From Clostridia bacterium (GTDB taxonomy: Bacteria > Bacillota > Peptococcia > DRI-13 > UBA5745), in assembly GCA_018434325.1 (NCBI GenBank), contig JAHDPO010000032.1, positions 1-39,321 on the forward strand: 39,321 nucleotides of DNA, in the 5' to 3' direction. The position numbers and the translations under genes were made by a program. The notes beneath the pieces are model-generated. The model searched no databases. It was given only the letters and a program-made list of their open reading frames with translations, and was not told the origin of the DNA. Within the stretch, counting starts at the first letter, position 1, and each line of letters begins with the position of its first letter. Of this stretch, positions 1 through 39,321 are shown piece after piece.

Positions 1-1
1 A

Positions 2-277
2 AAACCCTATTTGACCGCCTATCTGATGAGCCCTCTGGTTCCCCTCAGCAACAAAGGGGCAGAGAATGCTATCCGCCCCTTTGTGGTGGGAAGGAAACAA
101 TGGCTGTTTAGCGATACGGTCAAAGGTGCCCAAGCCAGTGTTATGTTCTATAGTATTGTAGCTACCGCCTGTGCCAACGGCTTGAACATAGAAGCCTATT
201 TGGCTGAGCTTTTCCGGGTTTTATCTCAGGATAGAAGGCCGGAGACGATTCAGCGGATGGTACCAATAAAGAGTTGA
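2..277 (+). CDS. IS66-family transposase (TnpC), C-terminal part
   Basis: This is the C-terminal end of an IS66-type DDE transposase; the reading frame is open from base 2, so the gene begins outside the window. The visible part carries the family hallmark around the catalytic glutamate: a PLSN stretch, then GAENAIRPF, then VGRKQWLFSDT. It ends with the usual NGLNIEAYLAELF helix and a TGA stop. The SNN usually seen before the glutamate is SNK here, and the preceding residues (YLMSPLV) differ from the common form, so the copy may be slightly diverged. The inverted-repeat end follows at about 363. Whether the complete element is active cannot be judged from this fragment. Confidence 0.9.
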   Translation, partial: KPYLTAYLMSPLVPLSNKGAENAIRPFVVGRKQWLFSDTVKGAQASVMFYSIVATACANGLNIEAYLAELFRVLSQDRRPETIQRMVPIKS

Positions 278-282
278 GAGAA

Positions 283-363
283 GGTTGAAAAACTACACGA
301 GAGTTTTTCAACCTTCTCTTCTTTGCTCTCCTGTGACTACACGGGGGTTTATTTGGCGCTTAC
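283..363 (+). mobile_element. Right end of the IS66 element: hairpin and terminal inverted repeat
   Basis: Just after the transposase stop lies a long perfect hairpin: GAGAAGGTTGAAAAACT pairs with AGTTTTTCAACCTTCTC across a short loop (about 279-318). It is probably a transcription terminator. The sequence then runs to ...TTTATTTGGCGCTTAC, ending at 363. Read inwards this is GTAAGCGCC, the GTAA-type start typical of IS66 terminal inverted repeats. The left end lies outside the window, so the inverted repeat and the expected 8-bp target duplication (GACAAAAC at 364-371 would be the right copy) cannot be confirmed. Confidence 0.65.
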
Positions 364-398
364 GACAAAACCTGTGTACTTTCGTATCACCGTGGAAA

Positions 399-438
399 AA
401 CAAAAGCGGCTAATCGCTAGAGATTTAACCGCTTTCCG
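399..438 (-). terminator. Hairpin downstream of the restriction-modification operon
   Basis: On the minus strand, AAAGCGGTTAAAT and ATTAGCCGCTTT form a stem around the loop CTCTAGCG, with one mismatch, followed by TGTTTTTCC. It lies about 150 bases after the stop codon of the GHKL-TIR gene and is the most plausible end of that operon. The 438-586 stretch between hairpin and gene holds nothing else that I recognise. Confidence 0.5.
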
Positions 439-586
439 CTTGAGAAATTAGGTGAATATTGGTGCCATGCAGGTAATACGAGTTTGCATCTTTGCACGAT
501 TGCCCTACAAACTCTTAAAGGTATCATCATCCCAGAGAAAATTCTTCTTAAAAAGCCACTAACTCCGCTACAGCTGTATAAATCAA

Positions 587-2521
587 CTACTCGTTAACTA
601 CTGCACTTTCGTTCCATGTCCCGTAGAGCCGCGTAGACTTAATAAACTGAAATATGGATTCTTCTGTTTGTTCAGATTTCTGCGAATGCTGAGAAATCCG
701 ATATAATGCGTTAGCTAGCACATGCGTCTGCTTAGCGTTCATTCCAAAAGCGAGCTTTGGAGTATACTCAGTACCGGGGAAAGGCCTTCTAACGCTATCA
801 AATCTGTCGGTATACATTGGATACCAAGTCGTGTTCAATACCCAACCGGCTCCTGCTTCTAATACAGGATCCCACTTTAAAACAAAATCCTGATTTAAAA
901 CGTATATGACGCATAAATCAGTTTGACGTGTTGTATTTACAAAAAAATCCTTTAAGTAGTCATAAATATCTACATATGCTCCGAAACCCGACTCATAGTG
1001 ATCAGAGCTCGTGTATATAATCTCTTCTTTTTCAAATCCGCAAAAATGCAGCACTCTTTCGAGCTCATCAATGAGCTCTTTATCGCCACTATTATGGCTT
1101 ATCATGACTTTTTTGTAGGTTTCCTTTAAAGTATCTTTCAACTCCCACGCACGTTCAAGTGCTGTCTTAATAGGTTCAGAGTCCCGAATGACTTTTTTAA
1201 AATCCGGGTTTTCGATAACTTCTTTAATTGATTTATCGAAATCCTCTTTGGACGTTTTTGCTTTATTCGCTTTTTCAAGATCACGAACATAATTCTTTTC
1301 CTTGGTCGCGTCAGCCTTTAATTCCAGAATAGGACGCAAAGCATTGCGCTTTATTAACTCTAGAGTCTTGACAAATCTCTCGTCATCTTCCTTATAACCT
1401 TGTCGGTTGCTGGATGCGATATCCGGAAGCTCGGTTTCTTCAAGTAAATCTACAAAGAATTGACCGACAACATATGCTTCGCCCATCCTATCTGTCGAGA
1501 TATCTGGCAAAATATCAAATTGTCCGAGTTTATCGTTTGCGACGATTGATATATGGTTAACAGGAAAGTCCGTGTTTCTCTGTTTGTCTTTAGATGAGGC
1601 ATATGTAGAAATCCATCCCGATATAATCAAATCAAAATCTTTGAGCTTACCGTCGTTTGTAATCAAAGATATTTTCTCTCGTATCGTTGTTGCCGTCTTA
1701 TGAAGCGTTTTCTGCGCCGGAAGCTGATCAGGCGGTAATTGTTGTTGAAGTGCTCTATAATAGCGCCCTTCATCAAAAGAGCGATGTAAACCTTTTAAGT
1801 AATCGTTGTATGGACTAGTCTCATCTGAAAAGGTTATGAGTGCGTCTGACAACTTTATTATATCTGTCGTCGTATCATCAATGGTCGTAGATTTTCCAGT
1901 CGTTAAATTCTCAAGGTGAATTTTGAAAGACTTACATGCAAATGGAAAAATCAGAGAAATATTCCTCTTTGCCGAATCAATCGTTTTGCTCATGGAATAC
2001 CTGGAATTCTCCATAATAATCGCAGACCCACTCTTTGTTTCATCTATTCTTAAGAAATGAATTTGGTCTTCTGGAATAGCCGGAATTTCATATCTACCTT
2101 CTTCATTCTTTTTTGAAATATTTAGCGTTAAAACGCACCCTGATTTGTCTCCATCTCTAAGGGAATTTACTTTAACTCTCTCTGCAACTGAAAGAGCTGC
2201 AAGTTTGCCAATCCCTTTCCTACCCATTCGCTTCCGTTCGCCTGATTCCGTGTATGTACTTTCTTCGCCTGTCCGACTAGTTATGCCGATAGGAAGGTAT
2301 TTGGTATTGAATTGCTCATAAGTCATACCAGTACCATCGTCTTCTACAATAATTGTATTTGTAGTGGTATCATAGAGTATGTATACGTTTTTAGCATCGG
2401 CATCGTATGCGTTAGCTATGATTTCCCCCAAAACATAGTAGATATTTGTATAAAGATTAGGCCCCAGCAATTGCAGTAGTTCAGGACCAAAGTCTACAAA
2501 ATACCGTTTATCAGCCATCAT
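587..2521 (-). CDS. GHKL (MORC/MutL-type) ATPase fused to a C-terminal TIR-like domain
   Basis: The 644-residue protein has three clear Bergerat-fold ATP-binding motifs at its N-terminus: E33-x3-N37-x2-D40 (EIIANAYDADA), DDGTGM at 61-66 and GRKGIGKLA at 100-108, as in MORC, MutL and Hsp90 proteins. A middle region of about 350 residues has no motif I recognise. From about residue 470 a TIR-like fold follows: KVMISHNSGDKEL, then EEIIYTSSD, then DLCVIYVLNQDF and WDPVLEAGAGW. The glutamate of the last motif (about E555) is where TIR NAD-hydrolases carry their catalytic residue. GHKL/MORC ATPases beside cytosine methylases are a known theme of restriction-modification loci (Iyer, Abhiman and Aravind). 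A TIR end suggests an NAD-cleaving effector, which is inference. The gene overlaps the upstream methyltransferase by 11 bases. Two adjacent ATGs (2521, 2518) share one GGAG site. Confidence 0.85.
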   Translation of the reverse strand: MMADKRYFVDFGPELLQLLGPNLYTNIYYVLGEIIANAYDADAKNVYILYDTTTNTIIVEDDGTGMTYEQFNTKYLPIGITSRTGEESTYTESGERKRMGRKGIGKLAALSVAERVKVNSLRDGDKSGCVLTLNISKKNEEGRYEIPAIPEDQIHFLRIDETKSGSAIIMENSRYSMSKTIDSAKRNISLIFPFACKSFKIHLENLTTGKSTTIDDTTTDIIKLSDALITFSDETSPYNDYLKGLHRSFDEGRYYRALQQQLPPDQLPAQKTLHKTATTIREKISLITNDGKLKDFDLIISGWISTYASSKDKQRNTDFPVNHISIVANDKLGQFDILPDISTDRMGEAYVVGQFFVDLLEETELPDIASSNRQGYKEDDERFVKTLELIKRNALRPILELKADATKEKNYVRDLEKANKAKTSKEDFDKSIKEVIENPDFKKVIRDSEPIKTALERAWELKDTLKETYKKVMISHNSGDKELIDELERVLHFCGFEKEEIIYTSSDHYESGFGAYVDIYDYLKDFFVNTTRQTDLCVIYVLNQDFVLKWDPVLEAGAGWVLNTTWYPMYTDRFDSVRRPFPGTEYTPKLAFGMNAKQTHVLANALYRISQHSQKSEQTEESIFQFIKSTRLYGTWNESAVVNE

Positions 2522-3569
2522 TCTTTCTCCTCGTATATTTTCTCTTTTTGATATGTTGCTGTATACTTAAACCGATAATTTCGCCAAGGCGGGGGGGTAC
2601 TGCGTTTCCCACATGTCTGGCTATATTTCGTAAAAAAATCTCATCGCTTTCACTAACAAAAGCATATGTTGCAGGGAATGACTGCAGAATTGCGCCTTCC
2701 CGTATTGTTAATGCACGGTCTTGCTCTGGATGCCCGAATCTGCCTGTCCCATATCCGATGTATTGCGTCGTTATTGTCGGTGAAAGGTCATTCCATCTCA
2801 TACGTCCATAGACGGAAGCATATGAACTGCCCTTTTCTTTTTTATGGCACTCACAAATAAGTTCTTCAGGCCAATCTCTCCAAGTCCCACCCGGTGTTGA
2901 GTGGCGAATGCGTTTCAAATTTAATTCTGAAAGAGTACAGGCAATATGAAGCATGTCTGTTTCATTCTTCTCTCCAGCAGCGACAGGTGGTAAGTTACCG
3001 ATAGCTTCTCGCACGGTAACATACTGATTATGAGTCGCATCCATCAATTCAATTTTCTTTATGCGTGAAGCCAACAATATTAGACGTTTACGCCGCTGCG
3101 GCACGCCATAATCAGCGACATTTACTACCTTATACGATACAAAATATCCTTCTGCTTTCAATATAAAAATAAAGTCACTGAATACTTTTTCCTTTGCCAA
3201 TTCTGGTACATTTTCCATTGAAACGATATGAGGTCTTGTCTCCCTTACCAATCTTGCAAATTCATATAGCAACTTCCAATCTTTATGTTTATCTCTGTTT
3301 TTTTTATCCTTTTGATGATTTGAAAACGGCTGGCATGGAGCACAACCAACAAGAATTTTTATATCAGCACCTTTCAAAAATTCTTTTATTTCTTTTCCAG
3401 TAACTTCATCAACGCTTTTAGCTATAAATTGACATTTATTGTTGTGCTCATAAGCGTATTCACATGACTTGTCTATATCAATACCGGCAACAACAGGTAT
3501 GCCGGCTTTTTGTAAACCGTATGTAAGGCCGCCGACGCCGCAGAACAAATCGACTGTCTTTATCTTCAT
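2511..3569 (-). CDS. DNA (cytosine-5) methyltransferase, first of two
   Basis: This 352-residue protein has the conserved order of C5-cytosine methyltransferase motifs. They are the SAM-binding VDLFCGVGGLTYGL (residues 6-19), the catalytic GCAPCQPFS with Cys79, ENV at 119-121, QRRKRLILLAS, and the C-terminal HVGNAVPPRLGEIIG. The target-recognition region lies at roughly 190-280. It would transfer a methyl group from S-adenosylmethionine to cytosine in a specific site, protecting host DNA from the cognate nuclease. The site cannot be read from sequence alone. It follows vsr by 28 bases and overlaps the GHKL-TIR gene. A good ribosome-binding site (AGGGGG, 6-base spacing) supports the ATG at 3569. 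It is not a duplicate of the methyltransferase at 4946, since sequence and motif spacing differ clearly. Confidence 0.95.
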   Translation of the reverse strand: MKIKTVDLFCGVGGLTYGLQKAGIPVVAGIDIDKSCEYAYEHNNKCQFIAKSVDEVTGKEIKEFLKGADIKILVGCAPCQPFSNHQKDKKNRDKHKDWKLLYEFARLVRETRPHIVSMENVPELAKEKVFSDFIFILKAEGYFVSYKVVNVADYGVPQRRKRLILLASRIKKIELMDATHNQYVTVREAIGNLPPVAAGEKNETDMLHIACTLSELNLKRIRHSTPGGTWRDWPEELICECHKKEKGSSYASVYGRMRWNDLSPTITTQYIGYGTGRFGHPEQDRALTIREGAILQSFPATYAFVSESDEIFLRNIARHVGNAVPPRLGEIIGLSIQQHIKKRKYTRRKNDG

Positions 3570-3597
3570 TCCAATCCCCCTATGTAAATTGCGCTAT

Positions 3598-4014
3598 TTA
3601 GCTTAAGCGTAAAACCGTTGAAAGTTTTTCGACTAATACCGTTTCGTTCTTCTTTTTAAGTTCACATTCCCATATACGCAATACTGTCCACCCCCGAGTA
3701 ACAAATAGTGCTGTTATCTCTTTATCATGTCGAATATTCCGTTCTCGCTTTTTCTGCCAATAATCCTTATTATTTTCAGGACGCGTATTTCGGCAATCGT
3801 GCCCGTGCCAGAAGCACCCATCTACAAAAACTGCAACTCTTTTATCCAAAAAAATAAAATCCGGATGTCCCTTAACCGAATAGTTCCTACGCCACCCGGT
3901 AATTCCATTTTTCTGGAATAATGCGATTAACCGCAGTTCTGTAGATTTATTCCCATGTGCTTTGACTTTACGCATAATTTCTGAGCGCTCAGTTTTATCA
4001 AATGTATCGCTCAA
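3598..4014 (-). CDS. vsr: Very-short-patch mismatch repair endonuclease (Vsr)
   Basis: Vsr nicks DNA next to T:G mismatches produced when 5-methylcytosine deaminates, so that the T is removed. The 138-residue length is normal. Family signatures are visible: an N-terminal RSEIMRKVKAHGNKSTELRL, RRNYSVKGHPDFIFLDKRVAVFVDGCFWHGHDC with the catalytic aspartate and zinc ligands, and the WTVLRIWECEL segment. The start is a TTG at 4014. Its AAAGGTGA ribosome-binding site overlaps the TGA stop of the preceding gene, a layout that suggests translational coupling. Its presence supports the view that the neighbouring enzymes make 5-methylcytosine. Confidence 0.95.
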   Translation of the reverse strand: MSDTFDKTERSEIMRKVKAHGNKSTELRLIALFQKNGITGWRRNYSVKGHPDFIFLDKRVAVFVDGCFWHGHDCRNTRPENNKDYWQKKRERNIRHDKEITALFVTRGWTVLRIWECELKKKNETVLVEKLSTVLRLS

Positions 4015-4020
4015 CGCCGA

Positions 4021-4953
4021 TCACCTTTCAAATTCAATACGTAAGCTTGGATCGGTTTCAATTGCAAGGACGATCTCGTTATATTTGTCAATTATATCAG
4101 CTATAGTTGAACTACGGTTTGACTCGTCGAATAGGCTGTGTTCATAAATGTTCGCAGACAGAAATTGCTGTATATCCCACACTTCAATGCGACTATCGAG
4201 TCCGGCATCCGACGCCAAATCCAAAGCGGTACGGACACGATCAAAGATTGTAATAATTACCGGATAGTAACCGTTGTGCAAATTTTTCCGGCACTTTTCA
4301 ATAAGAGAAGCACTTGGTGCGGTTGTACAATGAATTATTGTATTATTAATAACGAAATCGCCGCTTCGGTCCGTAGGCAAGTCAGCTACAGACGCTCCAT
4401 GAACCTCAATCGCTCCCGTAGGCAGAATAATAGAGAGCTTAGCAGCTACTAAATGTTGAAGTACCATACCAAGATACTGTGTTCCGGGGTTTTGGACTTG
4501 CCTCTTTTTAGCTTGCTCGAAAAGCTCTTCCAGATTTGCGCCGATTGTTTTCGATTTTTCTGAAGTTAAAACAAACGGCTGGTTTCTAAAATACTCACGG
4601 ACTTGCTCAGCCCAGAAATCTTCTATAACAGCAAAATCTACCGGTTCTTTTGCATTCCATGCATTGAGGTATTCCACATATTTTATCATCAATCCCATGC
4701 TACCGCGGCTGGTACGCCCGCCTTCGGATGCGAGTATCTGTGTAATGTCATGCTCTTTTAAAATTTTCTTCAGGTTGCCTCCGCCGAGTCCGGCGACTTG
4801 GCCTTTACTGTCAGTCTGATACTCATCCGGATCAAGCGGGAAAACCTTGTCGCTAACCATACGAGTAAATTGAACAACGAGCGAAAGCGTGCCTTTAGTT
4901 ACTATATTATTTTCAATCTGAAATTCTCTCAACTTTCCCTCAGCATTAATCAT
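4021..4953 (-). CDS. DUF4928-like protein, candidate restriction endonuclease of the locus
   Basis: The 310-residue protein resembles the DUF4928 family, recalled as proteins encoded beside C5 methyltransferases. The N-terminal third (residues 1-95) includes LGGGNLKKILKEHDITQILASEGGRTSRGS, which could be DNA-binding. The C-terminal half has a D-x10-H pattern (SGDFVINNTIIHCTTAPS) followed by alternating strands and helices. This could be a nuclease core, but no textbook PD-(D/E)XK motif is obvious. The gene overlaps the upstream methyltransferase by 8 bases and is coupled to vsr downstream. It is the only protein of the operon without another assigned role, so it is the natural candidate for the restriction nuclease. 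That last step is inference from context. Confidence 0.6.
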   Translation of the reverse strand: MINAEGKLREFQIENNIVTKGTLSLVVQFTRMVSDKVFPLDPDEYQTDSKGQVAGLGGGNLKKILKEHDITQILASEGGRTSRGSMGLMIKYVEYLNAWNAKEPVDFAVIEDFWAEQVREYFRNQPFVLTSEKSKTIGANLEELFEQAKKRQVQNPGTQYLGMVLQHLVAAKLSIILPTGAIEVHGASVADLPTDRSGDFVINNTIIHCTTAPSASLIEKCRKNLHNGYYPVIITIFDRVRTALDLASDAGLDSRIEVWDIQQFLSANIYEHSLFDESNRSSTIADIIDKYNEIVLAIETDPSLRIEFER

Positions 4954-6055
4954 TATAAACTGCCTCCGTAATCTTAACTAAGAATTTTTCACCTATGAAG
5001 CGGGCTACAGGAAGCGCTACTGCGTCGCCCATAGCCTTGTAACCGTCGTTGTATGTACCGGGAAGAGTAAAGCTGTCGGGAGCCCCCATAAGACGTGCGG
5101 CCTCACGAACGGTCAACAACCTTGCGTGTACTTCCCCATTCTTCTTGACGACTAAAAATTGTTTACTGCTGCCGCCCTCCGGTGTTCTCAGACAACCGGC
5201 GACACCGTCAAAGCGTAATTCTAATTGCTGCTGCCCATTACGAGTCCTTCTATATCCTGTAGCATATACAGTCTCGTGTTTTTCCAACACGGCTTTGTGT
5301 TTCTCCGGTACTAAGCGTATTACATTATCTTTGTCAAAAGGCACATTCACTTCAATAATATCTTTGAGGGTGAAATGACGTTTTGGGGGCTTTTCCGTAT
5401 ACCACCATATCCAACCCGGCAAAGAGCTCCCCAACTCTGCCGCTGTTTTGCTATGTAACCAGCATGGGCCGGAGCCTATAAGTTCTTCGGGGATATGACG
5501 CCCATGTTGAACAGCAATTACGAAGACCCTCGGTCTAGATTGCGGTAAAAAAAGAGAGGCGTTAAGTACGATAGCGCCGCAGTCGTATCCTCTTTCAGTA
5601 AGCGCCGCATGTAGCTTTCTGTAGTTATTTCCATTGCTGGTGGATAGAAGACCGGACACGTTCTCAACAAGTAAGACGCGAGGTTTTTCCGGCATTTCAT
5701 CAAGGATTCTAAGCCACTCCCATACCAATCCGCTTCGACAAGCGTCAATGCCACCGATAGACCCTGCAAGTGATAGGTCCTGGCAAGGGAAACTTGCCCA
5801 TGACAAGTGAGCGTATGGTAAACTAGCGCCTCTAACATTTTTGATGTCATCCAACAAAAAGTGCTCTGAATAGAAATTTGCCGCATATACGTCAGCCTTT
5901 TGCTGACTGACATCATTCGCCCAAACAGGTGAAAACATATCTTTTAAACCATAGGCAACTAATCCGCTTCCAGCAAAGAATTCATGCATCGTCCACGGAG
6001 CCGACGATAGGTCGATTTTTTCTGTATCTATAAAGGGTAAAACGCATTGAAGCAT
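4946..6055 (-). CDS. DNA (cytosine-5) methyltransferase, second of two
   Basis: This 369-residue C5-cytosine methyltransferase has motif I as HEFFAGSGLVAYGL (residues 24-37), the catalytic SFPCQDLSLAG with Cys91, ENVSGLL at 131-137, QSRPRVFVIAV and a C-terminal GDAVALPVARFIGE. The IGGIDACRSGLVWEWLRIL block after the catalytic motif is typical of the subgroup. It is the first enzyme gene of the operon, 34 bases after the HTH gene, and overlaps the DUF4928-like gene. Two C5 methyltransferases in one locus fit either an asymmetric target with one enzyme per strand, or two distinct sites. The sequence does not decide this. Confidence 0.95.
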   Translation of the reverse strand: MLQCVLPFIDTEKIDLSSAPWTMHEFFAGSGLVAYGLKDMFSPVWANDVSQQKADVYAANFYSEHFLLDDIKNVRGASLPYAHLSWASFPCQDLSLAGSIGGIDACRSGLVWEWLRILDEMPEKPRVLLVENVSGLLSTSNGNNYRKLHAALTERGYDCGAIVLNASLFLPQSRPRVFVIAVQHGRHIPEELIGSGPCWLHSKTAAELGSSLPGWIWWYTEKPPKRHFTLKDIIEVNVPFDKDNVIRLVPEKHKAVLEKHETVYATGYRRTRNGQQQLELRFDGVAGCLRTPEGGSSKQFLVVKKNGEVHARLLTVREAARLMGAPDSFTLPGTYNDGYKAMGDAVALPVARFIGEKFLVKITEAVYND

Positions 6056-6089
6056 TTTCCACCATCCTTCCTTCAGCGTTCTATGAGAA

Positions 6090-6296
6090 TTATTCTTGTT
6101 CCTTACGCAGAAGGTCTTCTACTCCGCAGTCAAACAAAACGCATAACTTATATATCGTTTCAAAGTCAATTCTTGTCGCTTTATCATTATATAGATTTGA
6201 AATCGTATTTCTCGAAAGCCTCGTTTTCTCATGAACATCTTTTATCGAGTAGCGACGGCTTCCCATTAGCGTAGATAAATTACTGTGAATAGGCAT
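6090..6296 (-). CDS. Small helix-turn-helix regulator (Xre/Cro type), likely controller of the R-M operon
   Basis: The 68-residue protein is a single Cro/C1-type helix-turn-helix: SIKDVHEKTRLSRNTISNLY contains the two central helices, followed by DFETIYKLCVLFDCGVEDLL. This is the usual pattern of short Xre regulators. It stands first in the operon, directly after a strong promoter, where restriction-modification controller proteins often sit. A GAGGGAG site seven bases before the ATG supports the start. Regulation of the operon is inferred from position. No inverted repeat matching a classical C-box was recognised. Confidence 0.85.
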   Translation of the reverse strand: MPIHSNLSTLMGSRRYSIKDVHEKTRLSRNTISNLYNDKATRIDFETIYKLCVLFDCGVEDLLRKEQE

Positions 6297-6329
6297 TAGT
6301 TTACTCCCTCTACAATCTGTTTCCAGTAA

Positions 6330-6357
6330 ATTATACCATGTTTCCTGCGTACTGCAA
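6330..6357 (-). promoter_or_regulatory. Promoter of the restriction-modification operon
   Basis: On the minus strand, TTGCAG (6352-6357) and TATAAT (6330-6335) are separated by 16 bases. A TG dinucleotide one base before the -10 box gives an extended -10. Transcription would start near 6323, about 27 bases before the HTH gene. Confidence 0.75.
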
Positions 6358-6449
6358 ATGACATTGTGAGCATAAAGCTTCCTTAAACAATAGATCTATG
6401 CGGTAGAATTTCATAGAACTGATCACTAAAATTAGCACTACATAAAAAC

Positions 6450-7373
6450 TTAATTATATACAAAACTTGCATTCATTTTATCCAGCTCGGCTTGCTCCTC
6501 TTTTAGTACTTTAGAGACAAAATTTTTATATTGAGACAACATTTTTTGGGGATTGTCTTTTGTATTGAACGCATGTAACGTACCATCCGTTATTTCATAA
6601 AAAACATAGCCATCAAAACCATCAGATGATTTGTTAATTATCTTCGGACGTTTTTCAAGTAATGATTTTATATCATCCACAGAATCATGTAATAATTTTC
6701 TTATCTTTTTTAGAAACTCCAAATAATTTCTTGTGATGCATATATTAAATTCTGCAAGAGAACGAGTTAGCACGATGTAAGGATAATCAGAGAATTGCTC
6801 ATATATTTTATCTTTAATATCTTCCATTTCATTCTTGATTGTCGGATTATGATTGAAATGTGGGGTCAATAATATATGATTCAAATCAAAACAGTATTTA
6901 TTATCGAAATTCATACTAACGGGAAGATGTCCATGCTGGGCGTAATCTCTCAATCGAAGTAAAAATCGATATTGAAAATTACCATCATATTCTTTGCTTA
7001 AGTAATTCTTCTTGAACTCTTCGTACAGCTCACCATCATTTATTTTCAAAAAGTTTTCGATTGATTCCATCAGCGTTTTCCCTGAACTGATAAAATTAAT
7101 AGTAAGGGCATTAATGGCAACACAATCACTTGTTTCATGGTCATAGGCAATTTTGCGCTCAATCTTGTCAGAATATAATAGAACGTAATAGTGTAAAATA
7201 CTCTTTAAATTAAAACGAAACACATGAAAAAGGTTATCTATCTCTTGTATGTGTCTGGTAATTTCAACATACTTTCTTACGCTGCCCAGCTCTTTATCAT
7301 CCATGTCGGCAGGATGGACTTGATTCATGTCTATGTTCAGATGCTCTGTGAAAAAACAAGATTCGGTTCTCAT
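6450..7373 (-). CDS. Uncharacterised protein with a HEPN-like R-x4-H motif
   Basis: I do not recognise a named family. The product (307 residues) appears almost wholly helical and has no signal peptide or membrane segment. Around residues 142-147 it has RLRDYAQHGHLPV, that is Arg-Asp-x3-His. This matches the R-x4-6-H motif, with a polar residue after the arginine, seen in HEPN domains, many of which are RNases of toxin and abortive-infection systems. The ATG at 7373 has an AGGGGGG site six bases upstream; an in-frame TTG one codon earlier is unlikely. It lies upstream of the restriction-modification operon, separated by about 150 bases, and is similarly AT-rich. A defence role is inference. 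It could also be an unrelated helical protein. Confidence 0.6.
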   Translation of the reverse strand: MRTESCFFTEHLNIDMNQVHPADMDDKELGSVRKYVEITRHIQEIDNLFHVFRFNLKSILHYYVLLYSDKIERKIAYDHETSDCVAINALTINFISSGKTLMESIENFLKINDGELYEEFKKNYLSKEYDGNFQYRFLLRLRDYAQHGHLPVSMNFDNKYCFDLNHILLTPHFNHNPTIKNEMEDIKDKIYEQFSDYPYIVLTRSLAEFNICITRNYLEFLKKIRKLLHDSVDDIKSLLEKRPKIINKSSDGFDGYVFYEITDGTLHAFNTKDNPQKMLSQYKNFVSKVLKEEQAELDKMNASFVYN

Positions 7374-7447
7374 CAATATCCCCCCTAATAAAACAAAATT
7401 CGTATAATTAGCCGTTGTCTGCGCAGAACCATCTTGCGCATTATTGC

Positions 7448-7755
7448 TATAATAGCATTGTGCCGTCGGGTGCGCATATGTGCATCGGATAGGGAAAGCG
7501 CTTTATGATCTTGGCAAACAACTCCTTGTTTTCATACAGCGACTGAAAGGGCCACGGGCCTTCATGCCCCTTTCACTTTGGGTCAGGTTTTTCTTTTGTC
7601 GTTTATCAGGCGGCCGAGGAGAATTCTGAGGAATGAGCCACAGATTCCCCCTTTTTATGGTGCCTGCAATGCGTCCGCTCACAACATGGTATGTAACAGC
7701 CCCGTATGGAGACGCCTCACTTTGCTGCCGCTTCTTTTATTGTGATATAGTCCAT
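7448..7755 (-). pseudogene. Broken HTH-PAS regulator gene at the island boundary
   Basis: Reading the minus strand from the ATG at 7755 gives MDYITIKEAAAK, then a TGA where a tryptophan codon is expected, then GVSIR. After a frameshift, SGRIAGTIKRGNLWLIP follows, the ending of an excisionase-like HTH domain. A second frameshift leads into SLYENKELFAKIIKRFPYPM and HICAPDGTMLL, the start of a PAS domain, and a TAG at 7448-7450. The gene thus has a nonsense mutation and two frameshifts, and its homology stops abruptly near 7450. The rest of the PAS domain is absent from the window. It looks like an older chromosomal gene cut by arrival of the defence island. Confidence 0.7.
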
Positions 7756-8038
7756 GAAATCACCCGTATCTATAAAATCCATTTCCCATATTATTATACT
7801 TTATATAAATGGAGTTTGTACAAACTGAAAATCACCTTGTACATTTTTATGAACCATCTCTATTTAAATACCTCCATGGATGTCGAATAGACACTGTGGG
7901 GCCAAATTTTTCCCTATAGGTTTTAAACGCTTCGCTTTGCCTGCAGATTGACCTCGGCGGTCCCATCTTTACATAAAATCAAACGACTTTTTGTATATTT
8001 ATTACACTTTATCAAATGATTTGAGTGCTTCTGGTATA
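7756..8038. other. Intergenic stretch without a recognisable gene
   Basis: This AT-rich stretch between the broken regulator gene and the cbiL terminator contains only short open frames. A TATAAT at about 7791-7796 on the minus strand and a TTTGTACAAA palindrome near 7815 may be leftovers of the regulator's promoter. Nothing else was identified. Confidence 0.5.
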
Positions 8039-8082
8039 AAGAAAGGCATAGTCTCCCTTAGCAGAGAAACTATGCCTTTCTT
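8039..8082 (-). terminator. Hairpin downstream of cbiL
   Basis: AAGAAAGGCATAGT and ACTATGCCTTTCTT form a 14-bp perfect stem around a 16-base loop. The minus-strand transcript continues with TTATACC, so the U-run is weak. A second small hairpin (CAGGG/CCCTG, about 8093-8109) lies between it and the cbiL stop. Together they are the likely end of the cbiKL transcript. Confidence 0.6.
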
Positions 8083-8148
8083 GGCAGATCCTCAGGGCTT
8101 CCAACCCTGGGCTCCTTTTATAGTCGGCTTCTTTAAGGAGTTCGCCCC

Positions 8149-8859
8149 CTAGTTAATAATGATCAAAGAAAAATATCCTGCACCGGCGCCGTCTAAGGCG
8201 TCGGTTTCTTCCTTTGACAGGGCGGCCAGGTTTGGAAAAACCCGCTGCAAGGGCAGGCCGCAGTTTTGTACCAGCGAGGCTTTTTCCCCCAAGCCGCGGC
8301 GGGCCAGAACCTGGCAAACTGACCGCAGGCTTCTGCCCGGCTTCATCAGGATTTTGCTGCCCGGCAAATCCAGGCTTTCCTCCCAGCCCTCGTAGCCGGC
8401 AGGTATGATATGCACCGGCAATTCCTTTTGGGTCAGGCTGCGATTGACCACCGCCGCCGCCGCGCAAAAGCTGGGCACGCCCGCCACCATCCGGGCCTGG
8501 AAGCCCCGCTCCTCTATTTGCTGAGCAATGTAGCTATAGGTGGAGAAAATCGATACATCACCCAGATTGAGCATGGCAACGTCCTGGCCCTGCTGCAAAT
8601 AACCGGCGATCACATCGGTGTTGGCTTTGTGGTTTTCCCGCAGCTTTTCCGGGTCCCGCGTCATCAAAAAGGGCAGCTCCACAATGGTTTTCCCTGCCAG
8701 ATCTACCGCCTGGGCAGCAATATCCAGGGCTAAGGTACCCCCGCTTTTCGTCTGAGGTACGGCAATCACCGGACATTGCCGAATGGTATTTACCGCTTTC
8801 AGCGTCATCAGTTCGGGCTCACCCGGTCCTACGCCTACTCCATATAATATGCCTGCCAT
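8149..8859 (-). CDS. cbiL: Cobalt-factor II (precorrin-2) C20-methyltransferase CbiL
   Basis: CbiL uses S-adenosylmethionine to methylate C20 of cobalt-sirohydrochlorin, the first ring methylation after cobalt insertion in the anaerobic route. It is a tetrapyrrole (corrin/porphyrin) methylase with the glycine-rich start ILYGVGVGPGEPELMTLKA, the central NLGDVSIFSTYSYI motif and VAGVPSFCAAAA. The length of 236 residues is normal. The frame is open further upstream (to 8916). The ATG at 8859 is preferred because GGAGGAAT precedes it and it begins the conserved domain directly. It lies 28 bases after cbiK and shares its riboswitch-controlled transcript. Confidence 0.93.
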   Translation of the reverse strand: MAGILYGVGVGPGEPELMTLKAVNTIRQCPVIAVPQTKSGGTLALDIAAQAVDLAGKTIVELPFLMTRDPEKLRENHKANTDVIAGYLQQGQDVAMLNLGDVSIFSTYSYIAQQIEERGFQARMVAGVPSFCAAAAVVNRSLTQKELPVHIIPAGYEGWEESLDLPGSKILMKPGRSLRSVCQVLARRGLGEKASLVQNCGLPLQRVFPNLAALSKEETDALDGAGAGYFSLIIIN

Positions 8860-8887
8860 TTTTATTCCTCCAATTAAAAGATTGTGT

Positions 8888-9670
8888 CTATTGGGCCTCT
8901 TTGGTATGGCGGACAAAAATCTGCCGGACGGCAGGATATTGGCCCATGCCTTTCAATACGCATTCCACCTCATAGCCGGCCTCTTCAAAAACCGTTTTCC
9001 AGGAATCCTCTTCGTCTCCGGCCATATCATTGACGGCATGGTCGCCGGCTACGATCATCAAAGGCAGCAGCACCACCTTTTTTATGCCCGGGTACGCCTT
9101 TACCGCCGCCGCTACTTCGTCTAAATCCGGTTCCGCTTCCACCGTGCCGATAAAGTGCCGCTGATAGCCGGCCTGCCGGCAATACTGCTCCAGCTTGCGG
9201 TAGGCGATATTGGCCGGATGCTCGGTTCCATGGCCCATCCAGACAATGGCCGTGTCTTCTTTGTCATGTTCTTTTGTCTCAGATGCCAAAATATCCGCAA
9301 CCTGAGCATAGTCCTCGTCGCTATCCAATAGGGGCGCTCCCAGTTTTATTTGCGCAAAGCGGCCGCGGTAAGGCTCCATCTGATCCTTCATTTTTTCGTA
9401 TTCAAAACCGTCCATCACGTGAGTGGGCTGGACGATCAAATCCGTCACGCCTTCAGCGATCAGGCTCTCCATGGCGGCGGCTACGTCATCGATGACGACA
9501 CCCTCTCCTTTCAGCTTGCGAATGATCATACCGCTGGTAAAAGCCCGCCGGATTATGCGCTCCGGATAGGCGGCGGCGATGGCCTGTTCTATAGCTTCGA
9601 TGGTATCCTTTCTCGTTTGGTGATGGCTGGTGCCAAAGCTTACCACCAGGATTGCCTTATTAGCTGTCAT
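8888..9670 (-). CDS. cbiK: Sirohydrochlorin cobaltochelatase CbiK
   Basis: CbiK inserts Co2+ into sirohydrochlorin, the committing step of anaerobic cobalamin synthesis. The protein of 260 residues begins with ILVVSFGTSHHQTR. It carries the metal-site histidines in VWMGHGTEH (His147) and VAGDHAVNDM (His211), as in the Salmonella and Desulfovibrio enzymes. There is no signal peptide, so it is the cytoplasmic form. A GGAGG six bases before the ATG fixes the start. It is the first gene behind the cobalamin riboswitch, so synthesis should fall when adenosylcobalamin is plentiful. Haem or siroheme ferrochelatase activity is possible for relatives, but the pairing with cbiL favours cobalt. Confidence 0.93.
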   Translation of the reverse strand: MTANKAILVVSFGTSHHQTRKDTIEAIEQAIAAAYPERIIRRAFTSGMIIRKLKGEGVVIDDVAAAMESLIAEGVTDLIVQPTHVMDGFEYEKMKDQMEPYRGRFAQIKLGAPLLDSDEDYAQVADILASETKEHDKEDTAIVWMGHGTEHPANIAYRKLEQYCRQAGYQRHFIGTVEAEPDLDEVAAAVKAYPGIKKVVLLPLMIVAGDHAVNDMAGDEEDSWKTVFEEAGYEVECVLKGMGQYPAVRQIFVRHTKEAQ

Positions 9671-9798
9671 CTGTATCCTCCGTTCAATATTGCCGCCTTG
9701 GCGGCCTTGGGCTCAAGTGATAGGTGATTTGGTCAGTCAATGACGCTGGCAACGGACCGCCGAAAAACAAAATTGCTGCCTGACCTTTCTTATAGACT

Positions 9799-9847
9799 AA
9801 AAAGGGGCGCCTCTCCTGTACCTTTTCAGGTTCATTTGAGACACCCC
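9799..9847 (-). terminator. Intrinsic terminator in the cbiK leader (riboswitch expression platform)
   Basis: In the minus-strand RNA, GGGGUGUCUC pairs along all ten bases (two G-U pairs) with GAGGCGCCCC, followed by UUUUU. Inside the loop, ACCU-GAAA-AGGU forms a second small hairpin. It lies about 140 bases after the riboswitch aptamer and about 130 bases before cbiK, where ligand-dependent termination would act. I did not work out a convincing antiterminator pairing. Confidence 0.8.
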
Positions 9848-9984
9848 ACTCATCACAATAGGTCTTCCCGCCGGGATAATCATCCCCAACCGACAGTTGG
9901 CCAATGGCTGCCGGACGCCTGCCAATACAGGATGCCGGCATAAGAAGATTCCGTCTCTCGCAGAATTCTTGTTTGCCCTTCTCA

Positions 9985-10135
9985 ACAGCAGGTCTTCCGG
10001 CTTGAGCGTCTTCACCATATCCGCCTTCCCAGTCTCCCAGTGGCCTCTTGGATATGATTCTTCTCTTACGGCGGCGGGACCGCGCAGGCTTTGCACCTGA
10101 CTTCCCTTTTAATCCGGCGGGGCATTTTGAGGAAA
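9985..10135 (-). ncRNA. Cobalamin riboswitch
   Basis: The minus strand shows the conserved elements in order: AAAAGGGAAGTCAGGTGCAA, AGCCTGCGCGGTCCCGCCGC, GTAAG, then GCCACTGGGAGACTGGGAAG, and finally AAGCCGGAAGACCTGC, the B12-box end. It lies between a consensus promoter and an intrinsic terminator ahead of cbiK, so it most likely switches cbiKL off in the presence of adenosylcobalamin. A long open frame over the same bases (9684-10190) is not a gene. Confidence 0.95.
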
Positions 10136-10201
10136 ATAGCAAATGACCCAATGCGGAACTCGATGAGAACGTATATATAGTTTTCAACAAAAAGCACCAT
10201 T

Positions 10202-10230
10202 ACTATACCATGGCCCTTGGGACAAGTCAA
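10202..10230 (-). promoter_or_regulatory. Promoter of the riboswitch-cbiK-cbiL transcript
   Basis: On the minus strand, TTGACT (10225-10230) and TATAGT (10202-10207) are 17 bases apart, a near-consensus vegetative promoter. Transcription would start near 10195, about 60 bases before the aptamer. It lies only about 30 bases after the stop of the aldehyde dehydrogenase gene. Confidence 0.8.
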
Positions 10231-10258
10231 TCAGCAAGGATCAGGAATCCCGCCGCTG

Positions 10259-11719
10259 TCACGGAGCCGCAAAGTCAATGCAAATATGCTTAACCTCGGT
10301 ATACTTCATCAGCCCCTCGATGCCTGCCGCCCGGTCAGTACCGCTCAGCTTGTAGCCGCCTGTCTCGGCGTCGGGGAACAAGCGGTTGTAGCAGTTCACC
10401 CAGCAGCTGCCGGCCTTCATCTTGCGGGCTACCCGCATGGCCTTGTCTATGTCCTTGCTCCAGACGCCTGAGGCCAGTCCGTAAGGAGTATTGTTGGCAA
10501 GCTCAATGGCTTCCTCCAAGGTCTCGAAGGTCTGCACCACCAGTACCGGCCCAAAAATCTCCTCCTGCACGATAGGGGAATCCACCGGCGGATCCAAAAA
10601 GATAGTGGGTTCGATGAAGCAGCCTTTATCCAGCCCGTCCGCCGTGATGCGGTTGCCGCCGGTGAGCAGCTGGGCATAGCCCTTGGCTTCCTCGATATAG
10701 CCGAGAATGCGTTCCATCTGGGTGCGGTTGACCACCGGCCCCAGCTGGGTGTCTTCCGCTAGCGAATGTCCCACTTTCAATGACTGAACCAGCTTCACAT
10801 AGGCCGGCAGGAAGGTTTCCGCAGCTTTTCTCTCCAGAATCAGGCGGGAAGCTACGGTGCACAGCTGCCCCGCGTTGGAGAAGGATGCTTTCACGGCGTT
10901 GGCCATTACCTTATCCATGTCGGCGTCGGCAAACACGATGTTGCCCGCTTTCCCGCCCAGTTCCAGGGATACTTTTTTCATCGTGTCGGCAGCAGTCCGC
11001 ATGATATGCTGGCCTACTTCCGTGCCGCCGGTGAAAGTGATCATGTCCACATCCTTGTGGGCAATCAGCGCCTCGCCGGCATCGCTGCCGGGGCCGCTCA
11101 GGGTATTGATGACGCCTGCCGGGAACATGCCGGTTTCATGGAGCAGCTCCAGCAAGATCAGAGTGCAGCCTGAGGTTTGGGCGGCGGGCTTCACCACAGT
11201 GGTGCAGCCGGCGGCAAGAGCCGGAGTCATGTCGCGCATAAACAAGGTAACCGGATAGTTCCAGGGCGAGATGGCGCCCACCACACCCACCGGCTCCCGA
11301 GCCAAAAGCGAAAAAGAGCTCGGGTCCACATTGGTGGTGCCGCCATATATCTTGCGTGCCGAAGCGGCGCTGTACTCAAGATAATTGATGGCATTGCCCG
11401 TCTCAAAACGGGCCTCGCCGATGGGTTTTCCCGCCTCGGCGGCCAAAATCCGGGCAACCTCCTCATGATGCTCCCTCAGCTTTTGGGCCCAGGCATACAA
11501 GGCGTTGGAGCGCAGACGCGGGTTATAGGCCCAGTCGGCATGCTCAAAGGCCTGCCGGGCAGCCTGCACCGCCTTGTCCACATCAGCTGCCGAGGATTTG
11601 GGCACGATTGAGACGACCTGTCCGTCAGCCGGGCAAAGCACCTCCATCGTAGCTCCACTGGCGGCGTCGCACCATTCACCATTGATATAATTCCGATAGC
11701 TTCTTGCCTTGATTTCCAT
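10259..11719 (-). CDS. NAD(P)-dependent aldehyde dehydrogenase
   Basis: The protein (486 residues from the ATG at 11719) is a full-length aldehyde dehydrogenase that oxidises an aldehyde to its acid. Key residues are visible: Asn154 in SPWNYP, Glu253 in LELGGK, the catalytic Cys287 in NAGQLCTVASR, and the PIVQEEIFGPVL segment. Overall it resembles betaine-aldehyde and related broad dehydrogenases. The substrate is not readable. A GGAGG/GGAG region directly before the ATG at 11719 decides against the ATG seven codons upstream. It is the last gene of the eleven-gene operon, 55 bases after the UbiD-family gene, and may act on the aldehyde released by the aldolase of the operon (inference). Confidence 0.92.
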   Translation of the reverse strand: MEIKARSYRNYINGEWCDAASGATMEVLCPADGQVVSIVPKSSAADVDKAVQAARQAFEHADWAYNPRLRSNALYAWAQKLREHHEEVARILAAEAGKPIGEARFETGNAINYLEYSAASARKIYGGTTNVDPSSFSLLAREPVGVVGAISPWNYPVTLFMRDMTPALAAGCTTVVKPAAQTSGCTLILLELLHETGMFPAGVINTLSGPGSDAGEALIAHKDVDMITFTGGTEVGQHIMRTAADTMKKVSLELGGKAGNIVFADADMDKVMANAVKASFSNAGQLCTVASRLILERKAAETFLPAYVKLVQSLKVGHSLAEDTQLGPVVNRTQMERILGYIEEAKGYAQLLTGGNRITADGLDKGCFIEPTIFLDPPVDSPIVQEEIFGPVLVVQTFETLEEAIELANNTPYGLASGVWSKDIDKAMRVARKMKAGSCWVNCYNRLFPDAETGGYKLSGTDRAAGIEGLMKYTEVKHICIDFAAP

Positions 11720-11774
11720 TTCTCCGCAGCCTCCCGTCATTTAAAAATCGCAATCATAATTATGTACCTTCCTC

Positions 11775-13142
11775 TTAGGAGGATTTGATCAGTTCCAGCG
11801 CCTGTTTGCGCACATCTTCCGGCAGCCGTACCCGCTGGGCCTCCCAGCCGGCGGGCTTAGTAGCGTCGATACCCATCTTGGCTGACATGCCCTCCTCCGA
11901 AGAAGGGTCCAAACGGTTGCACAGCACCCTGGGTACGATGAACACATCCCTGTCCGCCTGCATGCGGGTAGCCGCCGCCCACCACACTTCCTCCTCATTG
12001 AATACATCCACGTCCTCATCCACCGTCACAATCAGCTTCAGATACGGGTCCAGTCCAAACAGCAGCAGCATTGCCTGCCGAGCCTGGCCCTCGGCCCTGG
12101 GGCTCATGGACAGGTAAGCGTGGAAGTGGCAGCCGTTTTTGGGCATGCTGAGGGCTTTCACCTCGGGAATCTCCCGCTGCAGCTTATTAAGCAAAATAAT
12201 CTCTTTGGTAAACTGGCTGAGCAGCAGATGCTCCCAGGCAAATCCCGGCACCAGGTCCTGCCAGATGGGCTCATTGCGGTGAGTAATGGCATCCACCATA
12301 AACACATTGCGGGTGGAGCGGCTGGTGCTGTAGCCGGTGTATTCGCCGAAGGGGCCCTCATCCTCATGGGTATCGGCCAATATGCGTCCCTCCAGCACAT
12401 ATTCCGCAAAGGCCGGCACCGGAATACCCGCACAAATGCTTTTGACCGTTTTGGGTACGGCGTCCATGTAGGCGCCGGCCCAGCTATAGTCATCCTGGTG
12501 CAGCGGCACTTTGGAGGCTCCCACAATGTAATAGGCGGGGTGGGCGCCGATAACCACCGCAATCTCTAAATCCTTGCCCCTGGCCTCACTGGCAGCCATA
12601 TAGCGCCACAAGTCGCCCCGGGAATGCAGGCTGATGCCGATTTTGTTTTTGCCCTTAATCTGCATGCGGTGAAAGCTGAAATTACAGCGCCCGCTCTGGG
12701 GGTCCTTTGCTATCACGATGCCTGCGGTGATGTAGGCGCCGGCGTCGTCCGCAAAATGCTTAAAGATAGGCAAGGCGGAAAGATCCACCTGGGCTTCCCT
12801 CAATATATTCTGCTGGCAGGGCGGGTCGGCCGCCATCTCAAGGCTGCCGAACTCCTCTGCTTTTTGCTCCACCTCCACAATATTGTGGATACAGGCCTTC
12901 AGGATATCCCGGTCGGCAAAAATATTGGCCACGGTTTTTGCGCCGGTATCCGGGTCGGTAAGCTGCACTACAGGGAAGCGTTCTTGCTTCTCCAGCTCTT
13001 CGGTGATGGCGCTGAGCAAAAAGTCCTGTCGCTTGATGGTATAGCGGAGCAGCTGATCTTCAGTCAAATTGGCCAAAAAACCGCGCAGAGACTGCCCTTC
13101 ATCATCAGCGCAAGTCGCAGTATGCTTTAAATCCGCCGTCAT
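11775..13142 (-). CDS. UbiD-family prenyl-FMN-dependent decarboxylase
   Basis: UbiD enzymes use prenylated FMN to decarboxylate (or carboxylate) aromatic or alpha,beta-unsaturated acids. The product has 455 residues and shows the catalytic set: Arg159 in NFSFHRMQIKG, and Glu262 and Glu267 in EDEGPFGEYTGY, with the same five-residue spacing as the E277/E282 pair of Fdc1. The C-terminal VTVDEDVDVFNEEEVWWA block is also family-typical. The start at 13142 has GGAGG nine bases upstream; the ATG seven codons earlier lacks a good site. The gene overlaps the kinase gene by 38 bases, indicating translational coupling. UbiX, which makes the cofactor, is not in the window. The presence of UbiD in a sugar/nucleoside-type operon is unexpected. 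Confidence 0.93.
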   Translation of the reverse strand: MTADLKHTATCADDEGQSLRGFLANLTEDQLLRYTIKRQDFLLSAITEELEKQERFPVVQLTDPDTGAKTVANIFADRDILKACIHNIVEVEQKAEEFGSLEMAADPPCQQNILREAQVDLSALPIFKHFADDAGAYITAGIVIAKDPQSGRCNFSFHRMQIKGKNKIGISLHSRGDLWRYMAASEARGKDLEIAVVIGAHPAYYIVGASKVPLHQDDYSWAGAYMDAVPKTVKSICAGIPVPAFAEYVLEGRILADTHEDEGPFGEYTGYSTSRSTRNVFMVDAITHRNEPIWQDLVPGFAWEHLLLSQFTKEIILLNKLQREIPEVKALSMPKNGCHFHAYLSMSPRAEGQARQAMLLLFGLDPYLKLIVTVDEDVDVFNEEEVWWAAATRMQADRDVFIVPRVLCNRLDPSSEEGMSAKMGIDATKPAGWEAQRVRLPEDVRKQALELIKSS

Positions 13143-14556
13143 AATATGCGGCCTCCTTGTCATCGGGCATATAGGTCGCCCTTGTCTGATCGGCCCAGGC
13201 CGAGGCCTCGGCCATGCTGCCGAAATATCCCATGGCGCCGGCGGCGCACAACAGCGCCCCCCAGGCGCTGGCTTGCTTTTGCTGCGCCACCTGCACCGGT
13301 TTGCGCAGCACCGAGGATAGTATCTCCAAAAAGCACCGGTTCTCGCTCATGCCGCCGAAGACCTTCACTGCGTCGGCGGTTCTGCCGCAGACACGCTCCA
13401 GCCGTTCCACCGAAAGCCGGGCCTCGTAGCACAGCCCCTCGTACACCGCCCGCATCAAATGGCTGCGGCTGTGGAAAACAGCGAGGTTGGCAAAGCGTCC
13501 CTGCACCCCTGCCGAGGTGACCTGCCAGAGCAGCGGCACCGCCAAAAGGCCCTCGGCTCCGGCAGGCGCACCCTGGGCCAGCGCGTCCAGGCCGCGCCAC
13601 TCCTCCGTTGCCACCGGCATATGCCCTAAAAGCAGTGTGGAAAACCAGTCCATAAACTGGCCTCCCGCTCCGGTGCCGAACTCCGGCCCATAGACCCCCT
13701 CGGGCAGTACCTCCACAGTCACTAAACCCTCCGGATCAAAAGCCGGAGCGGCGGCAGCCATACTGGCCACATAGGTGGTTCCCATGTTGATGGCGATCTG
13801 GTTTTGCCCCACTGCACCGCAGCCCAACAATGCCGCCGGCTGGTCGCCGGGGGCCGCCACAACAGCCGCGCCGGCAAGCAGGGGCAGCTCCGTCGCTGCT
13901 TCCACCCTTCCCAGGCAGCCGCCGGGCTCGACGCAGGACAATCCCAGGTTTGGCTGGTTTGCACCCAAGGCGGGAAATAGCCCCTCAGCCGCCTGCCTGC
14001 CCTCAATATCATACAGACCGTTGCGCAGAGCCGAGCCGGCGGACTGAACCAGCCGCCCGCAGAGACGGCTGGCCAGATAATCCTGGGGGGAGAGCCAGGC
14101 CGCCGCTTGAGCGTAAAGCTCAGGTTTATTTTTGTGGCACCAGAGTATTTTGGCGGCGCCGTTGAAGGATACGAAAGGACAGCCTGTTTTCCGGTAATAC
14201 GCCGCTGCCGATACCCCATAGTCCGCCAATTCCGCTGCGGTCAGCGCCCGCCCGTCGCTGTCGCACATGGCGTTGGCCAGCGGCTGCAAGGCAGCATCCA
14301 CCGGCAGCACCGTGCCGCGCTGGTGGGTTATGGCCAATGCTTGGGCAGCGGCGCCTTCGGGCAATGCTTCCGCCAGCCGGCCGGTCACCTCACAAAAGGC
14401 CTGCCACAGCCTCCGGGGCTCCAGTTCCTGTATGCCCGGTGCGGTTATCCGCTGATAATCGGCGCTGGCGGCGGCCACAATAGCCTGCTGGTCCGTGTCG
14501 TAGGCCAGGGCCCGCACCCCGTGGGTCCCCGCGTCATAGCCTAAAATAAGGGACAA
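13105..14556 (-). CDS. FGGY-family carbohydrate kinase
   Basis: The 483-residue protein is an FGGY kinase that would phosphorylate a sugar or polyol with ATP. It starts with ILGYDAGTHGVRALAYD, the phosphate-binding loop of the family. It has GDQPAALLGCGAVGQNQIAINMGTT in the middle and VFGGMSENRCFLEIL near the C-terminus. The canonical W-x-D-x-R substrate motif appears as MCDSDGRA (about residue 97), a variant that may reflect an unusual substrate. The family includes xylulokinases, ribulokinases, glycerol kinase and the AI-2 kinase LsrK, and a specific call is not justified. The start is a TTG at 14556 with GGGGTGA upstream. It lies 42 bases after the dehydrogenase gene. Confidence 0.88.
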   Translation of the reverse strand: MSLILGYDAGTHGVRALAYDTDQQAIVAAASADYQRITAPGIQELEPRRLWQAFCEVTGRLAEALPEGAAAQALAITHQRGTVLPVDAALQPLANAMCDSDGRALTAAELADYGVSAAAYYRKTGCPFVSFNGAAKILWCHKNKPELYAQAAAWLSPQDYLASRLCGRLVQSAGSALRNGLYDIEGRQAAEGLFPALGANQPNLGLSCVEPGGCLGRVEAATELPLLAGAAVVAAPGDQPAALLGCGAVGQNQIAINMGTTYVASMAAAAPAFDPEGLVTVEVLPEGVYGPEFGTGAGGQFMDWFSTLLLGHMPVATEEWRGLDALAQGAPAGAEGLLAVPLLWQVTSAGVQGRFANLAVFHSRSHLMRAVYEGLCYEARLSVERLERVCGRTADAVKVFGGMSENRCFLEILSSVLRKPVQVAQQKQASAWGALLCAAGAMGYFGSMAEASAWADQTRATYMPDDKEAAYYDGGFKAYCDLR

Positions 14557-14598
14557 AATATCACCCCGCTTTGCTTGGAGTTAAGTTTCAAATCCGGG

Positions 14599-15708
14599 TC
14601 AAACTTGGGTCAGGTCCAGCCCGATTTTTAAGTTCTCGCCTTTGCCGTACAGGCTGATGGCCTCCTCGATCTGCGAAAGCGGGAATTCCCGGTTCCTGAT
14701 AATCTGATGATCCAGAATACCTGAGGCCAGCATTTTCAGGGCTTTTTCACCGTGCTGGCGGCCAAAGCCCACCGTGCCGGTCAGATTCAGCATATTGTAA
14801 TGGATAAAGTTCATGCTCACACACAGCTGGTCGGCATCCAGCGCCGCCGAGGCAAACAGGCTCACTGTCCCCTGTTTGGCCGCCATCTTCAGGGCCTGCT
14901 GGGTACAGGGCAGCTGAGCCCGGCCGCCGCTGGTGACAAACACCTTGCTGGCCCCCAGCCCCTCTGTCAGCTCCTTTACCCTGGCTACCGGGTCTTCCTT
15001 GGCGGAATTAATAATCACCTTTGCTCCCAGCTTTTTGGCCATCTCCAGCCGGGTGTCGTCAATATCCACACAGATAATATCTTCGGCGCCATTGTAACGG
15101 GCGGCAGGCACATGCATCAGCCCCATAGGCCCCATACCGATGATTACCACCGTGTCGTTTTTGCCGGTCCCCGCCGCATCCACGCTGTGTATTACATCGC
15201 CTAAAGGCTCAACCAGGCTGGCCGCCTCCATGGAAAGGCCCTCGGGCAGCGGTATTACGCAGCTTTCCGGCGCTTTCAGATGGGTGGCATAGCAGCCGCC
15301 CACACCCGTTTCGTGGTAGTACTTTACGCAGTCGGTAAAACTGCCTGCCGATGCGCCGATACCCAGCAGATTGAGGCACATATTGGTTTTGCCCTGCTTG
15401 CAGTAGGCGCAATGGCCGCAGGCGATCATGGGCTGCACGGCCACGGCGTCTCCCGGCTTCACGGCAGTCACTTCACTGCCCACCTGGATTACCACGCCGG
15501 CGGCCTCATGCCCCAGCACATAGCTGCCGATATCCCTCAGCGCACTTTCTACGTCGGGCTTGTCGGCGTTGTATTTCTTTATGTCGGTGGGGCAGAGGGC
15601 TGCTTTTTTCAGTTCCAGCACCACATCATTGGGCCCCGGCTCGGGCAGTTGAATCTCTTCCAACCTTATCTTTTTCGGCGCGTAAAGCACCGCCGCCATC
15701 GCTTTCAT
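14599..15708 (-). CDS. Zinc-dependent medium-chain alcohol dehydrogenase
   Basis: This 369-residue MDR-family dehydrogenase oxidises an alcohol or polyol with NAD(P). Catalytic zinc ligands are visible in the LCPTDIKKY and LGHEAAGVV segments. The structural zinc site is CGHCAYCKQGKTNMC, and the Rossmann fold is seen at VVIIGMGPMGLMHV followed by IICVDIDDTRLEMAKKLGA. It is closest in feel to threonine, sorbitol or butanediol dehydrogenases, but the substrate is unknown. The ATG at 15708 is chosen because CAGGAGGTTCAAGGAA precedes it. It lies between the aldolase and kinase genes, consistent with oxidising a hydroxyl group of the same intermediate. Confidence 0.9.
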   Translation of the reverse strand: MKAMAAVLYAPKKIRLEEIQLPEPGPNDVVLELKKAALCPTDIKKYNADKPDVESALRDIGSYVLGHEAAGVVIQVGSEVTAVKPGDAVAVQPMIACGHCAYCKQGKTNMCLNLLGIGASAGSFTDCVKYYHETGVGGCYATHLKAPESCVIPLPEGLSMEAASLVEPLGDVIHSVDAAGTGKNDTVVIIGMGPMGLMHVPAARYNGAEDIICVDIDDTRLEMAKKLGAKVIINSAKEDPVARVKELTEGLGASKVFVTSGGRAQLPCTQQALKMAAKQGTVSLFASAALDADQLCVSMNFIHYNMLNLTGTVGFGRQHGEKALKMLASGILDHQIIRNREFPLSQIEEAISLYGKGENLKIGLDLTQV

Positions 15709-15769
15709 TTCCTTGAACCTCCTGAACATATTCCGGTATTTTTTGTCGGTGTCATGCCAATCTGGGCGT

Positions 15770-16591
15770 TCAGTCGCACAGGGACAGGAAGGTTTCCCTG
15801 TCGCCGTTGTAAGTAATGGCTTTCAGCGCCTGCACCATTTTGGCCGGATCGGGGCTTTGCCATACATTGCGGCCGAAGACAACGCCATAGGTGCCGCACT
15901 TGGCCGCCGCCTCGATGGTATCGGCTATTTGAACAGCCTCCGCCTTGCCGCCGCCCAAAATGGTAACGGGTACCGGGCAGTTGTCCACCACCTGCCGGAA
16001 CTCTTCGGGAGTACCCATAAAATCACACTTTACGATGTCGGCGCCCATCTCGGCAGAGATACGGGCCATATCCGCATAAAGGGATACTTTTTTGCGATCC
16101 TCGGCGGTAAACTCCGCTCCCCAGGTGGTGGGCTCCACAATCAGCGGCATATCCCAGCGATTGCACTCCTCAGCCAGCTTGGTGATGTAGCGCATATTTT
16201 CTGTGTGCAGGTCCATGTTGCGTTTGCCGAAGACCAGCAGAGCCTTGATGCCGTCGGCGCCCAGCCGCACGCATTCCTCTACCGAAATAGACTGCTGAAC
16301 ATGCTCGATCTCACCTTCCCGCTGGGGAATCCCGCCGGAAATGATGAAGTCGGAAGAAATAACCAAAGAGGGCTTGTTTTTGCCGCCAAACATCCAATTG
16401 AAAATACGGGCCATGCCGCTGCCCAGCAAAATGGCGTCCGGGTTGGCGTCCACAATAGTCCGCAGCAGCTTTTCGGGATGGGCCAGTCCCGGCTTTACGC
16501 CTCCTTGCCCATGATCCATAGCCACCATTACTGTCTTGCCGCAGTTGTCAAATAAACGGTTGAAGCGGAGTTCCTTATTCCAGTGTCTCAT
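15770..16591 (-). CDS. Class I aldolase of the DhnA/LsrF (DeoC/LacD) family
   Basis: The 273-residue protein belongs to the DhnA-type class I aldolases, which include archaeal-type fructose-bisphosphate aldolase, ADH synthase and the AI-2 enzyme LsrF. The N-terminal VMVAMDHGQGGVKPGL, the central GADGIKALLVFG and GADIVKCDFMGTPEEF with the probable Schiff-base Lys188 are visible. VTILGGGKAE and YGVVFGRNVWQ supply the phosphate-binding ends. It would split a phosphorylated ketose-like compound, plausibly the product of the FGGY kinase encoded two genes downstream. The ATG at 16591 has GGAGATTGGAATC upstream. It follows the amidohydrolase gene by 18 bases. Confidence 0.88.
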   Translation of the reverse strand: MRHWNKELRFNRLFDNCGKTVMVAMDHGQGGVKPGLAHPEKLLRTIVDANPDAILLGSGMARIFNWMFGGKNKPSLVISSDFIISGGIPQREGEIEHVQQSISVEECVRLGADGIKALLVFGKRNMDLHTENMRYITKLAEECNRWDMPLIVEPTTWGAEFTAEDRKKVSLYADMARISAEMGADIVKCDFMGTPEEFRQVVDNCPVPVTILGGGKAEAVQIADTIEAAAKCGTYGVVFGRNVWQSPDPAKMVQALKAITYNGDRETFLSLCD

Positions 16592-16609
16592 GATTCCAAT
16601 CTCCTGTCT

Positions 16610-17947
16610 TTATATGTTTGAGCGCTGCAGCAGTTTTTCCAAAGCCGTCTGCGCCCTGTGCCGCAAAATATTCGTATCCACCGCCACCGGCTTTTTATTT
16701 CGGTAGACGAAACGCCCGTCCACCATGGTGTCGGTTACCATATGAGCGCCGCCTGAGTAAACCAGCCCGGCTACACTGGGTTTTTGAGGGGCCGTCTGGG
16801 GATGGTTCCAGTCGATAACGGCCAGATCCGCTTTTTTCCCCGGGGCCAGCACGCCTATATCTTCAGCCATGCCCAGGGCCTTTGCCCCGCCCAGGGTGGC
16901 TATCTCAAAGGTGCGCTGAGCAGTCATCGCCGTAGGCTGGTGCAGCGTGCCCTTTTGCAGCAGCGAGGCAAACCGCATCTCGGTAAACATATCCAAGGTG
17001 TTGTTGCAGGGGGCCCCATCCGACCCTAAGGAAAGGGTGATTCCGGCATCGGCCATCTTCTCCAGGGGAGCAATCCCCGACGCCAGCTTCAAATTGGTCA
17101 AAGGGCAAGAGGCCACTTTCACCTGCTGTTCTTGCAGGATGCGGATATCCTCGTCGTCCACGCAGACGCAATGGGCCAAAAGCAATCTTTCGTTGGCCAG
17201 ACCCAGCCGGTGCAGGTATTTGATTTCCGTCTGCCCCCGGCGCTGTTCCACCAGCCTGCTTTCAGGCAAGGTTTCACAAGCGTGGGTATGCACCAGCACC
17301 CCATATTCCGCCGAAAGATCGCGAATCCGCAGCAGCAGCTCCTCCGAAGTAGTGAGGATGCCCCGGGGCATCAACCCGTAGGAGATCCGGCCCCCCGCTG
17401 CGCCGTGCCATCTTTTCAGTAAGCGCAGGGATTCGTCCAGTGTCTGCTGCGTGGTTTCGATGAAGCTGGCGGGCAGGCCGCCCAGCTCCGGCGGCGTATC
17501 GGTGTAATCCATCATCACCTTGCCAAAGACAGCCCGCAGGCCCAGTTCCTCCACCGCCCGGGCCGCCGCATCCGCATGACGCACCGACTCCATGATGCAA
17601 ACGCAAGTCACGCCGCCGGCCAGCAGCTCGGTGCCGGCCAACAAAGCCGAAAGGTAGGTGCTTTCCTCATCGTGGGCGGCCTCCAAGGGCCAGATGCGGG
17701 TGCGCAGCCAATCCAGCAAAGCCATGTCGTCAGCGGTTCCCCGCAGCATTACTTGACAAAAATGCACATGGGTCTGTACAAATCCCGGAATCACCAGACG
17801 GCCTGACAGATCCACATTCATATAATCGGGCAGGCTGTCCATCTGGGTAAAGCCTGCAATCCGGTCGCCGTCCACCATGATGTTTTCGGCAACCGGGTCA
17901 CTGTGTCCATCACGCAGTACCAAGGCATTTTTTAAAAGTTGTTTCAT
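16610..17947 (-). CDS. Amidohydrolase-superfamily deaminase (TrzN/SsnA/MtaD-like)
   Basis: The 445-residue protein is a metal-dependent amidohydrolase of the group containing methylthioadenosine/S-adenosylhomocysteine deaminase, guanine deaminase, SsnA and triazine hydrolases. The metal and catalytic residues are in PGFVQTHVHF (His60, His62), LVHTHACET, LLLAHCV and SLGSDGAPCNN. LAPGKKADLAVID near the end is also typical. These enzymes hydrolyse an amine or chlorine from an N-heteroaromatic ring. Next to a BMP-type importer, a nucleoside-like or purine-like substrate is a reasonable guess, not a demonstration. The start has GGGAG upstream. It lies 35 bases after the second permease gene and 18 bases before the aldolase gene. 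Confidence 0.88.
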   Translation of the reverse strand: MKQLLKNALVLRDGHSDPVAENIMVDGDRIAGFTQMDSLPDYMNVDLSGRLVIPGFVQTHVHFCQVMLRGTADDMALLDWLRTRIWPLEAAHDEESTYLSALLAGTELLAGGVTCVCIMESVRHADAAARAVEELGLRAVFGKVMMDYTDTPPELGGLPASFIETTQQTLDESLRLLKRWHGAAGGRISYGLMPRGILTTSEELLLRIRDLSAEYGVLVHTHACETLPESRLVEQRRGQTEIKYLHRLGLANERLLLAHCVCVDDEDIRILQEQQVKVASCPLTNLKLASGIAPLEKMADAGITLSLGSDGAPCNNTLDMFTEMRFASLLQKGTLHQPTAMTAQRTFEIATLGGAKALGMAEDIGVLAPGKKADLAVIDWNHPQTAPQKPSVAGLVYSGGAHMVTDTMVDGRFVYRNKKPVAVDTNILRHRAQTALEKLLQRSNI

Positions 17948-17982
17948 TGCAGTACGCTCCCTTATGCTATTTCCGGATTACC

Positions 17983-18903
17983 TCAGATGACCCGGGTCTT
18001 GCTCTTTTGTTTTTCCCGCCAGGAAGTGACGGCCAGCACGACGATAGTCACCACATAGGGTACCATCAACGCGAAGTAGGACGGTACCTGCACCAACTGC
18101 AGCCGGCTGGATAAGCTCTCTACAAAGGCAAACAATATGGCTGAAAAAAACACCCGCAAGGGCTTGGCGCCGCCGAAAGCAATGGCCGCCATGGCAATAA
18201 AGCCGCGCCCCGCCGACATGTTTTCCACATACTGCGTCAGGTATCCGGTGGATAGATAGGCCCCGCCCAAGCCGCAGAGTACCCCATGGATCAATACGGT
18301 CATATAGAGGGTCCGCAGCAGCGAAACACCCGAGGTCGCCAAGGCCTGGGGATTTTCGCCGGCAGCCCGGATGTAGTAGCCGAACCGCGTGTGGTAAAGC
18401 ATGAAGTGCACGGCAAATACCAGGGCCAAGCCGATCCACACCATAATCGACTGCTTGTGGAAGATCGTGCCGATGACGGGGATTTCTTTCAAAAACCCGA
18501 TATCCAGCGTGGGGATGCCTTGTACACGGGGATCCGTGAAGGCTCCCTTGACGCCAAAAATGGCCCGCAGCAGATAAGTGGTGACGCCCAAGCCCAGCAT
18601 GTTGATGGCCACGCCGGTGACAATCTCATGAGCCCGCAGTGAAATGACAAAGACGCCGAAGAGCAGCGCCGTCAGCGTGGTGAATACCACGCCTCCGATC
18701 AGTCCCGCGATCCAGCTGCTGGTGTAATAGTTTACCACAAAACCGGAAAAGCAGCCGATCAGCATCAAGCCTTCAAGGCCGATGTTTTCAATGCCGGCCT
18801 GTTTGGTGAGCAGGCCGCCCAGCGATACCAGCAGCAGCGGAACCATCACACGCAAGGCAGCGGCAAACACCTCCGGGCCAAACAGTGTCTGTAAAAAAGG
18901 CAT
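17983..18903 (-). CDS. ABC importer permease, NupQ/YufQ type
   Basis: The protein (306 residues) is a membrane permease of the BPD_transp_2 family, with roughly eight to nine hydrophobic segments. Family landmarks include GGLLTKQAGIENIGLEGLML near the N-terminus and AGENPQALATSGVSL with GRGFIAMAAIAFGG in the second half. It pairs with the adjacent longer permease to form the channel of a nucleoside-type importer. Only one base separates it from that gene, and GGAGG lies eight bases before its ATG. It is the shorter partner, as NupQ is in Bacillus subtilis. Confidence 0.92.
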   Translation of the reverse strand: MPFLQTLFGPEVFAAALRVMVPLLLVSLGGLLTKQAGIENIGLEGLMLIGCFSGFVVNYYTSSWIAGLIGGVVFTTLTALLFGVFVISLRAHEIVTGVAINMLGLGVTTYLLRAIFGVKGAFTDPRVQGIPTLDIGFLKEIPVIGTIFHKQSIMVWIGLALVFAVHFMLYHTRFGYYIRAAGENPQALATSGVSLLRTLYMTVLIHGVLCGLGGAYLSTGYLTQYVENMSAGRGFIAMAAIAFGGAKPLRVFFSAILFAFVESLSSRLQLVQVPSYFALMVPYVVTIVVLAVTSWREKQKSKTRVI

Positions 18904-18904
18904 C

Positions 18905-19981
18905 TCAGCTACCTCCAGTCCCTTGTTTTTTTTCGCGCCGGTGCCGCAGCCCGGTCATAAATTCAGTAAAGTATTTGGAGAACGAAACCTGGGCAGCCAT
19001 AAACAGAATAATCACCGCTTGGATGACCTTGCTTAATTCGGACGGCACGCTGGTGGCCAGTTCCATGGTAAGGCCGCCGCTGCGCAGGGCGCCGAACAAA
19101 ATGGCCATGGGGATGACGCCGATGGCGCTGAAGCCGGCCATCAAGGCAATGGTCAGGCCGTCAAAGCCGTAGCCCGGCGAAATATTCTGCACAAAACGGT
19201 ACTGGATGCCCAGCACCAGCGCCGCTCCCCCGATGCCGGCAAAGCCGCCGCCCAGAAACATACATTGCAGTGTCCGCGCATTCACGTCAACGCCGATGTA
19301 TTTGGAAAAGATGCTGTTGCGTCCCAGCATGCGCATCTCATAACCTGCGCCGGTGTAGCGGAACATCACCGCCACCAGAATACAGGCCGCGATAGCCAAA
19401 AGAAATCCGACGTTGAACCGGGAGCCGGGATAAAGCAACGGCAGCCGCGCGGCCTTCTGAATATTCACGGTCATGCCCAGCGGTGCGCCGGGGGCCTTGA
19501 AGGGGTAGTTGACCAGATAGGAAGTGAATAAAATAGCCACATAGTTCAGCATCAGCGTTGTAACCACTTCGTTGGTGCCGGTCTTGATCTTCAGTGTGGC
19601 AGGGATCAGTCCATATAGCCCGCCGGCCAAAAATGCCGCCAGCAGCGCTACCGGGATAAGCAAAAAGCCCGGCAGCGGCAGGTATACGCCTACCAGCGCC
19701 GCCGCCATGCCGCCCATATACAACTGACCCTCCGCGCCGATGTTGGCCATGCCGCCTTTAAAAGCCACCGCCACACCCAGACCTGTAAAAATAAGCGGTG
19801 TGGCGCTGGACAGGGTGCCGGCCAGATTGGACATACCATTAAAAGCGCCTTCGATCAGTGCGCCGTAAGCCACCAGCGGATTGTCGCCGTTAAGCAGAAT
19901 AATGACCGTGCCGATGACCAGGGACACAAGGAATGCACACAACGATATGAACGGCAGTAATAACTTGCGGAATATCTTCAT
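18905..19981 (-). CDS. ABC importer permease, NupP/YufP type
   Basis: This 358-residue permease is the longer partner of the BMP-type importer. An N-terminal membrane anchor (LLLPFISLCAFLVSLVIGTV) is followed by GTLSSATPLIFTGLGVAVAF and ANIGAEGQLYMGG, a hallmark of these permeases. VTTLMLNYVAILF and NISPGYGFDGLTIALMAG also fit. The short C-terminal tail is basic. It follows the ATPase gene by 43 bases. The position in the operon (binding protein, ATPase, long permease, short permease) is the standard order for nucleoside importers of this class. Confidence 0.92.
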   Translation of the reverse strand: MKIFRKLLLPFISLCAFLVSLVIGTVIILLNGDNPLVAYGALIEGAFNGMSNLAGTLSSATPLIFTGLGVAVAFKGGMANIGAEGQLYMGGMAAALVGVYLPLPGFLLIPVALLAAFLAGGLYGLIPATLKIKTGTNEVVTTLMLNYVAILFTSYLVNYPFKAPGAPLGMTVNIQKAARLPLLYPGSRFNVGFLLAIAACILVAVMFRYTGAGYEMRMLGRNSIFSKYIGVDVNARTLQCMFLGGGFAGIGGAALVLGIQYRFVQNISPGYGFDGLTIALMAGFSAIGVIPMAILFGALRSGGLTMELATSVPSELSKVIQAVIILFMAAQVSFSKYFTEFMTGLRHRREKKQGTGGS

Positions 19982-20024
19982 ACGAGAACCTCATAACCCT
20001 TGTTCTTTTTGTTGTGCCAGGTGT

Positions 20025-21560
20025 TCAGGCAGTGCCCTCCAGCCCTTTTACGCCGGTCATATACAAGCCGATCTCCTGCTGGCTGATGGAATCGGGGGTG
20101 AAAGAGCCCACGATTTTGCCGTCAAACAGTACATGGATACGGTCGCTCAGGGCATATACTTCGTCCAAATCGGTGGAGATCAGCAGGACGGCGCGGCCCG
20201 CGTTGCGTGCGGCAATCAGCTGCTCGTGGATAAAATTGGTGGCCCCGATATCCACGCCCCGGGAAGGCTGCGCCACCACCAGCACTTTGTTGCCAAAGCT
20301 CATCTCCCGGGCCACCACAATCTTTTGCTGGTTGCCCCCCGAAAGACTGCTGGCCTCGATATCCAGTCCGGCCGTCTTTATATTGAACTTTTCCACAAGG
20401 TCCGCCGCCAGCCGCGAGGATTTTTTGTAGTCAAAGAACGGGCCTCTTCTAATCTCCGGCGAGCGCTGCCGCCCTCCCAGGAGATTATCGTGTACCGAGG
20501 CGGCCAGATTGAGCCCCGTTTTCATACGGTCCTCCGGAATAAAAGAACAGTATTTGCGGCGGCTGCGCACATCCTGGTGAGCAATATCCTCGCCGTCGAC
20601 CAGCACCTGGCCCTGCTCTATATGGGCAAAGCCCATCAGCGCCTCAACCAGCTCGCTCTGGCCGTTGCCTTCCACTCCGGCAACCGTCAGTATCTCTCCC
20701 GCCTTCACATCCAGCGAAATATCTTTCAATTTGATCATATTAAAACTGTCGCGCACCTGCAGGCCACGTATGGAGAAAGTGATTTTCTCCTCTTCTTGCG
20801 GCTTCTTTTCCAGGGGCACAAAATCCGCTTCCCTGCCCATCATCAGGCCGGCCAGACGGTGCTCGTCGGTATCGCTGGTTTTCACGGTACCCATGGTTAA
20901 CCCCCGCCGCAAAACGGTGATGTGATGGGATACCTCCATAACTTCTTTCAGCTTATGGGTGATCAGCAATACGGTTTTGCCCTGTTCGGACATGCCGCGG
21001 AGCACCTTAAACAGCTCCTGGCATTCCAGCGGCGTCAATACGGCGGTAGGCTCATCCAGAATCAGGATATCGGCGCCCCGAGACAAGGCTTTCAAGATTT
21101 CCACCCGCTGTAAAAGTCCCACCGACAGGTCGCATACCTTTTTTTCCGGATCTACTTTAAGGCCGTATTTCTCCGAGATATTCCGGGCATGGGCTATCAT
21201 CTTTTTTTTGTCTACCCGGCGCAGGCTTTTTAAAGGCTCCTGGCCCAGGCAGATGTTTTCGGCTACCGTAAAGTTGGGCACCAGCTTAAAATGCTGGTGG
21301 ACCATGCCGATTCCCAGCGCAATAGCGGCCTTGGGCGACGATATTTTTACCGGGCGGCCGTTGACCTTCACGTTGCCGGAGCTGGGCGCCACCAGGCCGT
21401 AGAGGATGCTGGTCAGCGTCGTTTTGCCGGCGCCGTTTTCTCCGACAATGGCGTGGATTTCTCCCTTGATCACCTTGATATTCACATCTTTATTGGCCTG
21501 CAAAAGACCATAGTTCTTGCAGACGTCGGTCATTTCTACCGCATATTCGATGTTTGGCAT
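20025..21560 (-). CDS. Double ABC ATPase of a BMP/nucleoside-type importer (NupO/YufO-like)
   Basis: The protein (511 residues) has two ABC domains in one chain, as in RbsA and NupO. The first has an intact Walker A (GENGAGKTTL), signature LSVGLLQRVEILKAL and Walker B ILILDEPTAVL. The second has a degenerate Walker A (GVEGNGQSELVEAL) and signature LSGGNQQKIVVAREM, so only one half is likely to be a standard ATPase site, which is normal for the family. The ATG at 21560 is preferred over upstream starts because GGGAG lies eight bases before it and the conserved sequence begins there. A strong RNA hairpin lies just before the gene. Confidence 0.93.
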   Translation of the reverse strand: MPNIEYAVEMTDVCKNYGLLQANKDVNIKVIKGEIHAIVGENGAGKTTLTSILYGLVAPSSGNVKVNGRPVKISSPKAAIALGIGMVHQHFKLVPNFTVAENICLGQEPLKSLRRVDKKKMIAHARNISEKYGLKVDPEKKVCDLSVGLLQRVEILKALSRGADILILDEPTAVLTPLECQELFKVLRGMSEQGKTVLLITHKLKEVMEVSHHITVLRRGLTMGTVKTSDTDEHRLAGLMMGREADFVPLEKKPQEEEKITFSIRGLQVRDSFNMIKLKDISLDVKAGEILTVAGVEGNGQSELVEALMGFAHIEQGQVLVDGEDIAHQDVRSRRKYCSFIPEDRMKTGLNLAASVHDNLLGGRQRSPEIRRGPFFDYKKSSRLAADLVEKFNIKTAGLDIEASSLSGGNQQKIVVAREMSFGNKVLVVAQPSRGVDIGATNFIHEQLIAARNAGRAVLLISTDLDEVYALSDRIHVLFDGKIVGSFTPDSISQQEIGLYMTGVKGLEGTA

Positions 21561-21583
21561 TGAAGCATCTCCCATTTTGCGAG

Positions 21584-21626
21584 ACAGGCGCCGCACCCCC
21601 ATGCTGCCACGGGGATGCGGGCCTGT
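21584..21626 (-). promoter_or_regulatory. Intercistronic hairpin between the binding-protein and ATPase genes
   Basis: In the minus-strand RNA, CCGCAUCCCC pairs with GGGGGUGCGG around a 10-base loop. An outer ACAGGC/GCCUGU pair extends the stem. No U-run follows, so it is probably an mRNA-stabilising or partial-attenuation hairpin, of the kind that lets a binding protein be made in excess over its ATPase and permeases. Confidence 0.6.
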
Positions 21627-21704
21627 ACCTTTTCACGCTGCTCTGAAACGAATTCTGCTAAACAGCAGTCCGCAAGTTGTATCTATCGCTTAAGATTTGC
21701 TAAC

Positions 21705-22772
21705 TTAAGATTTGGCATCCACAGGGGTGATCGAGCCGTTCATGATGCCTTCTTCGGTTTTGGTCATGGCGTCCAGCACATCCGCCGGCATTTTGGCCTT
21801 GAACTCAGGAGAGAAGTACATGCCGGTCCAGCCCTTGGCTAATCCTTCGTACTGCACTTTTTCCATGGTTCCGCCCTCCACGAAAATACCGATAGCATCG
21901 TAGAAGGATTTGGTTACGTTTTTCAGCATGCTGCCCATCACGTTGTCAGGAGCCAGAGGGCTCTTGTCGGTGTCGACGCCGATGGTGTACAGTTTGCGCT
22001 CTTTAGCTGCCTCGGTGACGCCGTTGCCGCTGCCGGAGGCTGCCTGATACACGATGTCGCAGCCCTGATCAAACAGGGTGAGGGCCAGTTCCTTGCCTTT
22101 GGCAGGATCATTGTGGTCGCCTACGATCAAGCTCAGCACCTTGATGTCGGGATCGATAGACTTGGCGCCCTGCTCATAAGCCTGCAAGAAATTCTGGATG
22201 GTGGGGGTGTCCACTGCGCCGACAAAGCCCAGGGTTTTCTGGTCGTTGATGCCGGGGAAATCGGTGCGGGTGGTCATCATGCCGGCCATTACGCCTGCCA
22301 CATAGGAACCCTCATGCTCACGATAGGAAATAGAGTAGATATTGTCCTTCTCCACCGGGGAAATGCCGTCGGGATAGAAGAAATAGGTATCGGGATACTG
22401 ATCGGCGACCTCTTCCAGATAGCTTTCAAACTGATAGCCCGGATTTACAATAACCATATCAAAGCCCTGAGCGCCTTTCAAAAGCAGGTCATAGTACAGC
22501 GAAGGATCGTTTTTGCCTTCCAGAATCTCATATTCGATTCCGAAGTCGGCCTTCGCCTGCTTCAGTGCCTCGGCGCCCATGTCGAAGATACCGTTGTCGC
22601 CCAGGCTGCCGGAACAAACCATGGCAACCTTCTTCACCGTGCCGCCGGCCTGAGTGGGCTCGGTGGCGCCTGTGGCGGTGGTGCCGGCCGGCGGCGTCGA
22701 GCCGCTGCCTCCGCAGGCAACCAGTGTGAAAAGCATAAACAGGGACAATGTCAATGCAACAAGCTTTTTCAT
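21705..22772 (-). CDS. BMP-family substrate-binding lipoprotein of the ABC importer
   Basis: The 355-residue protein starts with a lipoprotein signal peptide (MKKLVALTLSLFMLFTLVAC, lipid-modified Cys20) and a Gly/Thr/Ala-rich linker. It then has the BMP (PnrA/Med-like) periplasmic-binding fold: VAMVCSGSLGDNGIFDMG, YREHEGSYVAGVMAGMMT and CDIVYQAASGSGNGV. It would be anchored outside the membrane and capture the substrate for the importer. Characterised BMP proteins bind nucleosides, but some relatives bind other ligands. AAGGAGATGG precedes the ATG. It is the second gene of the operon, 76 bases after the regulator gene. Confidence 0.93.
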   Translation of the reverse strand: MKKLVALTLSLFMLFTLVACGGSGSTPPAGTTATGATEPTQAGGTVKKVAMVCSGSLGDNGIFDMGAEALKQAKADFGIEYEILEGKNDPSLYYDLLLKGAQGFDMVIVNPGYQFESYLEEVADQYPDTYFFYPDGISPVEKDNIYSISYREHEGSYVAGVMAGMMTTRTDFPGINDQKTLGFVGAVDTPTIQNFLQAYEQGAKSIDPDIKVLSLIVGDHNDPAKGKELALTLFDQGCDIVYQAASGSGNGVTEAAKERKLYTIGVDTDKSPLAPDNVMGSMLKNVTKSFYDAIGIFVEGGTMEKVQYEGLAKGWTGMYFSPEFKAKMPADVLDAMTKTEEGIMNGSITPVDAKS

Positions 22773-22848
22773 CTTTTTCCATCTCCTTTTTACTTACATC
22801 ATTTCAAGTAAAATACACCGGTGTTTTCTGTGTACAGTCCTCCCTCCC

Positions 22849-23607
22849 TTATTGCGTAGTCGTCATTATCTTGATGTCGTTTTTCTTAAAATAATCAAGA
22901 TAATCTCTATTCGGTATTTTGTCGGTAATCAGAATGTCAAAAGTGTTCAGTGCCGCAGCCCTGAACAGCTTGGCCTCTCCAAACTTGGTATGGTCGGCCA
23001 GCAGAACCTTGGTCCGCGCCTGGCGCAGCATGGTTTGCTTAAGAGCGGCTGCATCTTCCTTAAATTCGGTAACACCCTCCATTAATGAGACGCCGCCCGC
23101 GCCCACGAAGGCGTATTTATAATTCAGGCCCTTATAATGATCCTGGGCCGCGGGCCCAAAAAGGGTAAATAAATTTTTGTTTAGCTCCCCGCCGGAAAGA
23201 TGAACCACCGCCTCTCCCTGACTGGCAGTGATGGCAACATGGATAGAGGAGGTAACAATGAAGATGTTTTTTTTGGCAATGCATCTGGCCAGCTCGTTGA
23301 TGCTTGTGCCGTTGTCCAAGGCCACCGAATCCCCGTCTTCTACCAAACTGGCTGCCAGCGCCGCTATTTGCCGCTTGGCATTGGGCATGTTGGCCGCCCG
23401 CATGGGCATGGCCTGTTCCAGAAGCAGCCCTTTAGACAAACTCACGCCGCCAAAGGAGCGCTGCACCACACCTTCCCTCTCCATTTTAGACAGGTCCCGG
23501 CGTACCGTCATCTCGCTTACCTCAAGAGTGCCGGACAATTCCTTTATGGTCAGTGAGGGTTTATTTTCCAATAGATTGAGTATGTTTTCTCTGCGCTGAT
23601 CGTACAT
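22849..23607 (-). CDS. DeoR-family transcriptional regulator
   Basis: The protein has 252 residues from the ATG at 23607, where GGAGGTCCGGCA supplies the ribosome-binding site. The N-terminal DeoR helix-turn-helix is clear (LTIKELSGTLEVSEMTVRRDL followed by MEREGVVQRSFGGV). The C-terminal effector domain follows, with DSVALDNGTSI, the HLSGGELN signature segment, and LLADHTKFGE. Such domains usually sense a phosphorylated sugar, which fits the kinase in the same operon. As first gene of the operon it probably represses its own transcription and that of the downstream genes until the inducer appears. Confidence 0.93.
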   Translation of the reverse strand: MYDQRRENILNLLENKPSLTIKELSGTLEVSEMTVRRDLSKMEREGVVQRSFGGVSLSKGLLLEQAMPMRAANMPNAKRQIAALAASLVEDGDSVALDNGTSINELARCIAKKNIFIVTSSIHVAITASQGEAVVHLSGGELNKNLFTLFGPAAQDHYKGLNYKYAFVGAGGVSLMEGVTEFKEDAAALKQTMLRQARTKVLLADHTKFGEAKLFRAAALNTFDILITDKIPNRDYLDYFKKNDIKIMTTTQ

Positions 23608-23637
23608 TGCCGGACCTCCGTACATGGCAGTTTGATT

Positions 23638-23660
23638 TTGTTAATTTACCTAATTACAAC
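23638..23660 (-). promoter_or_regulatory. Candidate operator for the DeoR regulator
   Basis: The plus-strand sequence TTGTTAATTTACCTAATTACAAC is an imperfect palindrome (TGT-AATT ... AATT-ACA). It lies between the predicted transcription start and the regulator's start codon, a position where repressor binding would block elongation. Assignment rests on symmetry and place only. Confidence 0.4.
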
Positions 23661-23676
23661 ATTTAATGATAAAAAG

Positions 23677-23705
23677 AATATAGCGTAGAAAGGCAAGGCT
23701 GTCAA
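23677..23705 (-). promoter_or_regulatory. Promoter of the catabolic operon
   Basis: On the minus strand, TTGACA (23700-23705) and TATATT (23677-23682) are separated by exactly 17 bases, a near-perfect vegetative promoter. The transcription start would be near 23670. No other strong promoter was seen before any of the following ten genes. Confidence 0.8.
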
Positions 23706-23716
23706 TAGGTTTTAGA

Positions 23717-24227
23717 ATATTTGCAATTATCAAATTTTAGAAACTAACAGTTTTGTTGGCAGAGAGAGCGGTTTGCTCAAAATCTGCTAACGAAAGTCGC
23801 GGGAGGAAAGTCAAGAGGCAAAAGGCAAGGGGGAAAAGCAAGGGGCAAAATGAGATAAATGAAGCGAGGAAAAAGGTATAGCAAACAGACCGCGGCGGGA
23901 TGCCCAAAAATCGCCGTTGTGTGGAGGACACTGAAAAATGAGCAAAATTGCAAGTTTAAAGTGTCGGCAGATCGTCAAACCGGCTGTATTTGACTCTATT
24001 TAGCCATATTTAGTGCATTCTCTGGGAGGAAGCCGCTATTTTGAGAGGGCAGCACACTTTAAACTTGCAATTTTGAGCAATGGTCTGAGGCTTGACCGAC
24101 TTTTTCAGTACCCTCAGTTGTGTGCAGGTGCCAGCCCTCAAAACAGGCTTCCAGCCAAACAAAACTCCACACAACCTCAAAATTTGAACATTTTACCCAA
24201 ACCCTGGAAAATGGTTTAAATTTAAAA
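23717..24227. other. Intergenic stretch with purine-rich tract and inverted-repeat element
   Basis: This stretch of about 510 bases lies between the divergent catabolic and cobalamin operons. It contains a nearly pure A/G tract on the plus strand (about 23798-23875) and a 180-base inverted-repeat element. I see no gene and no cobalamin riboswitch in it; the open frames are short and compositionally driven. Confidence 0.5.
23930..24109. repeat. 180-bp inverted-repeat element (MITE-like or hairpin)
   Basis: CAAAATTGCAAGTTTAAAGTGT (23943-23964) has a perfect 22-bp inverted copy at 24054-24075, with 89 bases between. An outer pair, ACTGAAAAA (23930-23938) and TTTTTCAGT (24101-24109), marks the ends, with about 25 extra bases on the right side. 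This could be a decayed miniature transposable element. No transposase or clear target duplication is seen. Confidence 0.6.
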
Positions 24228-24256
24228 TTGAGAAAATGTAAGACATGTGTTAGGAT
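24228..24256 (+). promoter_or_regulatory. Possible promoter of the main cbi operon
   Basis: TTGAGA (24228-24233) and TAGGAT (24251-24256) are 17 bases apart, with TGTG before the -10. Transcription would begin only about eight bases before the first possible cbiD start codon, leaving a very short leader. The match is moderate. Confidence 0.35.
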
Positions 24257-24270
24257 GATGCCACGGAGAA

Positions 24271-25461
24271 ATGTTTGCGATGAGAGATATTACGGATAAT
24301 ACGACAAATAACACGACAAAATGGTATAGCGCCAATCAACGGTATTTGCGCTGCGGCTACACTACCGGCACCTGCGCCGCCGCCGCCACCAAGGCAGCAG
24401 CTTATCTGCTTTTAACCGGCCAAGCGCCGGAGCAAGTCGCCATCAAGACGCCCAAAGGGCCGGAAATCATTATCGATATAGCGGAGACCAGCCGGCAGGA
24501 AAGTGATGCCGGCCCCGTCTCTGCTCTTTGTGCTGTGAAAAAAGATAGCGGCGACGATCCCGACATTACCAACGGCATCTTGGTCTATGCTGAGGTAAGG
24601 CCTGAGTCCTCGGGAGAAATTCTTATCGACGGCGGCTTTGGCGTGGGCCGGGTAACCAAACCGGGGCTGGATCAGCCCGTGGGTATGGCGGCCATCAACA
24701 GCACCCCCCGCCGGATGATTGCCCAGGCCCTGCGGGAGGCCTGCGAGGCTGCCGGCTACAACGGCGGCTTATCGGTCATTATTTCCATCCCCCAGGGTGA
24801 GGCTTTAGCTGCCCGCACCTTCAACCCCCGGCTGGGCATCAGCGGCGGCCTCTCTATATTGGGCACCAGCGGCATTGTGGAGCCGATGAGCGACAGCGCT
24901 CTCATCGATACCATCCGGGTGGAGCTGCGGGTACTGGCCGCTGCCGGCCAGCGCAGCGTTATCCTTACCCCCGGCAATTACGGTGAGTCCTTCCTCCTTG
25001 ACCGTCTGAGCCCTGCTTTTGCCGATACGATTATTAAGTGCAGCAATTTTGCAGGCGACAGCATCGCCGCCGCCGTGGAATGCGGTTTTCGGCGGATTCT
25101 GCTGGCCGGCCATATCGGCAAGCTGGTCAAGCTGGCCATTGGCCTGATGAATACCCACTCCCGTTACGGCGACGGGCGGCTGGAGACCCTGGTGACCTGT
25201 GCCCTGAAAGCCGGCGGCGATTTGCCGCTTTTACGGCAGATAGCCGATTGCGCCACTACAGAAGCGGCTTTGGCTCTGCTGGAAGAGGCGGGCCTGATGC
25301 CCGGGGTGGCGGCAGACCTCAAAGAGCGCATCGCCTTTTACTTGGGCCGTCAAGTGCCCGCCGACGTCGAGATCGGCTTTATCTGCTTTACCGGCGCCGG
25401 CTCCTTCCGGCCGCTGTTTGAAAGCGACAATGCAGCTCAACTATTGAAAAACTGGCAGTAA
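24271..25461 (+). CDS. cbiD: Cobalt-precorrin-5B C1-methyltransferase CbiD
   Basis: CbiD methylates C1 of cobalt-precorrin-5B in the anaerobic pathway. The 396-residue product has the family start RCGYTTGTCAAAATKAA. It also has GVGRVTKPGLDQPVGMAAIN, RLGISGGLSILGTSGIVEPMS, and the C-terminal GHIGKLVKLAIGLMNTHSR. The first ATG (24271) touches its GGAGAA site; the in-frame ATG at 24280 has a more normal spacing and may be the true start. It opens the plus-strand cobalamin operon, and a 136-base gap with a small CGGCAAT/ATTGCCG hairpin separates it from cbiF. Confidence 0.94.
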   Translation: MFAMRDITDNTTNNTTKWYSANQRYLRCGYTTGTCAAAATKAAAYLLLTGQAPEQVAIKTPKGPEIIIDIAETSRQESDAGPVSALCAVKKDSGDDPDITNGILVYAEVRPESSGEILIDGGFGVGRVTKPGLDQPVGMAAINSTPRRMIAQALREACEAAGYNGGLSVIISIPQGEALAARTFNPRLGISGGLSILGTSGIVEPMSDSALIDTIRVELRVLAAAGQRSVILTPGNYGESFLLDRLSPAFADTIIKCSNFAGDSIAAAVECGFRRILLAGHIGKLVKLAIGLMNTHSRYGDGRLETLVTCALKAGGDLPLLRQIADCATTEAALALLEEAGLMPGVAADLKERIAFYLGRQVPADVEIGFICFTGAGSFRPLFESDNAAQLLKNWQ

Positions 25462-25597
25462 TACTATTCTTCGATTAATATGGAATCCGGCAATTCTTGA
25501 TTGCCGCTGCGCCAGAGGCACAGGCAGAATGGCATATATATCTGACAAAGATCGTCATAGAATCAATCATATCTACAATAATACTGGAGGCTGAATT

Positions 25598-26365
25598 ATG
25601 CTATATTTTGTGGGAGCCGGACCGGGAGCGCCGGACTTAATTACCTTGCGAGGAAAAACCCTGCTGGAACAGGCGGATGTGATCATCTATGCCGGTTCTT
25701 TGGTTAATCCCGCCCTGTTGGATTATGCAAAACAGGATTGCCGGATATACGACAGCGCAAAAATGACTTTAGATGAAGTCATCACTGCCATAACGGAAGC
25801 CCATACTCAAGGCAAAACCACAGTCCGGCTTCATACCGGCGATCCTTGCCTTTATGGCGCTATCCGGGAGCAGATGGACAGGCTGGCGGCTTTAGGCATC
25901 GCCTATGAAAGCTGCCCCGGCGTATCCAGCTTCTGCGGCGCGGCGGCGGCTCTCCAGGCCGAGTACACTCTGCCGGGCATTTCCCAAAGCGTGATCATTA
26001 CCCGGATGGCCGGCCGGACTCCCGTTCCGCCTAAAGAAAGCATATCTTCCTTTGCCGCCCACGGCGCCACCATGGTCATCTTTTTGAGCACTTCCATGCT
26101 GGAAGATTTGAGCCAGGAACTGATCCAAGGCGGTTACCGGCAGGATACGCCGGCAGCCATTGTCTACAAGGCCACCTGGCCTGAGCAGCTGGTGCTGCGG
26201 GGTACCGTCGGCACTTTGGCGGCAATGGCTTCAGCCCATGGCATCACCAACACCGCTTTGATACTGGTGGGCGATTTCTTAGGCAGCGATTATGAGCTTT
26301 CCCGGCTTTATGCCGCCGATTTCAGCACCGGCTTCCGGCAAGCCAAAGAGGAAAGCAACGAATAG
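25598..26365 (+). CDS. cbiF: Cobalt-precorrin-4 C11-methyltransferase CbiF
   Basis: CbiF methylates C11 of cobalt-precorrin-4. The 255-residue tetrapyrrole methylase has YFVGAGPGAPDLITLRG at the N-terminus, VRLHTGDPCLYGAIREQM in the middle, and GVSSFCGAAAALQAEYTLP, a signature of the CbiF/CobM branch. GGAGG seven bases before the ATG supports the start. It is followed by cbiG after ten bases, matching the sequential action of CbiF, CbiG and CbiD. Confidence 0.95.
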   Translation: MLYFVGAGPGAPDLITLRGKTLLEQADVIIYAGSLVNPALLDYAKQDCRIYDSAKMTLDEVITAITEAHTQGKTTVRLHTGDPCLYGAIREQMDRLAALGIAYESCPGVSSFCGAAAALQAEYTLPGISQSVIITRMAGRTPVPPKESISSFAAHGATMVIFLSTSMLEDLSQELIQGGYRQDTPAAIVYKATWPEQLVLRGTVGTLAAMASAHGITNTALILVGDFLGSDYELSRLYAADFSTGFRQAKEESNE

Positions 26366-26375
26366 GAACGTTTCT

Positions 26376-27593
26376 ATGGAAAAAACCATGGCGGTCATCG
26401 CCTTTACCGAACAGGGCCGGCGGCTGGCCCGGAAGCTGATAGAAGGCTTAGGGCAAAAAAATAAGGAGTCCGAGAGCCGGGAGGATTTTGCCGGCTTTGG
26501 CTGCCTGGTCACAGGCTATGCCGCAGCGAATGCAGCGGATGCGGCGAATGCGGCGGCGGCAGATACGGCGAATGCGGCTGCGGAGCAAACGAGTCCGGAA
26601 GCCTTGGCCCCCTTCGCCAGCCTTAAAGAACTGGTGCGGCAGCTCTGGCCCCAATCCCAGGCCCTGATTTTTATTGGCGCCTGTGGTATCGCCGTCAGAA
26701 GCATTGCTCCTTACGTCAAAGATAAGACTCGTGACCCTGCCGTGCTGGTTTTGGATGAAAAAGGCCAATTCGTCATTTCCCTCTTATCCGGCCATATCGG
26801 CGGCGCCAACCGGCTGACTCTGGAAATAGCCGATCTTATCGGCGCCCAGCCGGTGATTACCACGGCCACCGATATTAATCAGGTTTTTGCCGTCGACAGC
26901 TGGGCGGTGAAGGCAGGGCTGCATATTGTCAATCCCCAGGTTATCAAAGAGATTTCCGGCAGCCTGCTGGCAGGCCGCCCGGTGGGCCTTACCAGTCAAT
27001 ACCCCATTGAAGGCCCTCTCCCTGCCGGTATAGAATATCTTTCGGACGGCCATTGTGCCGGGCCGGCGGCGGCCGGCATCCGGATCAGCTCCTCCCCGGA
27101 GACCTCGGTAGAATCGCCCTTCAACTTCACGTTAAACCTGCTGCCCAAAAACCTGATTCTCGGCTGCGGCTGCCGGCGAGGCGCCTCCGAAGCCCAAATC
27201 AGGGAGGCAGCGACCGGCGTTTTGCTTCAGTATAATCTTTCCCCCCATCGCCTGCGTTTGATCAGTTCCATTGACTTAAAAAGCAATGAAAAAGGTCTGC
27301 TGGATTTTGCGGCTTCACTGGATTTGCCTCTGGTCTTTTTTTCGGCGGCTGAGCTGGCGCAGGTTCCCGGCGATTTCACGGCCTCGGCTTACGTCAAGGA
27401 GGTCACCGGCGTCGACAACGTCTGTGAACGCAGCGCCCTTCTGGGGGCTAGAAATATTTCCGGCGGCATTACCGCAGAAAGCTCCGGCAACCCGGAGAAC
27501 AAGACTGCCGGCCGGCTGCTGATTCCCAAGACATCTTTAAACGGCGTTACGATAGCCGTTTATGAGCAAGATTTCACTGTAATATTTCCTTAG
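26376..27593 (+). CDS. cbiG: Cobalt-precorrin-5A hydrolase CbiG
   Basis: CbiG opens the ring lactone and releases acetaldehyde during ring contraction. The product (405 residues from the ATG at 26376) has the N-terminal AVIAFTEQGRRLARKL and the central LIFIGACGIAVRSIAPYVKD. LLSGHIGGANRLT and the C-terminal LILGCGCRRGASEAQI also fit the family. The frame is open back into cbiF, but the upstream ATG at 26292 would give a 28-residue non-conserved extension. An Ala/Asn/Asp-rich insertion, residues 48-73, is encoded by repeated GCGGATGCGGCGAAT-like units and appears to be a recent slippage expansion. The ribosome-binding site (AGGAA) is weak, consistent with coupling to cbiF. Confidence 0.94.
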   Translation: MEKTMAVIAFTEQGRRLARKLIEGLGQKNKESESREDFAGFGCLVTGYAAANAADAANAAAADTANAAAEQTSPEALAPFASLKELVRQLWPQSQALIFIGACGIAVRSIAPYVKDKTRDPAVLVLDEKGQFVISLLSGHIGGANRLTLEIADLIGAQPVITTATDINQVFAVDSWAVKAGLHIVNPQVIKEISGSLLAGRPVGLTSQYPIEGPLPAGIEYLSDGHCAGPAAAGIRISSSPETSVESPFNFTLNLLPKNLILGCGCRRGASEAQIREAATGVLLQYNLSPHRLRLISSIDLKSNEKGLLDFAASLDLPLVFFSAAELAQVPGDFTASAYVKEVTGVDNVCERSALLGARNISGGITAESSGNPENKTAGRLLIPKTSLNGVTIAVYEQDFTVIFP

Positions 27594-27602
27594 GAGGGTT
27601 CT

Positions 27603-28352
27603 ATGGGCAAGCTTTTTGTTACCGGCTTCGGGCCGGGCAATCCCGAAAACATGACTTACGCCTGCCGCCAGGCTTTGGAGGCGGCGGAGGTAATCGTGGG
27701 CTATTCCGGCTATGTGGATCTGGTACGGCCCTTTTATCCGTCTAAAACCTATATCGATACACCGATGATGGGTGAGGTGGAGCGCTGCAAAGAAGCTTTG
27801 GCTCAAGCCGCCGCCGGTTTGACTGTAGCTGTGGTATGCAGCGGTGACAGCGGCATCTACGGCATGGCCAGCCTGATTTATGAGCTGTCTGAAACGGCAG
27901 GCTCCAGCAATAGCGGCAGCGCCGTTGAGATCGTTGTAATTCCCGGCATCACCGCCGCCGCCAGCGGCGGAGCTTTATTGGGAGCCCCTCTGTCCCACGA
28001 CTTTGTCACCATCAGTCTAAGCGACCTGCTGACTCCCTGGGAGCTGATCGAAAAACGCCTGGCCGCCGCTGCGGCCGGAGATTTTGTCCTGTGCATTTAT
28101 AATCCCGGCAGCATCAAGCGCCACGATTATCTGCAAAAGGCCTGCGACATCCTGCTTCAGCAAAAATCGCCGGACACCGTTTGCGGCTGCGTAAAAAATA
28201 TCGGCCGGCCCGGCGAAGAAGCCTTCGTCACCAGCCTGGCCCAATTGCGTAATACGGCAGTGGATATGTTCACCACTGTTTTCATCGGCAACTCCCGCAC
28301 CAGAGAAATCGGCGGCAAAATGGTAACGCCCAGAGGATATTTTCATGGCTAG
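27603..28352 (+). CDS. cbiH: Cobalt-factor III (precorrin-3B) C17-methyltransferase CbiH
   Basis: CbiH methylates C17 and brings about ring contraction. The 249-residue methylase shows FVTGFGPGNPENMTYACRQA, VVCSGDSGIYGMASLIYE and PGITAAASGGALLGAPLSHD. The C-terminal CVKNIGRPGEEAFVTSL is typical of CbiH/CobJ. AGGAGG five bases before the ATG supports the start. It has no C-terminal ferredoxin-like extension, unlike some homologues. It overlaps cbiJ by eight bases. Confidence 0.95.
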   Translation: MGKLFVTGFGPGNPENMTYACRQALEAAEVIVGYSGYVDLVRPFYPSKTYIDTPMMGEVERCKEALAQAAAGLTVAVVCSGDSGIYGMASLIYELSETAGSSNSGSAVEIVVIPGITAAASGGALLGAPLSHDFVTISLSDLLTPWELIEKRLAAAAAGDFVLCIYNPGSIKRHDYLQKACDILLQQKSPDTVCGCVKNIGRPGEEAFVTSLAQLRNTAVDMFTTVFIGNSRTREIGGKMVTPRGYFHG

Positions 28353-29163
28353 CATCCTGCTTTTTGGCGGCACCACCGAAGGCCGCCAGCTTTGCGATTT
28401 TTTACGGGAAAAAGCGATCAGCGCTACGGTTTGCGTAGCTTCCGCCTACGGCGAAGAGCAAATCACCGCCGGCAAAAGCCTGCGAATCCTGGCCCAAAGG
28501 CTGGACAAAGATGCTATGACCCAGCTGATCCGGCAGGAAAAGCCCCGGCTGGTCATCGACGCCACCCACCCCTATGCCACAGAAGTGAGCCGCAATATTC
28601 GGGAGGCTTGCCGGCAGGCTCAGGCTGACGCCGGCCAGGATTCCGGCGCAATGCAGGCTGCTTATATCCGGGTTGTCCGCCAAAAAGCCGACGCCGCTCA
28701 AGCAGGCTGCCTCTGTTTCAGCACATTGGCAGAAATCATCGAGCACCTCAACCAAACAGAGGCCAAAGCCTTTATCTCTTTGGGAGCCAAAGAAGCTGCC
28801 GCCCTCACCGGCGTCAAGGATTACGAAAAGCGGCTTTACCTCCGCATCCTGCCGGCGCTGGACAGCCTGGAAGGCTGCCTGCGGCTGGGCTATCCCGCCA
28901 AGCACCTTATCTGCATGCAGGGCCCCTTTTCGGAGGAGCTTAACATCGCCATGTTCCGAGAGACGCAGACTGCCATTTTGGTAACGAAGGAATCAGGGGC
29001 CAGCGGCGGCTTCCAGGAAAAAATAGCGGCAGCTCAAGCCTTGGGCATGGACATACTTTTGTGGACCCGGCCCGGCGAAGAAACGGGCAGCAGCCTGGCT
29101 GAGGTTAAGGCCATGATCATCGAAGTTATCGGCAATCAATCCGCCAGGATCGAGGAAATATAA
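28345..29163 (+). CDS. cbiJ: Cobalt-precorrin-6A reductase CbiJ
   Basis: CbiJ reduces a double bond of cobalt-precorrin-6A with a pyridine nucleotide. The product (272 residues) starts with ILLFGGTTEGRQLCDFLRE and has LVIDATHPYATEVSRNI, FISLGAKEAAAL and AILVTKESGASGGFQEKI, the standard CbiJ/CobK landmarks. A short variable insert rich in Gln, Ala and Asp lies near residues 93-104. The gene overlaps cbiH by eight bases and its TAA stop shares a base with the ATG of cbiET. Confidence 0.94.
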   Translation: MASILLFGGTTEGRQLCDFLREKAISATVCVASAYGEEQITAGKSLRILAQRLDKDAMTQLIRQEKPRLVIDATHPYATEVSRNIREACRQAQADAGQDSGAMQAAYIRVVRQKADAAQAGCLCFSTLAEIIEHLNQTEAKAFISLGAKEAAALTGVKDYEKRLYLRILPALDSLEGCLRLGYPAKHLICMQGPFSEELNIAMFRETQTAILVTKESGASGGFQEKIAAAQALGMDILLWTRPGEETGSSLAEVKAMIIEVIGNQSARIEEI

Positions 29164-30434
29164 TGAAACAGGTATTTATTATTGGCACCGGCCCCAATCC
29201 CGCCCAAATCAGCGGCGAGGCCCTGACCCATCTGCAGGAGGCAGAGGTTTTGATCGGCGCCGCCCGCATGGTAGAGCCTTTTGCCCATTTAGGCAAAACC
29301 GTATATCCCGTTTATCAGCCGGATAAGGTGGCCCAGGTCATCAAAGAAAGCAGCCACCGCCGTTTTGCCATACCCGTTTCCGGGGACGTAGGCTTTTTTA
29401 GCGCCGCCGCCGGTATCAATGAGGCTCTGCAGGAAACGGCCGGCCGAGGACCAGGCAACCGGCTGGAGGTTCGCTTTATTCCCGGTCTTTCTTCTTTGGC
29501 CAGTTTTTTTGCCAAGCTAAAAATGTCCTGGCAGGATGCAGCTTTGCTTAGCCTCCACGGCGCCGCCGGCGATATTGCCGGCCAGGTTCGCCGCCACCGC
29601 AAAACCTTTTGTCTCACCGGCAATAACCTGCCGGAAATCGGCCAAACCCTGATTAAAGCAGGCTACGGCTCCCTGCCCGTCTATATCGGCGAAAACCTGG
29701 ATTATGAAAATGAGAAGATCAGTAAAACCACGGCGGCAGCTTTGGCAGAAACCGCCGGCGCCTCTCTTTCCGTGCTGCTGATTATCAATGAAGGCTTTGA
29801 TCCTCGGGTCAGAACGGGCATTGCCGACGAAGAGTTTCTGCGCGGCGACGTCCCCATGACCAAGGCTGAGGTGCGGGCGGTAACCATGGCCAAGCTGGCC
29901 GTCTCCCCCGGTGATATTTGTTATGACATCGGCGCCGGCACCGGTTCGGTGACGGTGGAAATGGCTTTGGCTGCTTATGGCGGTCATGTGTTTGCTATAG
30001 AGCAAAAAGGCGAGGCTGTAGCTTTAATCGAAGAAAATTGCCGCCGTTTTCATGTGGGCAATGTAACGCCCATTCTGGGCAAGGCCCCGGCGGCTTTGGC
30101 CACATTAGAAGAACTGGAAAAGCTGCCCCCTGCCGATGTGGTTTTTATCGGCGGCTCCGGCGGCCAAATGTCAGAAATCCTCGAATACGCAATGTCCAGA
30201 AATCCCCGGGTGCGCATCGTCATCAATGTCATTGCCCTGGAAAATCTGACCGCATCCCTCCAGCTCCTTACCGCTCTGGGCTTGTCGGACATTGAAGTTG
30301 TCCAGGTCAGTGTGGCCAAAGCCAACAAAGTGGCCGGGCTGCATATGATGATGGCTCAAAACCCGATTTTTATCATCAGCGCCGGCGGCCCAGGCAGCGC
30401 CGTCTGCGGCAAAAGAGGTGACGGCCATGCTTAA
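29163..30434 (+). CDS. cbiET: Fused cobalt-precorrin-7 C5- and precorrin-6B C15-methyltransferase CbiET
   Basis: The 423-residue protein joins two enzymes. Residues 1 to about 215 form a tetrapyrrole methylase (CbiE: FIIGTGPNPAQISGEAL, PVSGDVGFFSAAAGI) that methylates C5. Residues about 222 to 415 form a Rossmann-type methyltransferase (CbiT: MTKAEVRAVTMAKL, then CYDIGAGTGSVTVEMAL) that methylates C15 with decarboxylation. CobL of the aerobic pathway has the same arrangement. Its N-terminal glycine motif, GTGPNPAQI, departs from the usual GxGPGxxxxxT. It begins within the TAA of cbiJ and overlaps the likely cbiA start by eight bases. Confidence 0.95.
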   Translation: MKQVFIIGTGPNPAQISGEALTHLQEAEVLIGAARMVEPFAHLGKTVYPVYQPDKVAQVIKESSHRRFAIPVSGDVGFFSAAAGINEALQETAGRGPGNRLEVRFIPGLSSLASFFAKLKMSWQDAALLSLHGAAGDIAGQVRRHRKTFCLTGNNLPEIGQTLIKAGYGSLPVYIGENLDYENEKISKTTAAALAETAGASLSVLLIINEGFDPRVRTGIADEEFLRGDVPMTKAEVRAVTMAKLAVSPGDICYDIGAGTGSVTVEMALAAYGGHVFAIEQKGEAVALIEENCRRFHVGNVTPILGKAPAALATLEELEKLPPADVVFIGGSGGQMSEILEYAMSRNPRVRIVINVIALENLTASLQLLTALGLSDIEVVQVSVAKANKVAGLHMMMAQNPIFIISAGGPGSAVCGKRGDGHA

Positions 30435-31809
30435 AGAAGTCCCCCGGGTGCTGCTGGCGGGCACCCATAGCGGCTGCGGCAAAACCACGGTAACCTGCGC
30501 CCTGCTGGCGGCGCTGAAAGCCAGGCATCTCGATGTGGGAGCTTTCAAATGCGGCCCCGACTATATCGATCCCATGTTTCACCGGGAAGCTATCGGCGTT
30601 ACCTCCCACAACCTGGACCCCTTTTTCTGCGAAGAAAACCTGCTGCGGCAGCTGCTGGCTGCCGGCGCCGGCCGGGATATCAGCGTCATTGAAGGGGTCA
30701 TGGGCTATTATGACGGCATTGGCCTGACCCACAGGGCCAGTACTTTTGAATTGGCCTCCATTACGGAAACGCCGGTTATTCTGGTGGTCAATGCCAAAGG
30801 TATGGGCAATTCCGTCAACGCGCTTCTGAAGGGCTTCACCGAATACTTCACTAACTCCCGCATCAAAGGCGTTATTTTTAACGGTATTTCCGGCCCCATG
30901 TATAAAGTGCTCAGCGAAAGCATTGCCTCCTTCGGCCTGATTCCGCTGGGCTATTTGCCCCAGCGGCCGGAATTGGCTATCGAAAGCCGCCATTTGGGCC
31001 TGATTACTGCCGCCGAAATTCCGGATATCCGGGCCAAGCTGGATAAGCTGGCAGCTTTAGCGGCGGAAACGCTGGATATCGACGGCATTCTACGGTTGGC
31101 GGCTACCGCTTCGGCAATCCGCAGCAGTGGGGAGCTAATCGGTCAAAACGTCCAAAACAGCTCAGATAGCCCAGCCGGGCAGGATAGCCGCCGCCCCCTG
31201 ATTGCCGTAGCCAAAGACGAGGCTTTTTGCTTTATTTACGCCGAAAATATCGAGCTATTGCAGGCTCTGGGCTGCGATATTGCTTATTTCAGCCCCTTGC
31301 GGGACAAAGCCTTGCCCGCCGGCGCCGCCGGTCTTTATCTATGCGGCGGTTATCCCGAGCTCCATAGCGAGGCCCTGGCTGCCAATACGGAATTATTGGC
31401 CGGTCTGCGCAGGCAGATTCAGTCCGGCTTGCCCACCGTCGCTGAATGCGGCGGCTTCATGTACCTTCATGAGCAGCTGGATGGCCGGCCCATGGCGGCA
31501 GTCATCAGCGGCAACGCCTTTAAAACTGCCTCTTTGCAGCGTTTTGGCTATATCACGCTGACCGCTGCCGAGGACAATCTTCTTTTAGGGGCAGGCGAAA
31601 GCGTCAGAGCCCATGAATTCCATTATTGGGACAGCGATAACCCCGGCAGCGCTTTTCAGGCGGCCAAAGCCGGCAGCGCCAAAACCTGGCCCTGCGCCCA
31701 CGCCGCCAAGACGCTCTACGCCGGTTTTCCTCATCTTTATTTTTACGCCAACCCTGCTATGGCCCGGCGCTTCGTTGAAGCAGCCGGCCATTACGCCGAA
31801 TGTCTATGA
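30427..31809 (+). CDS. cbiA: Cobyrinate a,c-diamide synthase CbiA
   Basis: CbiA amidates the a and c side chains of cobyrinic acid using ATP and glutamine. The product (460 residues) has an N-terminal P-loop domain (VLLAGTHSGCGKTTVTCALL, then FKCGPDYIDPMFH) and a C-terminal class I amidotransferase domain with the catalytic cysteine in TVAECGGFMYL. A variable Ser/Gln/Asn-rich linker lies near residues 235-255. The frame allows a GTG at 30418, but the ATG at 30427 has AGAGGTG six bases upstream and is preferred. Confidence 0.94.
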   Translation: MLKEVPRVLLAGTHSGCGKTTVTCALLAALKARHLDVGAFKCGPDYIDPMFHREAIGVTSHNLDPFFCEENLLRQLLAAGAGRDISVIEGVMGYYDGIGLTHRASTFELASITETPVILVVNAKGMGNSVNALLKGFTEYFTNSRIKGVIFNGISGPMYKVLSESIASFGLIPLGYLPQRPELAIESRHLGLITAAEIPDIRAKLDKLAALAAETLDIDGILRLAATASAIRSSGELIGQNVQNSSDSPAGQDSRRPLIAVAKDEAFCFIYAENIELLQALGCDIAYFSPLRDKALPAGAAGLYLCGGYPELHSEALAANTELLAGLRRQIQSGLPTVAECGGFMYLHEQLDGRPMAAVISGNAFKTASLQRFGYITLTAAEDNLLLGAGESVRAHEFHYWDSDNPGSAFQAAKAGSAKTWPCAHAAKTLYAGFPHLYFYANPAMARRFVEAAGHYAECL

Positions 31810-31831
31810 ATATCTATAGAGGAACGCTATC

Positions 31832-32800
31832 ATGCCTTATTTGACATCTGCCGCCCTGGTTCTTGGTTTCATTCTCGACATGCTTTTGGGCGATCCCCGT
31901 TCCCTGCCTCATCTGATCCGGGGTATCGGCGGTCTGATTCAATATCTGGAGCGGCAGCTGCGCCGGGCTTTGCCCCAGACCTCCCGGGGGGAGCTTTGGG
32001 CCGGCGGCATACTGGTGCTTCTCGTGGTTCTCATCTGCGGCAGTTTGCCGGCGCTGCTGCTGGGCAGCCTCTACCGCCACTGGCCCTGGGCAGGCTTTCT
32101 TTTGGAAAGCCTGATCTGCTGGCAGCTGCTGGCTACCCGCAGCCTCAAACAAGAAAGCATGAAGGTCTATGACGCTCTGGCGGCAAAGGATTTGGCCGGC
32201 GCCAGATATGCCGTTTCCATGATCGTAGGCCGGGATACGGCTTCCCTGGATGAAGCCGGCGTGACCCGGGCGGCGGTGGAAACGGTGGCGGAAAACACTG
32301 CCGACGGCAGTCTGGCTCCTTTATTCTACATCATGCTGGGAGGAGCGAGCCTGGGCTGCGTATATAAAGCCATCAATACTATGGACTCCATGCTGGGCTA
32401 CAAAAACCAGCGTTATCTCTACTTCGGCCGCCTGGCCGCCAAGCTTGATGATTTAGCTAATTTTATCCCGGCCCGTTTGGCTGCTTTCCTGATGATTTTA
32501 AGCGCGTTTCTGCTGGGCTTCGACGGTAAAAACGCCTGGCGCATTTTTTGGCGGGATCGTAAAAATCACGCCAGCCCCAACTCCGCCCATACAGAGGCTG
32601 TCTGCGCCGGCGCTTTAAGGCTGCAATTAGCGGGCAATGCTTACTATTTTGGCCAGCTTTACGAAAAGCCTTCCATCGGCGACGACTTGCGGGCTATTGA
32701 GCCGGCAGATATTGCCCGGGCCAATCGTTTGCTTTACGGTACGGCCTGGCTGATGCTGGGTCTGGCTCTGCTTGTCAGAGTGCTTTTTATTCTTTTGTAA
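31832..32800 (+). CDS. cbiB: Adenosylcobinamide-phosphate synthase CbiB
   Basis: CbiB is an integral membrane enzyme that attaches aminopropanol phosphate (made by CobD) to adenosylcobyric acid. The 322-residue protein has an N-terminal FILDMLLGDPRSLPHLIRGI motif and several hydrophobic segments. It also has AAVETVAENTADGSLAPLFY and INTMDSMLGYKNQRY with AAKLDDLANFIPARL, all typical of the family. AGAGGAA precedes the ATG. It lies directly before cobD, whose product is its substrate donor. Confidence 0.95.
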   Translation: MPYLTSAALVLGFILDMLLGDPRSLPHLIRGIGGLIQYLERQLRRALPQTSRGELWAGGILVLLVVLICGSLPALLLGSLYRHWPWAGFLLESLICWQLLATRSLKQESMKVYDALAAKDLAGARYAVSMIVGRDTASLDEAGVTRAAVETVAENTADGSLAPLFYIMLGGASLGCVYKAINTMDSMLGYKNQRYLYFGRLAAKLDDLANFIPARLAAFLMILSAFLLGFDGKNAWRIFWRDRKNHASPNSAHTEAVCAGALRLQLAGNAYYFGQLYEKPSIGDDLRAIEPADIARANRLLYGTAWLMLGLALLVRVLFILL

Positions 32801-32848
32801 ATCCTGCTTTTCCCTCTGCTAAAACTATGATCATGGATGTGAGCGTTG

Positions 32849-33910
32849 ATGTTGCGTTACGAACACGGCGGCGATATTTTTTCCCACAAAAAAATCGATC
32901 TGGACTATTCCGCCAATTTAAATCCCCTGGGTATGCCGGAACCGGTCAAGGAATCCTTACGGGCCCATCTGGAGGACTTTGCCCATTATCCGGACCCTTA
33001 TTGCCGTAAGCTGCGCCAAGACCTGGCCGAATATGAGGACATCGACAGGGATTATATTCTCTGCGGCAACGGCGCCGCCGATCTCATCGTCCGGCTCTGT
33101 CTGGCCCTCAAGCCCCAAAAAGCGCTGGTTTGCGCCCCCACATTTTCGGAATACGAAAAAGCCGTGATCCAAGCCGGAGGCAAGGTGGTTTACCACCGGC
33201 TTGAAGAGAGTGAGGACTTTCAGCTGACCTCCCGGATTTTGCAGGAGCTGACTCCCGACCTGGACATGGTCTTTTTATGCAATCCCAACAATCCCACAGG
33301 GCGGCTCATCGATTTCGAGCTGCTGAACCGTATCGCCGAAAAATGCCGGGAAAATCAGATTCTCTTTATTCTGGATGAATGCTTTCTGGATTTCACCCGG
33401 GGCAAGTCCGTTAAAACCTTACTGCCGGCCAATCCCTACCTGATCATTCTCAAGGCCTTTACGAAAATTTACGCTATGGCCGGCCTGCGGCTGGGTTATA
33501 TGCTTTCGGCCAACCGCCAGGTTCTGCGCCAGACTGAGGGTTTCGGCCAGAGCTGGAGCGTTTCCGGTCCGGCTCAAGCTGCCGGTTGCGCCGCTCTCAC
33601 CTGCCGGGGTTGGGTGGCAGCCAGCCGCCTGATGACCGAAGAAGAGCGCCAATACCTGATGGGGGAATTTCAGGCCCTCAACATCCGGGTCTTTCCCAGC
33701 GACGCCAATTTCCTGCTTTTTCGCAGCCTGCCCCAGCTTTACGAAAGAATGCTAAAACGGGGCATCCTGATTCGGCGCTGCGACAATTTTCCGGGGCTCG
33801 AGGCCGGCTATTTTCGTACCGGCATCAAAACCCGCCAGGAAAACCAGCGGCTGGCGGCAGCATTGAAGGAATCCCTGGAGGAGGCAAACGAAGGAGGCAT
33901 TAGCCGATGA
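32849..33910 (+). CDS. cobD: L-threonine-O-3-phosphate decarboxylase CobD
   Basis: CobD is a pyridoxal-phosphate enzyme that makes (R)-1-amino-2-propanol phosphate for the nucleotide loop. The product (353 residues) starts with YEHGGDIFSHKKIDLDYSAN and has YCRKLRQDLAEYEDI. The substrate-loop LCNPNNPTGRLI and the cofactor lysine (about Lys206) in LKAFTKIYAMAGLRLGY are also visible, all characteristic of this branch of fold-type I aminotransferases. The ATG at 32849 is chosen; the frame also has a TTG one codon earlier, and the ribosome-binding site is weak. It overlaps cbiP by four bases (ATGA). Confidence 0.93.
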   Translation: MLRYEHGGDIFSHKKIDLDYSANLNPLGMPEPVKESLRAHLEDFAHYPDPYCRKLRQDLAEYEDIDRDYILCGNGAADLIVRLCLALKPQKALVCAPTFSEYEKAVIQAGGKVVYHRLEESEDFQLTSRILQELTPDLDMVFLCNPNNPTGRLIDFELLNRIAEKCRENQILFILDECFLDFTRGKSVKTLLPANPYLIILKAFTKIYAMAGLRLGYMLSANRQVLRQTEGFGQSWSVSGPAQAAGCAALTCRGWVAASRLMTEEERQYLMGEFQALNIRVFPSDANFLLFRSLPQLYERMLKRGILIRRCDNFPGLEAGYFRTGIKTRQENQRLAAALKESLEEANEGGISR

Positions 33911-35478
33911 GTAAAGCCAAGGTCATCATGATTCAGGGCACCATGTCCAACGCCGGAAAAAGTCTGCTGGTGGCAGGCTTATGCCGGGTTTTCAGGCAGG
34001 ACGGCTACCGGGTGGCGCCTTTCAAAGCCCAAAACATGGCCCTCAACTCCTTTATTACCAACGAGGGCTTGGAAATGGGCCGGGCCCAGGTGGTCCAGGC
34101 GGAGGCCTGCGGTATAGAGCCCAGCGTCCGCATGAATCCCATTTTGCTGAAACCCGTGAGCGATATGGGGTCTCAGGTTATCGTCAATGGCGAGGTTCTG
34201 GGCAATATGAAGGCCGCCGAATACTATGCTTACAAAAAACAGCTGATCCCTCAGGTGATGGCCGCTTATGATTCTTTGGCCGCCGAAAACGATATTATCG
34301 TTATCGAAGGGGCCGGCAGTCCGGCGGAAATCAATTTGCGGGAAAACGATATCGTTAATATGGGCATGGCCAAAATGGCCAAAGCGCCGGTGCTTTTAGT
34401 GGGGGATATCGACCGGGGCGGCGTTTTTGCTCAGCTCTTAGGCACCATCAGCTTGCTGGAGCCGGATGAGCAGGCCATGATCAAGGCTACGGTGATCAAT
34501 AAATTCCGGGGCGACCGTCAGATACTGGAGCCGGGCCTGCAAATCCTGCGGGAAAAAACCGGCAAGCCCGTGGCAGGGGTCATTCCCTATCTCAACGTGG
34601 ATATCGAAGACGAAGACAGCCTGTCCAGCCGTCTGGGCAACAGCCGCGCTGCGGCAGCCGGCCAGCCTCTCGACATTGCCGTCATTCGCTTGCCCCACCT
34701 TTCCAACTTCACCGACTTCATGGCTTTGGAGGCCACCGCCGGCTTAGGGGTTCGCTACGTCAGCCGCTTTGCTGAGCTGGGCCGGCCGGATATGGTGATT
34801 TTGCCGGGAACGAAAAATACCATGCAGGATTTAAAATGGCTGCGCCAGGAGGGCCTGGAGGCAGCGATCAAGCAGCTGGCTGCCGGCGGCGCTATTGTTT
34901 TCGGTATTTGCGGCGGCTATCAGATGCTGGGACAGCAAATCACCGACAGCGAAGGCGTCGAAGGCGGCGGCACTATGGAAGGCATGGGCTTATTGCCGAT
35001 AGCTACGGAATTTGCCTTAGAAAAGCACCGCTCCAGGATGAAAGGCCGGCTGGCCAAAGTCCAAGGGCCTTTAGCCGCACTGAGCGATGCTGAGGTGGAG
35101 GGCTACGAAATCCATATGGGCCGCAGCTTCTACCTTGGCGACGACAACGGTGACAACGGCGACGACAACGGTAGCAGCGGCGGCAGCGACGTCTCCACCC
35201 AAGGCCGGCCTCTGCTGACCCTGGAAAACGGCAATCCCGACGGCTGCCAGCAAACCAACGCCTACGGCAGCTATCTCCACGGCTTTTTCGACAGCGAATC
35301 CTGCCGTCAGGGCCTGCTGGCTTCCTTATGCAGCTATAAAGGCATTCCGCTGCCCCAAGCCGCGGCCTTCAACATGGCCCAATATAAAGAGCAGCAGTAC
35401 GACCTTTTAGCCGAGGGTGTCCGCCGCAATATGGATATGGCTCTGGTCTACCGGATTTTGGAGGAGGGAATCAACTAA
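33907..35478 (+). CDS. cbiP: Cobyric acid synthase CbiP
   Basis: CbiP amidates the b, d, e and g side chains of adenosylcobyrinic acid diamide. The 523-residue product has the N-terminal P-loop IMIQGTMSNAGKSLLVAGLC, VAPFKAQNMALNSFIT, and the amidotransferase cysteine in IVFGICGGYQMLG. The family's TYGTYVHGLFD-like ending appears as AYGSYLHGFFDSE. An acidic Gly/Asn/Asp/Ser stretch of about 20 residues near 413-432 (repeats of GACGACAACGG) lengthens it slightly and looks like a slippage insertion in a surface loop. It starts with ATGA overlap to cobD and ends in a TAATG shared with cbiC. Confidence 0.95.
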   Translation: MSKAKVIMIQGTMSNAGKSLLVAGLCRVFRQDGYRVAPFKAQNMALNSFITNEGLEMGRAQVVQAEACGIEPSVRMNPILLKPVSDMGSQVIVNGEVLGNMKAAEYYAYKKQLIPQVMAAYDSLAAENDIIVIEGAGSPAEINLRENDIVNMGMAKMAKAPVLLVGDIDRGGVFAQLLGTISLLEPDEQAMIKATVINKFRGDRQILEPGLQILREKTGKPVAGVIPYLNVDIEDEDSLSSRLGNSRAAAAGQPLDIAVIRLPHLSNFTDFMALEATAGLGVRYVSRFAELGRPDMVILPGTKNTMQDLKWLRQEGLEAAIKQLAAGGAIVFGICGGYQMLGQQITDSEGVEGGGTMEGMGLLPIATEFALEKHRSRMKGRLAKVQGPLAALSDAEVEGYEIHMGRSFYLGDDNGDNGDDNGSSGGSDVSTQGRPLLTLENGNPDGCQQTNAYGSYLHGFFDSESCRQGLLASLCSYKGIPLPQAAAFNMAQYKEQQYDLLAEGVRRNMDMALVYRILEEGIN

Positions 35479-36134
35479 TGAACAATGAAATCAATGGCCG
35501 GCAGATTCAGCTGGAAAATGTATTGCCCCAGGAAATTGAAAAGCGCAGCTTCGAAATCATTGAATCGGAGCTGGAACGGCCCCTGGATCCCGAGCTTGCG
35601 CCTATCATTAAGCGGGTGATCCACACCACCGCCGATTTTGGCTATGTGGATACCTTATGCTTTTCCCACAATGTGAAAGAAATCGCCTTAAATGCCCTGC
35701 GGGCCGGCGCTCATATCATTACCGATACCAATATGGCCAGGGCCGGCGTCAGCAAGGAACGTCTGGCCGCTTTCGGAGGCCAGGTCCATTGCTTTATGGC
35801 TGATCAGGATGTGGCTTTGGCCGCCAAAGAAAGAGGCATCACCAGAGCTGCTGCAGCCGTGGAAAAAGCCATGGAGCTGTCTGCTTCCCTGGATAAGCCG
35901 CTGATTTTTGCCGTGGGCAACGCCCCTACCGCTTTGGTGGAGTTGTTTCAGCTGATTGCCGCCGGCAGGCTTAAACCAGCCCTGATTATCGGCGTGCCCG
36001 TAGGCTTCGTCAATGTGGTTCAGGCCAAAGAGCTGATCATGGAAGCCGGTGTGCCTTTCATTGTCAACAGAGGCAGAAAAGGCGGCAGCAATGTCGCCGC
36101 CGCCATTTGCAATGCCTTGATCTACATGGCTTAA
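35478..36134 (+). CDS. cbiC: Cobalt-precorrin-8 methylmutase CbiC
   Basis: CbiC moves the methyl group from C11 to C12, giving cobyrinic acid. The 218-residue length is normal. KRVIHTTADFGYVD contains the catalytic histidine (His49). ITDTNMARAGVSK, FAVGNAPTALVEL and PVGFVNVVQAKELIM are further family motifs. It is the last gene of the plus-strand cobalamin operon. Its stop lies only five bases from the end of the convergent transporter gene, and no terminator fits between them, so the transcripts probably run into each other. Confidence 0.95.
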   Translation: MNNEINGRQIQLENVLPQEIEKRSFEIIESELERPLDPELAPIIKRVIHTTADFGYVDTLCFSHNVKEIALNALRAGAHIITDTNMARAGVSKERLAAFGGQVHCFMADQDVALAAKERGITRAAAAVEKAMELSASLDKPLIFAVGNAPTALVELFQLIAAGRLKPALIIGVPVGFVNVVQAKELIMEAGVPFIVNRGRKGGSNVAAAICNALIYMA

Positions 36135-36139
36135 AACCG

Positions 36140-37531
36140 TCAAATATACATGAAAATTGTACCGATGATCATTAACACGACACAAAAAGGAATGGAATAC
36201 ATCATCGTTTTGATGGGATCGATTTTGACGCCCAGCATACCGCCGACAATACCGCAAACGGCCAGGGCCATCAGATCAACGGGAGGCAAGGCCTGACCGG
36301 CAATGGCAAAATGGGAAGCAGCCATAGCGGCATGAACGGGAGTGAGGCCCGTTTCCACCAGCGCCGGCCCCCAGAAGGACACGATTACGTTCTGGGCCGT
36401 AGACTGAGAACCGGTGACCATACCGATCAAGGTGATTGCGCCGGCGCCGCCGAATTTCAACAAATTCGTATTCAGCCCCTGCACGAAAGCCTTAATGGCT
36501 TCGATCTGGCCGGCGGCATAAAAACCGCCCAAGAACAGGCCGGCACTCAATTGCACCTGGGCATTGGGCCGCACCTTTTTTAATCCGCCCTTAAAGATCT
36601 TCGGCAGATTATTGCGGACTTCCTTAAAGAAAATAGTGCTGATGATAATACAGGTAATCATGGCCAGCACAATGACATTGGAGAAGCCTTTGAAAATTTT
36701 CACTGTAGCCAGCCATTGCAGGAAGCCTTTGTCGCCCACCATAATTTTGTTTAAGATCAGCGGTATGATGTCAAGCTTATAAGGCGCCGGCAAAGAGCGG
36801 GCAAATACGATAATCGCTAAAATAGTTAACGGAATCAGCGTATACCAGCGGGCCTTCAAAATTTGGCCTGCTTTTTCTTTTGGCATTAAATCCTCATTCA
36901 TGGTCATGTCTTTTTTAATGAACATTTTTAACATAACGAATAAAGCGATGATAGCGGTTATGCCGATAGTAAAATAGGAAATGGCCGTGACGGGATCGGG
37001 AGTTTCCAGGCCCAGCAAAGCTGCCGAAAGGAACAGGGACTGAGCAATCGGCGGCATGGGAGAGCCTAAGCTGGCGCCAATGATCAAAACCGCCGCTACC
37101 CGTTCACCGGACAGCCCAAGCTCTGACAAAGCCCCCACCGTCAGCAGTCCTACGACAGTAGACGCCGCCATGGAATCTCCCAGCAGGGAGCCGGCGATCA
37201 TCAAAGCCATGAACACAGTAACGACCAGCCCCTTGGGGCTGTGTCCGAACTTGGCCCGCAAGGAATTGACGATGGTCTCCATGGCCCCCAGCTGCCCTTG
37301 CATATCGGCATAAATACAGCCGCAGGCCCCCAGCAAAATAACCCACATCAGCCGGTCGACGCCGTCGATCCAAGCCACAAGCCAAGTTAAAGGATTATAG
37401 ATCCCCCCCATAATCAGGGCTAAAATGCCGGCAATAATCAGGGCAATACTAAGATTTCCTCCGATATAGGGTATTTTCTTGATCAATAGGATACAAAGTA
37501 GGATAATAATAGGAATAATAACTTTTAACAT
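36140..37531 (-). CDS. Multi-pass membrane transporter, DctM/TRAP large-permease-like (IT superfamily)
   Basis: The protein (463 residues) consists of about twelve hydrophobic segments. Two inverted halves each have a substrate-loop-like motif: GSLLGDSMAASTVVGLLTVG in the first, and MVTGSQSTAQNVIVSFWG then AIAGQALPPVDLMAL in the second. This resembles the large permease of TRAP transporters and related ion-transporter proteins. No DctP binding protein or DctQ small permease lies beside it, so it may be a stand-alone carrier, and the substrate is unknown. A cobalt or corrinoid role suggested only by neighbourhood would be guesswork. The ATG at 37531 has GGGAGG eight bases upstream; the ATG six codons earlier lacks one. 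Confidence 0.65.
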   Translation of the reverse strand: MLKVIIPIIILLCILLIKKIPYIGGNLSIALIIAGILALIMGGIYNPLTWLVAWIDGVDRLMWVILLGACGCIYADMQGQLGAMETIVNSLRAKFGHSPKGLVVTVFMALMIAGSLLGDSMAASTVVGLLTVGALSELGLSGERVAAVLIIGASLGSPMPPIAQSLFLSAALLGLETPDPVTAISYFTIGITAIIALFVMLKMFIKKDMTMNEDLMPKEKAGQILKARWYTLIPLTILAIIVFARSLPAPYKLDIIPLILNKIMVGDKGFLQWLATVKIFKGFSNVIVLAMITCIIISTIFFKEVRNNLPKIFKGGLKKVRPNAQVQLSAGLFLGGFYAAGQIEAIKAFVQGLNTNLLKFGGAGAITLIGMVTGSQSTAQNVIVSFWGPALVETGLTPVHAAMAASHFAIAGQALPPVDLMALAVCGIVGGMLGVKIDPIKTMMYSIPFCVVLMIIGTIFMYI

Positions 37532-37600
37532 CTTTCTTCCCTCCCACATTTTTCTTAGCCCTATCGCTGCTATCGCTTTTAGGCCTGTCGTATTATTCCG

Positions 37601-37616
37601 TGCAAGCTTAATGCCA
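37601..37616 (-). promoter_or_regulatory. Possible sigma-54 promoter of the transporter gene
   Basis: The minus strand reads TGGCATTAAGCTTGCA, matching the -24/-12 pattern TGGCA-N6-TTGCA with correct GG-to-GC spacing, about 70 bases before the start codon. The same bases could instead be the -35 of a sigma-70 promoter (TTGGCA, 16 bases, TAATAC). The choice is not settled by sequence. Confidence 0.45.
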
Positions 37617-37823
37617 AAACCTTAACTTGGGATAAACTTTATTAAAAAGGCAGCGCCGGCTTGCTGTTATAAGGTATTATCTCGTTTTTAGAAAAGAACC
37701 GGGGGTTAAAACATTGCAAAGAAATTTTTATCAATTCCCATAATTCCAACAAAATTGCAAAATATCTAAAAAAATTTCTATATTCTATAAATAATTGGAA
37801 ATTCTCCGCTGCTTTTCGACGAA

Positions 37824-37862
37824 AAAAGACCTTGCAGCCGGTGTACCTGGAAGGTCTTTTAG
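37824..37862 (-). terminator. Hairpin with T-run upstream of the transporter gene
   Basis: On the minus strand, AAAAGACCTT and AAGGTCTTTT form a perfect 10-bp stem. An inner CAG/CTG pair closes the loop, and the 3' side runs into TTTTTT. It would end minus-strand transcripts coming from beyond 37.9 kb and insulate the transporter promoter. With A-rich sequence on the other side it may work in both directions. Confidence 0.55.
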
Positions 37863-37937
37863 GATGATAGGATGCATCCTTCAAATTATATATGATGGAT
37901 GTGGGGTTGCTCTGCTCCAAATTTGGAATTTCCGCCA

Positions 37938-38162
37938 ACGTCATCATTTGTCTTTCAGGATAAGCAGGGGCAAATTATCCCTTTGGAAGTAAAATCAGCC
38001 GATAATTTGCGTTCAAAGAGTCTGAGAATCTTTGTTTCGCTATATCAGCCGCCTTTTTCCATACGGGTATCAGCAAAAAACTTCGGGTTTGAGAATAACA
38101 TTAAAAGCATCCCGCTATATGCTTTGTTTTGTATGAAGCCAGGAACGGCAGGGCAGCATTGA
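37938..38162 (+). pseudogene. C-terminal relic of a DUF4143-type AAA ATPase
   Basis: The plus-strand frame reads FVFQDKQGQIIPLEVKSADN, then SKSLRIF, then SIRVSAKNFGFENNIKSIPL and YALFCM. This closely follows the C-terminal end of ATP-binding proteins with a DUF4143 (nuclease-like) domain, which normally exceed 400 residues. Nothing of the ATPase part is visible upstream, so only the tail remains. The last few codons before the stop are not family-like. Confidence 0.7.
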
Positions 38163-39321
38163 GGCAGCGAACACTGTGGCAGGGCAGCGGCGGTCAGGAT
38201 CGCCAGGCAGTGCGACTGGGCAGGACCACCGGGCAGCGGCAGGCAAGGTGGCCGGCTTTTGGAACATAGTCGGAGTCCCCATAGATAAGGCCGGACAAAT
38301 AAAAAGGCAAGTCACTGCCGAACACTCGACTTGATGCTCAAATTTGCGAGTTGTGTATAGGCACACCTTGAATTTAGCTTGAAATTGAGGGTGAAGTGCT
38401 CAAAACGGAAAGTGGCAGGGTAGTGACCGCCTGTAGCTGGGGAGCAGTGATACTTAGGCGGTTCTGTCCTACGGACTCAATCCTGCAGATTCAATCTGCT
38501 ATCCGCAGATCCTGGGGCGCAGATGTTCTGCTATCCTGAGATAATTGGGGCGCAAATGTACAATTTTTGCGTTTGTATGCGTTTTCCGGATTCGACCTGT
38601 ACAATTTTTGCGTTTGTGGGTGAATTGCAGCAGTAGTTAAGGTTATTTTAGCCAAATCGAGGCCTATTTTGTGCAATTTCTTCAGTTGTGACGGAATACT
38701 TCCCCTGCATTTTACCTACAAACGCAATTTTTGTACACCCGGCCCCGGCCAATTGACCACAACCGCAATTTTTGTACAAGCTACCGCCGCCAAGGGTCCT
38801 AAGGGTCCACTAAGAGCAGTACCGGGAGCCATCATTGCATGGTTCTATTGACGCGGCGCCGGCCAATGCTCCATGAATTCGCCAACTTTTTGCATGCATT
38901 GATAATCTGGCGGATACCTTTTTTCTCCTTGCCGATTCAATTTGTTTGGTGAAACGAACGCATGGTTCAACCTGCTGAAAACGAATGCTACAAGAAAAGG
39001 GATGCTGACAGTTTTGAGCAAGGACGTGGTTAGTCCAAAATCGAGGAGGTCAGGCCAGATACCCTTTTATTGTAGCTTAGGTAGGAGATAAAACAAAGCA
39101 CAGCGGCTGGCCGTGCCTTGTTCCGTCCGTATTAACATATTAGCAAAAATCGAGTTGTGTGGGAAATTTAAGCCAAATTTAGTCGGTGTCAAGTTGTTGT
39201 AGGAGAAAAAATAAAATGGGCAGCAAACAAGGGTGGGAGGAAAAGATCCCGCCACTTGAGGGAAGTTCAGCGGGAAAAGGAGTAGATGGCAGAAAAAGCA
39301 GGCGTCTTTTTGCCCAGACTA
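38163..39321. other. Long stretch without an intact gene
   Basis: No open frame here has a recognisable domain or convincing ribosome-binding site. The first part (38140-38260) is a G-rich stretch with repeated GGCAGGGCAGC and GGCAG units. The middle (38557-38778) holds paired inverted 20-bp repeats. The end shows nothing further. It looks like eroded intergenic or former mobile DNA. Confidence 0.55.
38557..38778. repeat. Two inverted pairs of a 20-bp repeat, each with 41-bp period
   Basis: TGTACAATTTTTGCGTTTGT occurs at 38557-38576 and 38598-38617, 41 bases apart. In reverse orientation, ACAAACGCAATTTTTGTACA occurs at 38718-38737. A one-mismatch copy, ACAACCGCAATTTTTGTACA, is at 38759-38778, again 41 bases apart. 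The arms TGTAC and GCGTTTGT are conserved in all four except for that mismatch. The central AT-rich seven bases are AATTTTT in one pair and its complement-strand form AAAAATT in the other. Function unknown. Confidence 0.75.

Follow-up and report, generated by a model that had tools for sequence, protein, structure and literature searches.

UbiD-family decarboxylases can also run as carboxylases, a reversibility that has attracted wide interest; their chemistry needs a carboxyl group on an unsaturated carbon. For HmfF, the heteroaromatic acid that serves as substrate arises by aldehyde oxidation. The structure of this 2,5-furandicarboxylate decarboxylase (6H6V) is named PtHmfF in PMC8988006, where the E-R-E network of UbiDs is also stated.

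According to a 2026 preprint (PMC12934955), Clostridium scindens converts riboflavin to lumichrome anaerobically, and riboflavin induces a gene neighbourhood, fin, that encodes RibF, a class I aldolase, an alcohol dehydrogenase (ADH), an aldehyde dehydrogenase (ALDH) and glycine-reductase subunits and is found in C. scindens and other Lachnospiraceae. The words 'UbiD', 'decarboxylase' and 'amidohydrolase' are absent from the main text of the preprint. A literature search found no description uniting UbiD, an FGGY kinase, an aldolase and an ABC transporter.

Organization of the operon

The DNA analysed here is a 39-kb contig, the whole of which is referred to as the window. It contains an intact UbiD-family decarboxylase gene as the tenth gene of an eleven-gene unit on the minus strand, which runs from a DeoR-family regulator to an ALDH and consists of the following features.

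23677-23705, minus strand: promoter-like TTGACA-17-TATATT before the DeoR gene (consensus match only)
22849-23625, minus strand: DeoR-family regulator at the head of the unit (family match)
21705-22772, minus strand: BMP/PnrA-type substrate-binding protein (family and structure-sequence matches)
20025-21602, minus strand: ABC ATPase (ABC_tran matches two stretches)
18905-19981, minus strand: ABC permease 2 (BPD_transp_2)
17983-18903, minus strand: ABC permease 1 (BPD_transp_2)
16610-17947, minus strand: ATZ/TRZ-type amidohydrolase, 5'-deoxyadenosine deaminase-like (metal ligands intact)
15770-16591, minus strand: DhnA/archaeal-FBA/LsrF-type class I aldolase (K188; GGGK and GRN motifs intact)
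14599-15729, minus strand: Zn-dependent MDR alcohol dehydrogenase, sorbitol/threonine dehydrogenase-like (family and structure-sequence matches)
13105-14556, minus strand: FGGY-family kinase (38-nt overlap with the UbiD gene)
11775-13142, minus strand: UbiD-family decarboxylase (R159, E262, E267; TIGR00148, PF01977, PF20696)
10259-11740, minus strand: aldehyde dehydrogenase (C294 and E260 intact)

The intergenic distances within the unit are between -38 and 102 bp and are followed by 588 bp to CbiK. A cobalamin riboswitch (9971-10142, minus strand) lies within this gap, before CbiK/CobI, and the unit therefore most likely ends before the riboswitch. An ORF at 9684-10190 (minus strand) was rejected as a twelfth gene, being without a family match and overlapping the riboswitch. 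The promoter scan relied on the consensus only and gave 14 sites against a mean of 11.6 in shuffled sequences. Cobalamin genes flank the unit on both sides, with CbiK and CobI on one and CbiD, CbiF and CbiG (24271-27593, plus strand) on the other, and the catabolic operon is thus embedded in a cobalamin gene region. Elsewhere in the window (4021-6055, minus strand) a C5-cytosine methyltransferase adjoins a DUF4928 protein, possibly as a restriction-modification pair. A plasmid search with positions 11775-14600 gave no match.

The UbiD protein and its closest relatives of solved structure

The longest ORF of the UbiD gene is 11775-13163 (minus strand, 462 aa). A GGAGG motif is found 9 nt 5' of the ATG at 13142, and the corresponding Met (M8 of the 462-aa ORF) is invariant in five aligned UbiDs, those of the window and four relatives. 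Given this spacing and the invariant Met, 13142 is the better start although the frame is open to 13163, which supports the gene boundaries proposed in the first-pass annotation. The protein scores 303.2 bits with TIGR00148 (UbiD family decarboxylase, cut-off 244.85) and matches PF01977 (203.5, cut-off 23.3) and PF20696. The Arg-Glu-Glu triad that the same annotation had placed at R159, E262 and E267 (R166/E269/E274 in the 462-aa numbering) was found at exactly these positions; it is invariant in the five-sequence alignment and present in 22/22 UbiDs compared, which include the three other UbiDs of the window genome. Its spacing of 103 and 5 is close to the 104 and 5 of Fdc1 (R173/E277/E282), as had also been claimed. 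The protein is likely to be an active enzyme. A role as carboxylase was considered and no support for it was found in this analysis. An AlphaFold2 model of UbiD, built from five sequences, was of poor quality (mean pLDDT 42.2, pTM 0.44).

By sequence, the closest solved structure is HmfF (6h6v, E = 1.9e-78), followed as next kind by AnInD (7P9Q, E = 2.7e-49, residues 123-459 only aligned), and the E-value for Fdc1 is about 1e-18. Membership in the Fdc1 (acrylic acid) subgroup was thus not borne out, and since HmfF and not Fdc1 is nearest among solved UbiDs, a (hetero)aromatic acid is a likelier substrate than acrylic acid.

Importer and neighbouring enzymes

The substrate-binding protein is nearest to BMP/PnrA-type proteins, and its matched structures include TpN38(b) (4iil), which we take to be the riboflavin-binding RfuA. 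Vitamin B6 was rejected as a substrate: for each of the four ABC parts a 'putative B6' family gives the top score, but in every case well below cut-off. The nearest relatives of the ADH are an uncharacterised alcohol dehydrogenase, threonine dehydrogenases, ketose reductase and sorbitol dehydrogenase. Neither the kinase nor the ADH, ALDH, aldolase or amidohydrolase reaches a curated cut-off among the families listed, which number at most 25 for the ALDH and the amidohydrolase. The residues checked were intact in all six enzymes, i.e. the metal ligands of the amidohydrolase, Asp26, Lys188 and the phosphate motifs of the DhnA-type aldolase, the zinc ligands of the ADH, Cys and Glu of the ALDH, the Asp residues of the FGGY kinase and the UbiD triad; six sequences were used for the amidohydrolase, aldolase, ADH and kinase and four for the ALDH. 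In the amidohydrolase, ADH, ALDH and kinase, these residues are presumed to be catalytic.

When the aldolase is aligned with MJ0400, archaeal FBA and LsrF, its Asp, its Lys and its glycine motifs match theirs, and K188 falls on the Schiff-base Lys. The sequence EPTTWG occupies the place of the archaeal-FBA Tyr, and LsrF is also without that Tyr, so that a thiolase-like cleavage is possible. This likeness to LsrF, together with the AI-2 kinase as second-best structure match of the FGGY protein (after gluconate kinase), is compatible with an AI-2-like route, in which the kinase would correspond to LsrK and the aldolase to an LsrF-type thiolase giving DHAP and an acyl-CoA or acid for decarboxylation by UbiD. 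We regard such a route as quite unlikely, given that MJ0400 and archaeal FBA outscore LsrF, that the kinase reaches 124 bits with the AI-2 kinase family, far below the cut-off of 528 and below LsrK grade, and that the ALDH, or the aldehyde:ferredoxin oxidoreductase (AFOR) found in its stead in one relative, would be left unexplained.

The amidohydrolase scores 515.4 bits with the 5'-deoxyadenosine deaminase family (NF005557), just below the cut-off of 522, and BMP proteins include purine nucleoside binders (PMC7093131). Both observations would suit a 5'-deoxynucleoside salvage related to the DHAP shunt, where deamination of 5'-deoxyadenosine-like compounds, a kinase and an aldolase would give DHAP and an aldehyde, the ALDH would clear the aldehyde and UbiD would be an accessory. 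However, the eleven genes include neither a nucleosidase nor a phosphorylase or isomerase, and UbiD is left without a role, although it is also present in a divergent relative (G398, below) that was found through its aldolase, and this explanation appears distinctly improbable. The first-pass description of the operon as carbohydrate-type fits the FGGY kinase, polyol dehydrogenase and aldolase but leaves out the nucleoside-type BMP importer and the purine-deaminase-like amidohydrolase.

Conservation of the operon in related genomes

A scan of genome contigs with the UbiD protein gave six loci, four at 64-80% identity and two at 39% and 35%. The four are from a Peptococcaceae MAG (L020, identical in gene table to G001/L014 and counted once), an uncultured Clostridia MAG (L021), Lachnospiraceae MAG RUG12861 (L022, the same as G430) and an Eubacteriales MAG (L023), all four carriers thus being MAGs. 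UbiD is present in them by construction, as it was the query. All four share the gene order BMP protein, ATPase, permease 2, permease 1, amidohydrolase, DhnA-type aldolase, ADH, FGGY kinase and UbiD, with DeoR or a part of it in front, and the enzymes are 43-88% identical. The ALDH follows UbiD in three of them; in G430, UbiX takes its place and an operon-type ALDH (55%) is encoded on another contig, which counts against the pathway proposed below. Of the 39% and 35% loci (L024 and L025), L024 was read and has other, not operon-type neighbours. In this Paenibacillus sinensis region (L024:1-21122), UbiX- and UbiD-type genes lie beside a BMP-type ABC importer, a creatininase-family gene (Pfam) and, judged by eye, ECF-like transporter, isochorismatase-, adenine-deaminase- and cyclase-like genes, and it has the look of another N-heterocycle cluster.

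Searches with the aldolase found operon-grade matches in three genomes, the window's included, all of which have UbiD. The first search, which covered 398 genomes of the phylum, gave two hits at E <= 1e-75, one in the window genome itself and one in G398; the second, in the family sample of G430, recovered G430 again. G398 (identical to G798) is a fifth and more divergent carrier (30-53% identity), apparently split across two contigs of an assembly of about 320. One contig (C90) carries ATPase, two permeases, amidohydrolase, aldolase, ADH and FGGY kinase up to its end, and the other (C87) starts with UbiD (53%), after which come a ThiS-family gene and an AFOR; the contig ends break the junction between FGGY and UbiD. 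Aldehyde:ferredoxin oxidoreductases are tungsten enzymes. Given an AFOR after UbiD here, the supply of UbiD with substrate by aldehyde oxidation appears to be central to the pathway, and this oxidoreductase is the strongest single clue for aldehyde oxidation preceding UbiD. The G398 amidohydrolase is 30% identical, with its best match in another subfamily, and that step or the substrate may therefore differ in this genome.

Across the class, a UbiD search with a limit of E <= 1e-90 gave 2/46 genomes, G001 and that of the window itself. In the phylum sample of G430, 14/397 genomes had a UbiD at E <= 1e-85, of which two have the operon (G430 and G398), 11 have UbiDs at 41-44% identity and one is G718. 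The G718 UbiD is 48% identical and lies on a 4.5-kb contig as one of a tandem UbiD pair (L052:1506-4517, minus strand); the best DhnA of that genome (34%) is not operon-grade.

UbiD groups and UbiX supply

In the tree, the six operon UbiDs and that of G718 form one group (100/99), to which the three other UbiDs of the window genome do not belong. The presence of these three indicates that the family has several uses there, as would be expected if the operon UbiD served ordinary phenolic-acid decarboxylation or quinone synthesis and merely shared the transcript of a sugar operon. The separate grouping speaks against this, as does the position of UbiD after FGGY in four relatives (the G398 junction being broken by contig ends), and we consider it very unlikely.

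Ten of the 11 UbiDs at 41-44% identity were read and all belong to a second cluster type (L053-L062, from G563, G587, G443, G529, G638, G687, G499, G663, G479 and G523), which forms the neighbouring group (100/100; joining branch 84/82, not starred). These clusters contain an ECF-like transporter (by eye) and UbiD, UbiX in 5/10 (BLAST), and in 8/10 a gene pair that looks caprolactamase/hydantoinase-like from the sequences, with a family-search match in L057 only, below cut-off. The window UbiD has the sequence RSTRN at residues 275-279 (numbered from the 13142 start), just past the last catalytic Glu, where the second cluster type reads RSTEN. RST[RQE]N after the last Glu is common to both groups, while the three other UbiDs of the genome are without it, and the stretch is possibly a substrate-binding feature.

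UbiD depends in the proposed route on prFMN from UbiX. The observation that no UbiX is nearby is true of the 39-kb contig: the three matches of the genome to TIGR00421, two above the curated cut-off and one weak match below, sit on other contigs, so that the absence of ubiX, which was to have refuted the annotation, does not apply. At least one UbiX above cut-off was found in 6/6 operon carriers. In 3/6 the gene adjoins or sits inside the operon: in G430 it overlaps the UbiD stop, and in G431 and G432 it stands next to DeoR on the contig of the operon and points away from it, with the UbiX family confirmed. In the window genome, G001 and G398 it is on contigs other than that of the operon. At another locus of the window genome (L016, G000:C56:30000-45000), a further UbiD and UbiX flank DctM- and NMT1-type transporter genes, which suggests import of an acid substrate.

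A proposed pathway

Taking the gene complement together, we give roughly even chances to the reading that the operon serves the uptake and breakdown of a ring compound bearing a polyhydroxyalkyl side chain, ending in decarboxylation by UbiD. The BMP-type ABC importer would bring in the compound, the amidohydrolase would probably deaminate the ring, and the polyol dehydrogenase would oxidize the side chain to a ketone, which the FGGY kinase would convert to a ketose-1-phosphate-like intermediate. The aldolase would then cleave this ketose phosphate to DHAP and a ring aldehyde R-CHO, the ALDH (the AFOR in G398) would oxidize R-CHO to R-COOH, and UbiD, supplied with prFMN by a UbiX whose gene lies elsewhere in the genome, would release R-H and CO2; the cell would gain DHAP and reducing equivalents. 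We infer this order as the simplest chain joining the enzyme classes, and R is most likely heteroaromatic. The unexplored substrate class foreseen in the first-pass annotation is suggested by the conserved neighbours, although the substrate is probably a ring compound bearing a polyol chain and not a plain carbohydrate. The operon fixes the importer and the step before UbiD (aldehyde oxidation) and so offers a concrete way to a new natural substrate.

A more specific and rather unlikely version is the oxygen-independent removal of a C-linked polyol chain from an amino-heteroaromatic ring, with UbiD decarboxylating the ring acid last, for instance from a pterin that the amidohydrolase would deaminate, such as a four-carbon pterin derived from molybdopterin. 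Neopterin, with a three-carbon chain, is disfavoured by our own reasoning since its 2'-keto-3'-phosphate would be without the beta-hydroxyl for aldol cleavage. Literature searches found nothing relevant on UbiD with pterin and aldolase (by title) or on bacterial pterin breakdown (by title and start of abstract).

Comparison with known systems

HmfF has the same R-E-E residues as the window UbiD but differs in that it aligns from residue 114 on only, has other gene neighbours and is without the Ser-Arg-Ser-Thr-Arg-Asn found shortly after the last Glu. AnInD, an indole-3-carboxylate decarboxylase, acts on an N-heteroaromatic acid, as in the class proposed here. The kinase and aldolase families of the DHAP shunt for 5'-deoxynucleosides differ from those of the operon, which also has no isomerase or nucleosidase among its eleven genes; the shunt likewise includes a cleavage to DHAP and an aldehyde.

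For fin, the comparison was made with fin-like loci from the family sample of G430. A DhnA-like match at E <= 1e-18 was found in 15/397 genomes of the family of G430. Of the 11 regions read outside G430, five were fin-like (L085, L086, L087, L089, L093) and six were not, so the DhnA family has other uses. One of these regions (L094:5645-8989, minus strand) has DhnA, ADH and FGGY genes in the order of the window near sugar-type ABC parts; no UbiD was seen within the 17 kb that were read, and the three genes may form a polyol-cleaving module of general use. In another (L091:579-8658, plus strand, G1013), a DhnA-like gene lies behind BMP-type ABC parts 33-44% identical to those of the window, with genes resembling, by eye, a xanthine dehydrogenase-type molybdenum hydroxylase, perhaps another ring-plus-side-chain route. 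Of the fin-like loci, L085 has by Pfam both glycine-reductase parts besides RibF (Flavokinase), aldolase, ADH and ALDH, which agrees with the description in PMC12934955; RibF was also confirmed in L086, and the other assignments are by BLAST and eye. The fin-like loci hold relatives 31-38% identical to the window proteins. In 4/5 the DhnA gene lies immediately before the ADH gene, which is also the arrangement of the window, and L093 has the two the other way round, about 250 bp apart.

The occurrence of DhnA, ADH and ALDH relatives in these loci, and the match of the BMP-type protein to TpN38(b), could point to a flavin or another N-ribityl ring compound, whose chain would be converted to N-CH2-CHO and N-CH2-COOH, with UbiD removing that carboxyl or acting on a later ring acid. 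This appears unlikely, since UbiD requires its carboxyl group on an unsaturated carbon, the eleven genes include neither a riboflavin kinase nor glycine-reductase genes, and the operon aldolases (100/100) and fin-like aldolases (99/97) group separately in a tree of 15 rows, four of which are other DhnA types.

The operon and fin thus have in common a class I (DhnA-type) aldolase, an ADH and an ALDH beside a kinase, which is RibF in fin and an FGGY protein in the operon; where fin has glycine/betaine-reductase subunits (long variant), the operon has UbiD. In our reading this replacement would fit a chain linked to a ring carbon rather than to nitrogen, and the C-linked version of the pathway would be the counterpart of fin, where glycine-reductase parts deal with a chain linked to nitrogen. 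The operon appears to encode a pathway related to but distinct from fin, and it may show how anaerobes dismantle ring-polyol metabolites, a theme just opened by the riboflavin-to-lumichrome preprint.
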